Shown: piece by piece, positions 1 to 64,000 of the stretch
How the letters are laid out: every line of letters starts with the position of its first letter
Position numbering within the stretch: position 1 is the stretch's first letter
Assembly: GCA_001899065.1 (NCBI GenBank)
Contig: MKUZ01000017.1
Coordinates: 124,001-188,000, forward strand
Direction of reading: 5' to 3'
Length of the DNA stretch: 64,000 bases
Source of the DNA: Devosia sp. 66-22
GTDB lineage: Bacteria > Pseudomonadota > Alphaproteobacteria > Rhizobiales > Devosiaceae
Position numbers and translations under genes: made by a program
The notes under the pieces: model-generated
Seen by the model: only the letters and a program-made list of their open reading frames with translations
Told to the model about the DNA's origin: nothing
Databases searched by the model: none

Positions 1-2
1 GG

Positions 3-1499
3 AACGCTACCGGCAACTACTGGAACTTCCCCATCCTGTCGGCCACCGCCATCCTCGAGGTGCCGCAGGGTGCCGTGATCGATGGTGCCATCGGCTACAC
101 GGGCACGCCCGGCTCCACCGAGCAGGCGGTCCGGATCGACCAGACCGCCCCCAACTCCGTCACCGTCCGCACCACGCGCGAGCTCGCGGCAGGGGAGGGG
201 CTGTCCGCCGCCGTGAAATTCCAGAAGGGCATTCTTGTCGCGCCCGAAGGACTCACCGGCGTCGGCAACTGGATCTCCGACCATCGCGAGCTGGTGTTCC
301 CCGGCTTCGCGGTGCTGATCGTCCTGCTGTACAACTACTTCGCCTGGAGTGCTGTCGGCCGCGATCCGGCGCGCGGCACCATCATTCCGTTGTTCCACGC
401 GCCCAAGGGCATGTCGCCCGCGCTCATGCACTATATCGGCAATATGGGCTTCAAGGGTGGCGGCTGGACCGCCTTCACCGCCGCCATCTTCGATCTCGGC
501 GTCAAGGGCCTGGTGCAGATCGACAAAACCGGCAAGGACCTCACCATCACCTCGACGGGCAAGGCGACCGAGAAGTTGCCGCCGGGCGAGCAGATCATCT
601 ACGACTATGTCCGGTCCAAGGGCTCCGTCACCGTCGACAAGACCGACGGCCCCAAGCTCAACACCAAGCGTGGCGAGCTCGTAGCCACCATCGAGAAGGA
701 AAACCGCGAGGTCTACTTCAAGAACAATGTGCTCTACAGCATCGGCGGTGTCCTGCTTGCCGTCGTCATGCTCGGCGCGCTGGTCTGGCTCGAAGTGCTC
801 GATCCGGTGTTCCTCATCGTCGCCATCATCGGCGCGGTCATCATCGGTGTCTTCCTCGGCGTCATCTTCGGTTCGGCCAAGGGCGGCGTCGTCGGCAAGA
901 TCATCACCATCATCTGGGTCGCGATCATCGGCTTCAATTTCATCGGCGTGGGCATCGATGCGCTCGCTGGCTTCCGTCTCAACATCGACACCGGCCTTAT
1001 CGCCGCCATCTCGATCATGGTCATCGTGATCGTCTTCGCCATCCTCATGCGTGCGCCCACCATCCAGGGCCGCAAGCTCATGGACGACATCGAGGGCTTC
1101 AGGATGTACATGGAGACCGCCGAGAAGAACCGCCTCAACTATGTCGACAAGGGCGAGCCGCCCATGTCGGTGACGCGCTTTGAGACCATCCTTCCCTTCG
1201 CCATCGCGCTGGGCGTCGAGAAGCCATGGTCGGAGCGCTTCGAGGCCGACCTGGTGCGCAACGCGGTCGAGGGCGCCACGGCAGGCTCCTATTCGCCCGG
1301 GTGGTATCGTGGCGGCTCGTGGTCCACAGGCGGCAGCACCGGCGATTTCTCGAAATCCTTCTCCGGCATCGCCACCGGCATGAGCGCCGCAATGATCGCC
1401 GCCCAGCCCAGCACCAGCTCCGGCTCCGGCTTCTCGGGCGGCGGTGGTGGTGGCGGCTCGGGTGGCGGCGGCGGTGGCGGAGGCGGCGGCGGCTGGTAG
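3..1499 (+). CDS. DUF2207 family membrane protein, 3' part (5' end outside window)
   Basis: The reading frame is open from the first bases of the window, so the N-terminus is missing and about 498 residues are visible. The visible start (NATGNYWNFPI) looks like the end of the extracytoplasmic DUF2207 beta domain. A membrane segment follows (around LVFPGFAVLIVLLYNYFAW), then a soluble stretch with winged-helix-like character, then four further hydrophobic segments in the middle of the protein. The last 30 or so residues are almost pure glycine and end in Trp, a low-complexity tail common in this family. Function is unknown; the family is regarded as predicted membrane proteins. A GTG at 60 is an in-frame codon and not the true start, because family-like sequence precedes it. 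Confidence 0.85.
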   Translation, partial: NATGNYWNFPILSATAILEVPQGAVIDGAIGYTGTPGSTEQAVRIDQTAPNSVTVRTTRELAAGEGLSAAVKFQKGILVAPEGLTGVGNWISDHRELVFPGFAVLIVLLYNYFAWSAVGRDPARGTIIPLFHAPKGMSPALMHYIGNMGFKGGGWTAFTAAIFDLGVKGLVQIDKTGKDLTITSTGKATEKLPPGEQIIYDYVRSKGSVTVDKTDGPKLNTKRGELVATIEKENREVYFKNNVLYSIGGVLLAVVMLGALVWLEVLDPVFLIVAIIGAVIIGVFLGVIFGSAKGGVVGKIITIIWVAIIGFNFIGVGIDALAGFRLNIDTGLIAAISIMVIVIVFAILMRAPTIQGRKLMDDIEGFRMYMETAEKNRLNYVDKGEPPMSVTRFETILPFAIALGVEKPWSERFEADLVRNAVEGATAGSYSPGWYRGGSWSTGGSTGDFSKSFSGIATGMSAAMIAAQPSTSSGSGFSGGGGGGGSGGGGGGGGGGGW

Positions 1500-1584
1500 C
1501 CGGCGAGGCGGCGGTCATTTGGATCGAGCCCCACCGAGCCGGCCAGCGAAGCCGGCAGCGGGGGTCGTTACCTGCGGTAGAACG

Positions 1585-2622
1585 CTACCCTACAAAGTCC
1601 ACCGGCACGCCCGGCTCGACCAGCCCCGCCAGTTCGCCCGCGTCCCAGTTCGTCAGCCGCACGCAGCCATGCGAGGCCGTCTTGTCGATCGTGTCCGGGA
1701 TCGGCGTGCCGTGGATGCCGAAGGTCGGCTCCGTCAGGTCGATCCACATCGAGCCCACCGGCCCGTTCGGCCCGGGCGGAATGATCAGCCTGTCGGTGTT
1801 CTCGCCCTGCTGGAAATTCACGTCGGGATTGTATGTGTAGTTGGGCATCGGTGCGACCGCCGCCACGAGGTGTGTGCCGCTCGGTGAGGGATTGTCCGCG
1901 CTGCCGATCGTGGCCGGATACGCCACCACCAATGCGCCCGTCGCATCGTAGGCGCGCAGCTGCCGCGCTGTCTTGTCCGCTTCGATCCGCGCCACCTTGC
2001 GCCCGGTAACGTCGGGCCCGTAGGCGGTCACGACCACTGTCTCGCCGGCAATGAACTGCGCTGCCGGGTTCAGCGCCCGCAGCAGATCTTCATCCATGTG
2101 GAAGCGCTCGGCGAGCAATTCGGGCGCGCTGGCGTAGCCAAGGAACTCGCGCTGCGCCATTTCGGCATAATCGGCGGGGATCGGCGGGCCGATCGCCGCG
2201 ACATCCTCGGGCGTGATCTCGTATCCACCCACCACCGGTTCGGTCGTGTCGAGTGCCGCCACCACGGCCTCGTCGACCGTCCCGTCCTCGGGCAGGCCGT
2301 GCATCAGCTCGAACGCCCGCACCGCTTTGCGCACATTGTCGCCGTCGAACCCGTCGATCACCCCTGGTGAGGCCCCGGCGCGGTCGAGAAGCACCTGCAG
2401 CTTGACGATGGCGGGGTCGGGCGACGCGGGAGGAGGAGCGTCGCCCGGCTCCGTCGTCTCGTCCGGCACGAGGGGAGGGAGGAACCCGGCCGGTACCGTG
2501 GCAAGGTCGGCGGCGTTGACCGCCTGCGCCGACATCTCGACGCTGACGCCATCCTGCGCCAGCACCGAGGCAATCGGGAGCGCCACCAACAGGAAGAGGA
2601 CCAGAAGTTGCAGAGGACGCAT
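1585..2622 (-). CDS. L,D-transpeptidase (YkuD) with peptidoglycan-binding domain
   Basis: This is a periplasmic enzyme expected to form 3-3 crosslinks in peptidoglycan or to attach proteins to it. A signal peptide covers residues 1-23 (MRPLQLLVLFLLVALPIASV, ending near VLA). A proline-rich spacer follows, then a peptidoglycan-binding type 1 domain at about 75-125 and a C-terminal YkuD domain. The catalytic signature is clear: a His in HGTPIP (about 304) and the nucleophile in SHGCVRLTN (Cys about 320). I chose the ATG at 2622 over an upstream in-frame TTG at 2643 because it begins directly with the signal peptide and has a GGGTGG ribosome-binding sequence. The full fold and both catalytic residues are present, so it should be active. 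Confidence 0.9.
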   Translation of the reverse strand: MRPLQLLVLFLLVALPIASVLAQDGVSVEMSAQAVNAADLATVPAGFLPPLVPDETTEPGDAPPPASPDPAIVKLQVLLDRAGASPGVIDGFDGDNVRKAVRAFELMHGLPEDGTVDEAVVAALDTTEPVVGGYEITPEDVAAIGPPIPADYAEMAQREFLGYASAPELLAERFHMDEDLLRALNPAAQFIAGETVVVTAYGPDVTGRKVARIEADKTARQLRAYDATGALVVAYPATIGSADNPSPSGTHLVAAVAPMPNYTYNPDVNFQQGENTDRLIIPPGPNGPVGSMWIDLTEPTFGIHGTPIPDTIDKTASHGCVRLTNWDAGELAGLVEPGVPVDFVG

Positions 2623-3215
2623 TCGAACCACCCGTTTGCACAAGCTACAGCGTCCACCCCCACCCTTTGGTTGCGCCCATTTCCTCCCTTACCCGCCGCG
2701 ATGGTGAAAATTCGACTAAATTTGCCTCCGGGACCGGCGAAGCCGTGGGGGCGCAGCCTGTGGAAAGACGCATCAGTTTGACTCGCGGAGTGCCCAGCAT
2801 TCCCGGGCTTTTGACCCCGATTTCGAGCCAACTTACGCACGGTCCTTCCGACCTATTGTATGGTGCCCCCAGTCGTCACCGATCCCCGCGCGTACGGACG
2901 AGGTGCGGGTGACGAGGGTGGGAGGGCTGCGGTCGCGCAGCCTGGGGTTCGTGTCGGACTGCCGGGGCACATAGGTGCCCACAGCGCTCACGCCACGCGC
3001 CCGACAGCCCGACCGGCGGAGTGCGCGGAGGCGTCCGGAATTCCGGCGCTTTCCCCTTTTCTCGGAGGCGCTATCCGCGCGCTCCGCCCGCGGGGTCGTT
3101 TGCCCCGCGGTTCCCCTGCACCGGGACCTCACGTCACCGGGAGCGTCGTGCTGCGCGCGTGGACATTCCACGCGCCCCTTGCTAACCCTCCCGCGCCCCT
3201 ACGACCGGACGAAAA
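2623..3215. other. 593-base intergenic region upstream of glyS, no gene recognised
   Basis: No open frame here has a believable start, ribosome-binding site or family-like protein sequence. The bases are GC-rich and can fold: a hairpin GCTGCG-GTCG-CGCAGC lies near 2927-2942 and GGGCAC-ATAG-GTGCCC near 2965-2980. I compared it by eye with RNase P RNA, SRP RNA and tmRNA signature motifs and found none. It must hold the divergent promoters for the L,D-transpeptidase and glyS and might encode a structured RNA or a glyS leader. I cannot identify it. Confidence 0.4.
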
Positions 3216-5327
3216 ATGCCTGAACTGCTGCTCGAACTGTTCTCCGAGGAAATCCCCGCGCGCTTCCAGCGCAAGGCGGCCGACGACCTCAAGAAGGCTG
3301 TCACCAACGCCCTGGTCGAGGCGGGCCTCGTCTATGAAGGCGCCCGCGCCTTCGCCACGCCGCGCCGCCTGGCGCTGACGGTCGCCGGCATCCCCGCGCG
3401 CTCGCCCGACCTGCGCGAGGAAAAGAAGGGCCCGCGCGTCGGCGCGCCGCAGCAGGCGATCGATGGCTTCCTCAAATCGGCGGGCCTGTCCTCGATCGAT
3501 CAGGCCAAGATCGTCTCCGATCCCAAGAAGGGCGACTCCTATGTCGCCCATATCGAGCGCAAGGGCGACGAGGCGCCGAAGCTCCTCGCCGACATCCTGC
3601 CGCGCGTCATCCAGAATTTCCCCTGGGCCAAGTCGATGCAGTGGGGCCATGGCGGGCTCACCTGGGTCCGTCCCATCCGCGCCATCACCGCGACCTTCGG
3701 CACCGACAATGACGAGCCCATCGTCATCCCGTTCAGCGCCAACACCATCACGTCCGGGCAGACCACCTACGGTCACCGCTTCCTCGCTCCCGGCCCGATC
3801 AAGGTGCGCCGCTTCGACGACTATGTGACGTCCCTAGAGAAGGCGCGCGTCGTGCTCGATCTCGACCGGCGCAAGGAGATCATCCGCGCCGATGCCGACA
3901 ACCTCGCCTTCGCGCAGGGCCTGAGCATCATCCACGACGAGGGCCTGCTTGAGGAGGTCGCCGGCCTCGTCGAGTGGCCGGTCGTCATGATGGGCTCGTT
4001 CGACAAGGACTTCCTCAAGGTGCCCGAGGAAGTGATCATCGCCACCATTCGCGCCAACCAGAAGTGCTTCTGCCTGCGCGACTCGACCGGCCGGCTCACC
4101 AACAAATTCCTGCTCACCGCCAACAATGTCGCGACCGATCAGGGCGTCACCATCGTTGCGGGCAATGAGCGCGTCATCCGCGCTCGCCTGAGCGACGCGA
4201 ACTTCTTCTACGAGACCGACCTCAAGCTGCCGCTCAAGGACAATGTCGAAAAGCTCGAAGAGTCGGTGTTCCACGCCAAGCTTGGAACGCAGTTCCAGCG
4301 GGTCGAGCGCATCGTCAGGCTCGCCGCCGAGATCGCGCCGCTCGTCCGCGCCGATGTCGAGGACGCCAAGAAGGCCGCCATGCTCGCTAAGGCGGACCTC
4401 CCCACCGGCATGGTCGGCGAGTTCCCCGAACTGCAGGGCATCATGGGCCGCTACTACGCGCTCGCCCAGGGCGAAAAGCGCGAGGTCGCCAACGCCGTTG
4501 CCGATCACTACAAGCCGCTCGGCCCGTCGGACAAGGTGCCGGGCGAGCCCGTCGCCATCGCCGTGGCGCTGGCCGACAAGCTCGACCTCCTTACTGGCTT
4601 CTGGGCCATCGACGAAAAGCCCACCGGCTCCCGCGATCCGTTCGCCCTCCGCCGCGCCGCGCTCGGCGTCATCCGCATCGTGACGGACAACGATTTGGCC
4701 TTGCCCCTGACGCCGCTGTTCCAGGCCGCCTATATGGTGCGCAAGGCGCAGGGTTCGAAGTCCGAGGTCGAGACGGCCGACGAGACCGCTGAAGATCTGT
4801 CGCAGACCGACCTGCTCGCGTTCTTCCACGACCGCCTCAAGGTCACGCTGCGCGACGCCGGCGCCCGCCACGATCTCGTCGATGCGGTGATCACGGCGCG
4901 GTCCGACGACATCCTCGAGATCACCCGTCGGGTCGAAGCGCTGTCGGCACTGCTCGATTCCGCCGACGGCAAGAACCTGCTCGCCGGCTACCGCCGTGCT
5001 GCCAACATCCTCGCCGCCGAAGAGAAGAAGGACGCCCGCGCCTACGACGCCGTCTCGGACCAGACCAAATTCGTCCTGCCCGAGGAAACGGCGCTCGCCA
5101 GCGCCATCAAGCACGTCGATGTCGAGGCGGCGGCCAAGGCGCGCGCCAACGACTATCGCGGCGCCATCGCCGCGCTGGCGACGCTGCGTGCCCCGGTCGA
5201 CGCCTTCTTCGAGAAGGTGCTGGTCAACGACCCCGACGCGCTCGTCCGCGCCAACCGCCTGCATCTGCTGGCGGCGCTGCGCAACACCATGCAGATCGTG
5301 GCCGACTTCTCGAAGGTCGCGGGATAG
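3216..5327 (+). CDS. glyS: Glycyl-tRNA synthetase beta subunit
   Basis: This is the beta subunit of the bacterial alpha2beta2 glycyl-tRNA synthetase. It binds tRNA-Gly and works with the alpha subunit (GlyQ), which carries the aminoacylation site. The N-terminus [18 protein letters not shown] and the segment [10 protein letters not shown] are hallmark GlyS sequences. The length of 703 residues is normal. The C-terminal half contains the HD-like and anticodon-binding regions expected of the family. The ATG at 3216 starts exactly at the conserved N-terminus. The usual partner glyQ is not next to it: the upstream neighbour is a divergent L,D-transpeptidase after 593 non-coding bases. A hairpin terminator directly follows the stop, so the gene is probably transcribed alone. 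Confidence 0.97.
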
Positions 5328-5329
5328 GG

Positions 5330-5353
5330 ACGGGGCCGCTCGGGCCCCGTTTT
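5330..5353 (+). terminator. Rho-independent terminator of glyS
   Basis: An 8-base-pair perfect stem, ACGGGGCC / GGCCCCGT, with loop GCTCG is followed by a short T run. It begins three bases after the glyS stop codon. Confidence 0.8.
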
Positions 5354-5363
5354 GGTCGTCGGG

Positions 5364-5726
5364 CTAGCCGCTGAGCACAGTGCCGCAACGCATCACGCCG
5401 CCATAGTCGTTCGAAAACCAGACCCAGCCTTCCTCCCAGGTGCCGACAACACCCCACTGGTCGGCAAAGGCGCCCTCGAACTCCATCCAGCCATCGGCGC
5501 GCAGCGTATAGGTGCCGGGCCCGTTCGACGGATCGTCCTTGAGCACCTTGAAATCGGCTGTTGCCGTGCTCTGCCAGGCGTAGGTGCCCGCCCCGGTGAT
5601 GCTGAACAGGCCGATCGCCCCGCCACCATTGTCGTGGCACATATACTCGCCGACGGGCGGCTCGGCGGCGTGAACGGGGGCGGTGGCGCAGGCCAGGACG
5701 GCCGCGAGAACGAGCAGGCGATGCAT
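5364..5726 (-). CDS. Small secreted protein of unknown function
   Basis: This 120-residue protein begins with a clear Sec signal peptide (MHRLLVLAAVLACATAPVHA, cut after residue 20). The mature part of about 100 residues is Gly-, Trp- and aromatic-rich, with two Cys residues (in YMCHDNGGG and VMRCGTV) that could form a disulfide in the periplasm. Segments such as TYTLRADGWMEFEG suggest a small beta-sheet protein. I do not recognise the family. The start at 5726 is preceded by GGGAGA at a good distance; a longer upstream extension in the same frame runs into rnhA and has no signal. It lies downstream of rnhA on the same strand. Confidence 0.75.
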   Translation of the reverse strand: MHRLLVLAAVLACATAPVHAAEPPVGEYMCHDNGGGAIGLFSITGAGTYAWQSTATADFKVLKDDPSNGPGTYTLRADGWMEFEGAFADQWGVVGTWEEGWVWFSNDYGGVMRCGTVLSG

Positions 5727-5790
5727 GATGTCTCCCTCAGTGAGCAATTGCTGCCACACCGTGAGACGATTGGGAAGGCGGAAGCCTTGG

Positions 5791-6264
5791 CTAGACCGGC
5801 GGCACCAGCGAGCGGTCGCGCTTCTTGGGTTTGAACGGCGCCATGCCCTCATTGGCCAGCTGGTCGGCCCGCTCGTTCATCTCGTCGCCATTGTGGCCCT
5901 TGACCCAGTGCCAGTTGATGGTGTGCCGCTGCGTCGCCGCATCGAGCGCCTGCCACAGCTCCATGTTCTTGACCGGCTTCTTGTCCGCCGTGCGCCAGCC
6001 ATTGCGCTTCCAGCCATGGATCCACTTGGTCAGCCCGTCCTTGACGTAGCTGCTGTCGGTATGAAGTTCGATCGCGCAGGGTCGCTTGAGCGCATTGAGC
6101 GCCTCGATCGCCGCCGTCAGCTCCATCTGGTTGTTGGTGGTGATCGGCGCGCCGCCCTTGAGCTCCTTGATGGTAGAACCGTATTGCAGAACCGCACCCC
6201 AGCCGCCCGGACCCGGGTTGCCCGAACATGCCCCATCGGTGTGGATGATGACGCTCTCGCTCAT
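5791..6264 (-). CDS. rnhA: Ribonuclease HI
   Basis: This enzyme cleaves the RNA strand of RNA/DNA hybrids and removes primers and R-loops in the cytoplasm. The DEDD active site is visible: Asp in [17 protein letters not shown], Glu in [13 protein letters not shown], Asp in [11 protein letters not shown] and a late Asp in [11 protein letters not shown]. Its length of 157 residues is normal. Its start overlaps the stop of the upstream acetyltransferase gene as ATGA, so it is translationally coupled and is the third gene of an ispH–GNAT–rnhA operon. Confidence 0.96.
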
Positions 6265-6779
6265 TGCGGCCGTGCCATCACGTAGAACTGGAAGGGCACC
6301 CCGTCATGGGGCTTTACTTCGGTCGGTGTCATGCCGATCCGCTCGAGTACCTTGATCGACGCGGCATTGCGCACATCGGCGAGGCCGATGAATTGCGGCA
6401 TCTCCGTCTCGCGGAAAAACCAGTCGCGCATCCCGGCGCCCGCCTCGACGGCGTAGCCGTTGCCCCAGAACTCGGGATAGAGCGAGTAGCCCAGCTCCGG
6501 CTCGCCTGTCGGCTCGTAGATGCCGAAGCCGCATCGGCCCACCAGCACGCCATCCGTCTTGCGCGTCACGCGCAGCTTGCCGAGCCGCCGTGTAGCGAAC
6601 AGCGCGATCCACTCTTCGAGCGCGGCTTCCATCGCCTCGATCGTCCAGGGCTGTCCATGCGTGCTGAGATATCTTGCCACCACCGGATCGCCGTGCAGGC
6701 GCACGAGATCGGGCAGTTGCTCGCGGCGCCAACCGCTCAGCACCAGCCGCTCGGTCTCGAACAGGTCGAGCCCGCTCAT
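6261..6779 (-). CDS. GNAT family N-acetyltransferase (RimJ/RimL type)
   Basis: This 172-residue protein begins [18 protein letters not shown], the typical start of the RimJ/RimL-like acetyltransferase_3 group, which transfers acetyl from acetyl-CoA to a protein N-terminus or small amine. The region [18 protein letters not shown] matches the acetyl-CoA-binding motif of the GNAT fold, and [13 protein letters not shown] is the conserved C-terminal motif. The substrate cannot be told from sequence. Its ATG at 6779 overlaps the ispH stop (ATGA), and its own stop overlaps the rnhA start in the same way. Confidence 0.9.
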
Positions 6780-7726
6780 GCGACGCGCAGCTCGCGCGGC
6801 AGGTTGAACACGATGGTCTCGCGCCCCGCGCCATGCGCGCTGACGCTGATGTCGAAGCGCTGTGCGAAAGCCTCGATCACTTCGTCGACCAGCGTTTCGG
6901 GCGCCGAGGCGCCGGCGGTGATGCCGAGGGTGCGAATGCCCTCGAACTGCGACCAGTCGATGGCGTCGGCGCGCTCCACCAGCACGGCCCGCTCGCATCC
7001 GGCGCGGCGCGCGACCTCCACCAGCCGCACTGAATTCGAGCTCTCCGGCGCACCCACCACCACGATCGCATCCACCTGCGGCGCCACCTTCTTCACCGCT
7101 TCCTGGCGGTTGGTGGTGGCGTAGCAGATGTCCTCCTTGTGCGGCAGCGCGATCGCGGGGAAGCGCCGGCGCAGCACATCGACAATCGCCGACGTGTCGT
7201 CGACGCTCAGTGTCGTCTGCGTCACGAAAGCGAGCTTGCCGGGATCGCGCGGCGTGTATGCCTCCGCGTCCTCGGTCGTCTCGATCAGCGTGATCGCGCC
7301 GGCCGGTAGTTGCCCCATCGTGCCGATCACCTCGACGTGCCCGGCATGGCCGATCAGCACGATCTCACGGCCCTCGTTGAAGTGCCTATTGGCTTCGATA
7401 TGCACCTTGCTCACCAGCGGGCAGGTGGCATCGAGGAAGAACATGTTCCGTGCCTTGGCATCCGCCGGCACGGCCTTGGGCACGCCGTGCGCCGAAAACA
7501 CCACCGGCGCATCGCCCGGCGGAATCTCGTCCAGCTCCTCGACGAACACCGCGCCCTTCTGCCTCAGCCCGTCCACCACATATTTGTTGTGGACGATGGC
7601 GTGCCGCACATAGACCGGCGCACCGTACTTTTCGAGCGCCAGCTCCACGATCTGGATGGCACGGTCCACGCCCGCGCAGAATCCGCGCGGCGCGCACAGC
7701 GTGATGTCGAGCTTGGGCTTGGTCAT
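6776..7726 (-). CDS. ispH: 4-hydroxy-3-methylbut-2-enyl diphosphate reductase
   Basis: This is the last enzyme of the MEP isoprenoid pathway. It reduces HMBPP to IPP and DMAPP with a [4Fe-4S] cluster. The three cluster cysteines are visible in [24 protein letters not shown] and [13 protein letters not shown]-region sequence with an upstream [12 protein letters not shown] Cys. Substrate-binding motifs AIVHNKYVV and [10 protein letters not shown] are also present. I chose the ATG at 7726 ([16 protein letters not shown]), because the ten extra upstream residues are unlike the family. It leads an overlapping operon with a GNAT gene and rnhA and is divergent from the PPDK-like gene. Confidence 0.96.
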
Positions 7727-7827
7727 GCCCGTCAGATGCTTTCGTGACGCACCCAAGTCAAGCCCGGTTGCGGCGCGTCAAACGGGCAGGCACAATAGTA
7801 TCCGAGCCAAATCAAGGGATTGCCCCG

Positions 7828-10080
7828 GTGAGCCTCGCCCTCGAAATGTTTGCGGTCGCGCCGTCCGGCGGCAACGCAAACCTGTCCGAGGCCCAGCGCC
7901 ATTTGCTCGCCGGCAAGGCGCGCTGGATTCGCGCTGCCTGGGAGGAGGGGCTCCCCACCATCCCCACCATCCTCGTGACCCGCGCCGCGTGGGATGCGTT
8001 GCAGAGCGAGCGCCGCCAGAGCGCCAGCCGCCTCCGGGCCCATTGGGTCGCGACATTGTTCCGGCTGGTCGGACGCGACAGCCGCCCGCCGCCGCTGGTC
8101 GTCCGCACGGCCAGCGACAGGACCGTTTCCGGCCTCGCTTCCGCCCGGGCCGGCCTGCCGGCTCCCGCCACCGAGGCCGAGGCCGTCGACCCCGCCCGCC
8201 CGCTCGGCCGCGCCATTGCCGACGCCTTCAAGTCCTATGCCAGTAGCAATGCCGACGACATCGTGCTCGTCCAGGCCGTGGCGCAGGGAGAGATCATCCA
8301 GTTCCTCTCGCGCGACCCGCAGAGCGGCAGCATCGGCCCCGCGCCGCTGCCGGGTGGCGCCGTGCCGCTGTCGCCCGAGGCCGCCGAGCTGAGCGAAGCG
8401 ATCGACCGGCTCGCGGCGCGCCACATGTCGATCACCGTGGCTGCCGAGAAGGGCGGCCTCACCTTCATCGGTGCCCGCCCCTGGCAGGCGACCGCCGCGG
8501 CTGAGCTCGAGGCGGCGACCGATCGCGTCGAGCGCGGCGTGTGGAGCGAGGAGCAGGCCGTCGCCAGCATCGATCCCGACCGCATGGTGGCGCTGCTGCA
8601 TCCGAGCCTCCGGCCCGGTCACGCGCAGGAGCCCATCGCCGTCGGGCTGGGCGTCTCGCCCGGCGCCGCGAGCGGCTACATCGTCTTCACGGCCGAGGAT
8701 GCCGCCCGCTACAAGGCCCGCGGCCGGCACTGCATCCTCGTGGTCAACGAAACCGGCCCCGCCGATATCGACGGCATGAAGGCGGCGACCGGTATCCTCA
8801 CGGCGCGCGGCGGCATGACCAGTCATGCCGGCGTCATCGCCCGCATCACCGGCAAGCCCTGCGTCGCGGGCGTGCGCACCCTCTCGGTCGATCCCGCCGA
8901 CCAGTCCTGCCGCATCGGCGATCTCGTGCTCCACGCCGGCGACCGCATCAGCATCGATGGCAGCGACGGCTCGGTTTATGCCGGCGTGCTGCCGCTGAGC
9001 CGCCCCAAGATCGGCGGCGCGCTGGGCGAGCTGCTGGGCTGGTCGAACGCCTCGCGTCGCATCGAGGTGCGCACGAATGCCGAAACCATCGAAGCGGCGA
9101 CGACCGCTCTGAGCTTCGGCGCCGAAGGTATCGGCCTGGCTCGCTCCGAGCACATGTTCTTCGCCCGCGAGCGCCTCGCGGCGCTCCGTCGCCTCATCCT
9201 CAGCGCCGACGAAGCCGACCGCAAGGCGGCGCTGCATGGCCTCGTCGACTACCAGACGGCCGACTACGCGGCCATCTTCAAGACCATGGCCGGCCGGCCG
9301 GTCTGCGTCCGCCTGTTCGATCCGCCACTGCACGAATTCCTGCCGCGCACCGACGAGGATATCGAGGAGACCGCGCGTTCGCTCGGCCTCGAGCTGCGCG
9401 CGCTGCGGCTGCGACTGGAACGTATTTCCGAAATCAACCCGATGCTCGGCCATCGCGGCGTACGCCTCGCCGTCACCTATCCCGAGATTCTCGAGATGCA
9501 GGTGCAGTCGCTGCTCTCGGGCGCCCGCGCCGCCATGGCCGATGGCGGCGAGCCGGTGGCGCTCGAAATCATGGTGCCCTTTGTCTCGACCGCGCACGAA
9601 GTCATCTGGGTGCGCCAGCGCGTCATGGAGCTCGTCGATGCCGCGGCGCTGCCCCGCGCGTCGCGCGAGCGCTTCGCCTTCGGCACCATGATCGAATTGC
9701 CGCGTGCCGCGCTGCGCGCCGCGGATATCGCGCGCCACGTCGATTTCTTCTCGTTCGGCACCAACGATTTGACGCAGACCACCTATGGCATCAGTCGCGA
9801 CGACGCGCCGGCCTTCCTCGCTGCCTACCAGCGCAAGGGTCTCTACGAGATCGACCCCTTCGTCTCGCTCGACCAGAAGGGCGTCGGCGAGCTGATCGCC
9901 ACCGCTATCGAGCGCGGCCGCGCCGCCAATCCGGCGCTCAAGATCGGCATCTGTGGCGAGCATGCGGGCGACCCCGCCTCGCTCGAGTTCTTCGCCAGGC
10001 TCAATGTCGACTATGTGAGTTGCTCGCCCTACCGCGTCCCCGTCGCGCGCCTGGCTCTGGCCCAGGCGGCGGGCGGCTGA
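7828..10080 (+). CDS. PPDK-like PEP-utilising protein with degenerate ATP-grasp half
   Basis: The C-terminal two thirds match pyruvate phosphate dikinase. The phosphohistidine motif is GGMTSHAGVIAR (His about 333). The PEP/pyruvate TIM barrel has RLFDPPLHEFLP, NPMLGHRGVRL, GTMIELPRAAL and FFSFGTNDLTQTTYG, and the catalytic Cys lies in ICGEHAGDP. The N-terminal part is aberrant. The His is near 333 instead of about 455, the nucleotide-binding motif that normally reads SVRSGA...MPGMMDT is replaced by VVRTASDRTVSG, and the usual LQTRSGKRTA is GARPWQATA. The protein can probably bind PEP and phosphorylate its His, but ATP/AMP exchange is doubtful. The GTG at 7828 was chosen for an AAGGGA ribosome-binding site; a GTG at 7744 lies upstream. 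Confidence 0.85.
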   Translation: MSLALEMFAVAPSGGNANLSEAQRHLLAGKARWIRAAWEEGLPTIPTILVTRAAWDALQSERRQSASRLRAHWVATLFRLVGRDSRPPPLVVRTASDRTVSGLASARAGLPAPATEAEAVDPARPLGRAIADAFKSYASSNADDIVLVQAVAQGEIIQFLSRDPQSGSIGPAPLPGGAVPLSPEAAELSEAIDRLAARHMSITVAAEKGGLTFIGARPWQATAAAELEAATDRVERGVWSEEQAVASIDPDRMVALLHPSLRPGHAQEPIAVGLGVSPGAASGYIVFTAEDAARYKARGRHCILVVNETGPADIDGMKAATGILTARGGMTSHAGVIARITGKPCVAGVRTLSVDPADQSCRIGDLVLHAGDRISIDGSDGSVYAGVLPLSRPKIGGALGELLGWSNASRRIEVRTNAETIEAATTALSFGAEGIGLARSEHMFFARERLAALRRLILSADEADRKAALHGLVDYQTADYAAIFKTMAGRPVCVRLFDPPLHEFLPRTDEDIEETARSLGLELRALRLRLERISEINPMLGHRGVRLAVTYPEILEMQVQSLLSGARAAMADGGEPVALEIMVPFVSTAHEVIWVRQRVMELVDAAALPRASRERFAFGTMIELPRAALRAADIARHVDFFSFGTNDLTQTTYGISRDDAPAFLAAYQRKGLYEIDPFVSLDQKGVGELIATAIERGRAANPALKIGICGEHAGDPASLEFFARLNVDYVSCSPYRVPVARLALAQAAGG

Positions 10081-10950
10081 TCAGCGCGAGAACCGCCGCG
10101 CGCCCGCGACGCAGGCGATCACGCCGACCGTCACCAGCAGCATCACCCAGGTCACCGGTTCGTGCAGCAGCGTCGCTGCCAGTGCCAGCCCGAAGAACGG
10201 CTGCAGCAACTGCAGCTGCCCCACCGCTGCGATCCCGCCCTGGGCGAGGCCGCGATACCAGAACACGAATCCGATCAGCATGCTGAACAGCGACACATAG
10301 GCCAGCGACAGCCATGCCGGCAGGCTGATGCCCGCGAGCGTTGCGGGACGGTAGACGATCGACAGCACGATCATCAGGGGCAGGGACAGCACCAGCGCCC
10401 ACGAGATCACCTGCCAGCCGCCCAGCGTTCGCGACAGCTTCGCGCCCTCGGCGTAGCCGAGCCCGCACACGATGATGGCCGCAACCATCAGGCTGTCGCC
10501 GATCGGCGAGCTTTCGCCGCCCAGGAACAGCGCGAACCCGGCCACGAGCGCGCTGCCGAGGATCGAGAACAGCCAGAAGGGCAGCTTCGGCCGCTCGCCG
10601 CCGCGGATCACCGCGAAGATCGCCGTCGCGAGGGGGAGCAGGCCGATGAAGACGATGGAGTGCGCCGAGGTGATGTGCTTGAGCGCCAGCGCCGTGAGCA
10701 GCGGAAAGCCCACCACGACCCCGAGCGCGACGATGAACAGCGAAACCAGGTCGCCCTGCGCCGGGCGCTTCTCGCGGAAAACCAGCAGCAGGGCGAGCCC
10801 GACGATCCCCGCAATGGCCGCTCGCACCACGGTGAGGAAAACGGGGTCGAACTCCATCACCGCCAGCCGGGTGGCGGGCAGGGAGCCGCTGAAGATCACG
10901 ACGCCAATCAGGCCGTTGATCCAGCCCGCCGTTGTTCGATCGATCGCCAC
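10081..10950 (-). CDS. EamA/DMT family inner-membrane exporter
   Basis: This is a predicted ten-helix transporter of 289 residues with two EamA repeats, a fold used for metabolite and drug efflux. The first repeat runs from WINGLIGVVIFSGSLPATRLAV to VAGFALFLGG and contains the typical ARAAIAGIVGLALLL-like helix (here VVRAAIAGIVGLALLL). The second runs from GDSLMVAAIIVCGLGYAEGA to the end and includes the repeat signature QLLQPFFGLALAATLLHEPV. The GTG at 10950 is preceded by GGGGAAGG and starts just before the first helix. The upstream ATG-like start at 11022 would add a charged leader unlike the family. Its stop abuts the PPDK-like gene tail-to-tail. The substrate is unknown. Confidence 0.88.
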   Translation of the reverse strand: MAIDRTTAGWINGLIGVVIFSGSLPATRLAVMEFDPVFLTVVRAAIAGIVGLALLLVFREKRPAQGDLVSLFIVALGVVVGFPLLTALALKHITSAHSIVFIGLLPLATAIFAVIRGGERPKLPFWLFSILGSALVAGFALFLGGESSPIGDSLMVAAIIVCGLGYAEGAKLSRTLGGWQVISWALVLSLPLMIVLSIVYRPATLAGISLPAWLSLAYVSLFSMLIGFVFWYRGLAQGGIAAVGQLQLLQPFFGLALAATLLHEPVTWVMLLVTVGVIACVAGARRFSR

Positions 10951-11163
10951 GCGCCTTCCCCGGCGGACAATTGCCCTGTCCGCCTCGCTACATGATGCGC
11001 GCGCGTCGCGCAAATTAACCACGTTCGGCCGCGCGGCCCCGCGATTCGCATGGGGTTTACCTCACGATAACCCTAATCCCCCATGATCCGGCTCGTCGGC
11101 ATTTGAGCAACATGGTGCCGAAGCGTCGAGTGTTGTGGCGTTGCGTGAGTAGTATCGCGTTAG

Positions 11164-12150
11164 ATGGGCCTATTCGGTTCGATCGACTCCTGGGCCCGTC
11201 CCCGGCATAGCCGTGCTGGCGTCTTCGCGACCCTGCTGCTGGCTCTCGCCGCGTACCCCCTGCTGACCGCCGGCGCCAATGGTCCGGGGCTCGATGGCCC
11301 GACCAGGGCCGTGGCCGCAGTGCCCGCCGCCACGCTCGAGCGCGAGGGCGACGACCTCATCATCGTCGGTTCCGTCGAGAGCCTGTTCAACACCGGGTTC
11401 TTCTCCGGTCCCAATCGTGCCGAGAAGGTCAACCGCGCCCGCCTCACGCCCGATGGCGTGACGGTCTCGGGCGGCTTCGACGCCATCCGCACCGAGCTCG
11501 CCGACGCCCGCAAGCCCAAGCGCGCCATCGGCGATCTCGAGGATACCCCCGCCGACCCGATCCAGGTCGCGAGCATCGACCCGGGCGCCTCCAGCGCCGC
11601 GCTCGATGCCATCGACCAGGTCGTGCCGATGCCCGGCATCATGCCGGTGAGCCCGTCGGCGACGCTCGCCTATGCGCGCGAGACGACACCGGCCACCGCG
11701 TTCGACCTGCTGGTCGACAAGCACGGCAACAAGGTTTCCGAAAAAGAGCTGTGGTGCATGGCCACCGCCATCTACTTCGAGGCCCGCTCGGAGAGCTATC
11801 GCGGGCAGATCGCGGTGGGGCAGGTCGTCATGAACCGCGTCGCCCACAAGATCTATCCCAAGACCATCTGCAACGTGGTGTTCCAGAACCAGCACATGCG
11901 GAACGCCTGCCAGTTCTCATTCGCCTGCGACGGCATCCCCGAGCGCGTCACCGAGCCCAAGGCCTGGGCCCAGGCCGAAGAGATCGCCAAGGGCGTGATC
12001 AACGGCACGCTCTATGTGCCAGAGGTGGGCGCCTCGACCCACTATCACGCCACCTACGTCTATCCGCACTGGGCGCCCAAGCTGAAGAAGAACACCAAGA
12101 TCGGGCTGCACGTCTTCTACCAGTTCAAGCGCGGCTGGACCGCCGGTTGA
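11164..12150 (+). CDS. Cell wall hydrolase, SleB/Hydrolase_2 family
   Basis: This is a predicted envelope peptidoglycan hydrolase of 328 residues. The N-terminus has a hydrophobic segment (FATLLLALAAYPLLTAGA, about 21-38) that acts as a signal anchor. A linker of about 150 residues follows, and the catalytic domain starts near KELWCMATAIYFEARSES. Family hallmarks are AIYFEARSE with the catalytic Glu, GQIAVGQVVMNRV, CQFSFACDG and THYHATYVYPHW. In spore formers SleB cleaves cortex as a lytic transglycosylase. In alphaproteobacteria, which do not sporulate, homologues are thought to remodel the wall. It stands alone, followed tail-to-tail by a minus-strand gene. Confidence 0.9.
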   Translation: MGLFGSIDSWARPRHSRAGVFATLLLALAAYPLLTAGANGPGLDGPTRAVAAVPAATLEREGDDLIIVGSVESLFNTGFFSGPNRAEKVNRARLTPDGVTVSGGFDAIRTELADARKPKRAIGDLEDTPADPIQVASIDPGASSAALDAIDQVVPMPGIMPVSPSATLAYARETTPATAFDLLVDKHGNKVSEKELWCMATAIYFEARSESYRGQIAVGQVVMNRVAHKIYPKTICNVVFQNQHMRNACQFSFACDGIPERVTEPKAWAQAEEIAKGVINGTLYVPEVGASTHYHATYVYPHWAPKLKKNTKIGLHVFYQFKRGWTAG

Positions 12151-12151
12151 G

Positions 12152-12607
12152 CTAGCCGCGCGTCGGCACGCGGAACACCAGGTAGATGAACGAGCCGTCG
12201 GCGTAGCTCATCCACCGTCCGCCATCCGCGAGGTAGAAGTCGTCAGGCCAGGTCCGCAACCGCTTTTCGATCCCCGGATAGCGGACGTAGGGCGACAGCA
12301 TGCCATCGGTCGAGTAGGTGCCGCTTGGCGTGGTCACGATCGTCACCCGCGAGGTGATGCCGTGGCCGATCTTCTTGACCACCTGCGTACGCTGCACGTC
12401 GGTCGAGACGCTCTCGTCGATGGTGAATTCGTAGTGACGGAAGAGTCGCGGGTCGACCGGCGCTGGGAACAGCTTGTCGATGGTCGCGAGCGCCATCTCG
12501 ACCGGCTCCTCGGCGATCGCGGCGATCTGCTGTGGCGCCAGGATGGTCAGCGCCAGGATGCCCCCGGCGAAGACGCCATACGAGATCGATCTGACGGCAT
12601 TGATCAT
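12152..12607 (-). CDS. Conserved-looking secreted or membrane-anchored protein, unknown function
   Basis: This 151-residue protein starts with a hydrophobic segment (YGVFAGGILALTILAPQQIA, about 10-29) that looks like a signal peptide with an Ala-rich cleavage region. The mature part is rich in charged and aromatic residues, with no Cys and no recognisable catalytic motif. It resembles other small alphaproteobacterial exported proteins, but I cannot name a family. Codon use fits the neighbours. It ends two bases after the stop of the convergent cell wall hydrolase gene, and its upstream neighbour is the HD-domain nucleotidase on the same strand. Confidence 0.7.
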   Translation of the reverse strand: MINAVRSISYGVFAGGILALTILAPQQIAAIAEEPVEMALATIDKLFPAPVDPRLFRHYEFTIDESVSTDVQRTQVVKKIGHGITSRVTIVTTPSGTYSTDGMLSPYVRYPGIEKRLRTWPDDFYLADGGRWMSYADGSFIYLVFRVPTRG

Positions 12608-12696
12608 GATGCCTCCGGCTGAAGCGCGTGCGTTAACCTCGCATCAACCATGTGGCATCGGCCTGCGTCAAAACGGAACAGGCGTTTACCTTAACT

Positions 12697-13317
12697 TTAC
12701 GATGAGCTGTGGATCGCCGTGGCCAGCATGTCGACCGCATCGACGAAGCGGTCATGCGCTTCGCGCGTCGGCCAGGGACGGATCAACTGGTCGAACCGCT
12801 CGAGCTCGAACGCCGGCAACGTCGGCTCGCCGAAGAACTTGCGCGCCTCCTCGACCGCGAAGCCGGCAAGGTTCACCGCTTCGTGGTAAGCGGCCTCCTT
12901 GTCGGCCTTCTTGATCTGGCGCTGCACGATGCCCGGCGCCGCGGCGTTGAGTGCGAAGTGCAGATGCACCGCCGAGAGCAGGCGGTTCTCGACGTCCTTG
13001 TAGTTGCCGCCCATCGCCGCCTTGAACGGCGAGATGATATCGCCCATCACATATTCGGGCGCGTCGTGCAGCAGCGCGTAGAGCCGATCGCGGGCGGTCG
13101 CGTCCGGCGTCATCGCGCTGAAGATTTCGAGCACCAGCACCGAATGTTGCGCCACCGAGTACGGATAGTCGCCCTGTGTCTGGCCGTTCCAGCGCGCCAC
13201 GCGCGCCAGCCCATGGGCGATGTCCGTCAGCTCCACATCCACCGGTGACGGATCGAGAATGTCGAGCCGCCGTCCGCTCAGCATGCGCTGCCAGGCTCTG
13301 GTGCTGTTGCGTGCCAA
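12697..13317 (-). CDS. HD-domain 5'-nucleotidase, YfbR-like
   Basis: This 206-residue HD-domain hydrolase resembles YfbR, a cytoplasmic metal-dependent 5'-deoxynucleotidase that dephosphorylates deoxynucleoside monophosphates. Metal ligands are visible in order: His in SVAQHSVLVLE, the His-Asp pair in ALLHDAPEYVMGDI, and a later Asp in KKADKEA. The segment GDIISPFK is typical of this branch, in which phage and alphaproteobacterial homologues share the DAPEYVxGDIxxPFK signature. The exact substrate is inferred from the family. The gene lies between ygfZ and a small exported protein, all on the minus strand. Confidence 0.88.
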   Translation of the reverse strand: MARNSTRAWQRMLSGRRLDILDPSPVDVELTDIAHGLARVARWNGQTQGDYPYSVAQHSVLVLEIFSAMTPDATARDRLYALLHDAPEYVMGDIISPFKAAMGGNYKDVENRLLSAVHLHFALNAAAPGIVQRQIKKADKEAAYHEAVNLAGFAVEEARKFFGEPTLPAFELERFDQLIRPWPTREAHDRFVDAVDMLATAIHSSS

Positions 13318-13343
13318 TCCCGCCCCCGAACGAAGCCGGAAAG

Positions 13344-14132
13344 CTACTCAGCCGCCGCCGATTCCCCAAGCCGGTACGTGGCCCACAGAGGCAGGGCGAT
13401 GGTGACGGGCCGCCCATCCACCGTCACCTCGCCGCCATCGAAGCGGTCGAGCCGCACGATGGCGACAGCCGTGCCGTCGACGGGCGTACCGATCGCCCCG
13501 CTGTCACGCCCGCTCGCCATCACCGGCGTCCCCGCGACGACGTCGACGCCCGACACGATCACTGGCCGGCGCCGCGCCGTGCCGCGATGCTGCATGCGGC
13601 TCACGACCTCCTGGCCGATATAGCAGCCCTTCTTGAAGTCGACGCCCTCGAGCAGGTCCATCCCGATATCGTGAGGAAACACCTGGTCGGCGCCGAAATC
13701 CGGGCCCAGCTCCGCCAGGCCCCGCGCGATGCGCGCGGCGTCGCAGCGCGTGTCGGGGGCCGCCCATCCTGCCGCCTCGTCCCGCGTCGCGATCACATGC
13801 GAAACCTCGGCCGCCGGATCGTAGCCCACCGCGTGCGATGGGCGCAGGTCGTCGATCGTCACGGCGGCGCGCAGCCGGTACATCTTCATGCGCTTGAGGA
13901 ACGAGTCGGCGACCGTCTGGTCGACATCGAGCCAGAAGGCGCCATCGCGCCACACGCTCCGCCCCTCGGCCTGGATCTTGCCCTGCGGCGACAGCAGCGC
14001 CCACCATACCGGCGGGCCCTCGGCCTCGACGAGGCGGCCGGTGACCACGTCGAACAGCAGCTTCTGCGCTTCGGCGCCGGAAAAGCGGAACAATGCACGC
14101 GACGGACGGAGGATTGTAGGCATAGGGGCCAT
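13344..14132 (-). CDS. ygfZ: Folate-binding YgfZ/CAF17-like iron-sulfur assembly factor
   Basis: This 262-residue protein is related to the T-protein of the glycine cleavage system. Members use tetrahydrofolate to help maintain certain [4Fe-4S] enzymes in the cytoplasm. The family signature K-G-C-Y-x-G-Q-E is intact as KKGCYIGQEVVSRMQHRG (about residue 160). The N-terminal folate-binding region begins RALFRFSGAEAQKLLFDVV. The start at 14132 is followed three codons later by another ATG at 14123; either is possible. Only 18 bases separate this start codon from that of pyrC on the other strand, so each promoter must overlap the other gene or be very compact. Confidence 0.92.
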   Translation of the reverse strand: MAPMPTILRPSRALFRFSGAEAQKLLFDVVTGRLVEAEGPPVWWALLSPQGKIQAEGRSVWRDGAFWLDVDQTVADSFLKRMKMYRLRAAVTIDDLRPSHAVGYDPAAEVSHVIATRDEAAGWAAPDTRCDAARIARGLAELGPDFGADQVFPHDIGMDLLEGVDFKKGCYIGQEVVSRMQHRGTARRRPVIVSGVDVVAGTPVMASGRDSGAIGTPVDGTAVAIVRLDRFDGGEVTVDGRPVTIALPLWATYRLGESAAAE

Positions 14133-14150
14133 CCAGTAAGGACTTCAGAC

Positions 14151-15479
14151 ATGGCGCACTACGACGCGATCTTCAAGAACGGCACCATCGTCAATCAGGA
14201 TGGCACCCACCTCGCCGACATCGGTGTGCGTGGTGGCCTGATCGCGGCGCTCGGCAGCCTCGGCCCGGCGACGGCGGATGTCGTCACCGATTGTGCCGGC
14301 CTCCACATCCTACCCGGCGTCATCGACACGCAGGTGCATTTCCGCGAGCCCGGGCTCGAGCACAAGGAAGACCTCGCCACCGGCTCGCTGGCGGCCGTCA
14401 TGGGCGGCGTCACCGCCGTCTTCGAGATGCCCAACACCAACCCGCTGACGGTTACGCGGGAGGCCTTCGCCGACAAGATCGCGCGCGCCAGCGGCCGCAT
14501 GCATTGCGACTTCGCCTTCTTCATCGGCGGCACCCATGAGAACGTCGGCGAGCTCCCCGAGCTGGAGCGGATGCCCGGCTGCGCCGGCGTCAAGGTCTTC
14601 ATGGGCTCGTCCACCGGCAGCCTGCTCGTCGCCGACGACGACGGGGTCGGCAGCATCCTGCGCGTCATTTCCCGCCGCGCTGCCTTCCACTCGGAAGACG
14701 AATATCGTCTCGAGGAGCGCAAGCCGCTCCGGATTCCCGACGATCCGCGCTCCCATCCGGTCTGGCGCGATCCCGAGGCGGCGCTGCGCTCCACGCGGCG
14801 GCTGGTCGCGCTCGCGCACAAATACGGCAAGCGCATCCACGTGCTCCACCTCTCGACCGCCGAGGAGATGGTGTTCCTTGCCGGCCACAAAGACGTGGCG
14901 ACCGTCGAGGTGACGCCGCACCATCTGACGCTCGACGAGACCGCCTATGTACGGCTCGGCACCTTTGCGCAGATGAACCCGCCGGTGCGCGACGCCGCCC
15001 ATCGCGCCGGCATCTGGGCCGGCGTCGACAACGGCGTTGTCGACGTGCTCGGCTCCGACCACGCGCCGCACACCATCGAGGAAAAGCGCAAGCCCTATCC
15101 GTCCTCACCCTCGGGCATGACGGGCGTGCAGACCCTCGTCCCCATCATGCTCGACCATGTCCATGCCGGCCGCCTGACGCTCGAGCGGTTTGTGGACCTC
15201 AGCAGTGCCGGTCCCGCGCGCATTTTCAACATCGCGCGCAAGGGCCGTATCGCCGCCGGTTATGCCGCCGATCTCACCATCGTCGATCTCAAGCGCCGGC
15301 AGACGATCACCAACGCCTGGATCGCCTCGAAATCGCCATGGACGCCCTATGACGGCGTCGCTGTCACCGGCTGGCCCGTTGGCACGGTGCTCCGCGGCAC
15401 CCCCGTCATGTGGGAAGGCGAGCTCGTGGCGCCCGCGGGCGGGCGCCCGGTCGAGTTCCTCGAGACTCTCGCCTCGTAG
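14151..15479 (+). CDS. pyrC: Dihydroorotase (class I)
   Basis: This enzyme closes carbamoyl-aspartate to dihydroorotate in pyrimidine synthesis. The 442 residues match class I metal-dependent dihydroorotases. The signature DTQVHFREPGLEHKED carries the two metal-binding His residues. EMPNTNP and KVFMGSSTG surround the lysine that is usually carboxylated. Further metal or substrate residues lie in HSEDE, HVLHLST, VEVTPHHLTL and LGSDHAPHT. The ATG at 14151 has AAGGA at a suitable distance and begins MAHYDAIFKNGTIVNQDG. A long upstream extension of the frame lies antisense to ygfZ and is not coding. No pyrB or other pyr gene is adjacent. Confidence 0.96.
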   Translation: MAHYDAIFKNGTIVNQDGTHLADIGVRGGLIAALGSLGPATADVVTDCAGLHILPGVIDTQVHFREPGLEHKEDLATGSLAAVMGGVTAVFEMPNTNPLTVTREAFADKIARASGRMHCDFAFFIGGTHENVGELPELERMPGCAGVKVFMGSSTGSLLVADDDGVGSILRVISRRAAFHSEDEYRLEERKPLRIPDDPRSHPVWRDPEAALRSTRRLVALAHKYGKRIHVLHLSTAEEMVFLAGHKDVATVEVTPHHLTLDETAYVRLGTFAQMNPPVRDAAHRAGIWAGVDNGVVDVLGSDHAPHTIEEKRKPYPSSPSGMTGVQTLVPIMLDHVHAGRLTLERFVDLSSAGPARIFNIARKGRIAAGYAADLTIVDLKRRQTITNAWIASKSPWTPYDGVAVTGWPVGTVLRGTPVMWEGELVAPAGGRPVEFLETLAS

Positions 15480-15539
15480 GTCCTTGACCATGGACCTGCT
15501 TTAGAGTTCCCTCCGTTCAAAGAAATATTGGGGGAATAA

Positions 15540-16961
15540 TTGGCTACGATTACTGTCAAACAGTTTTCCAGAGTGAGTTTCGATCTCTACGCGCCTGTCG
15601 ACGCCATTCTTGCGGGCGAGGCCATCATAAAGAGCGCAAGTAGTGCGACGCTACTGCTCTCGAATGGTGAAATTCTCGAGATCACCGGGTCCGGCTTTTC
15701 CTATCTCGGCGATGTGCTGACGGCAGGCAGCGTCACCGGCCTGACGCTCAAGACAGCCGGCGGCAGCAAGATTATCGAGGCCTCCGGCTTCGTGCTCGAC
15801 GTTGCAACGGCCCGCAGCAATCCTGGGAACACGCCGCTCGACCCTAACCCGACCTTCAACTACGACGCATCCGCCGTGCCGCCGGACGATGGCTGGGGTA
15901 TCTACTTCGACTCGGGGAGCGGCAACGACACCATCGTCGGCACGCAGGGACATGACGACCTCGCCGGCTTCGAGGGACACGATTCCATCCTCGGCCTCGG
16001 CGGCGAGGACTACATCTGGGGAGGCCTCGGCAACGACACCGTTCGTGGCGGCGAGGATTCCGACGAGATCTTCGGCGGTTCCGACAGCGACGAGCTCTAC
16101 GGCGATGGCGGCGACGACCTGATCATGGGCGGATCGGGCTGGGACCTCATCGATGGCGGCGACGGCATGGATATTGCCGACTTCCGGGACGCAGCGGGCA
16201 AGATCGTCGTGACCCTGAACGGCGCCCAGGATGCGGCTGTCTTCGTTGCCGGCGGCTTCGCCGACACGATCAGGAACATCGAGGGCGTCTATGGCGGCGA
16301 CTTCGCCGACAAGCTCACCGGCGACGCGCTCAAGAACAGCTTCATGGGCGGCGGCGGCAAGGACACCATCGATGGCGGTCGCGGCACCGACATGGCGCTG
16401 TACTTCGACAAGACGTCCAAGGTCGAGGTCAAGCTGAACGGGTCGACCCAGGTTTCCGTCAAGGTTGGCGGCAAGGTCGAGGACAAGATCAAGAACATCG
16501 AGCACGTGGTCGGCGGTGCCGCCGGCGACAAGCTCACCGGCGACTCGAAGGGCAACCTCCTTGTGGGCCTTGGAGGCAAGGACCAGCTCACCGGCGGTGC
16601 CGGCAACGACACGCTGCATGGCGGCGAGGGCCGTGACGTTCTCGAGGGCGGTTCAGGTCGCGACACGTTCTGGTTCGACGATCCGGTCCTCTATGCCAAC
16701 CGCGACACGATCAAGGACTTCGGCGGCAAGGACGAGATCGTCCTCGACAGCTGGTACTTCGGCGCCCTCGGCCCCACCGTGACCTCGAACGAGTTCCGCA
16801 AGGGTACGGCCGCCAGGGATGCCGACGACTTCCTCATCTACAACAAGGCGAACGGGAAGCTGTACTACGACGCCGACGGCAACGGCGCCGGTGCGCAGGT
16901 CGAGATCGCGGTTCTGTCGAACAAGCCAAACCTCTCCGCCAGCGACTTCGAGATCGTCTAG
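15540..16961 (+). CDS. RTX-type calcium-binding protein, probably secreted by type I secretion
   Basis: This 473-residue acidic protein has no Sec signal. The first 120 residues are unlike anything I recognise. From about residue 125 there are several blocks of nonapeptide repeats of the form GGxGxDxLx (for example GHDSILGLGGEDYIWGGLG, then AGNDTLHGGEGRDVLEGG), which coil into a calcium-binding beta roll. The tail, from RDTIKDFGGKDEIVLD to SASDFEIV, is the usual C-terminal secretion-signal type of RTX proteins. It starts with TTG, supported by a GGGGGA ribosome-binding site nine bases upstream and by the absence of a nearby ATG. The first codons are AT-richer than the surroundings. No type I exporter genes are adjacent, so export must use a system encoded elsewhere. 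Confidence 0.88.
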   Translation: MATITVKQFSRVSFDLYAPVDAILAGEAIIKSASSATLLLSNGEILEITGSGFSYLGDVLTAGSVTGLTLKTAGGSKIIEASGFVLDVATARSNPGNTPLDPNPTFNYDASAVPPDDGWGIYFDSGSGNDTIVGTQGHDDLAGFEGHDSILGLGGEDYIWGGLGNDTVRGGEDSDEIFGGSDSDELYGDGGDDLIMGGSGWDLIDGGDGMDIADFRDAAGKIVVTLNGAQDAAVFVAGGFADTIRNIEGVYGGDFADKLTGDALKNSFMGGGGKDTIDGGRGTDMALYFDKTSKVEVKLNGSTQVSVKVGGKVEDKIKNIEHVVGGAAGDKLTGDSKGNLLVGLGGKDQLTGGAGNDTLHGGEGRDVLEGGSGRDTFWFDDPVLYANRDTIKDFGGKDEIVLDSWYFGALGPTVTSNEFRKGTAARDADDFLIYNKANGKLYYDADGNGAGAQVEIAVLSNKPNLSASDFEIV

Positions 16962-17017
16962 CGGCGCATCGCTGCTGCGCCGTCCGACGATCGGGCGGGG
17001 TGGCGGGACGCCTCTGA

Positions 17018-17296
17018 TCAGTGCGTCAGCCGGTCGAGATTGTATTCGCCGTTGCGGATGCGGTCGGGCAGGGCGCTGACCATCAGCGCGGTCGCCTCCT
17101 CGCCATGCGCCCGCACCAGTGTTGCGATGGCGGCAAACAACGAGGCGTGGGCGAGAGCCAGGCTCTCGACGCCCTCATCCTCGGCCGTGTTCCAGGCCTC
17201 GGCCAGATACTCGAGCGCAAGCTGCCGCTCGGCACGGTGCTCATCCTTGGCGCTTTCGCTGCCGAAACCGGGAATGCTGGGCTTGGTCGTCCGCAT
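17018..17296 (-). CDS. Small hypothetical protein, helical, 92 residues
   Basis: The protein reads as a cytoplasmic alpha-helical domain rich in Ala, Glu and Leu (ALEYLAEAWNTAEDEGVES, then LAHASLFAAIATLVRAHGEE). It has no signal peptide, Cys or recognisable motif. It resembles small uncharacterised proteins common in Rhizobiales, but I cannot name a family. The ATG at 17296 was chosen because the long upstream part of the frame overlaps the next gene antisense or out of frame and is Arg-rich, a mark of non-coding frames here. Confidence 0.7.
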   Translation of the reverse strand: MRTTKPSIPGFGSESAKDEHRAERQLALEYLAEAWNTAEDEGVESLALAHASLFAAIATLVRAHGEEATALMVSALPDRIRNGEYNLDRLTH

Positions 17297-17385
17297 GCCT
17301 TGGCTTAACACGCACCGTGTGGCGCTCGTGCGGCAAGTGACCGGACAGTTAACGCGGGGTCGGAAACTATACTTAATAGCCGCGG

Positions 17386-17754
17386 CTATTCGGCAAAGCG
17401 GGTGTGGATGTCGCGGGCCGTCGTTTCCGCTTCGACCAGCAGTCGCGTCAGCGCTTCCTCGGCTGAGGGCGTGCAACTCCGATAGAGGCGCGAGAACGCC
17501 TGGTAGCCGCCATTGAACGCGCCATAGAGCCGCTGCTGACGATCCTCGTCGGGCTGGTCGAGCGTCACGAGGTCGGCCAGCTCCTGCCGCCAGTCGCTCG
17601 TTGCCTCGCTGCACAGCGGATTGAGGAAGTAGAGGCTGCCCAGGATTTCGGCGAGGCGCTCCATCTGCGGCTGGTAGGGCGGATCGATCGCCAGCACCGG
17701 GCTGGGGAGGGCAAGCGTCGCGAGCAACAGCAGGGCGGCGGGGCGGAAACGCAT
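17386..17754 (-). CDS. TIGR02301 family exported protein
   Basis: This 122-residue protein has a Sec signal peptide (MRFRPAALLLLATLALPSPV, ending LA, about 1-22). Its mature domain begins DPPYQPQMERLAEILGSLYF and contains LCSEATSDWRQ and AFNGGYQAFSRLYRSCTPSA. This pattern, with two conserved Cys residues and the FNxGYxxFxxxYxxCTP motif, matches a family of alphaproteobacterial periplasmic proteins of unknown function (TIGR02301). It often sits beside a Nudix gene, as here: the Nudix gene starts upstream on the same strand and ends 41 bases before this start. Confidence 0.85.
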   Translation of the reverse strand: MRFRPAALLLLATLALPSPVLAIDPPYQPQMERLAEILGSLYFLNPLCSEATSDWRQELADLVTLDQPDEDRQQRLYGAFNGGYQAFSRLYRSCTPSAEEALTRLLVEAETTARDIHTRFAE

Positions 17755-17795
17755 GGTCTTCCTCTAATCCTGCGATCGTGTCGGCGGCAAGGCGG

Positions 17796-18188
17796 TCACG
17801 AGCGGTCGAAGATGCGGAAGGCCGCCTCGACCACGTCGCCAAGCCCGGGTGTTGTCGGCATGCTGCCCAGATGGTGCGGTCGCATCCAGCGCCAGGCTCG
17901 AATCTCGGTGGGAGCGGCCGCGATTTCGCCATCATAGGTCTGCGTCGCAAAGGTCTGCAGCCGGTAGGGGCCGTGCCGCAGCACGATCAGCTTGCGCAGC
18001 CCGAAGACATCGAGGCCGAGCTCCTCCTTGAGCTCGCGGATGGCGCATTGCTCCGGCGTCTCGCCGGGCTCGAGCCGGCCGCCGGGCAGCGTCCACAGGC
18101 CCTCGGACGGCGGCCGGTTGCGCTGGATCAGGAGCAGGTCGTCGCGCCGCACGATAGCAACGCTGGCAGCAAGGAAGGAGCCGGTCAT
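17796..18188 (-). CDS. Nudix hydrolase
   Basis: This 130-residue cytoplasmic pyrophosphohydrolase cleaves a nucleoside diphosphate linked to another group. The Nudix box GX5EX7REUXEEXGU is complete as GRLEPGETPEQCAIRELKEE followed by LGLDV (about 46-70), so the metal site should work. The start MTGSFLAASVAIVRRDDLLLIQ is typical of MutT-like members. I cannot predict the substrate. The ATG at 18188 faces away from the SRAP gene at 18240, leaving 51 bases for divergent promoters. The TIGR02301 gene follows downstream. Confidence 0.9.
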   Translation of the reverse strand: MTGSFLAASVAIVRRDDLLLIQRNRPPSEGLWTLPGGRLEPGETPEQCAIRELKEELGLDVFGLRKLIVLRHGPYRLQTFATQTYDGEIAAAPTEIRAWRWMRPHHLGSMPTTPGLGDVVEAAFRIFDRS

Positions 18189-18239
18189 GCCCCCATGATG
18201 CGATTTGCCGACTCCAGCGCAAGCACCTAGGTTTGCGCC

Positions 18240-18992
18240 ATGTGTGGACGCTACGCCTTCCTGCTGCCGCCCGAGGCGATGATTGCCCTGTTCAAGGTGT
18301 TGAACGAGGTGGACTATCCGCCGCGCTACAACATCACGCCCACCCAGCCCATCATCGCCATCGTCGAGCGGCAGGGCCGCCGCACCGCCGAGTTGTTCCG
18401 CTGGGGCCTCGTGCCGGGTTGGGTGAAGGATCCGCGCGAGTTCTCGCTGCTCATCAATGCCCGTGCCGAGACCATGGCCGACAAGCCGTCCTTCCGCGAC
18501 GCGGTACGCAACAGCCGCTGCGTGGTGCCGGCGACGGGCTACTTCGAGTGGATGAAAGGGACCGACGGAGTGCGGCGACCCTACTACATCACCTCGAACG
18601 AGACCGAGACGATGGCCTTTGCCGGGCTCTACTCGACCTGGGCCGGTCCCAATGGCGAGGAAGTCGACACCGTCTGCATCGTCACCGTCGATCCCAATCT
18701 CGAAATCTCCGGCGTTTACGATCGCATGCCTGCCATCCTGCGCGGACAGGCCGCGATCGACGGCTGGCTCAATACCCGCGATGTCGACATCCGCGGCGCA
18801 GTGGGACTGGCGGTGTCGCCGCCGCAGGGCACGATGACCTATCACCCTGTCGGCAAGGCCGTCGGGCGAGCGGACGCCGAAGGACCGGAGCTGATCGCGC
18901 CGCTCACGGCCGAGCAGGCGGCCGAAGAGGCGCAGTCGGCGCGGCCGAGGAAGAAGGCCGCCGGCGGCAGCCAGCTCGACCTGTTCGGCTAG
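18240..18992 (+). CDS. SOS response-associated peptidase (YedK/HMCES family)
   Basis: This 250-residue SRAP-domain protein recognises abasic sites in single-stranded DNA and shields them by forming a covalent DNA-protein crosslink. The catalytic nucleophile is Cys2 in MCGRYAF, exposed when the initiator Met is removed. Other family residues are visible: Asn in YNITPTQP, Glu in ATGYFEWM (about 102-109), and the late His in MTYHPVGKAV. The name peptidase comes from removal of its own Met. The start is certain because Cys2 must follow Met. It overlaps the convergent hemerythrin-like gene by four bases at the stop codons. Confidence 0.94.
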   Translation: MCGRYAFLLPPEAMIALFKVLNEVDYPPRYNITPTQPIIAIVERQGRRTAELFRWGLVPGWVKDPREFSLLINARAETMADKPSFRDAVRNSRCVVPATGYFEWMKGTDGVRRPYYITSNETETMAFAGLYSTWAGPNGEEVDTVCIVTVDPNLEISGVYDRMPAILRGQAAIDGWLNTRDVDIRGAVGLAVSPPQGTMTYHPVGKAVGRADAEGPELIAPLTAEQAAEEAQSARPRKKAAGGSQLDLFG

Positions 18993-19546
18993 ACGAGGCC
19001 GTAATAGCCCAGCGCGTCGCCGATCTGGTCCTCCTCATAGCCGAGGTGCGAAAGCAGCACGCGCTCGAGCGCTTCGAAAATCTCAGTCGCCGCGGTGAAA
19101 TGCGCGGGGGTCGGCTCGGCGGCCAGCTGCTCGAGTGTGGCCATCTGGCGCTCGAGCAACTCATGCACCACGCCATGCTCGGCGCGCAGTCGGTCGGCAA
19201 CCCTGCGATAGCCGTCCGAGATCGCCGCGATGCTGGGGAACAGATACGCGTCCTCGATCGAGTGGTGCGTGTTGACCAGCGCGCAGTACTGCCCGCACAG
19301 CACGCCGAACCGCCGGAGATTGGCGACCATCGCGAGCTTCTCGGTTTCGGCCGCGATCTCCGCTTTGCTCACGAGGCCCGTGCCGGCCCGCTGGATCAGC
19401 ACCTTGACCGTTTGCAACTCGCTCCGGATGTGGTCGTGCACATCGCGCAGATGCTCACCGGCGGCGCGCTGCGCTGGGGTGATGTCTTCCAGCCTGGGCA
19501 CCGTCGGTCGCGTGGCGTCGTCGAGGAAGCCGATATCGAGGATCAT
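18989..19546 (-). CDS. Hemerythrin-like HHE domain protein
   Basis: This 185-residue helical protein has a likely di-iron centre. Candidate ligands are His and Glu residues in HLRDVHDHIRSEL, NTHHSIEDAYLFPSI, LRAEHGVVHELLERQ and a late LLSHLGYEEDQIGD. The spacing HxxxE with H-H-S-I-E-D and E-H-x-x-x-H-E matches the hemerythrin HHE cation-binding domain found in proteins that sense or bind oxygen, nitric oxide or iron. It has no signal peptide, so it acts in the cytoplasm. No partner gene identifies its role. It ends tail-to-tail with the SRAP gene. Confidence 0.87.
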   Translation of the reverse strand: MILDIGFLDDATRPTVPRLEDITPAQRAAGEHLRDVHDHIRSELQTVKVLIQRAGTGLVSKAEIAAETEKLAMVANLRRFGVLCGQYCALVNTHHSIEDAYLFPSIAAISDGYRRVADRLRAEHGVVHELLERQMATLEQLAAEPTPAHFTAATEIFEALERVLLSHLGYEEDQIGDALGYYGLV

Positions 19547-19592
19547 GCGATGTCTCCGTGAGGAGCCGTAGATGATCCCTCCGGGGGCGCAT

Positions 19593-21014
19593 TCAAGTAG
19601 GCACAGCCTTGTGTGCGGAGCCGAGCATCTTGCCGGGGTTGAGGATACCGTTGGGGTCGAGCGCCGACTTGATCGAGTGCATCATGGCGAGCGCGACCGG
19701 ATCCTTCACCCGTTCGAGCAGGCCGGTCTTGAGCTGGCCGATGCCGTGCTCGGCGGAAACCGAGCCGCCCAGCCGGAGCACGATGTCATAGATCGCGGCA
19801 TTGGCGTCCGCCTCGCGCGCCATGAACGCCTTGGGGTCGGCACCGACGGGCTGACTGAAGTTGAAGTGGATGTTGCCATCGCCCATGTGGCCGAACGGGC
19901 AGGGGCGCACACCCTCGATGGCGCGCGCGACCGCGGCGCTGCCCTCGGCAATGAGCCGCGGCACGGCGGCGATCGGCACGGAGACATCGTGCTTGATCGA
20001 GGCGCCTTCCTTAGATTGCACTTCGCTCATCAGCTCGCGCGCCGACCACATCCGCGTCCGCTCCGTCTCGGACTGCGCCACTGTCGCGTCGGCGATGATG
20101 CCGCGCTCGAACGCCTCGGCGAGCGCGGCTTCGAGCGCCCCCGACGCGCTGCCCTTCATCAGGTTGACTTCGACGAGGGCGTACCAGGGAGAAAGGCTCG
20201 CCGCGGGATCCTGGGGGGTCATCTGGTGCTTGAGCAAGAGGTCGAGCCCGAGCCGCGGCATCAGCTCGAACGCCGTAAGCCGCGAGCCTGTGCGCTCGCG
20301 CATCAGGTAGAACAGCTCGAGCGCAGCCTCGGGCCCCGCGACGGAGCAGAATGCCGTTTCATAGCCGACGGGCCTCGGGAAGAGCTTCATGGTTGCCGCC
20401 GTGATGATGCCCAGCGTGCCCTCGGCACCGATGAACAGGTCGCGCAGATCGTAGCCCGTATTGTCCTTCCTGAGCGCGCTCAGGCCCTGGTAGAGCCGGC
20501 CATCGGCGAGGACGGCCTCGATCCCGAGACAGAGCTCGCGGGCATTGCCATAGGCCAGCACCTGCACGCCGCCGGCGTTCGAGCCGAGGAGGCCTCCGAT
20601 CCGCGCCGATCCCTGGCTCGCGAGCCAGAGCGGGAAGATCGCGCCGGCGGCTTCGGCCGCGTCGTGCGCGTGCTGCAGGATCACGCCGGCTTCCACGGTC
20701 ATGTTGCCGGCCTGCGCGTTGACGTCGCGGATGGCATCGAGCCGCTGCAGCGACACGATCACTTCGTCGCCCCGCAGCGGCACCTGCGCGCCCACGAGGC
20801 CAGTATTGCCGCCCTGCGGGATCAGCGGCACGCGATTCTCGTTGGCCCAGCGGGCGATCGCCTGCACCTGCGGGACCGTGGCTGGGCGTACGACCGCGGC
20901 GGCGGGAATGTGGAAGCGTTTGCGCGGCTCGTTGAGATAGGCAGCCATCTGGCCCGGCTCGTCGATCACCGAATCGTCGCCGACGAAAGCGCGAAGTTCA
21001 CCGACTTTCACCAC
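19593..21014 (-). CDS. FAD-linked oxidase, 2-hydroxyacid dehydrogenase type
   Basis: This 473-residue flavoenzyme has an N-terminal PCMH-type FAD-binding domain ([15 protein letters not shown], about 72-88, and [17 protein letters not shown]) and a C-terminal FAD-oxidase domain. The latter includes [13 protein letters not shown] and the end motif [16 protein letters not shown], whose His is used in catalysis and in FAD or metal binding. This architecture covers D-lactate, D-2-hydroxyglutarate and glycolate dehydrogenases; I cannot decide among them. I chose the GTG at 21014, with AGGGG seven bases upstream, because earlier in-frame residues read into the fabI promoter region and are unlike the family. 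It is divergent from fabI. Confidence 0.9.
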
Positions 21015-21114
21015 GAAAGTGCCCCTACATTTGCCGTCGTTTGGCAGGATATGGACTGATATTGCCCCGTATGGCAGAAGGCCAGCAAACCCAACTCCCA
21101 GGAGGAAATTCCCT

Positions 21115-21924
21115 ATGGCCGAAGGACTTATGGCAGGCAAGCGCGGCCTGATCATGGGCGTTGCCAACAACCGCTCCATCGCCTGGGGAATCGCCAAGGC
21201 CCTACACGCCCAGGGCGCCGAGATTGCCTTTAGTTATCAAGGGGAAGCGCTGAAGAAGCGGGTCGAGCCGCTGGCCGCCGAAGTCGGCTCCGACTTTCTC
21301 GTCGAGTGCGACGTCACCAGTGACGAGGCGATGGATGAGACCTTCCGCCAGATCAAGGAGAAATGGGGCCGCCTCGACTTCCTCGTCCACGCCATCGGTT
21401 TTTCCGACAAGAACGAGCTCGAAGGCCGCTACATCGAGACCTCTTCGGCCAATTTCCAACTGACAATGAACGTGTCGGTCTACAGCTTCACCGCCGTCGC
21501 CAAGCGCGCCGAGCCGCTGATGAGCGCCGGCGGTACGCTGCTGACGCTGACCTATTACGGCGCCGTCAAATACGTGCCGAACTACAACGTCATGGGCGTG
21601 GCCAAGGCGGCGCTCGAGGCGTCGGTGCGCTATCTCGCGGTCGACCTCGGCAAGGCTGGTATTCGCGTCAACGCGATTTCCGCAGGCGCTATCAAGACGC
21701 TGGCCGCTTCCGGCATTTCCGGCCTGCGCGACATGCTGCACTGGCAGGAGGCCAATGCGGCGCTGCGGCGCAACGTCGATATCGACGATGTCGGCAAGGC
21801 CGGACTTTATTTGCTGTCCGACTTGTCATCGGGCGTGACTGGCGAGATCCAGTATGTCGATGCCGGCTTCAACATCGTCGGCATGAAGCTGATGGACGAG
21901 CCCGAGACCCCTCCCACCGCCTGA
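21115..21924 (+). CDS. fabI: Enoyl-ACP reductase (NADH), FabI
   Basis: This enzyme makes the last reduction in each round of type II fatty-acid synthesis. The 269-residue SDR fold starts with the nucleotide-binding sequence [19 protein letters not shown]. The atypical FabI catalytic pair Tyr-x6-Lys is visible in [20 protein letters not shown]. The segment [18 protein letters not shown] is the hallmark substrate loop. The ATG at 21115 is preceded by a perfect AGGAGG; an in-frame upstream extension to 21019 is in the divergent promoter. It forms a run with a histidine phosphatase gene (6-base gap) and aroC, an order seen in other Rhizobiales. Confidence 0.96.
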
Positions 21925-21930
21925 GACCAA

Positions 21931-22560
21931 ATGGCCGAACTCGAGTGGCCGGAACTTTATTTCGTCCGGCATGGCGAAACCGACTGGAATGCCGAAGGGC
22001 GTTACCAGGGAAGCAGGGACATTCCGCTCAACGATCGGGGCCGGGGACAAGCCGCGCTCAACGGCGAGCTGCTCAAGCAACTGCTCGATCGCGCCGGTCG
22101 CGTCGCGACCGACTTCTCCTGGTATGTGTCGCCGCTCGGCCGCACCCGCGAAACCATGGACCTGGTCCGTCGCGGCATCGGCGAGCCGCTGCCGGACATC
22201 ACCATCGATCCGCGCCTGATCGAAATTTCGTTCGGCGTCTATGAGGGGCGCCTGCACGCCGACCTCGCCGCCGGCGAGATGGCGATTGCCGGCGAACGCG
22301 ATGCGAGCTTCTGGCACTTCAATCCGCCCGAAGGCGAGAGCTACGAGGACGTCGCCGGTCGTGTGTCCGCCTTCGGCGCTTCGCTCACCGGCCCATCGGT
22401 GATCGTCTCGCATGGCGGCATTCTGCGCGTGTTGCGTCATCTGATCGAAGGCTTCCCGCACGAGCGAGCGGTCAACTGGTTCCCGCCGCAGGATTCGGTG
22501 GTCCATTTCATCGACGGCAAATCTGTGGTCTATCCGGCTGGGCAGAGCTGGGACGACTAG
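21931..22560 (+). CDS. Histidine phosphatase family protein
   Basis: This 209-residue enzyme belongs to the phosphoglycerate-mutase-like superfamily. The phosphohistidine signature is LYFVRHGETDWNAEGRYQG (about 6-24). The second catalytic His lies in VIVSHGGILRVLRH, and an acid in the ISFGVYEG segment. It acts on an unidentified phosphate ester; the sequence does not separate mutase from phosphatase, but the short length and loss of the mutase loops favour phosphatase. It sits between fabI and aroC on the same strand, six bases after fabI and 30 before aroC. Confidence 0.9.
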   Translation: MAELEWPELYFVRHGETDWNAEGRYQGSRDIPLNDRGRGQAALNGELLKQLLDRAGRVATDFSWYVSPLGRTRETMDLVRRGIGEPLPDITIDPRLIEISFGVYEGRLHADLAAGEMAIAGERDASFWHFNPPEGESYEDVAGRVSAFGASLTGPSVIVSHGGILRVLRHLIEGFPHERAVNWFPPQDSVVHFIDGKSVVYPAGQSWDD

Positions 22561-22590
22561 CCCGTCCGGCGCGAGGACAAAGAAAGCGCG

Positions 22591-23697
22591 ATGAGTTTCA
22601 ACACCTTCGGCCACATGTTCCGCTTCACCACCTGGGGGGAGAGCCACGGGCCAGCGCTCGGCGTCGTCGTCGATGGCTGCCCGCCGGGCCTTCCGCTGTC
22701 TGCTGCGATGATCCAGCGCGACCTCGACCGCCGCAAGCCGGGCCAGTCCCGCTTCACCACGCAGCGCCGCGAGGATGATGCGGTCAAGATCATGTCTGGC
22801 GTGTTCGAGGACGAGTCGGATGGCGTGGTCAAAACCACCGGCACGCCAATCTCGCTGCTGATCGAAAACACGGATCAGCGCTCCAAGGACTATTCGGAGA
22901 TCAAGGACAAGTTCCGGCCGGGGCACGCCGACTTCACCTATCTGCAGAAATACGGCATCCGCGACTACAAGGGCTCGGGCCGCGCGTCGGCGCGCGAGAC
23001 GGCAGCACGCGTCGCGGCGGGTGCGGTGGCGCGGCAGGTGCTGGGCGGCGTGCGCATCCGCGGCTCGCTGGTCCAGATAGGCCCCTATAAGATCGACTAC
23101 GCCAATTTCGACTGGGACGAGGTGAGCAGGAACCCATTCTTCTGCGCTGACCCGGTGGCGGCCAAGGAGTGGGAGCCCTATCTCGACGGCATCCGCAAGG
23201 CCGGCAATTCAGTGGGCGCCGTGATCGAGGTCGTGGCCGAGGGCGTACCACCGGGCTGGGGCGCGCCAATCTACGGCAAGCTTAGCGCCGACCTCGCTTC
23301 GGCGATGATGTCGATCAATGCGGTCAAGGGCGTCGAGATCGGCGAAGGCTTTGCCGCTGCGTCACTTACCGGCTGGGAGAATGCCGACGAGATGCGCGCC
23401 GGGAACGCCGGACCCTATTTCAAGACCAACAAGGCCGGCGGTGTGCTGGGTGGCATTTCGAACGGCGATCCCGTCGTCGTGCGCTTCGCGGTCAAGCCGA
23501 CCTCCTCGATCCTGACGCCGCGCGAGACGGTGACGACGGACTACGAGAACACCGACGTGATCACCAAGGGCCGCCATGACCCTTGCGTCGGCATCCGCGC
23601 GGTGCCGATCGGCGAGGCGATGATGGCCTGCGTGCTGGCCGACCACTTCCTGCGCCACCGCGGCCAGACAGGACGCGACGGCGGCATTGGCTACTAG
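22591..23697 (+). CDS. aroC: Chorismate synthase
   Basis: This is the last enzyme of the shikimate pathway. It converts EPSP to chorismate using reduced FMN. All three signatures are visible: [20 protein letters not shown] at the start, [18 protein letters not shown] (about 130-147), and [17 protein letters not shown] near the end. The 368 residues are normal length, and the start fits the conserved [10 protein letters not shown]. It is the last gene of the fabI–phosphatase–aroC run and is convergent with an aldo/keto reductase gene, with a long-stem palindrome between them. Confidence 0.97.
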
Positions 23698-23705
23698 AGT
23701 CGCGT

Positions 23706-23745
23706 CTTCCGCTCGCTCCGGCCGGATTTCTCGGGCGAGCGGAAG
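23706..23745. repeat. Inverted repeat between aroC and aldo/keto reductase
   Basis: The perfect 10-base arms CTTCCGCTCG and CGAGCGGAAG are separated by 20 bases in the gap between two convergent genes. There is no T run on either side, so it may be a rho-dependent or mRNA 3'-end stabilising hairpin and not a classical terminator. Confidence 0.5.
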
Positions 23746-23776
23746 CACCCATCGGAGGTGAGCCTCGGGTCGTCGG

Positions 23777-24772
23777 CTACTCGCGCGCGAGGGCTCGCGG
23801 AGCTTCGGGCTTGTTGCCGAGGATCTCGTCGATCCGGGCCATCACGTCGGGCGTCAGCTTCGACTTGTGGTCCAGCGCCTTGAGATTGTCCTCGAGCTGG
23901 CTCTTCTTGCTGGCGCCAAGGATAACTGTTGATACGTTCGGGTTGGCGTTGCACCAGAGCAGGGCGAGGTGGTGGACGGGGAGGCTCATATCCCTCGCCA
24001 GCACGGCGAGCTTCTTGACCTTCTCGATTTTGGCCTTGCCCGCCTCGGACTCAAGGTTGCGCTTCAGCCACTCGTAGCCAGGCAGGTTCACGCGGCTGTC
24101 GGCGGGGATGCCATCATTGTACTTGCCGGTGAGGAAGCCCGAGGCGAGCGGCGACCAGATGGTGGTGCCCAGGCCCATTTCGTAGAGCGGCAGATATTCT
24201 TTCTCGACGTTCTCGCGCCGGAACATGTTGTATTCGGGCTGCTCCATGGTGGGTGGCGTCAGGTGCTCGCGGCGGGCGACGAGATGCGCCTCGGTGAGCT
24301 GCTGCGCATTCCACTCGGACGTGCCCCAGTAGATGACCTTGCCCTGCACGATGAGGTTGTGCATGGCGCGCACGGTTTCCTCGATGGGCGTATCGATGTC
24401 AGGGCGGTGGCAGAAATAGAGGTCGAGATAGTCGACCTGCAGGCGCTTCAGCGCCTGGTGGGCGCCATCGGTGACGTGCTTGGCGCTGAGGCCCTTCTGC
24501 GTCGGCTTGCTGCCGCCCCAGAAGACCTTGGAGGACACCATATAGGTGTCGCGGCTCCAGTTGAGCTTCTTGAGCGCCTCGCCCATCACGATCTCGGCGT
24601 TGCCCTGCTCGTAGCCCTCGGCATTGTCGAAGAAGTTGATGCCGTTGTCATAGGCCGTAGCCATGATCGAGGCGGCGGCGTCTTCGCCCACCTGCTTGGC
24701 GAAGGTGACCCAGGCGCCGAAGGAGAACTCAGAAACACGAAGGCCGGATTTGCCGAGGCGGCGATAGTCCAT
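23777..24772 (-). CDS. Aldo/keto reductase, Kv-beta-like
   Basis: This 331-residue NADPH-dependent TIM-barrel oxidoreductase reduces aldehydes. The catalytic tetrad is visible: Asp and Tyr in GINFFDNAEGYEQGNAE (about 45-60), Lys in VSSKVFWGG, and His in DLYFCHRPDID. The sequences TIWSPLASGFLTGKYNDG and STVILGASKKSQLEDNL are typical of the potassium-channel-beta-like AKR group. Members in bacteria act on methylglyoxal or other short aldehydes; the real substrate is unknown. The ATG at 24772 gives the conserved start MDYRRLGKSGLRVSEFS. The upstream 27-residue extension is Arg-rich and not credible. Confidence 0.93.
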   Translation of the reverse strand: MDYRRLGKSGLRVSEFSFGAWVTFAKQVGEDAAASIMATAYDNGINFFDNAEGYEQGNAEIVMGEALKKLNWSRDTYMVSSKVFWGGSKPTQKGLSAKHVTDGAHQALKRLQVDYLDLYFCHRPDIDTPIEETVRAMHNLIVQGKVIYWGTSEWNAQQLTEAHLVARREHLTPPTMEQPEYNMFRRENVEKEYLPLYEMGLGTTIWSPLASGFLTGKYNDGIPADSRVNLPGYEWLKRNLESEAGKAKIEKVKKLAVLARDMSLPVHHLALLWCNANPNVSTVILGASKKSQLEDNLKALDHKSKLTPDVMARIDEILGNKPEAPRALARE

Positions 24773-24871
24773 GGTGATACCTGCTGATCTGATATGTCGT
24801 TGAAACGATCGCGCAACCGGCCGGGGAGGCCGGCGCCGCGCTGGCGGCTTCAATCGTTGACTGACGATATA

Positions 24872-25609
24872 TCAGCCGCAGCGGAACAGCGCCACGATTT
24901 CCTTGTTGCCGCCGCCGCCCGATATCGGCGAGGGCAGAGCCTGCCGCAGCGACCAGCCGGCGCGGGCAAGAAAGGCGACGACATCGTCGCGGGCCCGGGC
25001 GATCGCCGCGGCGTCGGTGACGATGCCGCCCTTGCCGATATTGTCGCGGCCCACCTCGAACTGCGGCTTGATCAGGATCACCGCGTCGGCGCCCGGCCGG
25101 CAGAGGGCGAGCGGGGCGCCGAGCACCTTGGTGACGGAGACGAAGCTGACGTCGCACACGAGCAGATCGATCGGCTCGCGGATGATTCTGTCCGTGAGGT
25201 CGCGGGCATTAAGCCCTTCCAGCGACTCGACATTGCCCAGCGCCTGAAGCTGCGGATGAAGCTGATCGCGGCCGACATCGACGGCGTAGATCTTGGCCGC
25301 GCCGCGCTCGGCCAGCACCTGGGTGAAGCCGCCGGTTGAGGCGCCCACGTCGAGGCAGACCTTCCCCGCGACGGCGATGCCGCCGGCGTCGAGCCCGGCG
25401 ATCAGCTTGAGTGCGGCGCGGGAGACGTAGCCGCCCGCCGGGTCATCGAGCGCGATGCTGTCGCCAGGCCCCACCATCTGGCTCGGCTTTGCGGCAGGAG
25501 CGCCGTTGATGGTGACTGTGCCCCGCAGGACGGCGTCGCGGGCCCGGGCGCGGCTCTGGACGAGACCGCGCTGCTCGAGGGCAAGATCGAGTCGGACGCG
25601 GTCGGACAT
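24872..25609 (-). CDS. tlyA: TlyA family rRNA methyltransferase
   Basis: This 245-residue protein combines an N-terminal S4 RNA-binding domain (RVRLDLALEQRGLVQSRARA, about 3-65) with a C-terminal FtsJ-like SAM-dependent methyltransferase. The SAM motif is CLDVGASTGGFTQVLAERG and a downstream motif is LLVCDVSFVSVTKVL. Members 2'-O-methylate 16S and/or 23S rRNA; some were first described as hemolysins. It lies 65 bases downstream of xseB on the same strand. In several other Rhizobiales dxs sits between these two genes; here it is absent. Confidence 0.93.
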   Translation of the reverse strand: MSDRVRLDLALEQRGLVQSRARARDAVLRGTVTINGAPAAKPSQMVGPGDSIALDDPAGGYVSRAALKLIAGLDAGGIAVAGKVCLDVGASTGGFTQVLAERGAAKIYAVDVGRDQLHPQLQALGNVESLEGLNARDLTDRIIREPIDLLVCDVSFVSVTKVLGAPLALCRPGADAVILIKPQFEVGRDNIGKGGIVTDAAAIARARDDVVAFLARAGWSLRQALPSPISGGGGNKEIVALFRCG

Positions 25610-25674
25610 GTCAGACAGCTCTCGTTGCTCGCCGATCGCCGACGGTCGAGGAATGCGACCGCCAACGTGACGGC

Positions 25675-25920
25675 TCAGGTGTCAAGCGGCTCGGTACCGA
25701 CCGGTTTGCCGTTGCGCAGGGCGATCTTCTCGATGCGCGCCTCGGCGGCCTTGAGCAGCCCTTCGCAATGCGACTTGAGGGCTTCGCCGCGCTCGTAGAT
25801 GGCGATCGATTCGGCGAGCGGCGCCTTGCCGCCCTCGAGGCGCGCGACGATGCCTTCGAGCTCGGTGAGCGCGGCTTCGAAGGTCATTGTCTTGACGTCG
25901 TCGGTGGCGAGATCGGCCAA
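25675..25920 (-). CDS. xseB: Exodeoxyribonuclease VII small subunit
   Basis: This 81-residue helical protein partners with XseA to form the nuclease that degrades single-stranded DNA to short oligonucleotides. The signature [20 protein letters not shown] followed by [15 protein letters not shown] is nearly diagnostic of XseB. The start lies two bases after the stop of the histone-deacetylase-like gene, so the two are almost certainly co-transcribed. XseA is not encoded in this window. Confidence 0.95.
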
Positions 25921-25922
25921 AA

Positions 25923-26849
25923 TCAGCTCATCAGTGCAGTGACATGGGCGGCGACGCCGGTGGCGAGGCCCTGCCGGTCATAACCCCCTTCGAGCATCGA
26001 GACAATGCGCCCGCCGCAGCACCGGTCGGCGACCTCGCGCAGCCTGAGGGTGAGCCAGGCGAAGTCCTCGGGATGCCAGTTCAACTGGGCGAGCGGATCG
26101 CGGTAATCGGCATCGAAGCCGGCCGAAACCAAAATGAAATCCGGCCGAAAGTCAGTCAAAGTCGGGATGATTTGAGCATCATAAGCGGCCCGCATCTCGT
26201 CTTTGCCGGAGCGGGCGGCGAGCGGCGCGTTGAGGATGTTGTTGCGCACGCCGGTCTCGCTGGCGGCGCCGGTGCCGGGGAACAGCGGCATCTGGTGCGT
26301 CGAGGCGTACATGACCGTGGGATCGTCGTAGAAGATGTCCTGCGTGCCGTTGCCGTGATGGACGTCGAAATCGACGATGGCGACGCGCTCGGCGCCGTAC
26401 TTGCGCTGCGCCTCGCGGGCGACGATGGCGATGGTGTTGATGAGGCAGAAGCCCATCGGCCGCTCGCGCTCGGCGTGGTGGCCGGGCGGGCGGACGGCGC
26501 AGAAGGCGTTCTCGACTTCGCCCAGGGCGACGGCGTCGAGCGCGGCGAGCCCGCCGCCCAGTGCCGTGCCGACGGCATCGAGCGAGGTGGAGGAGATGAA
26601 GGTGTCCTCGTCGATCTGCGCCATGCCCTCGGCGGGTCGTGCCTGGGCGAGGGCCTGCAGATAGCCGGGCGCGTGGACGAGGTCGGCGAGGGTGAGGTCG
26701 CCGCCCGGCGCGTCGCGGCGGATCAGGGCCGGAAAGTCGGCAGGCGCGAGGATTTCCTCGATGGCGCGGATGCGCTCGGCGCGCTCCGGATGGCCCGCCG
26801 GGGTCCGGTGGCTCTCGAAATTGCGCTGGCTGACGAGCAGGGTGGCCAT
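25923..26849 (-). CDS. Histone deacetylase family protein (acetylpolyamine/acetoin-utilisation type)
   Basis: This 308-residue zinc deacetylase has the arginase-deacetylase fold. Active-site motifs are [17 protein letters not shown] (two catalytic His residues), [16 protein letters not shown] (zinc Asp and His), and [15 protein letters not shown] (zinc Asp), with a C-terminal MLEGGYD. Bacterial members deacetylate polyamines, acetoin-related or protein lysine substrates; which one applies here is not visible. The ATG at 26849 starts [22 protein letters not shown], a standard family start. It heads a three-gene run with xseB and tlyA and is divergent from tsaC with a 48-base gap. Confidence 0.94.
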
Positions 26850-26897
26850 GTCAGTGATTCCTTGACGGGCACAGCCCCCCTTGTCAAACAGCGCCGC

Positions 26898-27827
26898 ATG
26901 GCCGGGCCCGTTCCGCACAGGCAAGATGTGAGCGACTTCGCAGCGACCCTGCAGCGGGGCGAGGTTGTCGCGTTCCCCACCGAGACGGTCTACGGGTTGG
27001 GCGCCGATGCGACCAACTCGGACGCGGTGCTCAAGATCTACGAGACCAAGGGCCGGCCGCGCTTCAATCCGCTGATCGTCCACGTGACCGATGTCGCGAT
27101 GGCCCGGCGCCATGTGAGCTTCTCGCCGCTGGCCGAAACGCTTGCCCGATTCTGGCCGGGGCCGCTGACGCTGGTGCTGCCGCGGCTGCCGGAGGCCGGG
27201 CTGAGTGACATCGTGACGGCGGGGCTCGATACGGTGGGCGTGCGGGTGCCGAACCATCCGCTGGCGCTCGAACTGATCGGCGCGGCGGGCGTGCCGCTGG
27301 CGGCGCCGTCGGCCAATCCATCCGGCAAGCTGTCGCCGACGACGGCCGAGCAGGTGCGGCGGGCGTTCGGCGGACGGGTGCCCGTGCTCGATGGCGGCCC
27401 GTGCATGGCGGGAGTCGAGTCGACGATCCTTGCGGTCGAGGGCGGGACGGTGACGCAACTGCGCGCCGGCGCCCTGGCGCGCGAGGAGATCGAGCGGGCG
27501 ATCGGCCAGCCGGTGACGGTAGCGGCGGAGGGCGCGGCAGTGGCGTCGCCCGGCATGCTCGCGAGCCACTATGCGCCGAACGCAGCGCTGCGGCTCAACG
27601 CCAGGGCGGCGGAGCCGGGAGAGGCCTACCTCGGCTTCGGTCCGGGCGAGGCGACGCTGAACCTGTCGGCCGAAGGCGATCTGCACGAGGCGGCGCGCAA
27701 CCTGTTCGCGATGCTGCACGAGCTCGATACGCGGGCCACGCGGATCGCAGTCGCGCCGATCCCGCGGGCCGGCCTGGGCGAGGCGATCAACGACAGGCTG
27801 AAGCGCGCCGCGGCGCCGCGAGGGTGA
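26898..27827 (+). CDS. tsaC: L-threonylcarbamoyladenylate synthase, Sua5 type
   Basis: This enzyme makes threonylcarbamoyl-AMP from threonine, bicarbonate and ATP for the t6A37 modification of tRNAs that read ANN codons. The YrdC domain occupies about residues 14-200, with GEVVAFPTETVYGLGADAT, KGRPRFNPLIVHV and LAAPSANPSGKLSPT. The extra C-terminal Sua5 domain (HYAPNAALRLNAR onward) makes 309 residues and marks it as the long Sua5 form and not short TsaC. I chose the ATG at 26898; a GTG at 26928 is possible but would cut close to the domain. The next gene starts one base after its stop. Confidence 0.93.
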   Translation: MAGPVPHRQDVSDFAATLQRGEVVAFPTETVYGLGADATNSDAVLKIYETKGRPRFNPLIVHVTDVAMARRHVSFSPLAETLARFWPGPLTLVLPRLPEAGLSDIVTAGLDTVGVRVPNHPLALELIGAAGVPLAAPSANPSGKLSPTTAEQVRRAFGGRVPVLDGGPCMAGVESTILAVEGGTVTQLRAGALAREEIERAIGQPVTVAAEGAAVASPGMLASHYAPNAALRLNARAAEPGEAYLGFGPGEATLNLSAEGDLHEAARNLFAMLHELDTRATRIAVAPIPRAGLGEAINDRLKRAAAPRG

Positions 27828-27828
27828 G

Positions 27829-28365
27829 ATGCACGGCAACGCGCCGGTGATCGTAGTGGATTTGCAGACCGGCATGTTCGACGGCCGCGTCGCACCGCCG
27901 CTGCACGACGCCGAGGGGCTGGTCGCGCGCGTGCGGAAGATCCTCTCATGGGCGCGTCGCAGCGGGCACGGCGTCGCTTTCGTGCAGCAGAACTCGCCGC
28001 CCGGCGACCAGCTCGCGCCGGGCGCTGCGGGCTGGCCGATCTGGCCGGCGCTGGGGCAGGGGGCGGACGAGCCGACCTTCGGCAAGACGGTCGAGAACGC
28101 GTTCACGAGCGAGGAGCTGCGCGGCTGGGTGACGGCTCTCGGCACCGACGAGGTGATCGTCATCGGCGCGGCGACCAATCACTGCGTGACGTCGACGGTC
28201 GAGGGCGCGCTGGCCGAGGGACTGAAGGTGACGGTGGTGTCGGACGCGCACAGCACCGGCAGCCGGCCCGGCGCGCCCGGCATTATCGCCGCGCACAATG
28301 CAGCGTTCGCGGCGGCGGGCGCGCGGCTGGTGACGACAGACGAACTGACAGCTACGGGAACCTAA
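27829..28365 (+). CDS. Isochorismatase-family cysteine hydrolase
   Basis: This 178-residue alpha/beta hydrolase belongs to the isochorismatase/nicotinamidase superfamily. The catalytic triad is visible: Asp in VIVVDLQTGMFDG (about 11), Lys in TFGKTVENAF, and nucleophile Cys in GAATNHCVTSTVEGA, preceded by the usual cis-peptide region. Members hydrolyse amide bonds in nicotinamide, ureidoacrylate, N-carbamoyl compounds or similar; the exact one is undetermined. It starts one base after the tsaC stop and is probably co-transcribed. Confidence 0.9.
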   Translation: MHGNAPVIVVDLQTGMFDGRVAPPLHDAEGLVARVRKILSWARRSGHGVAFVQQNSPPGDQLAPGAAGWPIWPALGQGADEPTFGKTVENAFTSEELRGWVTALGTDEVIVIGAATNHCVTSTVEGALAEGLKVTVVSDAHSTGSRPGAPGIIAAHNAAFAAAGARLVTTDELTATGT

Positions 28366-28407
28366 CGCCGGTCATCGCCGTTATTACTCTCCGACTCGGG
28401 GTTTCAG

Positions 28408-28950
28408 ATGACGACTTCTCTTCGGCGCTTCCAGCTCAGGGAGCGCACCGCCGCGGCGCACGCCATGGTCGATGCGGCCATTGGCGATTTCACATCGCTC
28501 GACAATTATCGCCGCTACCTCACCTCGCTCTACCGCTTCCGCGCCCCGCTCGAGGCCGATCTGTCGGCCGACTGGTCCGCGGTACTGGGCAGGTGGCGCC
28601 CGGCCGCAGTGGCCGATGAGCTGCGCCTCGACATGATTGACCTGGGCGTCGAGCTACCGGCGCTCGAGCGGCGCGGGACTCCGATCGGCGCATGCGACCT
28701 GCTCGGCACACTCTATGTGCTCGAAGGCTCGTCGCTAGGGGCACAGCTGCTCTACAAGCGGGCGCGGGAACTCGGGCTGTCGGCAAACTATGGCGCGCGT
28801 CACCTCGCGCGGCAGTGCGCGCGCCTCAAGGACTGGCGCGCCTTCCTCGACATCCTCGAAGCCGACGGGCAGTTCGACATCGAGGCGGCCACGCTCGCCT
28901 CGCTCTCGACCTTCGCCGCTGCGGCGTCGGCCTTCGGGGCACGAGCATGA
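28408..28950 (+). CDS. bphO: Biliverdin-producing heme oxygenase
   Basis: This 180-residue all-helical protein oxidises heme to biliverdin IXa, CO and iron. The candidate proximal heme ligand is His17 in RERTAAAHAMVDAA. LLGTLYVLEGSSLGAQLLYK matches the distal helix region with its flexible Gly residues. It overlaps the start of the bacteriophytochrome gene by four bases (ATGA), so the chromophore-making enzyme and the photoreceptor that binds it are translationally coupled. This is the classic BphO–BphP arrangement, and it supports the assignment more strongly than the weak sequence signal alone. Confidence 0.92.
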   Translation: MTTSLRRFQLRERTAAAHAMVDAAIGDFTSLDNYRRYLTSLYRFRAPLEADLSADWSAVLGRWRPAAVADELRLDMIDLGVELPALERRGTPIGACDLLGTLYVLEGSSLGAQLLYKRARELGLSANYGARHLARQCARLKDWRAFLDILEADGQFDIEAATLASLSTFAAAASAFGARA

Positions 28951-31499
28951 CGGCGCAGCCGCCGACGCAGGCCGTCGACCTCACTAATTGCGACCGCGAG
29001 CCGATCCATATTCCCGGATCGATCCAACCGCATGGCGCGCTGATTGCTTTCGACGCGAGCCTCACCACGGCGCTGCGCAGCTCGGCCAACTGCGTTGAGC
29101 TTCTGGGGATCGCAGCGATCAACGGCTCGGCCACCGAGAGCATGCTCGGCGGCGAGGTGACCCACCAACTGCGCAATGCGCTGTCGACGGCCGGCGACTC
29201 CGCGCGGCCGGCATTGCTGTTCAACATAGAGCTGCCGTCGGGGCTGCGCTTCGACATCGCGTTGCACCGCTACCTGTCGACGGTGATCGTCGAGTTTGAG
29301 CCGGCCGGCAATCCCAACGAGCAGCCACTGACAGTGGCGCGCGAAATGATCGGTCGCATCTCGCGCATCGACACCGTGGACCAGCTCGTGCAGCAGGCGG
29401 CGCGGCTGGTGCGCGGCATTCTCGGCTACGACCGCGTGATGATCTACCGGTTCGAAAGAGACGGCGCCGGCAAGGTGATTGCCGAGGTCAAGCGCGCGGA
29501 CATCGAGAGCTTCCTCGGCCAGTATTTCCCCGGCAGCGATATTCCGCAGCAAGCGCGCACCCTCTACCTCAAGAACACCATTCGCATCATTTCGTCGTCG
29601 GACTACCGGCCGGTGCGCGTGAACCCCGTGCTCGACCTGTCGGGCGAGCCCCTGGACCTCAGCTATGCACATCTGCGCTCGGTTTCGCCGATCCATCTCG
29701 AATATCTGCGCAACATGGGTGTGGGCGCGTCGATGTCGATCTCGATCATCGTCGACGGCGAACTGTGGGGGCTGATCGCCTGCCATCATTACGCGTCGCG
29801 CGTGCTGCCGATGTCGCTGCGCGTGGCGGCAGAAATGTTCGGCGAGTTCTTCTCGCTGCAGCTAAGCGCACTGCGGCAGAAGCAGAAGCTCGACGTGGCC
29901 ACGCAGGCCCACGCCTATCTCGATCGCGTGCTGCAACTGGCGAGCCAGCGCGATGTCGAGGACGTGCTGGTCGACAATCTTGGCGACTTCAGCCGGCTGA
30001 TGCCCAATGACGGGATTGCGCTCTGGTATGGCGGGCGCTGGCTGTCGCGTGGGGCGACGCCCGCGGCTGCGGAGGGGCCGGCGCTGGCGGCCTTCGTGAG
30101 CAGCGTGGGCAGCGGCCGCGTGTGGGCGACGCACACGCTCTCCGCACGCTTCCCCACCGCCGAAGCATACCACCAGATCGCTTCGGGTCTGCTCGCCATT
30201 CCGCTGTCGCAGACGCCGCGCGATTACCTGTTCTTCTTTCGCAAGGAACTGGTCCAGACGCTCAACTGGGCCGGCGATCCGGAGAAATCCTACATCAGCG
30301 GCCCGATGGGTGACCGGCTTACGCCGCGCAAGAGCTTCGCTATCTGGAAGCAGACGGTGGAGAAGCACGCGCAGCCCTGGACCGAAGAAGACCGGGAGAT
30401 CGCCGAGGCGGCACGTGCCGCACTGGTCGAAGTGGTGCTGCGCCACAACGAGATGCTCGAGGAAGAGCGCGCCAAGGCCGATGTGCGCCAGCGCATGCTC
30501 AACGAGGAACTGAACCACCGCGTCAAGAACATCCTCGCCGTCATCAAATCGCTGGTGGGCCAACCGGTGGCGCCGGGGCGCTCGCTGCAGGAATATGTGG
30601 CGACGCTCAAAGGTCGCATCCAGGCGCTGAGCTTTGCCCATGACCAGGTGATCCGCGGGGCAGGGGGCGGCGCGCTCGCCGACCTGCTGCAGGCGGAGCT
30701 GTCGCCCTACCGCAGCGCCACGAGCGCGATCGCGATCGACGCGGATGGCGTGTGGACCGATGCGCGCGCCTACTCTGTGATGGCGCTGGTGCTGCACGCG
30801 CTCGCGACCAATGCGGCCAAGTATGGCGCGCTCAGCGTCACCGGTGGACGGCTCGACGTGCGCGCCGTGATCACCGCCAATGGCGACTGCACCATCGAGT
30901 GGCGCGAAAGCGGCGGGCCACCTGTCTCGCCACCATCGCGCGAGGGCTTCGGCACGGCACTGCTCGACCGCAGCGTGCCGTTCGACCTCAGTGGCGAGAG
31001 CGAAGTCACCTACGCGCCGGAGGGCGTGGTCGCCCGCTTCCGCCTGCCGTCGCGGCATGTCCGTCGCGCGGTGGCCGAAGCGGTAGGGGGACTGCAGGGA
31101 CTGCCGCGTGGGGCGAGCGCCGACGGACTGCCGCGCGACCTGCCAATCCTCCTGCTCGAAGACCAGATGCTGATCGCGATGGACGTCGAGGGCATGCTCG
31201 CCGATCGCGGCTTCACGCGGATCATGACCACGAGCACCGCCGACCAGGCGATCAAGACCATCGAGCGTTCCAAGCCGGCGGTGGCGATTCTCGACGTGAA
31301 TCTGGGGGGCGGGACCTCGATCGGCGTCGCCGAAGTACTGCTGGCGCACCGCATCCCGTTCGTGTTCGCAACGGGATATGGTGACGGCGGCATGATCCCC
31401 GCCGCACTGAGCGACGTGCCCGTGGTGCGCAAGCCCTACGCGGTCGAGGCGTTGCTGCGGGCGCTGGCCCGCGTGATGCTGCCCCCGTCACAGAGCTGA
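28947..31499 (+). CDS. bphP: Bacteriophytochrome: HWE histidine kinase with C-terminal receiver
   Basis: This 850-residue red/far-red photoreceptor binds biliverdin. Order of domains: PAS_2 with the chromophore Cys15 (DLTNCDREPIHIPGSIQPHG), GAF with the FPGSDIPQQAR motif (about 190-205), PHY with the tongue motif TPRKSFAIW (about 450), an HWE-type kinase core with the phospho-acceptor His in NEELNHRVKNILAVIKSL (about 525), an ATPase region, and a receiver domain from LPILLLEDQMLIAMDVEGML to the end, with Asp in AILDVNLGGG and Lys in VVRKPYAVEA. No separate output regulator is adjacent, so the fused receiver may be a phosphate sink or a step toward a distant phosphotransfer protein. Confidence 0.95.
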   Translation: MTAQPPTQAVDLTNCDREPIHIPGSIQPHGALIAFDASLTTALRSSANCVELLGIAAINGSATESMLGGEVTHQLRNALSTAGDSARPALLFNIELPSGLRFDIALHRYLSTVIVEFEPAGNPNEQPLTVAREMIGRISRIDTVDQLVQQAARLVRGILGYDRVMIYRFERDGAGKVIAEVKRADIESFLGQYFPGSDIPQQARTLYLKNTIRIISSSDYRPVRVNPVLDLSGEPLDLSYAHLRSVSPIHLEYLRNMGVGASMSISIIVDGELWGLIACHHYASRVLPMSLRVAAEMFGEFFSLQLSALRQKQKLDVATQAHAYLDRVLQLASQRDVEDVLVDNLGDFSRLMPNDGIALWYGGRWLSRGATPAAAEGPALAAFVSSVGSGRVWATHTLSARFPTAEAYHQIASGLLAIPLSQTPRDYLFFFRKELVQTLNWAGDPEKSYISGPMGDRLTPRKSFAIWKQTVEKHAQPWTEEDREIAEAARAALVEVVLRHNEMLEEERAKADVRQRMLNEELNHRVKNILAVIKSLVGQPVAPGRSLQEYVATLKGRIQALSFAHDQVIRGAGGGALADLLQAELSPYRSATSAIAIDADGVWTDARAYSVMALVLHALATNAAKYGALSVTGGRLDVRAVITANGDCTIEWRESGGPPVSPPSREGFGTALLDRSVPFDLSGESEVTYAPEGVVARFRLPSRHVRRAVAEAVGGLQGLPRGASADGLPRDLPILLLEDQMLIAMDVEGMLADRGFTRIMTTSTADQAIKTIERSKPAVAILDVNLGGGTSIGVAEVLLAHRIPFVFATGYGDGGMIPAALSDVPVVRKPYAVEALLRALARVMLPPSQS

Positions 31500-31581
31500 C
31501 ACCCGAGCGCCGCTCGCCGCCTGCGGCGGCTGTTGGCGAAAGGACTGGCCGAGACCGAAAAGGAGCGGGTAGTGTTGGGGC

Positions 31582-31941
31582 ATGGACACCGACCCCAACC
31601 ACCGCATCTACGGCATCAGCGTCGCGAGCGTTTACCCGATGTATGTGACCAAGGTCGAGCGCAAGGGCCGCAGCAAGGCGGAGCTCGATGAGGTCATCCG
31701 CTGGCTGACCGGCCACAGCCAGAAATCGCTGGACAAGGAACTGGCGGCCAAGACCACCTTCCGCGATTTCTTCGCCACGGCGCCCGAACTCAATCCCTCG
31801 CGGGCGCTGATTACCGGCGTGGTGTGCGGCGTGCGGGTGCAGGACATCGCGGACCCGCTGATGCGCGAAATCCGGTACCTCGACAAGCTGGTGGACGAAC
31901 TCGCCAAGGGCAAGGCGATGGAGAAGATCCTGCGCGCCTGA
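31582..31941 (+). CDS. DUF2200 domain-containing protein
   Basis: This 119-residue cytoplasmic protein begins [20 protein letters not shown] and continues with [17 protein letters not shown] and [21 protein letters not shown]. This pattern matches the DUF2200 family, small proteins of unknown biochemical role found across bacteria and resembling DNA- or RNA-binding regulators only by speculation. No signal peptide or Cys cluster is visible apart from one Cys in VVCGVRV. It stands alone between the phytochrome gene and the convergent dnaJ-like gene. Confidence 0.88.
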
Positions 31942-31987
31942 ACCGGCTAGTGTGTGCGGACCGGACCTTTCACCGCCGCCCAGGGCA

Positions 31988-32938
31988 TCAGTCGCGGACC
32001 TTGTAGGGCTTCTGGTCGCGCCAGAAGCGCATCAGGCCCTCGAGGTCGGGGTCGCCGTTTTCGGGCAGCACGATCTTGAGCGTGGCGTAGAGGTCGCCCG
32101 CGCCGTGGAGGCCCTTGCCCTTGAGACGGAGCGCCTTGGCGGTGTTGATGTTGGCCGGCAGCGTCAGCTCGGCGGAGCCGTCGAGCGTGGGGACGCGCAC
32201 CTTGCCGCCCAGCACCGCCTCGTAGAGCGCGATCGGCACTTCGACGCGCAGATCCGCGCCGTCGCGGCGGAACTGCCTGTGGCGCTCGAACTTGACGGTG
32301 ACGATGGCGTCGCCCGGCTCGCCGCCGAGGTGCGAGGGCATGCCCTGGCCCTTGAGCCTGATCTGCTGGCCGTCCTCGACTGTCTCGGGCAGCTTGACGT
32401 TGACCACCTTGTTGGTGGGGAGGCGCAGCGGCACCGAGGCCGCCTTGTGCGCATCCTCCAGCGACACGGCGAGCGTCACATTGGCGTCCTCGCCCTTGTT
32501 GGACTGGGCCCTGCCGCCGCCGAAACCCGGACCACCGCCGCCCATGGTGCCGTTGAACGGATCCCAGCCGCCGGGGCCGGTGGTGCGGCCGCCGCGCTGC
32601 TGGGCGCCGCCGAAGCCGCTCATGAATTCCTTGAGGATGTCCTCGGCCGAAAAGCCGCCAGCCCCCGCTCCGGCGCCGCGGCGCGCGCCGGCGCCGCCGA
32701 AGCCGGCGAATTTCGGGTTGCCCTCGGCATCGATCTCGCCCCGGTCGTAAGCCGCCTTCCTGTCCTTGTCGGTGAGGAAGTCGTAGGCAGCCGAAATCTC
32801 GGCGAACTTGGCGTGCGCCTTGGGGTCGTCCTTGTTCTGATCGGGGTGATTGGCCTTGGCCAGCCTGCGATAGGCCGACTTCAGATCCTTCTCGCTCACA
32901 GAACGAGAAACCCCGAGCACGGTGTAGGGATCGCGCAT
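31988..32938 (-). CDS. DnaJ/CbpA-type co-chaperone
   Basis: This 316-residue J-domain protein stimulates the ATPase of DnaK and delivers unfolded clients. The J domain covers about 1-65 (MRDPYTVLGVSRSVSEKDLK, then the HPD motif in KANHPDQNKDD). A Gly-rich spacer (about 75-110) follows, then the C-terminal substrate-binding domains, with LPANINTAKALRLKGKGL near the end. There is no Cys-rich zinc domain between them, so it is CbpA/type II and not classical DnaJ. It is divergent from pdxH, with a clear promoter for pdxH in the gap. Confidence 0.93.
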   Translation of the reverse strand: MRDPYTVLGVSRSVSEKDLKSAYRRLAKANHPDQNKDDPKAHAKFAEISAAYDFLTDKDRKAAYDRGEIDAEGNPKFAGFGGAGARRGAGAGAGGFSAEDILKEFMSGFGGAQQRGGRTTGPGGWDPFNGTMGGGGPGFGGGRAQSNKGEDANVTLAVSLEDAHKAASVPLRLPTNKVVNVKLPETVEDGQQIRLKGQGMPSHLGGEPGDAIVTVKFERHRQFRRDGADLRVEVPIALYEAVLGGKVRVPTLDGSAELTLPANINTAKALRLKGKGLHGAGDLYATLKIVLPENGDPDLEGLMRFWRDQKPYKVRD

Positions 32939-32966
32939 GGGTTCCTTCGGATAAATGGGTTTCGGA

Positions 32967-32995
32967 TTGAAAATCCGCCGTTTCCCAACCTATAT
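32967..32995 (+). promoter_or_regulatory. Sigma-70-type promoter for pdxH
   Basis: TTGAAA at 32967-32972 and CTATAT at 32990-32995 are separated by 17 bases, close to the consensus. Transcription would begin near 33002, which rules out the in-frame ATG at 32994 as the pdxH start and supports the one at 33030. Confidence 0.6.
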
Positions 32996-33029
32996 GGCCA
33001 CGACCCCCCGCCTTGTCCAGATCGTCACA

Positions 33030-33665
33030 ATGACCGCAAACACCCTTTCCGAGCGCATCTTCGACGACGCCGATACGGGGGAAATCGACCCGTTCTCGCT
33101 GTTCGAGGAGTGGTACGGGGACGCCCGGCAGCGCGAACCCAACGATCCGCACGCCATGGCGGTGGCCACCGTGGACGCCGCCGGGATGCCCGATGTGCGC
33201 ATGGTGCTGCTGAACGCCCGCGACCACCGGGGCTTCGTGTTTTTCACCAATTTCGAGAGCCGCAAGGGCGAGGAACTGCGCGCCAACCCCCGGGCGGCGC
33301 TGGTTTTTCACTGGAAGTCGCTGCGCCGGCAGTTCCGCGCGCGGGGGCCGGTGGAGGTGGTGCAGCCGGGCGAGGCCGACGCCTATTTCGCGACTCGCTC
33401 GCGGGTGAGCCAGATCGGCGCCCATGCCAGCAAGCAGTCCCGGCCGCTCAGGGCCAGGACGGTGCTGATGGAGGCGGTCGAAACGCTCAAATCCTCGCTG
33501 GGCGAGGACGAGCCGGTGATCCGGCCGGCCTACTGGTCGGGCTTCCGAATCGTGCCGCTCGAGATCGAGTTCTGGCAGGACGGGGAGTTCCGCCTGCACG
33601 ACCGTGTCCGGTTTACCCGCACCGGCCACGATGCTGTGTGGACACGCGCGCGGCTCTATCCCTGA
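33030..33665 (+). CDS. pdxH: Pyridoxamine/pyridoxine 5'-phosphate oxidase
   Basis: This FMN enzyme oxidises PNP or PMP to pyridoxal 5'-phosphate. The 211 residues hold the expected features: the FMN-binding segment PDVRMVLLNARDHRGFVFFT, NFESRKGEELRANPRAALVF, and the C-terminal signature FRIVPLEIEFWQDGEFRLHD with RLYP at the end. I chose the ATG at 33030 because a promoter spans the earlier in-frame ATG; this start gives MTANTLSERIFDDADTG. It is divergent from the DnaJ-like gene, a pairing also seen in other Rhizobiales. Confidence 0.95.
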   Translation: MTANTLSERIFDDADTGEIDPFSLFEEWYGDARQREPNDPHAMAVATVDAAGMPDVRMVLLNARDHRGFVFFTNFESRKGEELRANPRAALVFHWKSLRRQFRARGPVEVVQPGEADAYFATRSRVSQIGAHASKQSRPLRARTVLMEAVETLKSSLGEDEPVIRPAYWSGFRIVPLEIEFWQDGEFRLHDRVRFTRTGHDAVWTRARLYP

Positions 33666-33721
33666 GCCTTGCCGCTGGGCCGCGCCCGTGAAATCGTGAG
33701 ACCGGTTTGGCGGCGATCGGC

Positions 33722-34948
33722 ATGACGGACACCACAGCAGAGGCACGGACGGGGCGCGTCGAGTTCACCGGCGGGCGACAGGAGATGCTTGGCATCATCC
33801 TGCGCGGCTATGCCCTCATGATCCCCACGATCGGGCTCTACCGGTTCTGGCAGGCGACGTGGAAGCGGCGCTTCTACTGGCAGAACACCGTGATCGACGG
33901 CGAGCCGATCGAATACACAGGCACGGCGAGCCAGTTGCTGCTGGGGTTCTTCTTCGCGCTGGCGTTCTTTCTGCCCATCTACATCGCCTTCTTCGTGCTC
34001 TCGATGCAGGACGTCGATTTCGTGCTGCTCGGCTATGCGGCGATCGCCGCCGTGGTGTGGTTCCTCATGGGCTATGCGGTGTACCGGGCGCGCGACTTCC
34101 GCCTGTCGCGCACGCTCTGGCGCGGTATCCGCTTCGACCTCAAGGGCAATGCGTTCGCCTATGCCCTCCGCCGCTTCTTCTGGTCGATCGCCAATGTGCT
34201 GACGCTGGGGCTGATCTACCCATGGATGGGTTCGAGCCTGTGGCGCTACCGCTGGCGGCATACCTGGTATGGCGACCGCAAGTTCGAGATCGCCGGCAAC
34301 TGGAAGACCATCGCGGGCCCGTATTACTCGGCCTATTTCCTCAACGTCATCGCCCTTGGTGCGACCGGCGGCTGGATCGGCTCGACCGGTGACTTCACCA
34401 TGGTGGGCAACGTCCCTGTGCCCGGGCCGATCGGCATTAGCATGTGCATCGGCTGCGTGCTGGTGCTGGCGTTCAGCCTCGCCTTCTACCGCACGCGGGT
34501 CGCCTCGCGCATGCTCTCGACGGTGTCGGTGGGCGACGCCAAGCTCAGCGTCAAGCTCGGGACGGGCGCGCTGTTCGGGCAGTTCGCGGTCTATGTCGTC
34601 GCCGTCGTGGCGCTGCTGATCCTGCTGGCGCTGACGGCCGCGATCGCGCTGGGCGGCGTCTATGCCGCGGCGGCCGCCGGCGGCCAGACACCCGACGCCG
34701 AGGCGCTGGTATCGCTCTTCTCATCGGGCACCACGAACGTCATTCTGCTCATCGTCGCCTATCTCGTGATCCTGGGCGCCTTCGGCATGCTGGCCGAGTT
34801 GATCCTCAGCTTCGGCTGGTGGGTGCTGCTGGCGCGCGGCGCGAGCATCGCGAACCCCGACAGCCTGCGCACGGTGCAGGCGACCGCCGAGGACAAGGCG
34901 CTGATCGGGCAGGGGCTCGCCGATGCTCTCAATGTGGGGGCGTATTGA
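33722..34948 (+). CDS. DUF898 (YjgN-like) integral membrane protein
   Basis: This 408-residue inner-membrane protein has about ten hydrophobic segments. Family features include TGRVEFTGGRQEMLGIILRG at the start, LYRFWQATWKRRFYWQNTV, and the repeated motif TLGLIYPWMGSSLWRYRWRH, the latter reappearing in weaker form in other halves of such proteins. The family (DUF898, E. coli YjgN) has no settled function. The start ATG at 33722 gives MTDTTAEARTG. Its last base is shared with the start of the M48 protease gene (TGATG), which is in turn coupled to a DUF1499 gene, so the three probably act together in the membrane. Confidence 0.9.
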   Translation: MTDTTAEARTGRVEFTGGRQEMLGIILRGYALMIPTIGLYRFWQATWKRRFYWQNTVIDGEPIEYTGTASQLLLGFFFALAFFLPIYIAFFVLSMQDVDFVLLGYAAIAAVVWFLMGYAVYRARDFRLSRTLWRGIRFDLKGNAFAYALRRFFWSIANVLTLGLIYPWMGSSLWRYRWRHTWYGDRKFEIAGNWKTIAGPYYSAYFLNVIALGATGGWIGSTGDFTMVGNVPVPGPIGISMCIGCVLVLAFSLAFYRTRVASRMLSTVSVGDAKLSVKLGTGALFGQFAVYVVAVVALLILLALTAAIALGGVYAAAAAGGQTPDAEALVSLFSSGTTNVILLIVAYLVILGAFGMLAELILSFGWWVLLARGASIANPDSLRTVQATAEDKALIGQGLADALNVGAY

Positions 34949-36114
34949 TGGAGTTCACCGCCCGCTACCAGGACGGGAAGACCGCGAGCTCACGCGATGT
35001 GATCTGTATCATCGACCTCGCTTCCGATCCGGTGATGCTGGCGATCCTCGATGCCGGGACGCGCGAGATCGTCGATCGCTGGCCGGCCGACGAGTGCCAT
35101 CTGCTGCATTCGCGCATGATGGAGCTCAGGATCGGCAACCGGCAGCGCCCGGCCGGCGCGCGCCTCGCGGTGACCGGCATCGAGAACATGAAGGCGGCGC
35201 TGGGCGTGCTGCCCAAGCTCAACCAGCACCAGCGCGCCGACTACTGGAAGCAGGCGCGCATCATCGGGCTGGCGACGGCCGCCCTGCTGTCGGTGATCGT
35301 CGCCTATCTCTACGGCATCCCGCTGCTCGCCGACCGGCTGGTGACGTTTTTTCCACCCGAATGGGAGAGCAAGATCGGCGCGACGGCCGACGCGCAGATC
35401 GAGGCCTCGCTCACTGGCGGCAAAGGCTATGCGGTGTGCGAGACCAACCCCAACACGGTCGCCAACAAGGCCATCACGCGCTTCACCGAGCTCGCCTTCG
35501 CGGGGCTCAACTCGCCCTTTGCGCCGACGGTAACGGTGGTCCGCTCCGACGTGCCCAACGCCTTCGCGCTGCCCGGCGGGCGCACCTATTATCTGTCGAG
35601 CCTGATCCAGGCGAGCCGCACGCCCGACGAGTTCGCCGGCGTGCTGGCGCATGAGCTGGGGCACGTCTACTACCGCCACGGCATGCAGGGGCTGATCTCG
35701 ACTTCGACGACGGGGCTGCTCGTGGGCTTCGTGCTGGGCGACCTCACCGGTCTGTCGGTGGCGGGCGCGGTGGGCGCGTCGCTGATCGACAACCGCTTCT
35801 CGCGCCAGTCCGAAGCGCAGGCCGACGATTTCGCCGGCAAGACCGCGCAGCGGCTCGGTTTCAGCCCGTCCGGCCTCGTCGACCTGCTCGACCGCGTCGC
35901 CAAGGACGACGCGTTCTCCAAGGCGCTCGCGCTGTTCCAGAACCACCCACTGACCGACGATCGCCGCGCCGCGCTTGAAGCTCTCGACACGAAGGATCCC
36001 GGCGCGCGCCCGGCCTTTACGACCGAGGAATGGAACGCGATCCGCGACATGTGCAAGCCGCCACCGCCACCGCCGCTGCCCGACGTGGTGACCCCGGCCG
36101 AGACCACTCCCTGA
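34948..36114 (+). CDS. M48 family membrane metalloprotease with N-terminal DUF7092-like domain
   Basis: This 388-residue protein is a zinc peptidase of the HtpX/Ste24 superfamily. The first 90 residues form a small beta domain (EFTARYQDGKTASSRDVICI) like that found in front of many M48 proteases. One membrane segment (IIGLATAALLSVIVAYLYG, about 108-126) follows, and then the peptidase domain with the zinc site AHELGHVYYRHG (about 233-244) and the third ligand in SRQSEAQADDFAG. The C-terminus is Pro-rich (PPPPPPLP). It is coupled at both ends by one-base overlaps to DUF898 and DUF1499 genes. The role in envelope quality control is inferred from the family. Confidence 0.92.
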   Translation: MEFTARYQDGKTASSRDVICIIDLASDPVMLAILDAGTREIVDRWPADECHLLHSRMMELRIGNRQRPAGARLAVTGIENMKAALGVLPKLNQHQRADYWKQARIIGLATAALLSVIVAYLYGIPLLADRLVTFFPPEWESKIGATADAQIEASLTGGKGYAVCETNPNTVANKAITRFTELAFAGLNSPFAPTVTVVRSDVPNAFALPGGRTYYLSSLIQASRTPDEFAGVLAHELGHVYYRHGMQGLISTSTTGLLVGFVLGDLTGLSVAGAVGASLIDNRFSRQSEAQADDFAGKTAQRLGFSPSGLVDLLDRVAKDDAFSKALALFQNHPLTDDRRAALEALDTKDPGARPAFTTEEWNAIRDMCKPPPPPPLPDVVTPAETTP

Positions 36115-36887
36115 TGCGCATTCTCGTGCGGACCTCGAAATGGGCCGTGTGGGCACGCCGGTTCGGCGCGCTGGCATTGCCGCTGGCAGCGATCCCCGTG
36201 CTGCTGCATCGCGGCCATCTGATCACATCGGACAATTTCATCGCGATCGAGACAGTCGCCATGGCCCTGGCGGCTGCCGCGATCGGCATGGCACTGGTTG
36301 CCTTCGCGCGCCTGTGGTTCACCGGCGACCAGGGCTGGGGCCGCGCGACGGTTGCCTTCGTGTTCGGCACGATCTGCCTGCTGCCGGCCGCCTATTTCGC
36401 CTGGCTGGCGGCAAGCACCCCGGCCTCGCCGGATGTGTCGACCGACTTTGCCGAATCGCCGCCGCTGGTGAGCTTTGTGGAATCACGTTTCATCGGGCCG
36501 GAGGAGCGCGAGCGGATCGCAGCGGCCTATCCCAATGCGCGCTCCCGCACCTATCCCATCGAAGCGCCGCAGATGTACGACGTCGTCGGTCGACTGGTCG
36601 AGGCGCGGGGCTGGGACGTGCGGGCGACGCGGGCGCCGCTCGGCCCGCTCGATACCGGCCAGTACAATGCAGTGGTGACGACGCTGCTCGGTTTTTCGCA
36701 GGAAGTGGCGGTGCGGGTCGCCGGCGGCGCCGACGGCGCAACCGTCGACATGCGCTCGACCTCGCTCAGCGCCTTCCCCGATTTCGGCGAGAACGGCCAG
36801 CGCGTCGAGGCCTTCTTGCTCGAACTCGACAACCAAGTGACGCTGATGCTGCGCAACGCGCCGGCGCAACCGGTGGCGCAGGACTAG
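36114..36887 (+). CDS. DUF1499 domain membrane protein
   Basis: This 257-residue protein has three hydrophobic segments in its first 110 residues (for example LALPLAAIPVLLHRG, ETVAMALAAAAIGMALVAFA and VAFVFGTICLLPAAYFAWLA). A soluble domain follows from about 125, with MYDVVGRLVEARGWDVRAT, GFSQEVAVRV and VDMRSTSLSAFPDFGENGQR, matching DUF1499, whose biochemical function is unknown. It starts inside the stop codon of the M48 protease gene (TGATG), giving strict coupling. Its end overlaps the convergent MBL-hydrolase stop by four bases. Confidence 0.88.
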   Translation: MRILVRTSKWAVWARRFGALALPLAAIPVLLHRGHLITSDNFIAIETVAMALAAAAIGMALVAFARLWFTGDQGWGRATVAFVFGTICLLPAAYFAWLAASTPASPDVSTDFAESPPLVSFVESRFIGPEERERIAAAYPNARSRTYPIEAPQMYDVVGRLVEARGWDVRATRAPLGPLDTGQYNAVVTTLLGFSQEVAVRVAGGADGATVDMRSTSLSAFPDFGENGQRVEAFLLELDNQVTLMLRNAPAQPVAQD

Positions 36888-37813
36888 GGCGGCGAGAGCC
36901 GGAGCCCGAACAGCGTGCGGCGGGCACGGATGAGGCCGCGTTCGGCGAGATACTCGATGTGTGCCCTCAGCGTGAGCGCCGCCGCGAAGCGCAGCCGCGC
37001 GGTGAGCTGCGGATAGATGCGGTCGAGCAGGCCGCCGATGGTGGTGGCGCCGGCGGCCACCGCGTCGGCAATCTGCCGGTTGCGCAGCTGCCGGTGCGCG
37101 AGGAGGGCACGCGCATAGGCGGGGCCATCGGCGATCGGCCCGCCATGCGCCGGCAGATAGTGCGCGTGGGGCAAAGCGAGCACCTTTTCGAGCGAGGCGA
37201 GATAGTCGGCCATCGAGCCGTCGGGCACGGCGACGAGCGTCGAGTTCCAGCCCATGATGTGGTCGCCGGTGAGCAGCCAGCCGGTGCCGGCGAGGCCGAA
37301 GCCCATGTGGTTGGCGCAGTGGCCGGGGGTGGCCGTGGCGACCAGCTCGAGGTCGCCAGCGGTGAAGGTTTCGCCGTCGCGCAGGCTGCGGTCGGGCACG
37401 AGATCCCAGTCGCAGTCGCCCGCGAGGGCGTTCGTTTCGAAGCGCCGCAGCGGCCGGCTGAGCCGGTGCGGGCCGGCGAACCAGAGCGGAGCGCCGGTCG
37501 CCTGGCGCAGCGCATCGGCGCCGGCCGAATGGTCCTTGTGCGTGTGGGTGAGGATGATCGCCTCGACCCGCCGTCCGGCCGCCGCCGCGAGGAGGGCCGC
37601 GCGATGTGCCGCGTCGTCGGGGCCCGGATCGAGGATGGCGAGGCGGTCGCCGCCGAGGAGAAAGCTGTTGGTGCCGGTGAAGGTGAACGGCCCCGGATTG
37701 GGCGCGGTGAGACGTACGACGCCAGGCAGAACGTCCACCGGATGGCCGGTTTCCGGGGCGAAATCGGTATCGAAGGCGAGGGCTGGGGGCGAGGCGTCGG
37801 CCATTGCGCTCAT
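36884..37813 (-). CDS. MBL-fold metallo-hydrolase (LACTB2-like)
   Basis: This 309-residue protein has the metallo-beta-lactamase fold. The metal motif HxHxDH is THTHKDHSAGAD (about 95-106), a further His lies in TATPGHCANHMGF, the bridging Asp in LTGDHIMG, and a late His in YLPAHGGPIADG. The C-terminal part, from RNRQIADAVAAGATTIGG, is the small winged-helix domain of the LACTB2-like branch (MBL hydrolases that include ribonuclease-like human LACTB2). Substrate unknown. Two ATGs, 37813 and 37804, are possible; I use the first. It is divergent from bioY. Confidence 0.9.
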   Translation of the reverse strand: MSAMADASPPALAFDTDFAPETGHPVDVLPGVVRLTAPNPGPFTFTGTNSFLLGGDRLAILDPGPDDAAHRAALLAAAAGRRVEAIILTHTHKDHSAGADALRQATGAPLWFAGPHRLSRPLRRFETNALAGDCDWDLVPDRSLRDGETFTAGDLELVATATPGHCANHMGFGLAGTGWLLTGDHIMGWNSTLVAVPDGSMADYLASLEKVLALPHAHYLPAHGGPIADGPAYARALLAHRQLRNRQIADAVAAGATTIGGLLDRIYPQLTARLRFAAALTLRAHIEYLAERGLIRARRTLFGLRLSPP

Positions 37814-37868
37814 AGAGGTGAGAGAATAGAAAACGGGCAGCATTCCGCGCCCGAAAGAAGGTAACGCA

Positions 37869-38483
37869 ATGGCCGTCACGCTGACCACTCCCAACACCAT
37901 CCTGGGAGTTCTCGAGCCCAAGTCGCAGACCACGCGCCTGATCAGCAACGTCTTCACCGTGCTGCTGGGCACCGTGCTGATCACGCTCGCCGCCAAGATC
38001 AATGTGCCGACCTGGCCCGTCCCGGTGACGCTGCAGAGCTTCGCCGTCGCCGCGCTCGCCGCCGCCTTCGGCTGGCGCATCGGTACGGCGACGGTGATCG
38101 CCTATCTGCTCGAGGGCGCGGCCGGCCTGCCGGTGTTCGCGACCGGTGGCGGCATGGCCTATCTGGCCGGACCGACGGGCGGCTTCCTGCTCGCTTTCGT
38201 GCCCATGGCCTACGTCATCGGCCGCGCCGCGGACCTTGGTGCCTCGGCCAAGATCGGCACGCTCCTCCTCGCCATGCTGATCGCCGATGCCCTGCTGTTT
38301 GCGCTGGGCTTCCTGTGGCTGCTGGTGCTGGGCAGCGGCGCTTCCTGGATCGACCAGTCCAACGTTGTCGGCTCCGCCTTCGCCAAGGCCGTGCAGCCGT
38401 TCCTCGTGTGGGACGCGCTGAAGATGCTGTTCGCCGCGCTGACCGTCACCGGCATCTTCACGCTGGCCAAGAAGCGTACCTGA
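37869..38483 (+). CDS. bioY: Biotin transporter BioY
   Basis: This 204-residue protein is the substrate-binding S component of a biotin ECF transporter. Six membrane segments are apparent, and the family signature is present: INVPTWPVPVTLQSFAVAAL and MAYLAGPTGGFLLAFVPMA (about 95-115). No ECF ATPase or T-component genes (bioM, bioN) lie beside it, so it either borrows an energising module or works alone, as reported for some alphaproteobacterial BioY proteins. The start has GAAGG upstream. A strong terminator follows. Confidence 0.94.
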   Translation: MAVTLTTPNTILGVLEPKSQTTRLISNVFTVLLGTVLITLAAKINVPTWPVPVTLQSFAVAALAAAFGWRIGTATVIAYLLEGAAGLPVFATGGGMAYLAGPTGGFLLAFVPMAYVIGRAADLGASAKIGTLLLAMLIADALLFALGFLWLLVLGSGASWIDQSNVVGSAFAKAVQPFLVWDALKMLFAALTVTGIFTLAKKRT

Positions 38484-38505
38484 TCGCGCCCTGATTTCGA
38501 ACGGC

Positions 38506-38540
38506 AAGGGCCGGTCCGCGCGACCGGCCCTTTGCTTTTT
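38506..38540 (+). terminator. Rho-independent terminator of bioY
   Basis: An 11-base-pair stem, AAGGGCCGGTC / GACCGGCCCTT, with a 5-base loop CGCGC is followed by TGCTTTTT. It may also limit read-through from the convergent sulfotransferase gene ending at 38546. Confidence 0.88.
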
Positions 38541-38545
38541 GGAGG

Positions 38546-39283
38546 CTAGAGCAGGTAGCCGAAGCTACGGGCCGGCGCGTCGATGAGGTGCCGGACGGCG
38601 GCGACCTCTGCCGCGCTGAGATTCTCGCGCCAGCGGCCGACATGCACGGAATGGTCGGTGGTGAGCCAGTGCGTCTGCCGCGCGGCTTCATCGATCCCCG
38701 GATTGTCGTTGACCCGGGCGGCCCAGATCGCGACGGCGTGGGCGGCATCGGCGTCGTCCGCGAGGCCGAGATCAGCAAGGATCTGCGTGGCGACGGACAT
38801 CGGGCCCGCGACCACATCCTCGTAGCGGACAACGCGCGCACGATCGGCGATCTGCGCGTAGCCGGCGGAGTTGATGTGAGCCCAGTGCGCCGCGCACTGG
38901 ATCACCAGCGGCTCCGATTGCAGGTCCCGCCAGTTCGCCGGCCGCGGAACATGGCTCCAGTTCGCCGCTATGCCGGGGCGGAGCGAGCTGATGCAGTCGA
39001 GCGGGTGGCGTACCATCCAGTAGATGCGCCGTGGTGCCGGCAAGATGTCGAACAGTTCTGGCAGAGCAAAGGCAAGACCGTCCCGGTGCCGCGCCTCGTC
39101 GTGGTGCCGTGGCCCCTTGGTTGCGAGCGGGCGCGACAGGTCGTCGGCCGCGGCAAGGTCGGACAAAGACGGCTCGAACAGATAGCTATACTGCGGCAGC
39201 GCGTCGAAGAGCTCGCCGAAGATAGACGTTCCGCTGCGACCGCAGCCGAGGACGACGACGCTTGGCAATTGATATTGAGGCAA
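38546..39283 (-). CDS. Sulfotransferase family protein
   Basis: This 245-residue protein has the PAPS-dependent sulfotransferase fold. The 5'-phosphosulfate-binding loop is VVVLGCGRSGTSIFGELFDA (about 9-28). A 3'-phosphate-binding segment resembles RRIYWMVRHPLDCISSLRPG (about 82-101), with the Arg and Ser spaced as in the family, followed by ARVVRYEDVV. It would transfer a sulfuryl group to a carbohydrate, lipid or protein. The acceptor is not visible, and no other sulfation gene is near. It stands alone on the minus strand. Confidence 0.85.
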   Translation of the reverse strand: MPQYQLPSVVVLGCGRSGTSIFGELFDALPQYSYLFEPSLSDLAAADDLSRPLATKGPRHHDEARHRDGLAFALPELFDILPAPRRIYWMVRHPLDCISSLRPGIAANWSHVPRPANWRDLQSEPLVIQCAAHWAHINSAGYAQIADRARVVRYEDVVAGPMSVATQILADLGLADDADAAHAVAIWAARVNDNPGIDEAARQTHWLTTDHSVHVGRWRENLSAAEVAAVRHLIDAPARSFGYLL

Positions 39284-39369
39284 TCAGACCGACATTCTAG
39301 AGGGGGCAATACGATCCCCTACCTAGGACGCGGCGCGAGCGGCATGCAAGCCGCGCGAAGGGCTTTCCG

Positions 39370-39903
39370 TCAGCCGCCGGCGAGATAGCTCTGATAGACC
39401 CAGCCGTCGCCGCCGCTGAAATAGACATGGATCCAGCCGCCGATATTCTCGCCGATCCGCACGGCCGAGCCGGCATTGAGCACGCCGATCTTGGCGCCGG
39501 TCTTGGAGGGCGTCGCGCGGACGTTGACGGCCTGGCCGCCGATCTGGCTGGAGCCGAGGCCCGGCGGCTCGATGGTGGCGATGGAGGATTCGGGCGGCGC
39601 CAGCGCGACGGCGACGGTCTCGGCGGGCGGTGCGACGGCGACGATGCTGCTTTCGGGCGCGGGCGCGGCCACAGCCGTCTCCTGCGCCCGCGGGGCCGGC
39701 GGCGGCGTCAGCGAGCCGATCTGCTGCACCGGCGGCACGTTGAAATCGGCGCTGGCGGCGATCGGGGTGGTGACCTGGCCCATATTCGCCGCGATCATGT
39801 CGAGCGTCAGCAGCGAGCTGGCCCCGAAAATGAGCAGGGCGCCGGCAATGGCCAGCGGGTATCCGGCATAGCCGAGGACAGGCAGGAGGGCAGAGCGGTT
39901 CAC
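39370..39903 (-). CDS. SH3b domain protein with N-terminal membrane anchor
   Basis: This 177-residue protein has a single N-terminal hydrophobic segment (YPLAIAGALLIFGASSLLTL, about 14-33), a Pro/Ala/Val-rich linker (SSIVAVAPPAETVAVAL) and a C-terminal bacterial SH3 domain, from GGQAVNVRATPSKTGAKIGV to DGWVYQSYLAGG. SH3b domains bind peptidoglycan peptides or proteins. A role at the envelope is inferred. I chose a GTG at 39903, with TGAGGT upstream; an in-frame ATG at 39948 would add fifteen residues with no benefit to the fold. Confidence 0.8.
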   Translation of the reverse strand: MNRSALLPVLGYAGYPLAIAGALLIFGASSLLTLDMIAANMGQVTTPIAASADFNVPPVQQIGSLTPPPAPRAQETAVAAPAPESSIVAVAPPAETVAVALAPPESSIATIEPPGLGSSQIGGQAVNVRATPSKTGAKIGVLNAGSAVRIGENIGGWIHVYFSGGDGWVYQSYLAGG

Positions 39904-39982
39904 GGGCAGTACCTCAGGCTCCAAGAAAAACCACCCGTGCAGAAACAATCAAGACCGCATTGCGGTTGCAGTGAACGCTCAG

Positions 39983-40022
39983 AGTAAACAAAGAGCCCGG
40001 CCTCGCGGAGGAGGCCGGGCTC
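39983..40022 (-). terminator. Terminator downstream of tRNA-Pro
   Basis: A perfect 12-base-pair stem, GAGCCCGGCCTC / GAGGCCGGGCTC, with a 6-base loop is followed, on the minus strand, by a T-rich stretch (TTTGTTTACTCT). It starts five bases after the tRNA-Pro 3' end. Confidence 0.88.
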
Positions 40023-40026
40023 GTAT

Positions 40027-40103
40027 TGGTCGGAGTAGAGTGATTCGAACACTCGACCCCCTGCTCCCGAAGCAGGTGCGCTACCAGGCTGCGCTATACT
40101 CCG
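40027..40103 (-). tRNA. tRNA-Pro (anticodon CGG)
   Basis: On the minus strand this 77-base segment folds as a cloverleaf. The acceptor stem is CGGAGTA / TACTCCG, the anticodon arm is CCTGC-TTCGGGA-GCAGG with anticodon CGG (reads CCG), and the T arm carries GTTCGAATC. The 3' CCA is encoded. A sigma-70-like promoter lies upstream and a strong terminator downstream. Confidence 0.96.
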
Positions 40104-40145
40104 ATAGGGCTTGCCGCACCCCCCTGAGGGGGCGGAAGTGGCGGC

Positions 40146-40174
40146 GTTATAGCTGTGACATTTGTGGGATTCAA
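40146..40174 (-). promoter_or_regulatory. Promoter for tRNA-Pro
   Basis: On the minus strand TTGAAT and TATAAC are separated by 17 bases. Transcription would start near 40139, about 36 bases before the mature tRNA 5' end. Confidence 0.6.
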
Positions 40175-40202
40175 GCGTCGTATCCGGGCTGCGGGGGCCG
40201 CG

Positions 40203-40231
40203 TTGCGCCTCAACGCGTTAGCGTGTAGGAA
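40203..40231 (+). promoter_or_regulatory. Possible promoter for tRNA-Gln
   Basis: TTGCGC at 40203-40208 and TAGGAA at 40226-40231 are 17 bases apart, which would place the transcription start close to 40238, three bases before the tRNA. The match to consensus is moderate and the leader is unusually short, so this is tentative. Confidence 0.35.
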
Positions 40232-40240
40232 CCGCGCCGT

Positions 40241-40315
<75 letters not shown>

Positions 40316-40346
40316 GCAGCACATTTGTCGCAGCGCCCGGCGCCTT

Positions 40347-41255
40347 TCACTCCGGCATCGGCCGGAGGAAGTGGTTGGGCGCGATTTCGCGGATTTCGGG
40401 CTGGGCGATCGCCGACTGGCGGCGGATCTGGTCGACCCGGCCGAGCTCGTCGCCGATCTCGTCGAAGCGGCGGTCGGGATCGGGAACCACCGAGAGCAGC
40501 AGGCGCGTATAGGGGTGCTGCGGGTTGCCCAGCACGCTCTCCATGGCGCCCCATTCGACGATCTGGCCGGCATACATGACCATGATGTCCTCGGCGACAT
40601 AGCGCGCGGTGGCGACGTCGTGCGTGATGTAGAGCAAGGCGAGGCCGAGCTCGCGCTTCATCTCGTTGAGCAGGTTGAGGATGCCGAGGCGGACCGACAC
40701 GTCGAGCATCGAGGTCGGCTCGTCGGCAACGATGACCTCGGGGCTGACCGCGAGGGCGCGCGCGATGCTGATGCGCTGGCGCTGGCCGCCCGACAGCTCG
40801 TGCGGGAATTTCGGAGCGACGAGGGCCGGGTCGAGTTTTACCCGCGCCAGCAGCTCGTCGATGGCGGTGAGGCGCTGTTGCCGGGTGAGGTCTCGGCGGT
40901 GCAGCCGAAGCGGCCGCTCGAGGTGGTAGCGCACGGTGTGCGCCGGATTGAGCGAGGCGAAGGGGTCCTGGAACACCATCTGCACCGCGGCGCGATAGGC
41001 CCTGAGGCTGGAGACCGGGCTGCTGCCGATGGGCTGGCCGCGGAACAGCAACTGGCCGGCATCGGGCTGGTACTCGCGCATGATGAGCCGCGCCGCTGTC
41101 GTCTTGCCCGAGCCGGACTCCCCGACCAGCGCCAGGGTGCGGCCCGGACGCAGGGCGAAGGACACCGAGCGCGCCGCATAGACGGCGCTGTCGCCGCGGC
41201 CGAAGACCTTGCTGACAGTGTCGAGCGCGAGGATGGGAGCGGTGTCGCCGGTCAT
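40347..41255 (-). CDS. Opp/Dpp-family ABC transporter ATPase (second)
   Basis: This 302-residue ATPase energises a peptide/oligosaccharide importer. Walker A is LVGESGSGKTTAARL (about 42-56), the signature HELSGGQRQRISIARAL (about 150), Walker B VIVADEPTSMLDV, and the switch His in YITHDVATARYVA. The family C-terminal region is NPQHPYTRLLLSVVPDPDRR. The start overlaps the stop of the upstream ATPase gene (ATGA). It is the last gene of the nagZ–binding protein–permeases–ATPases operon. Confidence 0.94.
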   Translation of the reverse strand: MTGDTAPILALDTVSKVFGRGDSAVYAARSVSFALRPGRTLALVGESGSGKTTAARLIMREYQPDAGQLLFRGQPIGSSPVSSLRAYRAAVQMVFQDPFASLNPAHTVRYHLERPLRLHRRDLTRQQRLTAIDELLARVKLDPALVAPKFPHELSGGQRQRISIARALAVSPEVIVADEPTSMLDVSVRLGILNLLNEMKRELGLALLYITHDVATARYVAEDIMVMYAGQIVEWGAMESVLGNPQHPYTRLLLSVVPDPDRRFDEIGDELGRVDQIRRQSAIAQPEIREIAPNHFLRPMPE

Positions 41256-42067
41256 GGTGCCGTCCCGCTGATCTGCTCGCCATGCAGGCGCGGCATCGAG
41301 GCCCAGAGACGCTGCGTGTAGGGGTGCTGCGGCGTGCGGTAGATGGTGCGCGCCTCGTTGACCTCGATCAGCTCGCCTTCGAGCATGACGCCGATGCGGT
41401 CGCTGACCTGGACCATCAGGCTGAGGTCGTGCGTGATGAACAGTACGGAGAAGCCGAGATCCTTGCGCAGCCGGTCGATGCGCTGGAGGATTTCGCGCTG
41501 CACCACGACATCGAGCGCGGTGGTCGGCTCGTCCATGATCAGCAGCTTGGGGTGGAGCGCGAGGCAGATGGCGATGACGATGCGCTGGCGCATGCCGCCC
41601 GAGCATTGATGCGGATAGGCGGAGAGGCGGTCGGGCGAGATGTCGACGAGCTCGAGCAGCTCCGCGGCGCGCGCCCGGGACTGTGCCCGCGACAGGCCCG
41701 CATGGGTGCGCAGCACGTCGTGGAACTGCGCTTCGATGGTGAGCACCGGGTTGAGCGAGTTCATCGCGCTCTGGAACACCATTGCCACTTCGCGCCAGCG
41801 GAAGCTGCGCAGGGCTTCGTCGTCGAGCGCCAGCACGTCGCGGCCATCGACGAGGATCTGGCTGCCCCTGCGGATCAGCGCCGGCGGGCGGTGCAGGCGG
41901 CTCACGGCGAAGGCAATGGTGCTCTTGCCGCAGCCGGATTCGCCGGCAAGGCCGAAGAACTCGCCGGGCGCGATGTCGAAGCTGACATTCCTGACGGCGT
42001 GGAAATCCTGCTCGGCACCGATGTAGTCGATCGAGAGATTGCGCACGGAAAGGACGGGCGTTGTCAC
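41252..42067 (-). CDS. Opp/Dpp-family ABC transporter ATPase (first)
   Basis: This 271-residue ATPase pairs with the next one to form the nucleotide-binding dimer. Walker A is LAGESGCGKSTIAFAV, the signature is HQCSGGMRQRIVIAICLA, Walker [14 protein letters not shown], and the switch His lies in FITHDLSLMVQVS. It ends with the usual TPQHPYTQRLWASMPRLHG. The start is GTG at 42067, supported by GGAGGG just upstream, and overlaps the permease stop by four bases. The very short C-terminal extension is unlike OppD proteins with a full oligopeptide-type tail. Confidence 0.94.
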   Translation of the reverse strand: MTTPVLSVRNLSIDYIGAEQDFHAVRNVSFDIAPGEFFGLAGESGCGKSTIAFAVSRLHRPPALIRRGSQILVDGRDVLALDDEALRSFRWREVAMVFQSAMNSLNPVLTIEAQFHDVLRTHAGLSRAQSRARAAELLELVDISPDRLSAYPHQCSGGMRQRIVIAICLALHPKLLIMDEPTTALDVVVQREILQRIDRLRKDLGFSVLFITHDLSLMVQVSDRIGVMLEGELIEVNEARTIYRTPQHPYTQRLWASMPRLHGEQISGTAP

Positions 42068-42954
42068 AGCTTGCCCTCCCCGGCGCGGACGAGGCCGAAC
42101 CAGCGGCCGAGCATGTTGCCGGTGCGAAGGCGCGGATTGGCCACTTCGTCGATGGCGAAGTTGATGAGCGCGAGGCCGAGCCCGAGCAGCGCGAGCGCGA
42201 GGCAGGGCGAGAGCAGGTCCCACCACGCGCCGACCGACAGGGCCGAGGCGTTCTGCGCATTGTAGAGCATGATGCCCCACGACACGGTGTTGGGATCTCC
42301 CAGCCCCAGGAACTCGAGTGTCGCCTCGGTGATGACGGCGAAGATGACGCTGCCGATGAAATTGATGCCCACGATCGAGATGAGGTTGGGGAACACCTCG
42401 AAGGCCATGATGCGCCAGGCTGGCTCCCCCAGCATCTCGGCGGACTTCACGTAGTCCTTCTGGCGGATCGACAGCGTCTCCGAGCGCGTGACGCGCACGC
42501 CCCAGGCCCACGAGGTGAGGCCCAGGATGACGGCAATGACCAGCGGGCTCGCCTGGCCGATGAAGGCGGCGAGCACGAGCAGCAGCGGCAGATTGGGGAC
42601 GACCAGAACCATGTTCGTGAAGAAGTTGATGACTTCGTCGACGATGCCGCCCTTGTAGCCGGCGATGATGCCCAGCACCGTGCCGATGACGGTGATCAGC
42701 AGCCCCGCACCGAAGCCGACCGCGAGCGACACGCGCGCGCCATAGACGAGCCGCGCGAACACGTCATGACCGAGCCGCGTGGTGCCCAGCCAGTGTTCCC
42801 ATGATGGCGGCTGGTGCGGGCGGCCGACGCGACGCACCGGACTGTACTCGGTTAGCAGCGGCGCAAAGATCGCGACGAGCACGATGACGAGGAGGATGGT
42901 GACGCCGATCAGCGCCTTCTTGTTGCCGAGGAGCTGGGTGAAGAGCTTCCGCAT
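42064..42954 (-). CDS. ABC transporter permease, DppC type
   Basis: This 296-residue inner-membrane protein has six predicted helices, the first near KKALIGVTILLVIVLVAIFA. The DppC extracellular motif PSWEHWLGTTRLGHDVFARL (about 48-67) is intact, as is the cytoplasmic coupling loop equivalent, SAEMLGEPAWRIMAFEVFPN, which contacts the ATPases. It is four bases from the DppB-type gene upstream and overlaps the ATPase downstream. The transported molecule cannot be read from the permease. Confidence 0.93.
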   Translation of the reverse strand: MRKLFTQLLGNKKALIGVTILLVIVLVAIFAPLLTEYSPVRRVGRPHQPPSWEHWLGTTRLGHDVFARLVYGARVSLAVGFGAGLLITVIGTVLGIIAGYKGGIVDEVINFFTNMVLVVPNLPLLLVLAAFIGQASPLVIAVILGLTSWAWGVRVTRSETLSIRQKDYVKSAEMLGEPAWRIMAFEVFPNLISIVGINFIGSVIFAVITEATLEFLGLGDPNTVSWGIMLYNAQNASALSVGAWWDLLSPCLALALLGLGLALINFAIDEVANPRLRTGNMLGRWFGLVRAGEGKL

Positions 42955-42957
42955 CGC

Positions 42958-43935
42958 TCAGGCCTTCTTGAGGCGCGGATCGAGCAGCACATAGCTCAGA
43001 TCGACGACGAAGTTGGAGACGAGCATGGCGGCGGTCATAATCAGCAGCTGCCCCTGGATGACGGGATAGTCGCGCGCCAGGATGGCCTGGTAGAGCGTGT
43101 TGCCGAGGCCCGGATAGTTGAACACGACTTCAGTGACGAGCGAGCCGCCGAGCACCGTGCCGATGGCGATGGCGAGGCTCGACACGGTGGGCAGCAGCGC
43201 GTTGCGGGCCGCATACCAGAGCATGACATTGCCGTCCGATAGGCCCTTGGCGCGGCCCATGACGATGTAGTCGTCGCCGAGCAGGTTGATCATGTTGTTG
43301 CGCATGGTGACCGCGAAGCCGCCGGTGAGGACGATCACCATTGTCAGCATGGGCAGCGTGCCGTGGTAGAGGACGCTCGAAATGTAGGTCCAGTTGAACG
43401 CCGGATCGAGCAGCGGGTTGGCCGCATAGCCATTGGGGAACCAGCGCAGCGTGTAGCCGAAGACGAACAGCGTGATCAGCGACACGACGACGGCGGGCAC
43501 GGAGCTCGAAAAGATCGCGAGCACGGAGACGATGGTGTCGAACAGCGTGCCGCGCCGCCACGCGGCCATGATGCCCAGCATCGTGCCGAGCGCGAAGCTG
43601 ACGAGCGTCGCGATGCCGACGAGGCCGAGCGTCCATACGAGGGCGCGGCCGAGCAGCTCGGTAACGGGCAGCGGGAAGTACTTGATCGAGCGGCCGAGAT
43701 CGCCGGTGAACACGCTCTGCAGATAGCGGACATATTGCTCGTTCAGCGGCGCATCGATGAAGCCGAAGGTGAGCTTGAGTGCGTTGAGATTTTCGAGCGA
43801 CAGCTCCGAGCCGGCGCTGGCGAACATCATCTGGATGGGGTCGCCCGGCATGACGCGGGGCAGGAAGAAATTGATGGTGGCGGCCGCAAGGAACGCGGCG
43901 AGGTAGAAGGCGAGGCGCCGGAGCAGAAAGGCCAT
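42958..43935 (-). CDS. ABC transporter permease, DppB type
   Basis: This 325-residue inner-membrane protein has the DppB fold, with the N-terminal helix LAFYLAAFLAAATINFFLPR followed by MPGDPIQMMFASAGSE, a signature of the family. The coupling helix region is VMGRAKGLSDGNVMLWYAAR, and the last segment contains ILARDYPVIQGQLLIMTAAM and VDLSYVLLDPRLK. It lies between the binding-protein gene, with a hairpin in the 75-base gap, and the DppC-type gene. Confidence 0.94.
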   Translation of the reverse strand: MAFLLRRLAFYLAAFLAAATINFFLPRVMPGDPIQMMFASAGSELSLENLNALKLTFGFIDAPLNEQYVRYLQSVFTGDLGRSIKYFPLPVTELLGRALVWTLGLVGIATLVSFALGTMLGIMAAWRRGTLFDTIVSVLAIFSSSVPAVVVSLITLFVFGYTLRWFPNGYAANPLLDPAFNWTYISSVLYHGTLPMLTMVIVLTGGFAVTMRNNMINLLGDDYIVMGRAKGLSDGNVMLWYAARNALLPTVSSLAIAIGTVLGGSLVTEVVFNYPGLGNTLYQAILARDYPVIQGQLLIMTAAMLVSNFVVDLSYVLLDPRLKKA

Positions 43936-43974
43936 CCGTGCTTGCTTCCTTGTGCGGGGACCGCCGGGAGGGAA

Positions 43975-43998
43975 GGGGAGCGCGGTGCCGCGCTCCCC
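43975..43998 (-). terminator. Hairpin after binding-protein gene (attenuating or mRNA-stabilising)
   Basis: A perfect 9-base-pair stem, GGGGAGCGC / GCGCTCCCC, with loop GGTGCC lies between the solute-binding-protein gene and the permease gene. There is no T run, so it is more likely a 3'-end stabiliser that keeps the binding protein more abundant than the permeases. Confidence 0.6.
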
Positions 43999-44010
43999 CG
44001 GACGTGGACG

Positions 44011-45672
44011 CTATTGGGCGACCGGATCGAGATCCAGCAGCTGCAGCAGGCGGGCCGGGTTGGCGTTGGACACCACCGGCGAGAACTTCGGATCGTCGGC
44101 GTTGGCCCAGCCGGTGAAGCGGCTGGTGTTGTACTCGTAGAAGGACGGGCTGTTGTAGACGGGGATGACGGGCATCGCCTCGGCGACGATCACCTGCACC
44201 TGGTCCATCAGCGTCTTCTGTTCGGCCGGATCCTTGGACTGCGTGTACTTGTTGAGCAGCGCCATGATCTCGGCATTCTCCCAATGCGGCGCCGTGAAGC
44301 GGCTCTTGCCGAAGTCCGCCGGATTGAACGAGCGGCGGTACGGGAAGTAGGGATCGGCCGCCGAGGCGAGGGCGTTGAGGGTCATCGAGTACTTGCCCTC
44401 GATGAGGTCCTGCGTCCACACCGCGGCCTCGGGCGTGCTCATCTTCACGTTGAGCCCGGCTTCGGTCAGCGACTCGATGGTGATCTGCACCGCGTCGATC
44501 CAGTCGGTCCAGCCATTGGGCACTTCGATGTCGATGGCGATAGGCGTGCCGTCCGGATTGTCGCGGAAGCCGTCGCCATTACCGTCCTTGTAGCCGGCCT
44601 CGTCGAGCAGCGCGACGCCGGCCGCGAGGTCGAACTTGCCATACTTGCCGTATTCGGTCGCCACTGCCGGATTGGCAAAGGCCTTGTAGAGCTCGCCCAG
44701 CATGGAGGGATCGTCGTTGACGAGCGGATAGCCGTAGCCGGCAATGTCGACGATCGTCTGGCGGTCGACGAGCATGCTGAGCGCACGACGGAAGTTCACG
44801 TCGTTGAACGCCTTCCGGTTGTTCTCGTCCGGCGTGATCATGCTGAGCTGGAACGACACCAGGCTCGACGGCGTGAACCAGTATTTATGGTGCTCCGGGT
44901 TCTTGGCAACGAAGGTGTTGTCGATGTCCGGAATGAAGCTTGTCGCCCAGTCGAGCGTGCCGTCGGCAAGGGCGGCGAGCACCTGCGGGTTGTCGGCGAG
45001 CTGCGGCATGCGCAGGCAGTCGACCTTGAGGTTGTCCGCGTCCCAGTAGTTCGGGTTGCGGCACTGTTCGTAGACCTGCGGGGTGAAGCGGGTGATCTCG
45101 GTCATCGGACCAGAGCCCACCGGCGTCTCGTTGGCGAAGGTGACGGGGTCGGCGATATCGGCCCAGATGTGCTCGGGGACGATCGGCATGCCCACGATGG
45201 TGTTGGCGATCAGCGAGTTGGGCTCGTTGAGGTTGAAGCGCACGGTGCGCTCGTCGACCTTCTCGACCGAGGCGAGCAGCCCCGAGACCGAGATGAAATC
45301 GAGCGCCGGGAACGTCTTGATGTAGCCATAGGTGAACACCACGTCGTCGGCCGTCAGCGCCTCGCCATCGGACCATTTGAGGCCGTCGCGCAGGGTGAAG
45401 GTGATCGACTTCAAATCATCGGCGAGCTGGTAGCTCTCGGCCAGCCGGTAATGCGGCGTGTTGCCGGCGAGACGGTTGAACACGACCAGCGGCTCATAGA
45501 TGAAATCGAGCGTGGTATAGCGTGCCGAGGTCTGGCCGAAGGGATTGAAATTGCGCACGAAGGTGGTGGTCTGCTCGGAGGCGAGCGTCAGCACGCTCTG
45601 CGCGCTGGCGGGTTCCGCCAGTGCCAGTACCGCCGCGGATGCGGCGAGGATCAGCTTATGTCGTCCTAGCAT
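44011..45672 (-). CDS. Family 5 extracellular solute-binding protein
   Basis: This 553-residue periplasmic protein has a signal peptide (MLGRHKLILAASAAVLALAE, cut near ASA-QS at about 25) and the SBP_bac_5 fold. Hallmarks are LKSITFTLRDGLKWSDGEAL (about 95-114), VVFTYGYIKTF, VSFQLSM and NDVNFRRALSMLVDRQTIV (about 305-323). Family members bind peptides, nickel or oligosaccharides such as cellobiose. Its place directly after nagZ makes a GlcNAc-containing ligand plausible. Its start has GGGAGAAG upstream. It is 24 bases downstream of nagZ. Confidence 0.94.
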   Translation of the reverse strand: MLGRHKLILAASAAVLALAEPASAQSVLTLASEQTTTFVRNFNPFGQTSARYTTLDFIYEPLVVFNRLAGNTPHYRLAESYQLADDLKSITFTLRDGLKWSDGEALTADDVVFTYGYIKTFPALDFISVSGLLASVEKVDERTVRFNLNEPNSLIANTIVGMPIVPEHIWADIADPVTFANETPVGSGPMTEITRFTPQVYEQCRNPNYWDADNLKVDCLRMPQLADNPQVLAALADGTLDWATSFIPDIDNTFVAKNPEHHKYWFTPSSLVSFQLSMITPDENNRKAFNDVNFRRALSMLVDRQTIVDIAGYGYPLVNDDPSMLGELYKAFANPAVATEYGKYGKFDLAAGVALLDEAGYKDGNGDGFRDNPDGTPIAIDIEVPNGWTDWIDAVQITIESLTEAGLNVKMSTPEAAVWTQDLIEGKYSMTLNALASAADPYFPYRRSFNPADFGKSRFTAPHWENAEIMALLNKYTQSKDPAEQKTLMDQVQVIVAEAMPVIPVYNSPSFYEYNTSRFTGWANADDPKFSPVVSNANPARLLQLLDLDPVAQ

Positions 45673-45696
45673 TGTCTTCTCCCTGTATGCCGGCGC

Positions 45697-46722
45697 CTAG
45701 GCGATGCCGGTCTCCTCAAAAATCGCTTCGACTTCGGCGTGGAGTGCGAGCACATCCACGCGCTGCTTGCCGCGCCGCGACTGAGCGCGGGCAATTCGAT
45801 CCATTGTCTGCTGCGTCATCGGCCGCGCCGCCTTGGCTGCCGCTTCGGTCGCGGCGAGGTCGCCCTGGCTGTGAAGGGCGATGTCGTAGCCGGCATCGAG
45901 CGCCGCGGTGACCCGCTCGGCCCAGGTGCCCGACAGGGCCTCCATGGTGAGGCAGTCGGTGATCAGCACGCCGTCATAGCCAATGTCGCGGCGGATGAGT
46001 TCGTGCACGATGGGCGATACCGAGGCGGGCCGCTCGCGATCGATCTGCGTGAAGATAAGGTGGGCGACCATCGCCCAGGGCGAGTCGCGCAGCGCCGCGA
46101 AGGGACGGAAATCTGTGTCGCGCATGTCCTCGACCGACGCGTCGACGACGGGGCAGTCGAAATGCGGATCGACCGTGACGCGGCCGTAGCCGGGGATGTG
46201 CTTGATGATCGGCAGCTCGCCCACTTCGAGCATGGCATCGACCACGACGCGCCCAAGGGCAATGACGAGGTCGGGATCGTCGCCAAAGGCGCGCTGGCCG
46301 ATGACGCCATGCGTCACCTTGCGCGCGAGATCGACAATGGGCGTGGTGCCGCTGTCGATGGTGAGCTCGGCCATCAGGCTGCCCATCGCCAGCGTCGACA
46401 GGCGCAGCGCGCGCGTGCCGAGCTCGAAATCCTTGCGGGCGAGGGCGCCGAAATCGCCCAGCGCGCGGAAGCTCGGCCATTTGCCGTTGTCGAGGCGCTG
46501 CACGCGCCCGCCTTCCTGGTCGATGAAGATGGGCGCGTCGGCGCGGCCGACCGCCTCGCGGAACTGCGCGCACAGGCGCCTCACCTGCTCGGGATTGTCG
46601 AGGTTGCGCTTGAACAGGAACAGGCCGCAGGGATTTGCCTCGCGGAAGAAGGCGACCTCACTGGCGGACAGGTCCAGTCCGGGCATACCGACGAACAAAG
46701 CGAGAGGTGCAGTAGAGGACAA
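45697..46722 (-). CDS. nagZ: Beta-N-acetylhexosaminidase, GH3 NagZ type
   Basis: This 341-residue GH3 enzyme cleaves terminal beta-linked GlcNAc, usually from muropeptides or chitobiose, in the cytoplasm; no signal peptide is visible. Motifs: FIDQEGGRVQRL, KHIPGYGRVTVDPHFDCPVV (usual K-H-[FI]-P-G-[HL]-G-x4-D-[ST]-H), and VLITDCLTMEAL with the nucleophile Asp in ITD. The DPH and YG variants deviate from the usual DSH and HG, but the catalytic His and Asp remain. The start TTG at 46722 has AGGAAG upstream and gives the family length; an in-frame GTG at 46812 adds a non-homologous leader. It heads the transporter operon. Confidence 0.88.
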   Translation of the reverse strand: MSSTAPLALFVGMPGLDLSASEVAFFREANPCGLFLFKRNLDNPEQVRRLCAQFREAVGRADAPIFIDQEGGRVQRLDNGKWPSFRALGDFGALARKDFELGTRALRLSTLAMGSLMAELTIDSGTTPIVDLARKVTHGVIGQRAFGDDPDLVIALGRVVVDAMLEVGELPIIKHIPGYGRVTVDPHFDCPVVDASVEDMRDTDFRPFAALRDSPWAMVAHLIFTQIDRERPASVSPIVHELIRRDIGYDGVLITDCLTMEALSGTWAERVTAALDAGYDIALHSQGDLAATEAAAKAARPMTQQTMDRIARAQSRRGKQRVDVLALHAEVEAIFEETGIA

Positions 46723-46820
46723 GGTCCGCTTCCTGGATTTGTCTGAGACCCATTGAACCCATCGCCAGCATCCGCAACCGATCGGGCAGCCAAAGGCGCC
46801 CGCAACGAGCACCCACCCGG

Positions 46821-46849
46821 ACGCTAGCCGAGCGAAAAAATGTGGTCAA
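46821..46849 (-). promoter_or_regulatory. Candidate promoter for the nagZ–transporter operon
   Basis: On the minus strand TTGACC (46849-46844) and TAGCGT (46826-46821) are separated by 17 bases. Transcription would start near 46814 and give a leader of about 90 bases before the TTG start of nagZ. The -10 box is only a partial match. Confidence 0.4.
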
Positions 46850-46872
46850 TTGTTTCAGGGCAGAATCGGGAG

Positions 46873-46889
46873 ATGTAAATTTGTTACAT
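46873..46889. promoter_or_regulatory. Inverted repeat, possible operator between nagZ and dehydrogenase genes
   Basis: A perfect inverted repeat ATGTAA-N5-TTACAT lies in an AT-rich patch of the 257-base divergent gap between nagZ and the Gfo/Idh/MocA gene. It sits about 24 bases upstream of the candidate nagZ -35 box and 91 bases before the dehydrogenase start. The size and position fit a dimeric transcription factor site; which factor binds is unknown. Confidence 0.45.
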
Positions 46890-46979
46890 TCGTAGCCCAC
46901 GGGGCAAGATGGTGTAGGTGACGACCCGGGCCTGCCGTGATCCACACGCCACGTCGAGGCCCGCGTGCGGAGGACGGCG

Positions 46980-47924
46980 ATGCGACTTGGAGTGATCGGC
47001 GCAGGCGGGATCGCGGTGCGGCATCTGGCGGCGCTCGAGCAGGAGGGCGGCGAGGGCGTCACGGTCGTTGCCCATCTGGCGCGCGGCCCCGAGCGCGCGG
47101 CCAGGGCGGCGGAGCGATTCGGCGGGGCTGCCTTCACCGATATCGACGCGTTCATCGGCGAGGGGCGGCCCGACGCCGTGCTGGTGACGCTGCCGCCGGC
47201 GGAACACGGGGCTGTCGAACGCGCGCTGATTGCGGCGCGCATCCCGATGCTCGTCGAAAAGCCGATCGGCCTCGACCTCGCGACGCCGCTCGCGATCGGC
47301 GCGGCGGCCGAGGCGAGCGGCCTCGTGGTCGCCGCGGGCTACAACTGGCGGGCGCTCGATACGCTCGACCGCGTGCGCGAGCTGCTCGATGAGACGCCGG
47401 CGCAGATGGTTCTCGGCCGCTTCCACATCGGCACGCCGGCGACGCCGTGGTGGCGGTTTGCGGCGCAGAGCGGCGGGCAGTTCCTCGAACAGGCGTGCCA
47501 TCTGGTCGACCTGGCGCGCCACCTCGTGGGCGAGGGCGAGCTGCTCGGAGCGGCCGGCGCTTTCGGACGGCTGCCCGAGTTCGCCGATGGCGACGTGGCG
47601 GGCACCAGCGCCGCCCTGCTCCGTTTCGGCGGCGTGCCGGGCGTGGTGACCGCCACCTGCCTGCTGCCGGGTGGTCCCGGCGCCGAGCTGCGGCTGATCT
47701 GTGCCGGACGGGAGATCGTCATCACGCTCGGCGGCGTGACGGTTGCCACCAATGGCGCCACGGAGAGTCTGGAGTCGCGTTCCAGTTCCTATGTGCGGCA
47801 GAACCTGAGGTTCTTTGCGGCCGTGAGGGCCGGGGAGCCGGACGCGGTGTTCTGCACCTACGCCGATGCGATCCGCACGCATCGGCTGTGCCTCGCCATC
47901 ACCGAGGCCGTCGCCGCGGCCTGA
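46980..47924 (+). CDS. Gfo/Idh/MocA family oxidoreductase
   Basis: This 314-residue NAD(P)-dependent dehydrogenase has a Rossmann N-terminus (LGVIGAGGIAVRHLAALE, about 3-20) and the family lysine motif LVEKPIGLDLA (about 92-102). The C-terminal domain contains FLEQACHLVDLARHLVG, with a His that commonly acts in catalysis. Such enzymes oxidise or reduce sugars, inositol, sugar acids or amino acids. The ATG at 46980 has GGAGG nine bases upstream. It points into the RraA–transporter cluster and is likely to feed the same pathway. Confidence 0.88.
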   Translation: MRLGVIGAGGIAVRHLAALEQEGGEGVTVVAHLARGPERAARAAERFGGAAFTDIDAFIGEGRPDAVLVTLPPAEHGAVERALIAARIPMLVEKPIGLDLATPLAIGAAAEASGLVVAAGYNWRALDTLDRVRELLDETPAQMVLGRFHIGTPATPWWRFAAQSGGQFLEQACHLVDLARHLVGEGELLGAAGAFGRLPEFADGDVAGTSAALLRFGGVPGVVTATCLLPGGPGAELRLICAGREIVITLGGVTVATNGATESLESRSSSYVRQNLRFFAAVRAGEPDAVFCTYADAIRTHRLCLAITEAVAAA

Positions 47925-47969
47925 TCTGTGACAGCATCGTCCTGAAATCGCATTGACCGCGACGATGGT

Positions 47970-48020
47970 TTGTGCTCACCATGTCAGCAATAACAAATAG
48001 CGTTCAGCATTGCAGAACGC
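47970..48020 (+). promoter_or_regulatory. Candidate promoter with overlapping near-palindromic operator
   Basis: TTGTGC at 47970-47975 and ACAAAT at 47993-47998, 17 bases apart, could form a promoter. Just after lies a 21-base near-palindrome at 48000-48020, GCGTTC-N9-GAACGC, with further symmetry in the middle (GCATTGC). A repressor bound there would block initiation. The IclR regulator encoded at 56433 is a candidate binder. Confidence 0.45.
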
Positions 48021-48022
48021 AG

Positions 48023-48799
48023 GTGCGGGAGGTTGAACTGTCCACAAAGCAAGCCCTGACGGCTGGCGAACTGCTGCGTTTGCGCCGGTTTTCCACCCCG
48101 ACAGTGTTCAACGGCTGGGAACAGGTGAGCCGCATCGACCGCCGGACAGTGGTCAACAAGCAGGACGTACGGGATTTCATGCCGCAGTTCGGCGCGATGG
48201 CCGGCTACGCGGTCACGCTCGAAGTGCAGCCGAGCAATCCGGACCATCTGCGCAACACGCCCGACGCGCCGCAGCGCTATCGCGAATATCTCGAGAGCAT
48301 GCCGGGGCCCAAGATCGTCGTCATCAAGGACGCCGACAGCCCCAATGTGATCGGCACCTATTTTGGCGAGGTCAATGCGAGCCTGCATCGCGCGCTGGGC
48401 TGCGTCGGCCTCATCACCGATGGCGGCGTGCGCGACGTCAACGAGATGGCCTCGATCGGCTTCAAGGCGCTCGCGGCGCGGCTGTGCGTGGGCCACGCCT
48501 ATGCCTGGCCGGTGCGCTGGGGCCACGAGGTCGAGGTCTTCGGCCTCAAGATCGCCTCGGGTCAGCTCGTTCACGCCGATCAGCACGGCTTCATGATCAT
48601 CCCCGAGGAGGATCAGAAGAAGGTGTTCGACGCGACGCTGTTCATGGACGGCAATGAGTGCACCTCGGTGATCGAGGCCACACAGATCCTGGCCGGCCGC
48701 TCGATGAGCGAAACGCGGGCGGCGCTGGTCGAAGCAGAACGGCGTTTCGGCGCCGCCGCACTCGAGACTTTCGGCAAGAAGGGCGAATGGTCCGCCTGA
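48023..48799 (+). CDS. RraA/HMG-CHA aldolase family protein
   Basis: The protein, about 258 residues, has the RraA-like fold shared by the RNase E inhibitor RraA and the aldolases that split 4-hydroxy-4-methyl-2-oxoglutarate or oxaloacetate. Motifs are FSTPTVFNGWEQVS near the start, ASLHRALGCVGLITDGGVRD with the conserved G-x-x-T-D-G-x-x-R-D (about 138-148), and LVHADQHGFMIIPEE. The last Asp and Arg bind the metal and carboxylate in aldolases. A catalytic role fits the catabolic context. The start is uncertain: the ATG at 47981 overlaps the putative promoter, so I chose GTG 48023; CTG 48038 with GGGAGG upstream is an alternative. Confidence 0.82.
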   Translation: MREVELSTKQALTAGELLRLRRFSTPTVFNGWEQVSRIDRRTVVNKQDVRDFMPQFGAMAGYAVTLEVQPSNPDHLRNTPDAPQRYREYLESMPGPKIVVIKDADSPNVIGTYFGEVNASLHRALGCVGLITDGGVRDVNEMASIGFKALAARLCVGHAYAWPVRWGHEVEVFGLKIASGQLVHADQHGFMIIPEEDQKKVFDATLFMDGNECTSVIEATQILAGRSMSETRAALVEAERRFGAAALETFGKKGEWSA

Positions 48800-48861
48800 C
48801 GATCGGGTTGCCGCCGCCGGCGGCGACCACAACGACCACAACGACCCAAGGGAGGGGCCCG

Positions 48862-50859
48862 ATGAAGACGACAATCAGACGACTTTTGGGTGCCGCAACG
48901 CTTGCGATCCTCGCGGGCGTCGGCTCCAGCATGGTAGCCACCGCCACTTACGCACAGACGCAGGAAATCGCCCTCGTCGACCAGTTCATGGCGTGGAACC
49001 TCGACGACTATGAAGCGGCCGGCACCAAAGTGCCCGACTTCAAGCAGTCGCCCAGCTTCGACGACGCTGTCGCCGCAGGCACGCTGCCGGCGCTCGCCGA
49101 CCGCCTGCCGGCACGCGAGGACGTGATGGTGGTGCGGCCGCGCGAATCGATCGGCACCTATGGCGGCACGATCCGCTACAACGCGACCAACCCGCAGTCC
49201 TTCGGCAATGTCGGCTACTCGGCCTGGGACGCGCATCTCGCCGGCGTCACCACGAACTGGGAAATTGTCTATCCCGACATCGCCCGCAGCATCGAGCTGG
49301 CCGCCGACAACATGTCGGCGACCGTCACGTTGCGCAAGGGCATGAAGTGGAGCGACGGCCAGCCGGTCACCGCCGACGACATCCTGTTCTTCTTCAACGA
49401 TATCGGCGGGCAGGGCGACCTGCCGCCGCTGCCGGGCAATCTGATCGTGGGCGGCAAGCCCATCGTCGTCGAAAAGATCGACGACCAGACGGTGAAGTTC
49501 AACTTCGCCGCGCCGAACCCGGCCTTCATCCTGTCGGTGGCGCGCGCCGAGCCCGGCTTCCCGCTGGCGCCCAAGCACTACCTGCAGAAGTGGCACAAGG
49601 ACTACAACGCGGACGCCGAGAAGATCGCGACCGAAGAGGGCTTCGCCTCCTGGGTCGACGCCTTCGTGTCGCACCAGAACGGCCAGACCGGCGACTTCCA
49701 GGTCGACGTCAACCTGCCGGTGCTCAAGCCCTGGATGCTGAGCGAGGTCGACCAGTTCGGCAACCAGTACTACCGCCGCAACCCGTACTACTGGAAGGTG
49801 GACACCGAGGGGAACCAGCTTCCCTATCTCGATGAGCAGGTCCGCATGCTCGTGTCCGACCCCGAAGTGGTCAAGCTCAACGTGCAGTCGGGCCAGCTCG
49901 ACTATGCCGACAAGTTCTCGCAGGCCGACCTGCCGGTGCTCAAGGCCGGCGAGCAGGCGGGCAACTACACCACCATGCTCTACACCGCCGACCTCGGCGC
50001 CATCGTGAAGTACCAGTTCAACATCACCACCAAGGATGATGTGCTGCGCGGGATCTTCAACGATGTCCGCTTCCGCGAGGCGATGTCGCTGGCCGTCAAC
50101 CGCCAGGAGATCAACGATACGATCTTCTTCGGCCTCGGCGTGCCGCGGCAGTGGGGCGTGTCGTCCAAGTCGCCGTTCTACGAAGACTGGATGGGCAGCT
50201 ACTTCTCGGACTACGACGTCGACAAGGCCAATGCGCTGCTCGACGAGATGGGTCTCACCAAGGGCGCCGACGGCATCCGCGTGCGGCCCGACGGACAGCC
50301 GCTGCGCGTGATCCTGCACGATGCGATCAACCGCGTGCCGCTGTCGGAACTGATGGCCGAGTACTGGACCGCGGTGGGCGTGTCGACGCAGGTCAACACC
50401 GTCACCCGCGAAACCTTCGCCCAGGCCGTCGCGGCGGGCGAGGTGCAGGCCTCGGTGTGGTTCGCCGACGTCGTGTCCGAAAAGGACATGTACACGCGTC
50501 CCATCTGGTTCCGTCCGCCCTATGGTCTTGACACCAACCCGGTGGGTGGCGGCTTGGCCTGGCGCAAGTGGCAGCTCAGCAACGGCGCTGAGGGCGAGGA
50601 ACCGCCGGCCGAGTACAAGGCCCAGCAGGACCTCGTGACCAAGTGGCAGGCTACGCCGCTCGGCTCGCAAGAGTACTACACGCTCGGCAAGGAAGTGGTC
50701 GGCAACACCGTCAAGCAGATGCTCCACATCGGCACGGTGGGCGAGGTGCCCTACGTCTACACCCGCTCCAACAAGCTCAAGAACTTCCCCGACAACAACA
50801 TGCTCTTCATCGACCACCTGCGTGGTGGCCATGCCGAGCAGTGGTACCTGACCAAGTAA
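48862..50859 (+). CDS. Large family 5 solute-binding protein
   Basis: This 665-residue periplasmic protein has a signal peptide (TIRRLLGAATLAILAGVGSS, ending in TATYA-QT at about 31) and an SBP_bac_5 fold with SIGTYGGTIRYNATNPQS (about 96-113), VTLRKGMKWSDGQPVTADDI and FNDVRFREAMSLAVNRQEIN. It is about 120 residues longer than typical peptide-binding relatives, as in the group that binds alpha-galactosides and other oligosaccharides. The start has GGAGGGG upstream. A strong hairpin follows the stop. In the 60-base gap before it lie a 14-base palindrome and two and a half copies of a 9-base repeat, CGACCACAA. Confidence 0.94.
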   Translation: MKTTIRRLLGAATLAILAGVGSSMVATATYAQTQEIALVDQFMAWNLDDYEAAGTKVPDFKQSPSFDDAVAAGTLPALADRLPAREDVMVVRPRESIGTYGGTIRYNATNPQSFGNVGYSAWDAHLAGVTTNWEIVYPDIARSIELAADNMSATVTLRKGMKWSDGQPVTADDILFFFNDIGGQGDLPPLPGNLIVGGKPIVVEKIDDQTVKFNFAAPNPAFILSVARAEPGFPLAPKHYLQKWHKDYNADAEKIATEEGFASWVDAFVSHQNGQTGDFQVDVNLPVLKPWMLSEVDQFGNQYYRRNPYYWKVDTEGNQLPYLDEQVRMLVSDPEVVKLNVQSGQLDYADKFSQADLPVLKAGEQAGNYTTMLYTADLGAIVKYQFNITTKDDVLRGIFNDVRFREAMSLAVNRQEINDTIFFGLGVPRQWGVSSKSPFYEDWMGSYFSDYDVDKANALLDEMGLTKGADGIRVRPDGQPLRVILHDAINRVPLSELMAEYWTAVGVSTQVNTVTRETFAQAVAAGEVQASVWFADVVSEKDMYTRPIWFRPPYGLDTNPVGGGLAWRKWQLSNGAEGEEPPAEYKAQQDLVTKWQATPLGSQEYYTLGKEVVGNTVKQMLHIGTVGEVPYVYTRSNKLKNFPDNNMLFIDHLRGGHAEQWYLTK

Positions 50860-50874
50860 TCCTCCCTGTGACCT

Positions 50875-50899
50875 GGCCGGGCGGGCTTCCTGCCCGGCC
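50875..50899 (+). terminator. Hairpin after binding-protein gene
   Basis: GGCCGGGC and GCCCGGCC form an 8-base-pair stem around GGGCTTCCT, 15 bases after the stop codon, without a T run. The position matches the hairpin after the binding-protein gene of the nagZ operon and suggests partial attenuation or mRNA stabilisation. Confidence 0.65.
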
Positions 50900-50949
50900 T
50901 CACCCGCTGCCCTGAATAGCCGGCGCGAAGGAGCGCCCTCCAAGCCAAA

Positions 50950-52146
50950 ATGATCCCACTCAGCCAAGTCAAATATCAGCCCGAACTCACGCGCACGTTC
51001 CTCGGCAGCCCCAGCGTCGTCCGCCTTCCCGACAATGCGCTCGTGGTGAGCCACGACTATTATGGCGTCGGCTGCCCGCGGAACCAGGAGTCCGAGGAGA
51101 GCCTCACCAGCATCTACCGCTCGGAGGATAATGGCGCGACCTGGGTGAACATCACCCACATCATGAACTGCTACTGGAGCACGCTGTTCTACCACAACGG
51201 CGCCCTCTACATCTTCGGCACGTCGCAGCAGTATGGCTCGATCGTGATCCGCCGCTCGGACGACGGCGGCTACACCTGGACGCATCCCACGGTGGACCAT
51301 CCCGAGAATGGCTGGCTGTTCCCCGGCGGCTTCTACCACGACGGTCCGAACTATCATTGCGCCCCAGTGGCCGTGACCATCCACAACGGCCGCATCTACA
51401 AGGCCTTCGAGGACTGCACGCCCTGCGTGTGGGGAACGGGGTTCCAGGCCTGCGTCGTGTCGGCGCCGGTCGACGCCAATCTGCTCGATGCCGCCAACTG
51501 GACGATGAGCAACAAGATTCCGTTCGACCCCGCCTGGGTGCCTAAGGAGTGGGGCCGCACACTGAAGCCCGGCTGGCGCGAGGGCAACGTCGTCGCCGAT
51601 CCCGACGGGCAATTGTGGGATATCATGACCTTCGAGGCCGGCCCGCTCGAAGCCGAGAAATCGGCGCGCATCAAGATCGAGGACGACGGCAAGAAGATCA
51701 GCTTCGATCCGGCGACCGGCTATTTCGACCTGCCGGGCTGCAAGGCCAAGCTGACCATCCGCCGCGACCCGGTGACCGGTGAATATCTCACCATCGGCAA
51801 TGCGCTCGACGACCACGACATCCTGCGCAAATGGGCCCGCGAGGAAGACGACAGCTTCACGCGCTTCCACAAGGACCACTCGATGCGGCAGCGCAACAAG
51901 GTCTATGTGCTGGCGTCCAAGGATCTGTGGAACTGGCGCCGGGTGAAGCAGCTGATCCGCGACGAGACGGGGCTCAAGCCCGAGGACTCGATCCGCCTCA
52001 GCGGCTTCCAGTACACCGACTGGCAGTTCGACGGCGACAACGACATTATCTTCGCCGTGCGCAGCGCCTATCGCGGCGCCGCCAATTTCCACGACGCCAA
52101 CCGCATCTTCTACGGCACCATCCCGAACTTCCGGGACCTGCTCTAG
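50950..52146 (+). CDS. Sialidase-fold (BNR/Asp-box) protein, cytoplasmic
   Basis: This 398-residue protein has a six-bladed beta-propeller signature. Two clear Asp boxes are visible: SEDNGATW at 58-65 and SDDGGYTW at 103-110. The entry region FLGSPSVVRLPDNALVVSHD (17-36) resembles the start of sialidases but lacks the Arg of the usual [FY]RIP motif, so a standard sialic-acid-binding arginine triad is not evident. There is no signal peptide, so it acts on imported material. A role as a glycosidase for an acidic or other sugar is inferred from fold and context. The start at 50950 follows AAGGAG at a rather long distance. Confidence 0.8.
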   Translation: MIPLSQVKYQPELTRTFLGSPSVVRLPDNALVVSHDYYGVGCPRNQESEESLTSIYRSEDNGATWVNITHIMNCYWSTLFYHNGALYIFGTSQQYGSIVIRRSDDGGYTWTHPTVDHPENGWLFPGGFYHDGPNYHCAPVAVTIHNGRIYKAFEDCTPCVWGTGFQACVVSAPVDANLLDAANWTMSNKIPFDPAWVPKEWGRTLKPGWREGNVVADPDGQLWDIMTFEAGPLEAEKSARIKIEDDGKKISFDPATGYFDLPGCKAKLTIRRDPVTGEYLTIGNALDDHDILRKWAREEDDSFTRFHKDHSMRQRNKVYVLASKDLWNWRRVKQLIRDETGLKPEDSIRLSGFQYTDWQFDGDNDIIFAVRSAYRGAANFHDANRIFYGTIPNFRDLL

Positions 52147-52153
52147 CTGACGA

Positions 52154-52177
52154 GGGCGGGACGGCAACGTCCCGCCC
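52154..52177 (+). terminator. Hairpin after sialidase-fold gene
   Basis: A perfect 9-base-pair stem, GGGCGGGAC / GTCCCGCCC, with loop GGCAAC lies in the 55-base gap before the first permease gene. No T run follows, so it may attenuate or stabilise the mRNA. Confidence 0.6.
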
Positions 52178-52201
52178 GCCTCCGCCGAACGAGGGACATC
52201 G

Positions 52202-53197
52202 ATGCTATCCTATATCGTGCGCCGCCTCGCCTATATGGTCGTCGTGCTCGTGCTCGTCTCGGTGGTGTGCTTCTATATCATCAACCTGCCGCCGGGCAGC
52301 TTCATCGAGACCTTCGCCACCCAGCTCGACGCCGCCGGCTCGCCGGCCACCCAGGCGCAGCTCGACTTCCTCACGGTGCGCTACGGCCTCGATCAGCCGC
52401 TCCATGTGCAATACTGGAACTGGATCGTGCCGCTCGTGACGCAGGGCGACTACGGCTACTCGTTCGAATGGCAGCAGCCGGTGTGGACACTGCTCGCCGA
52501 CCGGCTGTGGCTCACCATCATCGTGTCGCTCGTCTCGATGGTGTTCGTCTATGTCGTGTCGATCCCGGTGGCGCTCTATTCGGCGACGCACCAGTACTCG
52601 GTCGGCGACTACAGCTTCAGCCTGCTCGGCATCATCGGCCTCGCCGTGCCGAACTTCCTGCTCGCCCTCGTGCTGCTCGTCGCCTCGGCGCGGCTGTTCG
52701 GCGTGACCCCCACGGGACTGTTCTCGCCCGAATACATCACCGCGCCCTGGAGCTGGGAGAAGGTGTGGGACCTGATGATCCACCTGCCGGTGCCGGTCAT
52801 CGTCGTTGGTCTCGCCGGCACCGCCGCGACCATTCGCATCCTTCGCTCGCAACTGCTCGACGAGTTCCAGAAGCAATATGTGATCACCGCGCGCGCCAAG
52901 GGCGTACCCGAGGGGCGGCTGCTGATGAAGTATCCCTTCCGCGTGGCGCTCAACCCGATCATCTCGACGGCGGGGCACCTGCTGCCCGACATCGTCTCGG
53001 GCTCGACCATCGTCGCCATCGTGCTGGGCCTGCCCACCATCGGCCCGCTGCTGCTGCGCGCCATCGTCGCGCAGGACACCTATGTCGCCGCGAGCTGCCT
53101 GATGCTGCTGGGCGTGCTCACCGTGGTGGGCGTCGTGATGTCCGATATCCTGCTCACGATGCTCGATCCGCGCGTGCGCATGAGCCGGGCCAATTGA
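52202..53197 (+). CDS. ABC transporter permease, DppB type
   Basis: This 331-residue membrane protein starts MLSYIVRRLAYMVVVLVLVS, the standard first helix, and has SVVCFYIINLPPGSFIETFA, followed by RYGLDQPLHVQYWNWI. The coupling-helix region is YVITARAKGVPEGRLLMKYP (about 225-244), contacting the ATPases, and it ends near MLDPRVRMSRA. It is eleven bases from the second permease gene. Confidence 0.94.
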   Translation: MLSYIVRRLAYMVVVLVLVSVVCFYIINLPPGSFIETFATQLDAAGSPATQAQLDFLTVRYGLDQPLHVQYWNWIVPLVTQGDYGYSFEWQQPVWTLLADRLWLTIIVSLVSMVFVYVVSIPVALYSATHQYSVGDYSFSLLGIIGLAVPNFLLALVLLVASARLFGVTPTGLFSPEYITAPWSWEKVWDLMIHLPVPVIVVGLAGTAATIRILRSQLLDEFQKQYVITARAKGVPEGRLLMKYPFRVALNPIISTAGHLLPDIVSGSTIVAIVLGLPTIGPLLLRAIVAQDTYVAASCLMLLGVLTVVGVVMSDILLTMLDPRVRMSRAN

Positions 53198-53207
53198 GGA
53201 GAGCGCC

Positions 53208-54332
53208 ATGACCACAGCTCTCGAAACTTCCGCCGCCGCCGTTCCGCAGGGCGGGCGCGTGCTGAGCCGCGGCCAGCTCTTCTGGGCCAAGTTCACCCGG
53301 CACAAGGCGGCACTGGTCTCGCTCTGGTTCATCGTGGCGCTCTATGCGCTCGTGCTGATCGCCGAAGTCGTCGCGCCTTACGGGCCGTTCCAGCGCCACA
53401 CGCAGCATCTGCTCGCGCCGCCGACCGGCATCCAGTTCGTGGATGCCGAAGGCGGCTTCCATCTGCGGCCCTTCGTCTATGGGCTCAAGAACGAGCTCAA
53501 CCGCGAAACCTTCCAGCGCGAATACGTGGTGGACACCGCGCAGCGCTACGACATCTCGCTGTTCGTCAAGGGCGAGCCGTACCAGCTGTTCGGCGTCATT
53601 CCGACGAACATCCATCTTTTCGGTGTCGAGGGCGATGGGCGCATCTTCCTCGCGGGGACCGATCAGCTCGGGCGCGACCTGTTTTCGCGCATGCTGTTCG
53701 GCGCACGAACCTCGCTGTTCGTGGGGCTGATCGGTCTTGCCATCGGCTTCGGGCTCGGCCTCTTCTTCGGCGGCATCTCGGGCTATTTCGGCGGCGCGAT
53801 CGACAATTTCGTGCAGCGCCTCACCGAGTTCCTGCAGTCGCTGCCGACGCTGCCGCTGTGGATGGCGCTGGCGGCGCTCGTGCCTGCCGACTGGAGTCCG
53901 ACGCAGGTCTATTTCGGTATCTCCACAGTGCTCGCCGTGGTGGGCTGGACGACGCTTGCCCGCGTGGTGCGCGGCAAGCTGCTCAGCCTGCGCGAGGAAG
54001 ACTATGTGATGGCCGCCAAGGTGTCGGGCGTCAGCGAGGCCAAGATCATCACCACGCATCTGCTGCCCGGCTTCATGAGCTATCTCATCGTGCACCTGAC
54101 GCTGGCGGTGCCGCAGATGATCCTGGGCGAGGTGGCGCTGAGCTTCCTCGGGCTCGGCCTCCGGCCGCCGGCGGTGAGCCTGGGCACGCTGCTGATCGAT
54201 TCGCAGAACATCCAGACCGTGACCATCAGCCCCTGGCTGCTGGTGCCCGGCGGCCTCGTCATCCTGATCGTGGTGGCGTTCAGCTTCCTCGGCGACGGCC
54301 TGCGCGACGCCGCGGACCCGTATCGGAGCTAG
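53208..54332 (+). CDS. ABC transporter permease, DppC type, with large periplasmic insert
   Basis: This 374-residue permease has its first helix near LWFIVALYALVLIAEVV and a periplasmic loop of about 100 residues before the conserved RIFLAGTDQLGRDLFSRMLF (about 145-164). Most DppC proteins have a far shorter loop, but it is typical of the transporters that use large binding proteins like the one upstream. The coupling region is DYVMAAKVSGVSEAKIITTH, and LSFLGLGLRPPAVSLGTLL is the C-terminal family motif. The ATPase gene starts three bases downstream. Confidence 0.93.
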   Translation: MTTALETSAAAVPQGGRVLSRGQLFWAKFTRHKAALVSLWFIVALYALVLIAEVVAPYGPFQRHTQHLLAPPTGIQFVDAEGGFHLRPFVYGLKNELNRETFQREYVVDTAQRYDISLFVKGEPYQLFGVIPTNIHLFGVEGDGRIFLAGTDQLGRDLFSRMLFGARTSLFVGLIGLAIGFGLGLFFGGISGYFGGAIDNFVQRLTEFLQSLPTLPLWMALAALVPADWSPTQVYFGISTVLAVVGWTTLARVVRGKLLSLREEDYVMAAKVSGVSEAKIITTHLLPGFMSYLIVHLTLAVPQMILGEVALSFLGLGLRPPAVSLGTLLIDSQNIQTVTISPWLLVPGGLVILIVVAFSFLGDGLRDAADPYRS

Positions 54333-54335
54333 CCC

Positions 54336-55406
54336 ATGAGCAACCCGCACACATCAGCTCCCGAGACAGCGACCCGGCCCCTGGTCGAGGTCAAGAATTT
54401 GCGCGTCGTGCTGCCGCTGATCGAGGGCAACCTCACGGCGTCGGACGGCGTGAGCTTCACCATCCCCGAAGGCAAGACGCTGGGGCTCGTGGGCGAGTCC
54501 GGCTGCGGCAAGACCATCACGGCCCAGTCGATCCTCAAGATCGCGCCGCGCAATTCCCGCACCAGCGGCGAGATCCTGCTCCACTACCCCGACCGTCCCC
54601 CGGTCGACATCGTTTCGCTCGGCCCCAAGGACGACGAACTGCTCTCGATCCGCGGCGGCGAGGCGGCGATGATCTTCCAGGAGCCCATGACCTCGTTCTC
54701 GCCGGTGCACAGCATCGGCAACCAGTTGCTCGAGACGATCTACCTGCACCGCACGCGCGACAAGGCGAAGGCGCATGAGATCGCGGTGGCGATGCTGCAG
54801 AAGGTGGGGATCGCCGATCCGGCGGCGGCGCTGCGCAAGTACCCGCACGAATTCTCGGGCGGCATGCGGCAGCGCGCGATGATCGCCATGGCGCTCGCAT
54901 CGCAGCCGCGCCTGCTGATCGCCGACGAGCCGACCACGGCGCTCGACGTGACGGTGCAGGCGCAGGTGCTGCGGCTGATGCGCGACCTGCAGCGCGACCA
55001 GGGCATGGCCATCCTCTACATCTCGCACGACCTCGGCGTGATCGCCCGCATGGCCGACGAAGTGGCGGTGATGTACATGGGCTCGATCGTCGAATACGCC
55101 GCGGTGCGCGACCTGTTCCATGCGCCCAAGCATCCCTACACCAAGGGCCTGATGGCCTCGGTGCCTCGTATCGGCAAGAAGTCCGGCGAGCCGCTCGAAT
55201 CGATCAAGGGCAACGTGCCCGTACCCATCAACAAGCCGGTGGCCTGCGGGTTCTTCCCGCGTTGCCCCGTGGCGATCGCAGGCGTGTGCGACAAGGCGGT
55301 GCCGCCGCTGGTCGATGTCACGCCGGGCCATCGTTCGGCCTGTTTCCTCTATCCCGAAGTCGTGGCCGCTGCCGGCCTGCCGCAGGGAGCTGCCAATGTC
55401 CACTGA
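54336..55406 (+). CDS. Opp/Dpp-family ABC transporter ATPase (DppD-like)
   Basis: This 356-residue ATPase has Walker [17 protein letters not shown] (about 52-67), signature [18 protein letters not shown], Walker [14 protein letters not shown] and switch [13 protein letters not shown]. The C-terminal oligopeptide-type domain has the Cys-rich motif [19 protein letters not shown], which in some relatives binds a metal or an iron-sulfur cluster. Its last 11 bases overlap the start of the partner ATPase. Confidence 0.94.
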
Positions 55407-56430
55407 GACCGTGCTCAGCGTCCGCAACCTCAAGAAGTACTACCCCATCGAGAGTGGCGCCCTGCGCCGCGTCACCGGCCATGTGAAGGCGGTCGACGAT
55501 GTGAGCTTCGACCTGGCGCGCGGCGAGGTGCTGGGGCTGGTGGGCGAGTCCGGCTGCGGCAAGACCACGCTCGGCCGCTGCATCGTGCGCGCCATCGATC
55601 CCACCGGCGGCGCGGCGCGGCTGGTGATCGGCGAGGACGACACCGATGTCGACCTGGCCACCGCCAGCAAGGGCGAGCTGCGGCGGCTGCGGCGGCACAT
55701 GAACATGGTGTTCCAGGACCCGTTCTCGTCGCTGTCGCCGCGCATGACGGTGCGCGACATCATCGGCGAGCCGCTGCGCGCCCAGGGCCTGCCGGCGAAA
55801 GAGATCGCCGGGCGGGTCGAGCGGATCGCCGAGCTGTGCGGCCTCAACACGGCGCACCTCTCGCGCTATCCCAACGCCTTTTCGGGCGGGCAGCGGCAGC
55901 GCGTCTGCATCGCCCGCGCACTGATCAGCCAGCCGGTGCTGATCGTGGCGGACGAACCGGTGTCGGCGCTCGACGTGTCGATCCAGGCGCAGATCCTCAA
56001 CCTGCTGCAGCGGCTGCAGCGCGAGCTGAACCTCAGCCTCATCTTCGTGGCGCACGATCTGAGTGTGGTCGAGCACATCGCCGATCGGGTGGCGGTGATG
56101 TATGTGGGCAAGATCATCGAGCTGGCGCCCACCGAGAGCTTGTACAAGCGTCCCCGGCACCCCTATACCGAAGCATTGATGTCGGCGGTGCCAAAACCCG
56201 ATCCGGATCTGAGGGACGAAACCATTATTCTGAGCGGCGAGGTTGCAAGCCCCGCCAATCCACCCAGTGGATGTTACTTCCACCCCCGCTGCCGCTATGC
56301 TTCGGAAATCTGTAAAACGGCAGCACCGCCATTGCGCGAAACCAGTTCCGGCCACTGGTCGGCCTGCCACTTCGCCGACGTGCTGGAGCTCAAGGGGGTC
56401 GAGGCGGTTGAAGAGCGTGCGGATGGCTGA
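55396..56430 (+). CDS. Opp/Dpp-family ABC transporter ATPase (DppF-like)
   Basis: This 344-residue ATPase is the second half of the nucleotide-binding pair. Walker A is [16 protein letters not shown], the signature [18 protein letters not shown], Walker [14 protein letters not shown] and switch [13 protein letters not shown]. The tail [19 protein letters not shown] is the Cys-rich C-terminal domain of the OppDF family. The ATG at 55396 gives [17 protein letters not shown]; an earlier in-frame start is inside the preceding gene. The IclR gene starts two bases downstream. Confidence 0.94.
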
Positions 56431-56432
56431 CC

Positions 56433-57245
56433 GTGACCGATAAAGAACGCAGATCGACGACCAACAAGAGCCTGGGCAAGGCAGTCCGCATGCTCAAGCT
56501 GTTCAGCGCGCAGGAGCCGCGGCTCTCGCTGGCCGAGATCAGCCTGCGGCTCGACATGCCCAAGAGCACGACGCATGCGATCCTCCGCTCGCTGGTGGCC
56601 GAGGGACTGATCGAGAAGGTGGGCGGCGAGGCCTATGCGTTGGGCACCGCGATCCTCGCGCTGTCGCAATCGGTGCGCGTCAACGTCGAGATCCGCGACC
56701 GCGCGGCGCCGCATGTGCGGGCGCTGGCCGACCTCGCGGGAGAGTCGGTGTATCTCACGCTGCGCGAGGGTGACCGCATCCTCTATATCTATGCCGTCGA
56801 GTCCTCACGCCGGCTGATTGCCCGCACGGCGGTGGGCGACCGCATGCCGATGCACTGCACCGGCGTGGGCAAGGCCATCCTCGGCCATCTGCCGGAAGCG
56901 GAGGCGCGCGGCATCCTCGAGCGCGCCGGCATGCCGCGCGTGACGCCCAACACCATCACCGAGATGGAGGAACTGATGGAGGAGCTGCGGGCGATCCACG
57001 AGCGCGGCTATTCCTATGACGACTCCGAGAACGAAGTCGGCAACTACTGCGTCGGCGCCCCGATCTTCGGCGCGCAGGGGCAGGTGATCGGCGGCTGCTC
57101 GATCGCCGGCACCGACCCTCAGATCATCGGCGCCCGGGCGGGCGAACTGTCCCGGGCGCTGATTTCCGCCTGCCTCGATATCTCGCGCAACCTCGGCTAC
57201 GTGCCCGCTTCGGTCTTCCGCGGCGCGTACGCGGCGGTGCGCTGA
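56433..57245 (+). CDS. IclR family transcriptional regulator
   Basis: This 270-residue regulator has an N-terminal winged helix-turn-helix (SLAEISLRLDMPKSTTHAIL, about 32-51) and a C-terminal effector domain, with GDRMPMHCTGVGKAILGHLP (about 135-154) and the ligand-binding region with Cys in NYCVGAPIFG. IclR proteins control catabolic pathways and bind small organic acids. Its place inside the cluster, between the transporter and the lyase gene, makes it the likely regulator of this pathway. The start is GTG, two bases after the ATPase stop. The near-palindrome at 48000-48020 is a candidate target. Confidence 0.93.
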   Translation: MTDKERRSTTNKSLGKAVRMLKLFSAQEPRLSLAEISLRLDMPKSTTHAILRSLVAEGLIEKVGGEAYALGTAILALSQSVRVNVEIRDRAAPHVRALADLAGESVYLTLREGDRILYIYAVESSRRLIARTAVGDRMPMHCTGVGKAILGHLPEAEARGILERAGMPRVTPNTITEMEELMEELRAIHERGYSYDDSENEVGNYCVGAPIFGAQGQVIGGCSIAGTDPQIIGARAGELSRALISACLDISRNLGYVPASVFRGAYAAVR

Positions 57246-57259
57246 CCGGAACCAGAACC

Positions 57260-58141
57260 ATGACTGAACAGCGCGTTCGCGACACCGCCCTAGGAGGCAT
57301 CATCGCGGCCATCCTCACCCCCGTTCACGCCGACCTGTCGATCGATACCGCACGCCTGCTGGCGCATGCCAGAAAGCTCATCGCCGACGGCTGCACGCGC
57401 GTGTCGACCTTCGGCAGCACAGGCGAGGGCGTGTCCTTCTCGAGCGACCAGAAGAACGCCGCCAACCAGGCGCTGCTTGCCGGCGGGGTCCGCCCCGACC
57501 AATTGCTGCCCGCCATCATGGTGAGTGCCGTCGATACCGCGGCGCGGGAACTCAAGGACATCGCCGCGCTGGGCTGCCGCCATGCGCTGGTGCTGCCGCC
57601 CTTCTACTATCGCAACGCCACGCTCGAAGGGCTGGTCTCGTACTTCGAGGCGGTATTCGAGCGGGCCGGGCGGCCGGCGGTTTCGTTCGTGCTCTACAAC
57701 ATTCCCGCCATGAGCGGCATCACCATCACCCACGACTTCGTGCGTGCGCTGCAGGCCGGAAAGGGCGCGCCGATTGCGGGGATCAAGGACTCGACCGGCG
57801 ACCTCGCGAGCGGCCTCGCCTTCGTGCGGGCCTTCCCCGAGCTCAGCATCTTCACCGGCGACGACCGCGTGCTGCCACACCTGCTCGACGCCGGCGGCGC
57901 CGGCATGATCGGCGGCCTGCCCAACCTCTATGCCAGCGACCTCGCCGCCCTCTACCGGACACGCGCCGGCGATGAGGCGGTGCGGCTCGCCGCGCTGGCG
58001 GCCGAACGCATCGCACAGATCGACGCGACCGGCGGCCTGCTGGCGCTCAAGGCCGGTCTCGCGGACCAGAACACCGATCCAGCGTGGCGGCGGGCGATGC
58101 CGCCGCTCGGTACCGAGTTCCGCGCGGGGCACGCGAAGTGA
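57260..58141 (+). CDS. DapA family lyase/dehydratase
   Basis: This 293-residue TIM-barrel class I lyase uses a Schiff base. Lys176 in PIAGIKDSTGDLASG is the imine lysine, Tyr146 in FVLYNIPAMSG the catalytic tyrosine, and FGSTGEGVSFSS (51-62) the carboxylate-binding loop. Family members include dihydrodipicolinate synthase, N-acetylneuraminate lyase, KDG aldolase and L-2-keto-3-deoxyarabonate dehydratase. The lack of a lysine-pathway neighbour and the catabolic setting argue for a 2-keto-3-deoxy acid as substrate. It overlaps the next gene by four bases (GTGA). Confidence 0.92.
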   Translation: MTEQRVRDTALGGIIAAILTPVHADLSIDTARLLAHARKLIADGCTRVSTFGSTGEGVSFSSDQKNAANQALLAGGVRPDQLLPAIMVSAVDTAARELKDIAALGCRHALVLPPFYYRNATLEGLVSYFEAVFERAGRPAVSFVLYNIPAMSGITITHDFVRALQAGKGAPIAGIKDSTGDLASGLAFVRAFPELSIFTGDDRVLPHLLDAGGAGMIGGLPNLYASDLAALYRTRAGDEAVRLAALAAERIAQIDATGGLLALKAGLADQNTDPAWRRAMPPLGTEFRAGHAK

Positions 58142-58878
58142 GCGACAAGGCAGCCGACGCGGCCGATCTGCTCGCCGCCACCTCGCACAGCGGCGGCACG
58201 ATCGACGGCCTGCCGGACGCGCTGCGGCCGGGAACGCCGGCCGAGGCAATGGCGATCCAGTCGGCGTTCATCCGGCGGCATGGCAGCTGCGGGTGGAAAG
58301 TCGGCCCGCACCCATCGGGCTCGGGCTGGTGCGGCGCACCGCTGCGCGGCAGGTCGGCTCAGCCGACGCCGCATCGCCTGTCGTATGACAGGGCGGCGGC
58401 GATGCGGATCGAAGTCGAAGTGGCGATCGTGCTCGGCAGCGACCTGCCGGCGGCGGCAAGCGCGGCCGATGTGCGCACCGCGATCGCGAAGACACATATT
58501 GCGCTCGAGCTCTTCCGCTCGAGCTACCCCGACCCCAAGCAGCAGGACTTCCCGTCGCTGCTCGCCGACAGCCTCAGCAACGCAGGCGTGGTCCTGGGCG
58601 AGGGCAGGGCGCCGCGCGAGGGCGACGATTTCGGCGCGCTCGAGATGACACTGGTGCACAACGGCGACACGCTCGCCGGCACCGGCAAGGGCGCCGCCAT
58701 GGACGTGATCGTCGAGATGCTGGGCTGGCTGTCAGGCTATGCCGCGGAGGTCGGCTCGGGGCTCAAGCGCGGCGACGTGATCATCACCGGGGCGCGGCTC
58801 GGACCGCTGTCGGTGGCTGAGGCAGGGACCTACCGGGCGAGCTGCGCGCTGGGCGGGGTCGAGCTCGAGGTCGCGTGA
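58138..58878 (+). CDS. 2-keto-4-pentenoate hydratase-like (MhpD/FAH superfamily) protein
   Basis: This 246-residue enzyme resembles MhpD-like hydratases and 4-oxalocrotonate decarboxylases. Metal ligands of the fumarylacetoacetase superfamily appear as the E-x-E pair in MRIEVEVAIVLG (about 88-99) and a third Glu in HIALELFRSSY. HSGGTIDGLPDALRP at the N-terminus and GDVIITGARLGPLSVAEAG at the C-terminus fit this family. It probably acts on a 2-keto acid or enol downstream of the DapA-type step. The GTG start at 58138 overlaps the DapA stop. A bidirectional terminator follows. Confidence 0.85.
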   Translation: MSDKAADAADLLAATSHSGGTIDGLPDALRPGTPAEAMAIQSAFIRRHGSCGWKVGPHPSGSGWCGAPLRGRSAQPTPHRLSYDRAAAMRIEVEVAIVLGSDLPAAASAADVRTAIAKTHIALELFRSSYPDPKQQDFPSLLADSLSNAGVVLGEGRAPREGDDFGALEMTLVHNGDTLAGTGKGAAMDVIVEMLGWLSGYAAEVGSGLKRGDVIITGARLGPLSVAEAGTYRASCALGGVELEVA

Positions 58879-58900
58879 CGCCCCGGAAGGTCCGGGGCGT
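58878..58900. terminator. Bidirectional terminator between two transporter clusters
   Basis: A perfect 10-base-pair stem, ACGCCCCGGA / TCCGGGGCGT, with loop AGG begins at the last base of the hydratase stop codon and lies 18 bases from the end of the convergent permease gene. It separates the two clusters. Confidence 0.75.
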
Positions 58901-58917
58901 CGAACTGCTTTCCGCTG

Positions 58918-60864
58918 CTACTTCATCAGGCCCGGCGAGACCGAGCCCTGCAGCTGGCGCTGGAAGATGATATAGGTGACGAGCACCGGCAGCACCGTGA
59001 TCACCACGGCGGCGAAGAGAGCGCCGAAGTTGACGGCGTAGCCCGCCTGCGAGGCGAACGACGCCATGCCCTGCGACAGCACGTAGTTCTTGGCATTGGT
59101 GTTGAGCGCGATGGGCAGGAGGAACTGGTTCCACAGGCCCAGGAAGTTGAAGATCGCGACCGACGCCATGCCCGGCGTCGCCATAGGCAGCATGATCTGG
59201 AAGAAGATACGCCACGGACCGCACCCGTCGAGCGCTGCCGCTTCGGCGACTTCCTGCGGCAGCGTCTTGAAGAACGCATAGAGGAAGAACACCGTGAAGG
59301 GCAGGGCGAACGCCACATAGGTGACGATCAGGCCCGGCAGGGTGTTGAGGATGCCGAAGTTCTTGAGCGTCATGAACAGCGGCACGACGGCGAGGAAGAT
59401 CGGGAACGTCAGTCCGGCGAGCATCAGATAGTAGATGATCTGGCTGCCCTTGAACTCGTAGCGCGCCAGATAGTACGCGCACATCGCGCCCAGCAGCATC
59501 ACGATCACCAGCGCGCTGCCAACCACGATCACCGTGTTGACGAAGTAGGTCCCGATGCTCGCGGTGGTCCACGCCGACACGTAGTTTTCGAAGTTGAAGC
59601 TCGTGGGCAGCGAGAAGGGCGATCCGAAGATCTGCTGCGTGGTCTTGAACGACGACATCAGCACCCACAGCAGCGGTGCGCAGATGATGACGACCCAGGC
59701 GATGAGCGCAATGTGCGCGATGGTCGCCACAGTCCGGTCGGTGAAGAACGACGGCTTGGACGAGCGCTCGATGCGCGGCGGGCGCGACGAGCCCGGCGCA
59801 CTGGGGGCGTGGGTGGAGTCGGCGGCGCGCAGGGCGGCGAGGGCAGCCTTCACATCGGTGGTGTAGCGGGGCGCGGCAGTGGTCGGCGCAACTTTGGGCG
59901 GCTTCTTCTCGCCGGTGAGCCAGAAGACCAGGAAGACGATGGCCGCAAAGGCCAGCGTGATGATGGCAAGAGTGGCACCCATCGAGGTGGCGTAACCGAA
60001 CTTGCCCTTCTTGAAGGCCGTGTTGAGCAGATGCTGAGAGATCACGACCGTCGAGTTGGCGGGGCCGCCGACAGGATTGAGCGCCTGCATGTAGACGAAG
60101 GCGTCGAGGGCGAGGATGCCGATATAGACATAGGCCGTGCGGATGGTGTCGCGGATCATCGGCAGGGTGATGCTGATGGCCGTGCGGAAGCGGCCGGCGC
60201 CATCGACGCGCGCCGCCTCATAGACCTCGGACGGGATGCCTTTGATCGCGGCGATGAACAGCACCATGTAGAAGCCGACCAGCGACCACGCGATCACGAA
60301 GATCGAAGCGCCCATGGCGGTGCGTTCATTGCCCAGCCAGGCAAAGGACTTGAAGAAGTCGAACCCCATCGCGGTCAGGATGCCGTTCAGCAACCCGTTT
60401 GAGGGGTCGTACATCTGCGCCCACAGTATGCCGATGACGATGGCGGGCACCGTGTAGGGGAAGAACGAGATGATCCGGTAGAGATCGGAGTTCTTGAGGC
60501 CGCTGACTTCGCCGCGGCTCGCGCCGCCGACGGTGACCAGAGTGGCCAGCGTCAGGGACAGGATGATGACGAGCGGCGGCAGGATCAGCACCAGAACGAT
60601 GCTGTTGGTCACGGCCTTGATGAAGACCGGGTCCTGCGTCAGGGCGAGGTAGTTGGACAGGCCAACGAAGTTCATCGACTTCGAAAAGCCCGTCCAATCC
60701 GTGAGCGAGTAGTAGAAGGCTTGCACGAACGGCAAGATCACGAAAATTACATATATCGCGAGCGGAAGACCGAGGAACATCAGCGTGAAGCTGATGTTCT
60801 CGAACTTCGGCAATGCCCACCGCGGCTTGGCGGCGGACGCTCCTGCCATCGTGCCTACCGTCAC
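58918..60864 (-). CDS. Fused MalF-MalG-type carbohydrate ABC permease
   Basis: This 648-residue protein joins two complete carbohydrate permease subunits that are normally separate. The N-terminal half (1-318) begins with a first helix near SFTLMFLGLPLAIYVIFVIL and has its own EAA loop (EAARVDGAG at 216-224, ending LP at 234-235). A Pro/Ala/Ser-rich charged linker (about 319-375) joins it to a second half starting with helix IALIAWVVIICAPLLWVLMS and its own EAA loop (EAAALDGCG at 541-549, ending LP at 559-560). Both halves have six helices. The GTG start overlaps the stop of the binding-protein gene (GTGA); MAGASAAKPR at 60849 is an alternative. No frameshift or internal stop is needed to read it. 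Confidence 0.92.
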   Translation of the reverse strand: MTVGTMAGASAAKPRWALPKFENISFTLMFLGLPLAIYVIFVILPFVQAFYYSLTDWTGFSKSMNFVGLSNYLALTQDPVFIKAVTNSIVLVLILPPLVIILSLTLATLVTVGGASRGEVSGLKNSDLYRIISFFPYTVPAIVIGILWAQMYDPSNGLLNGILTAMGFDFFKSFAWLGNERTAMGASIFVIAWSLVGFYMVLFIAAIKGIPSEVYEAARVDGAGRFRTAISITLPMIRDTIRTAYVYIGILALDAFVYMQALNPVGGPANSTVVISQHLLNTAFKKGKFGYATSMGATLAIITLAFAAIVFLVFWLTGEKKPPKVAPTTAAPRYTTDVKAALAALRAADSTHAPSAPGSSRPPRIERSSKPSFFTDRTVATIAHIALIAWVVIICAPLLWVLMSSFKTTQQIFGSPFSLPTSFNFENYVSAWTTASIGTYFVNTVIVVGSALVIVMLLGAMCAYYLARYEFKGSQIIYYLMLAGLTFPIFLAVVPLFMTLKNFGILNTLPGLIVTYVAFALPFTVFFLYAFFKTLPQEVAEAAALDGCGPWRIFFQIMLPMATPGMASVAIFNFLGLWNQFLLPIALNTNAKNYVLSQGMASFASQAGYAVNFGALFAAVVITVLPVLVTYIIFQRQLQGSVSPGLMK

Positions 60865-62234
60865 TTCACAACGACCTTCGTGACCGACGGATCATTGTAC
60901 ACCGCGTCGGTGATCTGCGACAGCGCGGCGGTGAAGGCCGCAACGTCGAGCTGACCGTCGAGGAAGCTGTTCCAGACCACGAGTTCGTCGCGGTTGGTGC
61001 CGTACAGGTCGAACGAGTTCCAGGTGAACACGTCCGAGCCGGCGTCGGCCAGCAGCTTGCTCTGCGAGACCAGGGCGGTCGAACCGAAACCGTCGGCCGG
61101 GACAGTGTCCTTGACGATGGTCGGGGCGAGCTTGGTCTTGGCGAAGTTGGCCGCGGCTTCCTTCGACAGCATCGTACGGAGCAGTTCCTTGCCGCCCGCG
61201 AGGTTGAGAGCACCAGCGGGGAGGATGAACGGCTCGCCCGCCGTGGCGTGCAGAGCAGTCTTGGGGAACGCGCCGTTGTCGGACACCGAGAGTTCCGGCA
61301 TGCCGGTCATCCGGAAGCCTTCCTTGGTCGCCGGCTTCATCTCGTTCTCGATCCACGAGCCCGAGGGGTAGAGCAGGAACTGCTGGTCGTTCGACCACTG
61401 CGCCTGAGCAGCGGTGAACTGCGTACCCGAACCACCCGGCTTCATCATGCCGCCCTGGATGATCTCATACAGGGAGGTGAACACCGACTGGAACGCCGGA
61501 TGCGACCAGAAGCCCGGCGTGAAGTTGTCGACGGCCAGACGAACCTCGTGACCGCCTTCCTTGATCGCCGAAGCGACGGCAGTGGTGCGGTAGTAGGTCG
61601 CCGCTTCCTTGCCCCAACCGAGGAGGAAGATGCCCTTTTCCTTGGCCTTCTTGCCCAGGTCGATGGCTTCGGCCCAAGTGGTCGGCGGGGTCCAGCCATT
61701 GTCTTCGAAGAGCTGGGCCGAGTACCACATGGCGTAGACGGTCATGACGTAGTTGAGCGCCACGAACTTGTCACCGAAGGTGCCGGCAGCCTCGACGCCG
61801 CCAACCAGCGTGTCGCGGATCTTGGTGCCTTCCAGGTTCGGAGCGTCGAGGACACTGTTCATGTCTTCGAGCTGGTCGATGATCGCCGAGAAGCCGATGG
61901 CGTCGGCACCGGAGTTGTCGATCAGGTCCGGCGGGTTGCCGCCGAGGAAACGCGGCTGCAGCTCCGTGGCGATCTGGGTCGACGGCGCCACGGTGATGTT
62001 CAGGCTCGGGTGATTGGTCTTCATCAGGTTGGCGGCGAAATCGACATAGTCGATGCCGTAGCCACCATTGAAGATCACCGCGTCAACGGTCGAGCCCTCG
62101 GCGACCGCGAACGGATTGGCCGCGTCCTGCGCGAAGGCACGGCCGGTGGAGCCCAGCAGGCCGGCGAACGGGGCAACCGCCGCCAGTGCCGTCGTCCCCT
62201 TCAGGAACGTGCGGCGGTCAAAAGTCTTGGTCAT
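60861..62234 (-). CDS. Carbohydrate-binding protein of ABC transporter, Tat-exported
   Basis: This 457-residue protein has a twin-arginine signal (FDRRTFLKGTTALAAVAPFA, with RR at 7-8) and the family 1 solute-binding fold. It resembles the binding proteins for N-acetylglucosamine and chitobiose of the NgcE type, from LMKTNHPSLNITVAPSTQIA and PRFLGGNPPDLIDNSGADA to the late WNSFLDGQLDVAAFTAAL. The export as a folded protein is inferred from the RR motif. An amino-sugar ligand is suggested by the SIS and RpiR genes in the operon, not proven. Its stop overlaps the permease start. Confidence 0.92.
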   Translation of the reverse strand: MTKTFDRRTFLKGTTALAAVAPFAGLLGSTGRAFAQDAANPFAVAEGSTVDAVIFNGGYGIDYVDFAANLMKTNHPSLNITVAPSTQIATELQPRFLGGNPPDLIDNSGADAIGFSAIIDQLEDMNSVLDAPNLEGTKIRDTLVGGVEAAGTFGDKFVALNYVMTVYAMWYSAQLFEDNGWTPPTTWAEAIDLGKKAKEKGIFLLGWGKEAATYYRTTAVASAIKEGGHEVRLAVDNFTPGFWSHPAFQSVFTSLYEIIQGGMMKPGGSGTQFTAAQAQWSNDQQFLLYPSGSWIENEMKPATKEGFRMTGMPELSVSDNGAFPKTALHATAGEPFILPAGALNLAGGKELLRTMLSKEAAANFAKTKLAPTIVKDTVPADGFGSTALVSQSKLLADAGSDVFTWNSFDLYGTNRDELVVWNSFLDGQLDVAAFTAALSQITDAVYNDPSVTKVVVK

Positions 62235-62295
62235 TTAGTTCTCCCTTGTCGAATTAAGTCTAGTTCACCTTACGCCGAGCGGTTAGGCAAGACGC

Positions 62296-63048
62296 TTACG
62301 CCTCCCTGCGGATCCGCTCGCCGTAAAGATCTTCGAGAGCACGGTTGTGCTCGTCGCCTCCCGGAATATTGGCTGAGATGTACACGGGAGGCGTCTTACC
62401 GCGCTGGCGGATCGCCTCGGACACGCCGATGGTGATGCGCTGAGCGATAAAGGCTGCAGTGAGCGAGGACACGGCGCCGACGCCGACCCCACCCTCGAGC
62501 TGCATTGTGCTGTCGCCGAACGGCGCCAGGTTGTCGATGACGATGTCGGCCACTTCGCTGAGGCGCTTGCCGCTCGGATGCTTGGGCTTGACCTTCATGG
62601 TGTGGTCGAGGCTGGTGACCGCGATCACCTTGTGGCCGCGCGCCTTGGCGGCGAGCGCGATGCCCAGGATCGAGCCGTTCACGCCTGAATTGGAGGCGAT
62701 GATGAACACGTCCTTGGGCTGGATGTCGAACAGCGCCAGCAGGTTCTCGCCGATATTGGGATCGCGTTCGAAGTCGGCGCCGCCCAGCTCGGAGACCTTG
62801 CGGTCGCCGCGCAGAACCAGCGTGCGCAGCTGAATCTTGTTGGTGGCGATGAGGCCACCGGCGCGGCCGGCGATTTCCATCGCGAAGGCTTCGGAATGGC
62901 CGGTGCCGAAAGCCTGGACCACACCGCCCGCCTCGAGGCTTTCGGTGACGGCGACGACGGCATCGTCGATGGCCTTGTTCGGTCCGGCGAGACGCTCGAG
63001 ACGGGTCGAGACTTCTTTGAGAAACTGGGCAGTCAGGTCGGTCATCAT
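62296..63048 (-). CDS. SIS domain sugar-phosphate protein (UPF0309-like)
   Basis: This 250-residue protein has the sugar isomerase (SIS) fold that binds phosphosugars. Motifs are VVQAFGTGHSEAFAMEIAGR (about 45-64), which includes the phosphosugar-binding Ser, and FIIASNSGVNGSILGIALAA (about 115-134) with another Ser pair. It lacks the extra motifs of MurQ etherase (N-acetylmuramic acid 6-phosphate), so isomerase or deaminase-like action is equally possible. It starts at ATG 63048 inside the RpiR stop codon (TGATG). An internal ATG at 63045 is also possible. Confidence 0.88.
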   Translation of the reverse strand: MMTDLTAQFLKEVSTRLERLAGPNKAIDDAVVAVTESLEAGGVVQAFGTGHSEAFAMEIAGRAGGLIATNKIQLRTLVLRGDRKVSELGGADFERDPNIGENLLALFDIQPKDVFIIASNSGVNGSILGIALAAKARGHKVIAVTSLDHTMKVKPKHPSGKRLSEVADIVIDNLAPFGDSTMQLEGGVGVGAVSSLTAAFIAQRITIGVSEAIRQRGKTPPVYISANIPGGDEHNRALEDLYGERIRREA

Positions 63049-63995
63049 CAACTCGGTTCTTTGGACATTTGGGCTGCCGATCGCGCGGCGGGTCGGAAGG
63101 AGGGGGCGCTGCGCAGCGCCCGGCGGCGCGGCGCCACGGCGGCACCGGAGGCGGCGAGCAGACGCGTCGTGCGGTCGAAATTCGACTGCGCCACGAGGAG
63201 ATAGAGAAGGTCGACGATGAAAAGCTGGCAGTGCCGCGCCGACAGATCCGCGGGCTTGAGGTAACCCTCGGGCGCCGCGGCGATCAACATCTCGTCGGCG
63301 TCGCGCGCCAGGGGCGATTCCGGATTTCCGGTGATCGCCACGGTATGCGCGCCGGCCGCCTTCGCGACGGCCAGCATCTGGATGGTCTCTTCGGTGCGGC
63401 CGGTGTTGGAGATACCGATCGCCACGCATTTGTCGTCGAGGATGGCCGCGCTGGTGAGGCCGTTATGGACCTCGGCCCAGGTGTGGACATTGATGCCGAT
63501 GCGATAGAGCCGCGCCTCCGTCTCGAGCGCCGTCAGGCCGCTGCCGCCCACGCCGTAGACATCGACCTGGCGCGATTTCGCGATCCGGTCGGCAACGCGG
63601 ATGGCCGCCGCCATGTCGAGCAGCCCGGCGGTGGTCTGCAGCGACATCACATGCGTGTTGAGCAGCGAGCGGCGGATCTCGTCGGGCGGATCGTGCGGCC
63701 CGAAGGAGCGGCCGATATCGGCGATCCATGCATCCTGGGCGCTGCCGCGACCGACATCCTCGGCGATGGCGACGCGGAGGGGGGCATAGCCGCTATAGCC
63801 AAGCATGCGGCAGAAGCGCGTGACGCTGGCCGCCGAGGTGCCGGCGCGCTCGGCCAGATCGGTGATCGACAGATTGAGCGGGGCACGGGGATCGTCAAGG
63901 AGAACGGCCGCAATTTTCGCCATCGTAGCGGGCATCTGAGACTGTAAAGTCTTGATGCGGTCCAGCATGCTGAACGGCTTTGCGGCAGTGGTCAT
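63048..63995 (-). CDS. RpiR/MurR family transcriptional regulator
   Basis: This 315-residue regulator has an N-terminal RpiR-type helix-turn-helix (LSITDLAERAGTSAASVTRF, about 42-61) and a C-terminal SIS domain that senses a phosphosugar (VDVYGVGGSGLTALETEARL, about 143-162, and AIGISNTGRTEETIQMLAVA). The family controls amino-sugar and other sugar phosphate use. It leads the operon with the SIS, binding-protein and fused-permease genes. The ATG at 63995 lies five bases from the window end, so an upstream start outside the window cannot be excluded. The C-terminal tail is basic and low in complexity. Confidence 0.9.
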   Translation of the reverse strand: MTTAAKPFSMLDRIKTLQSQMPATMAKIAAVLLDDPRAPLNLSITDLAERAGTSAASVTRFCRMLGYSGYAPLRVAIAEDVGRGSAQDAWIADIGRSFGPHDPPDEIRRSLLNTHVMSLQTTAGLLDMAAAIRVADRIAKSRQVDVYGVGGSGLTALETEARLYRIGINVHTWAEVHNGLTSAAILDDKCVAIGISNTGRTEETIQMLAVAKAAGAHTVAITGNPESPLARDADEMLIAAAPEGYLKPADLSARHCQLFIVDLLYLLVAQSNFDRTTRLLAASGAAVAPRRRALRSAPSFRPAARSAAQMSKEPS

Positions 63996-64000
63996 CTATG

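Follow-up and report, generated by a model that had tools for sequence, protein, structure and literature searches.

The closest described counterparts of the locus analysed here are the sialic acid operons, with which it shares a sialidase-fold propeller hydrolase, a dedicated importer and a lyase of the DapA/NanA superfamily. The accessible part of PMC4016182 describes the conserved blocks of NanA: the carboxylate block, the Tyr of YNIP, the Lys and the sugar-binding block. In the GH181 sialidase Amuc_1547, according to the accessible part of PMC10067855, Gln stands in place of the nucleophilic Tyr and two arginines are kept. Galacturonides are bound via arginines by SPH1118 of Sphingomonas sp. 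A1 (PMC9314435), a distant relative of the binding protein encoded here. The sialic acid operons differ from our locus, where an Opp-type importer is proposed to bring in the substrate intact and hydrolysis is proposed to be cytoplasmic, and where the arginine set and the lyase motif are different.

The window is the whole stretch of 64,000 nucleotides of Devosia sp. 66-22 DNA that was analysed. Between 46980 and 58878 it carries 11 open reading frames, all on the plus strand, which form one gene run; families were assigned to all of them by Pfam profile search (Table 1). Junctions in gene order are 47, 62, 90, 55, 10 and 3 bases, an overlap of 11, then 2 and 14 bases and an overlap of 4. The tight spacing (0-70 bases for most) and the overlaps read from the sequence earlier are thus confirmed, nine of the ten junctions being at most 70 bases and the one between binding protein and propeller 90. 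The 11-base overlap of the two ATPase genes follows from a start of the second at about 55396, as against an ORF start of 55315. When the G040 orthologue of the RraA gene is read from the equivalent of 47987, residues 8 and 10 are stops. The gene therefore probably starts later than 47972, downstream of about 48016, which would likely make the first gap longer than the 47 bases given.

Table 1. Genes of the cassette in the window
Feature	Position	Strand	Basis and remarks
Gfo/Idh/MocA oxidoreductase	46980..47924	+	PF01408 3e-19 / PF22725; cassette gene 1
RraA-like (HMG/CHA-aldolase-type) protein	47972..48799 (ORF as listed)	+	PF03737 4e-19
SBP_bac_5 binding protein	48862..50859	+	PF00496 3e-59; signal-like N-terminus by eye
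Sialidase-fold (Asp-box propeller) protein, proposed cytoplasmic retaining hydrolase	50950..52146	+	BNR_2, AlphaFold2, Foldseek
ABC permease, OppB type	52202..53197	+	PF00528/PF19300
ABC permease, OppC type	53208..54332	+	PF00528/PF12911
ABC ATPase, OppD type	54336..55406	+	PF00005/PF08352
ABC ATPase, OppF type	55396..56430	+	PF00005/PF08352; start picked by eye
IclR-family regulator	56433..57245	+	PF09339/PF01614
DapA/NanA-superfamily Schiff-base lyase or dehydratase	57260..58141	+	DHDPS PF00701 4e-28
FAA_hydrolase (MhpD-like) enzyme	58138..58878	+	PF01557 7e-8; last gene

The best-supported reading of this gene set, which we hold with moderate confidence, is intact import followed by cytoplasmic cutting and a Schiff-base lyase. 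An acidic oligosaccharide would be taken up intact by the SBP_bac_5 protein and its Opp-type ABC importer, and the propeller enzyme would hydrolyse it in the cytoplasm via a Tyr355/Glu211 pair, like retaining sialidases. The Schiff-base DapA-superfamily enzyme would cleave or dehydrate the released 2-keto(-3-deoxy) sugar acid, and the Gfo/Idh, RraA-like and, where present, FAA_hydrolase enzymes would oxidise and split the remaining fragment. The IclR protein would respond to an intermediate of the pathway. If this is true, the cassette encodes a compact route for the breakdown of an acidic sugar for which catabolic genes may not have been described.

One gene order is shared by six genomes of the taxonomic order, drawn from two families: all 11 genes are present in five of them and 10 in G380, which lacks the last gene. 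The DNA flanking the cassette differs between the six (by eye). Of 297 genomes sampled from the taxonomic order, only 3 were found to have the propeller gene, and since the arrangement is nevertheless repeated in six genomes of two families, the run is more than chance. In a survey of 136 family genomes, the same five hold close orthologues of the propeller (89-100% identity, self included), the binding protein (78-100%) and the RraA-like protein (74-100%), and RraA matches of at least 74% occur only in these five, which have the propeller gene. In the other cassette genomes the Gfo/Idh gene, first in all six, is 57-69% identical and the RraA-like protein 73-88% (five genomes each), the OppB-type permease 87-92%, the OppC-type permease 83-88% and the IclR regulator 74-85%. 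Conservation is lowest for the FAA_hydrolase gene, with 40-55% identity in four other cassette genomes. The earlier note had proposed a coherent catabolic gene set, and this stands, as order is kept and the genes are co-conserved; judged by its conservation, the FAA_hydrolase gene may be accessory, outside the core. The eleven-gene set looks real and undescribed. The cassette is probably self-contained, devoted to an acidic oligosaccharide and moving horizontally, and we infer its transfer between lineages.

An Opp-type importer, a binding protein and a propeller gene also stand together in all eight of the Chloroflexota loci L019-L026, the first of which begins within the second permease gene. 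The OppC-type permease is 68-74% identical in these eight and the OppB-type permease 65-66% in seven (L020-L026); IclR homologues of 51% identity occur in L019, on the opposite strand, and in L025. Two of the eight loci carry a DapA gene, non-orthologous to that of the window, and in the DNA examined the other six have none. In L025 the order ATPase-IclR-DapA equals that of the window, with a DapA that is not an orthologue. One importer-propeller unit is therefore seen in both Alphaproteobacteria and Chloroflexota.

By Pfam the importer has the make-up of the Opp/Dpp type (SBP_bac_5, two BPD permeases, two oligo_HPY ATPases), and NCBIfam also places it in this family. This would agree with a peptide importer operon near which unrelated metabolic genes have been caught. 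We regard that as extremely improbable, given that importer and enzyme genes keep one order in all six cassette genomes, that propeller and importer keep company in the eight Chloroflexota loci too, and that the matches listed stay below the NCBIfam peptide-importer cut-offs for the binding protein, the permeases and the first ATPase (25 of 184 matches listed), as do the OppF/DppF-type matches of the second (25 of 189 listed). PDB relatives of the binding protein are 5ipw (9e-86) and the pectin-binding SPH1118, 7ver (8e-69). The latter is the relative with a known ligand, and it hints at pectic acids as substrate. It is the starting point for a possible, though rather unlikely, alternative in which uronic-acid (pectin-like) oligosaccharides are imported, the propeller cuts the linkage of a uronate or of a neutral sugar and no ketoside, and the DapA-type enzyme has a late role, either as aldolase for a 2-keto-3-deoxy acid or as keto-deoxy-aldarate dehydratase. 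SPH1118 is, however, a distant relative, and the cassette holds no uronate isomerase and no pectinase gene.

Among the remaining enzymes, the FAA_hydrolase protein has the 2-keto-4-pentenoate hydratase 1sv6 as its nearest PDB relative. The RraA-like protein does not reach NCBIfam cut-offs; its sequence contains DGGVRD, a candidate for the Arg-Asp catalytic motif of the RraA-fold HMG/CHA aldolase. A 48% RraA relative in G259 lies near an apparent tripartite-tricarboxylate importer (by eye), a point in favour of uronate use. Control of the cassette by IclR is putative, judged solely from gene position; no shared operator motif was found upstream of the first gene.

The propeller protein matches BNR_2 with 2e-5 and 24.3 bits, below the Pfam curated cut-off of 31.4. 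Although the sequence falls short, the sialidase fold first proposed for it is right by structure: the AlphaFold2 model (pLDDT 93.6) is a confident sialidase-type, Asp-box six-bladed beta-propeller, and its best PDB matches in Foldseek are a GH93 arabinanase (top), GH33 sialidases and KDNases, with 10-15% sequence identity in the structural matches listed. Glu211, Tyr355 and Arg315 are invariant in 80 of 80 propeller sequences. In alignments anchored to 1eur, Glu211 and Arg315 fall on the GH33 catalytic Glu and third Arg in all three MAFFT modes, and Tyr355 on the GH33 Tyr in two, being two residues off in the other; HHalign by itself gives a poor link to GH33, with 60 columns out of register at probability 47 and a probability of 27 in a forced global run. 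While the fold and these aligned residues are common to GH33 sialidases and KDNases, the window's protein has Gly19 for the YRIP arginine, Thr227 for the second arginine and Glu47 for the GH33 Asp, leaving Arg315 as the only member of the arginine triad. Thr227 represents one change on the tree, common to 11 of the 80 sequences. With the first and second arginines replaced in the window's clade, acid recognition must differ from that of sialidases. Loss of these arginines and the GH93 top match would suit a uronate substrate, whereas the invariant Tyr/Glu pair, typical of ketoside hydrolases, speaks against it. A hydrophobic stretch ahead of the match is found in none of L018-L045, as compared to 43 of 79 relatives (crude hydrophobicity scan), in agreement with the earlier suggestion of a sialidase-fold enzyme that is not exported. 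The protein would thus be a cytoplasmic hydrolase of an uncharacterised sialidase-superfamily family; if so, it defines a family present in many phyla, and we know of no activity for any member. GH181 (Amuc_1547) likewise has a propeller of sialidase type in which catalytic site and arginine triad are altered, but membership was rejected, Tyr355 being invariant as against the Gln reported in the accessible part of PMC10067855.

The nearest PDB relative of the DapA-type enzyme is 3b4u. A comparison of its active site with NanA, proposed earlier, gave a mixed result. The carboxylate block GSTGE, the Tyr of YNIPAMSG and the Schiff-base Lys of GIKD are present in the alignment, but in place of the Asp-Glu of the sugar-binding block all six cassette orthologues have FTGDDR, with Arg replacing Glu. 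This Arg would fit a second carboxylate, as expected for a uronate route. DapA proper (4-hydroxy-tetrahydrodipicolinate synthase) was rejected, with 101.7 bits for TIGR00674 against an NCBIfam cut-off of 206.15. The run unites a lyase of the DapA/NanA superfamily with a Gfo/Idh enzyme and a sialidase fold, as would be expected of an ordinary operon for sialic acid (Neu5Ac or Kdn) whose importer is unusual. We nevertheless find this reading very unlikely: the arginine triad and the lyase sugar motif both differ, the domain search found no NanE, NanK or NagA/NagB among the 11 genes, in keeping with the earlier view that no standard nan operon is matched, and a separate cluster on another contig (24) of the genome encodes a NanE-NanK (NanE-ROK) fusion together with a sugar ABC importer, a Gfo/Idh protein and a DapA-family lyase. 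Among the nearest plasmid relatives is the DapA of an Alloyangia/Qingshengfaniella module, which has the same FTGDDR motif and is 47-50% identical over three quarters of the query and 45-46% over the whole. That module carries a TRAP importer, a GH78 rhamnosidase and GntR, whereas the cassette has an Opp importer, the propeller and IclR.

Propeller, importer and DapA-type lyase proved to be linked; the earlier note had named a lack of such co-conservation as grounds for rejecting its proposal. Near propeller relatives, DapA-type genes occur at 10 of 79 loci in five phyla, in 12 copies, all on the propeller's strand (11 copies in 9 loci without the cassette locus L018); the DNA examined at the other 69 has none. 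From the density in the window's genome (8 in 4.36 Mb) 2.4 copies are expected (Poisson P 7e-6 for 12, 2e-4 for 10). The linkage needs 8 changes on the tree and hence recurs. The substrate may be a 2-keto-3-deoxy acid glycoside, as suggested earlier, in line with the Tyr/Glu pair, the recurrent linkage and the Kdo-synthesis neighbours of distant relatives; against this stand the two missing carboxylate-binding arginines in the clade, a lyase sugar motif unlike that of sialate lyases and the galacturonides bound by the best-studied relative of the binding protein.

Kdo-type acids are hinted at by gene neighbours in Burkholderia and Sinorhizobium. A propeller relative adjoins kdsD-kdsB-kdsC-kdsA in three Burkholderia records (L012, L080, L087), with capsule genes also nearby per the annotation of L012, and in Sinorhizobium chiapasense the gene of a sister protein of 25% identity adjoins that of a CMP-Kdo synthetase. 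In a salvage route for Kdo or for a similar ulosonate (Dha, for instance), the propeller would be a Kdo-glycosidase and the DapA-type enzyme a Kdo aldolase yielding pyruvate and D-arabinose, followed by the Gfo/Idh, RraA-like and FAA_hydrolase enzymes. The recurrent linkage and the KDNases among the structural matches fit this as well. Two of the nearest plasmid DapA relatives have genes for an alpha-L-rhamnosidase and a TRAP importer as neighbours, which would fit the Rha-Kdo unit that occurs in rhamnogalacturonan II. We still consider Kdo salvage unlikely: kds genes were found near Burkholderia loci only (3 of 82 loci searched; none near Paraburkholderia L077), these relatives are about 39% identical, carry Arg at the 227 position and have a biosynthetic setting, the window's propeller has only one of the three carboxylate arginines, and the cassette has no arabinonate dehydratase. 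Slightly more doubtful again is the full form of this idea, in which the propellers would be a new family of glycosidases for Kdo or like ulosonates, the cassette the first genetically defined Kdo salvage pathway, its DapA the missing Kdo aldolase gene and the Thr227 clade a branch that works in the cytoplasm and is tied to intact import. A further resemblance to the sialic acid operons is seen in some relatives from Bacteroidota, where an apparently exported propeller has genes for a sodium:solute symporter and a DapA-type enzyme beside it.

The cassette consists of eleven plus-strand genes, with domains assigned by Pfam: a Gfo/Idh dehydrogenase, an RraA-like protein, a substrate-binding protein (SBP), a sialidase-fold propeller, permeases and ATPases, an IclR regulator, a DapA-type lyase and an FAA_hydrolase protein. 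The earlier note called these genes correctly in general, with wrong start sites for two (the second ATPase and the RraA-like gene). Its spacing of 0-70 bases for most of the genes holds at 9 of 10 junctions of the open reading frames as listed, and the SBP and propeller genes are 90 bases apart; at four junctions the genes overlap or are separated by at most 3 bases. The proposal that the genes form a coherent, co-conserved set is borne out. One gene order is common to six genomes, namely that of the window, G202, G404, G380, G382 and, from another family, G040. Note that loci L115 and L018 are one contig, and that G382 and this L018 locus were counted as a single genome. All 11 genes are present in five of the six genomes and the last gene is missing in G380. 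The propeller gene is present in 3 of 297 sampled genomes of the order and in 5 of 136 genomes of the family. SBP orthologues of at least 78% identity and RraA orthologues of at least 74% are confined to the same five propeller-bearing genomes of these 136; the next SBP is 39% identical and the next RraA 48%, the latter in G259, where its neighbours point to no clear pathway. Identity to the window across the cassette genomes is highest for the propeller (86-95%) and permeases (83-92%), intermediate for RraA (73-88%), DapA (63-73%) and Gfo/Idh (57-69%), and lowest for FAA_hydrolase (40-55%). Genes flanking the cassette vary between genomes, as judged by eye. Shared order, differing flanks and the identity gradient show that the cassette is real and mobile-looking, with the FAA_hydrolase gene as its loosest part. 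One TGA was flagged by the search in the RraA match of G380, where direct reading finds none; in G040 direct reading finds two stops close to the RraA N-terminus. A search of the region 5' of the leading cassette gene found no shared operator, and the viral contigs searched gave no match. The cassette was not described in the open-access literature searched.

The cassette is probably a sialic-acid-like system of the import-cut-cleave type, and it is built on an uncharacterised propeller family. A scan of genome contigs found 113 propeller relatives, the best 80 of which gave 79 loci from many phyla; the family is therefore larger than this sample. Pfam finds in the window protein BNR_2 alone, below threshold, and BNR_2 is matched at E 0.01 in 77 of the best 80 members. 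The AlphaFold2 model (80 sequences as input) has a pLDDT of 93.6 and a pTM of 0.93. Its best PDB matches in Foldseek are GH93 arabinanase, GH33 sialidases and KDNases, with TM by query of 0.44-0.61 and 10-15% identity among the 50 matches listed. Solved sequences yielded nothing closely related, the best-placed matches of a profile search against them being partial sialidase and sortilin only (best 6e-9). Two routes to true sialidases were unproductive: PF13088 in the class gave 7 proteins, one of them from the window's genome, with no YRIP motif visible by eye in six, and PF14873 in the phylum gave one match. For this reason two YRIP proteins met in L022 and L090 served as GH33 anchors for the alignment; both match the solved sialidase 1eur over almost the whole length. 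Glu211 and Arg315 of the propeller align with the GH33 glutamate and third arginine in all three MAFFT modes, and Tyr355 aligns with the GH33 tyrosine in two, being two residues off in the third. These three residues are present in every one of the best 80 sequences. A tyrosine nucleophile is a mark of ketoside hydrolases. At the first triad arginine position the propeller has Gly19, and glycine is found in 78 of the best 80. The second position is arginine in 69 and threonine in 11 of them, threonine being the state of the window's clade, which comprises the window, L018, eight loci from Chloroflexota and one from Spirochaetia. On the tree a single change accounts for the replacement of arginine by threonine at residue 227 (SH-aLRT 99). 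Resemblance to GH33 in HHalign was not accepted as proof, given 60 misregistered columns; in a forced global run (probability 27) Glu211, residue 227 and Tyr355 were by reading placed as by MAFFT. The GH33 claim is carried by fold search and motif placement. The window propeller begins MIPLSQ, without a hydrophobic stretch, and none precedes the match in any of the 28 loci L018-L045. Such a stretch occurs in 43 of the 79 loci of the best 80 relatives, all more distant. From the fold and catalytic residues, the replaced arginines and the N-terminus we infer, as the best reading, a sialidase-type hydrolase with altered acid recognition that is cytoplasmic in its branch.

The DapA profile, built partly from genes that it later found, detects 12 DapA-type genes, spread over 10 of the 79 propeller loci (1.28 Mb; best 80 of 113 relatives), which are related to one another and several of which end at contig edges. 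No DapA gene was seen in the other 69. The expected number is 2.4 from the density in the window's genome (8 in 4.36 Mb), a single genome, while the loci span other phyla. All 12 genes share the propeller's strand, and 11 genes in 9 loci are left when L018, a copy of the cassette, is omitted. The linkage is found in Pseudomonadota, Chloroflexota, Bacillota, Bacteroidota and Verrucomicrobiota; in the available DNA of eight Chloroflexota loci, two have a DapA gene and none was seen in six. A single DapA type, marked by a YECPxPY motif and sharing 14-21% identity with the window's DapA, recurs in L019, L025, L047, L068, L069 and L083, and in L025 it lies directly 3' of IclR, as the lyase gene does in the window. 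The Chloroflexota locus L019 (3051-13217) carries five tandem propeller genes and two DapA-type genes. Neighbour genes were called simply as longest open reading frames, which misreads some high-GC loci, and part of the identifications made by eye were checked with Pfam/NCBIfam. An Opp-type importer is tied to the propeller in 10 of 11 members of the Thr227 clade, the exception being the Spirochaetia locus. Such importers are not exclusive to this clade, since in L041 (Chloroflexota, arginine at 227) an Opp-type importer 26-51% identical to the window's adjoins the propeller, and L028, also of the arginine type, has one Opp-type ATPase. By phylum, importers at propeller loci are Opp-type in Alphaproteobacteria and Chloroflexota, by eye sugar-ABC-type in two Bacillota loci, and by eye sodium:solute symporters or SusC/D-like in Bacteroidota (the L078 symporter was confirmed). 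In Bacteroidota L078 (9923-14984) a propeller, a DUF3748 protein, a DapA-type gene and a sodium:solute symporter stand in a row. With DapA genes at propeller loci of several phyla and importers varying by phylum, propeller and DapA seem to form a recurrent core, to which different importers are joined; the loci in which no DapA gene was seen, 69 of 79 and six of the eight from Chloroflexota, speak against this. Given the fixed enzyme set of the cassette, a role in peptide import alone is unlikely.

The window lyase keeps the catalytic blocks of the DapA/NanA superfamily and scores half of the DapA cut-off. At the sugar-binding motif it has FTGDDR, in contrast to the Asp-Glu of sialate lyases described in PMC4016182. 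At E 1e-48 its relatives occur in 3 of 337 genomes of the class, including the window's own, the other two being 34 and 38% identical; a Rhizobium plasmid carries a 49% relative. Two of its nearest plasmid relatives are accompanied by genes for a TRAP importer, a GntR regulator and a rhamnosidase of family GH78. TRAP importer, DapA-type, GntR and alpha-L-rhamnosidase genes stand in one order, with the FTGDDR motif, on two plasmids (L107 6809-12285, L108 6852-12245). A standard sialic acid operon was considered for the cassette and rejected, as the cassette contains no NanE/NanK and a separate cluster lies on contig 24 of the same genome. There a fusion of NanE with ROK (NanK-type) is grouped with a lyase of the DapA family, a sugar ABC importer (by eye) and Gfo/Idh, which makes it unlikely that the cassette is the sialic acid operon of Devosia sp. 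66-22. The probable sialic acid cluster (L163, contig 24, 36000-54000) is separate from the cassette. Relatives of the window's binding protein include SPH1118 of Sphingomonas sp. A1, which binds pectin according to PMC9314435. Solved relatives of the RraA-like and FAA_hydrolase proteins are all distant, and no common setting was found for FAA_hydrolase relatives on two plasmids and an RraA relative on one. The Arg-Asp motif DGGVRD, catalytic in RraA-fold aldolases, occurs in the sequence of the RraA-like protein, whose NCBIfam scores stay below the cut-offs.

Other features of the window are listed with the cassette.

Positions of the cassette and of other genes in the window
Feature	Position	Strand
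Cassette of 11 genes	46980-58878	+
Second SBP_bac_5 gene and glycosidase with GH3 N-terminal domain (NagZ-like by eye), just upstream of the cassette	44011-46812	-
Apparent fusion of two sugar-ABC permeases, 648-residue frame, two BPD_transp_1 stretches	58918-60864	-
SBP_bac_1 gene beside the apparent fused permease	60861-62234	
Calcium-binding protein of RTX type with seven stretches of repeats	15540-16958	+

A Rha-Kdo unit occurs in rhamnogalacturonan II, and Kdo aldolase is an enzyme for which no gene is known. Propeller relatives in Burkholderia (L012, L080, L087) adjoin kdsD, kdsB, kdsC and kdsA; no kds genes were found near propeller relatives in the rest of the 82 loci searched, including Paraburkholderia L077. 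A sister protein from Sinorhizobium chiapasense, 25% identical to the window propeller, adjoins a CMP-Kdo synthetase gene. The second triad position is arginine in both the Burkholderia and the Sinorhizobium relatives. These neighbourhoods are biosynthetic settings, and dedicated depolymerases are common in biosynthetic (capsule) clusters. The Kdo-synthesis neighbours suggest, without proving it, that the wider propeller family acts on Kdo-type ketosides. On the Sinorhizobium plasmid (L105, 8977-11208) the sister propeller and CMP-Kdo synthetase genes have rpoN, nifQ, asnB and methyltransferase genes near them.
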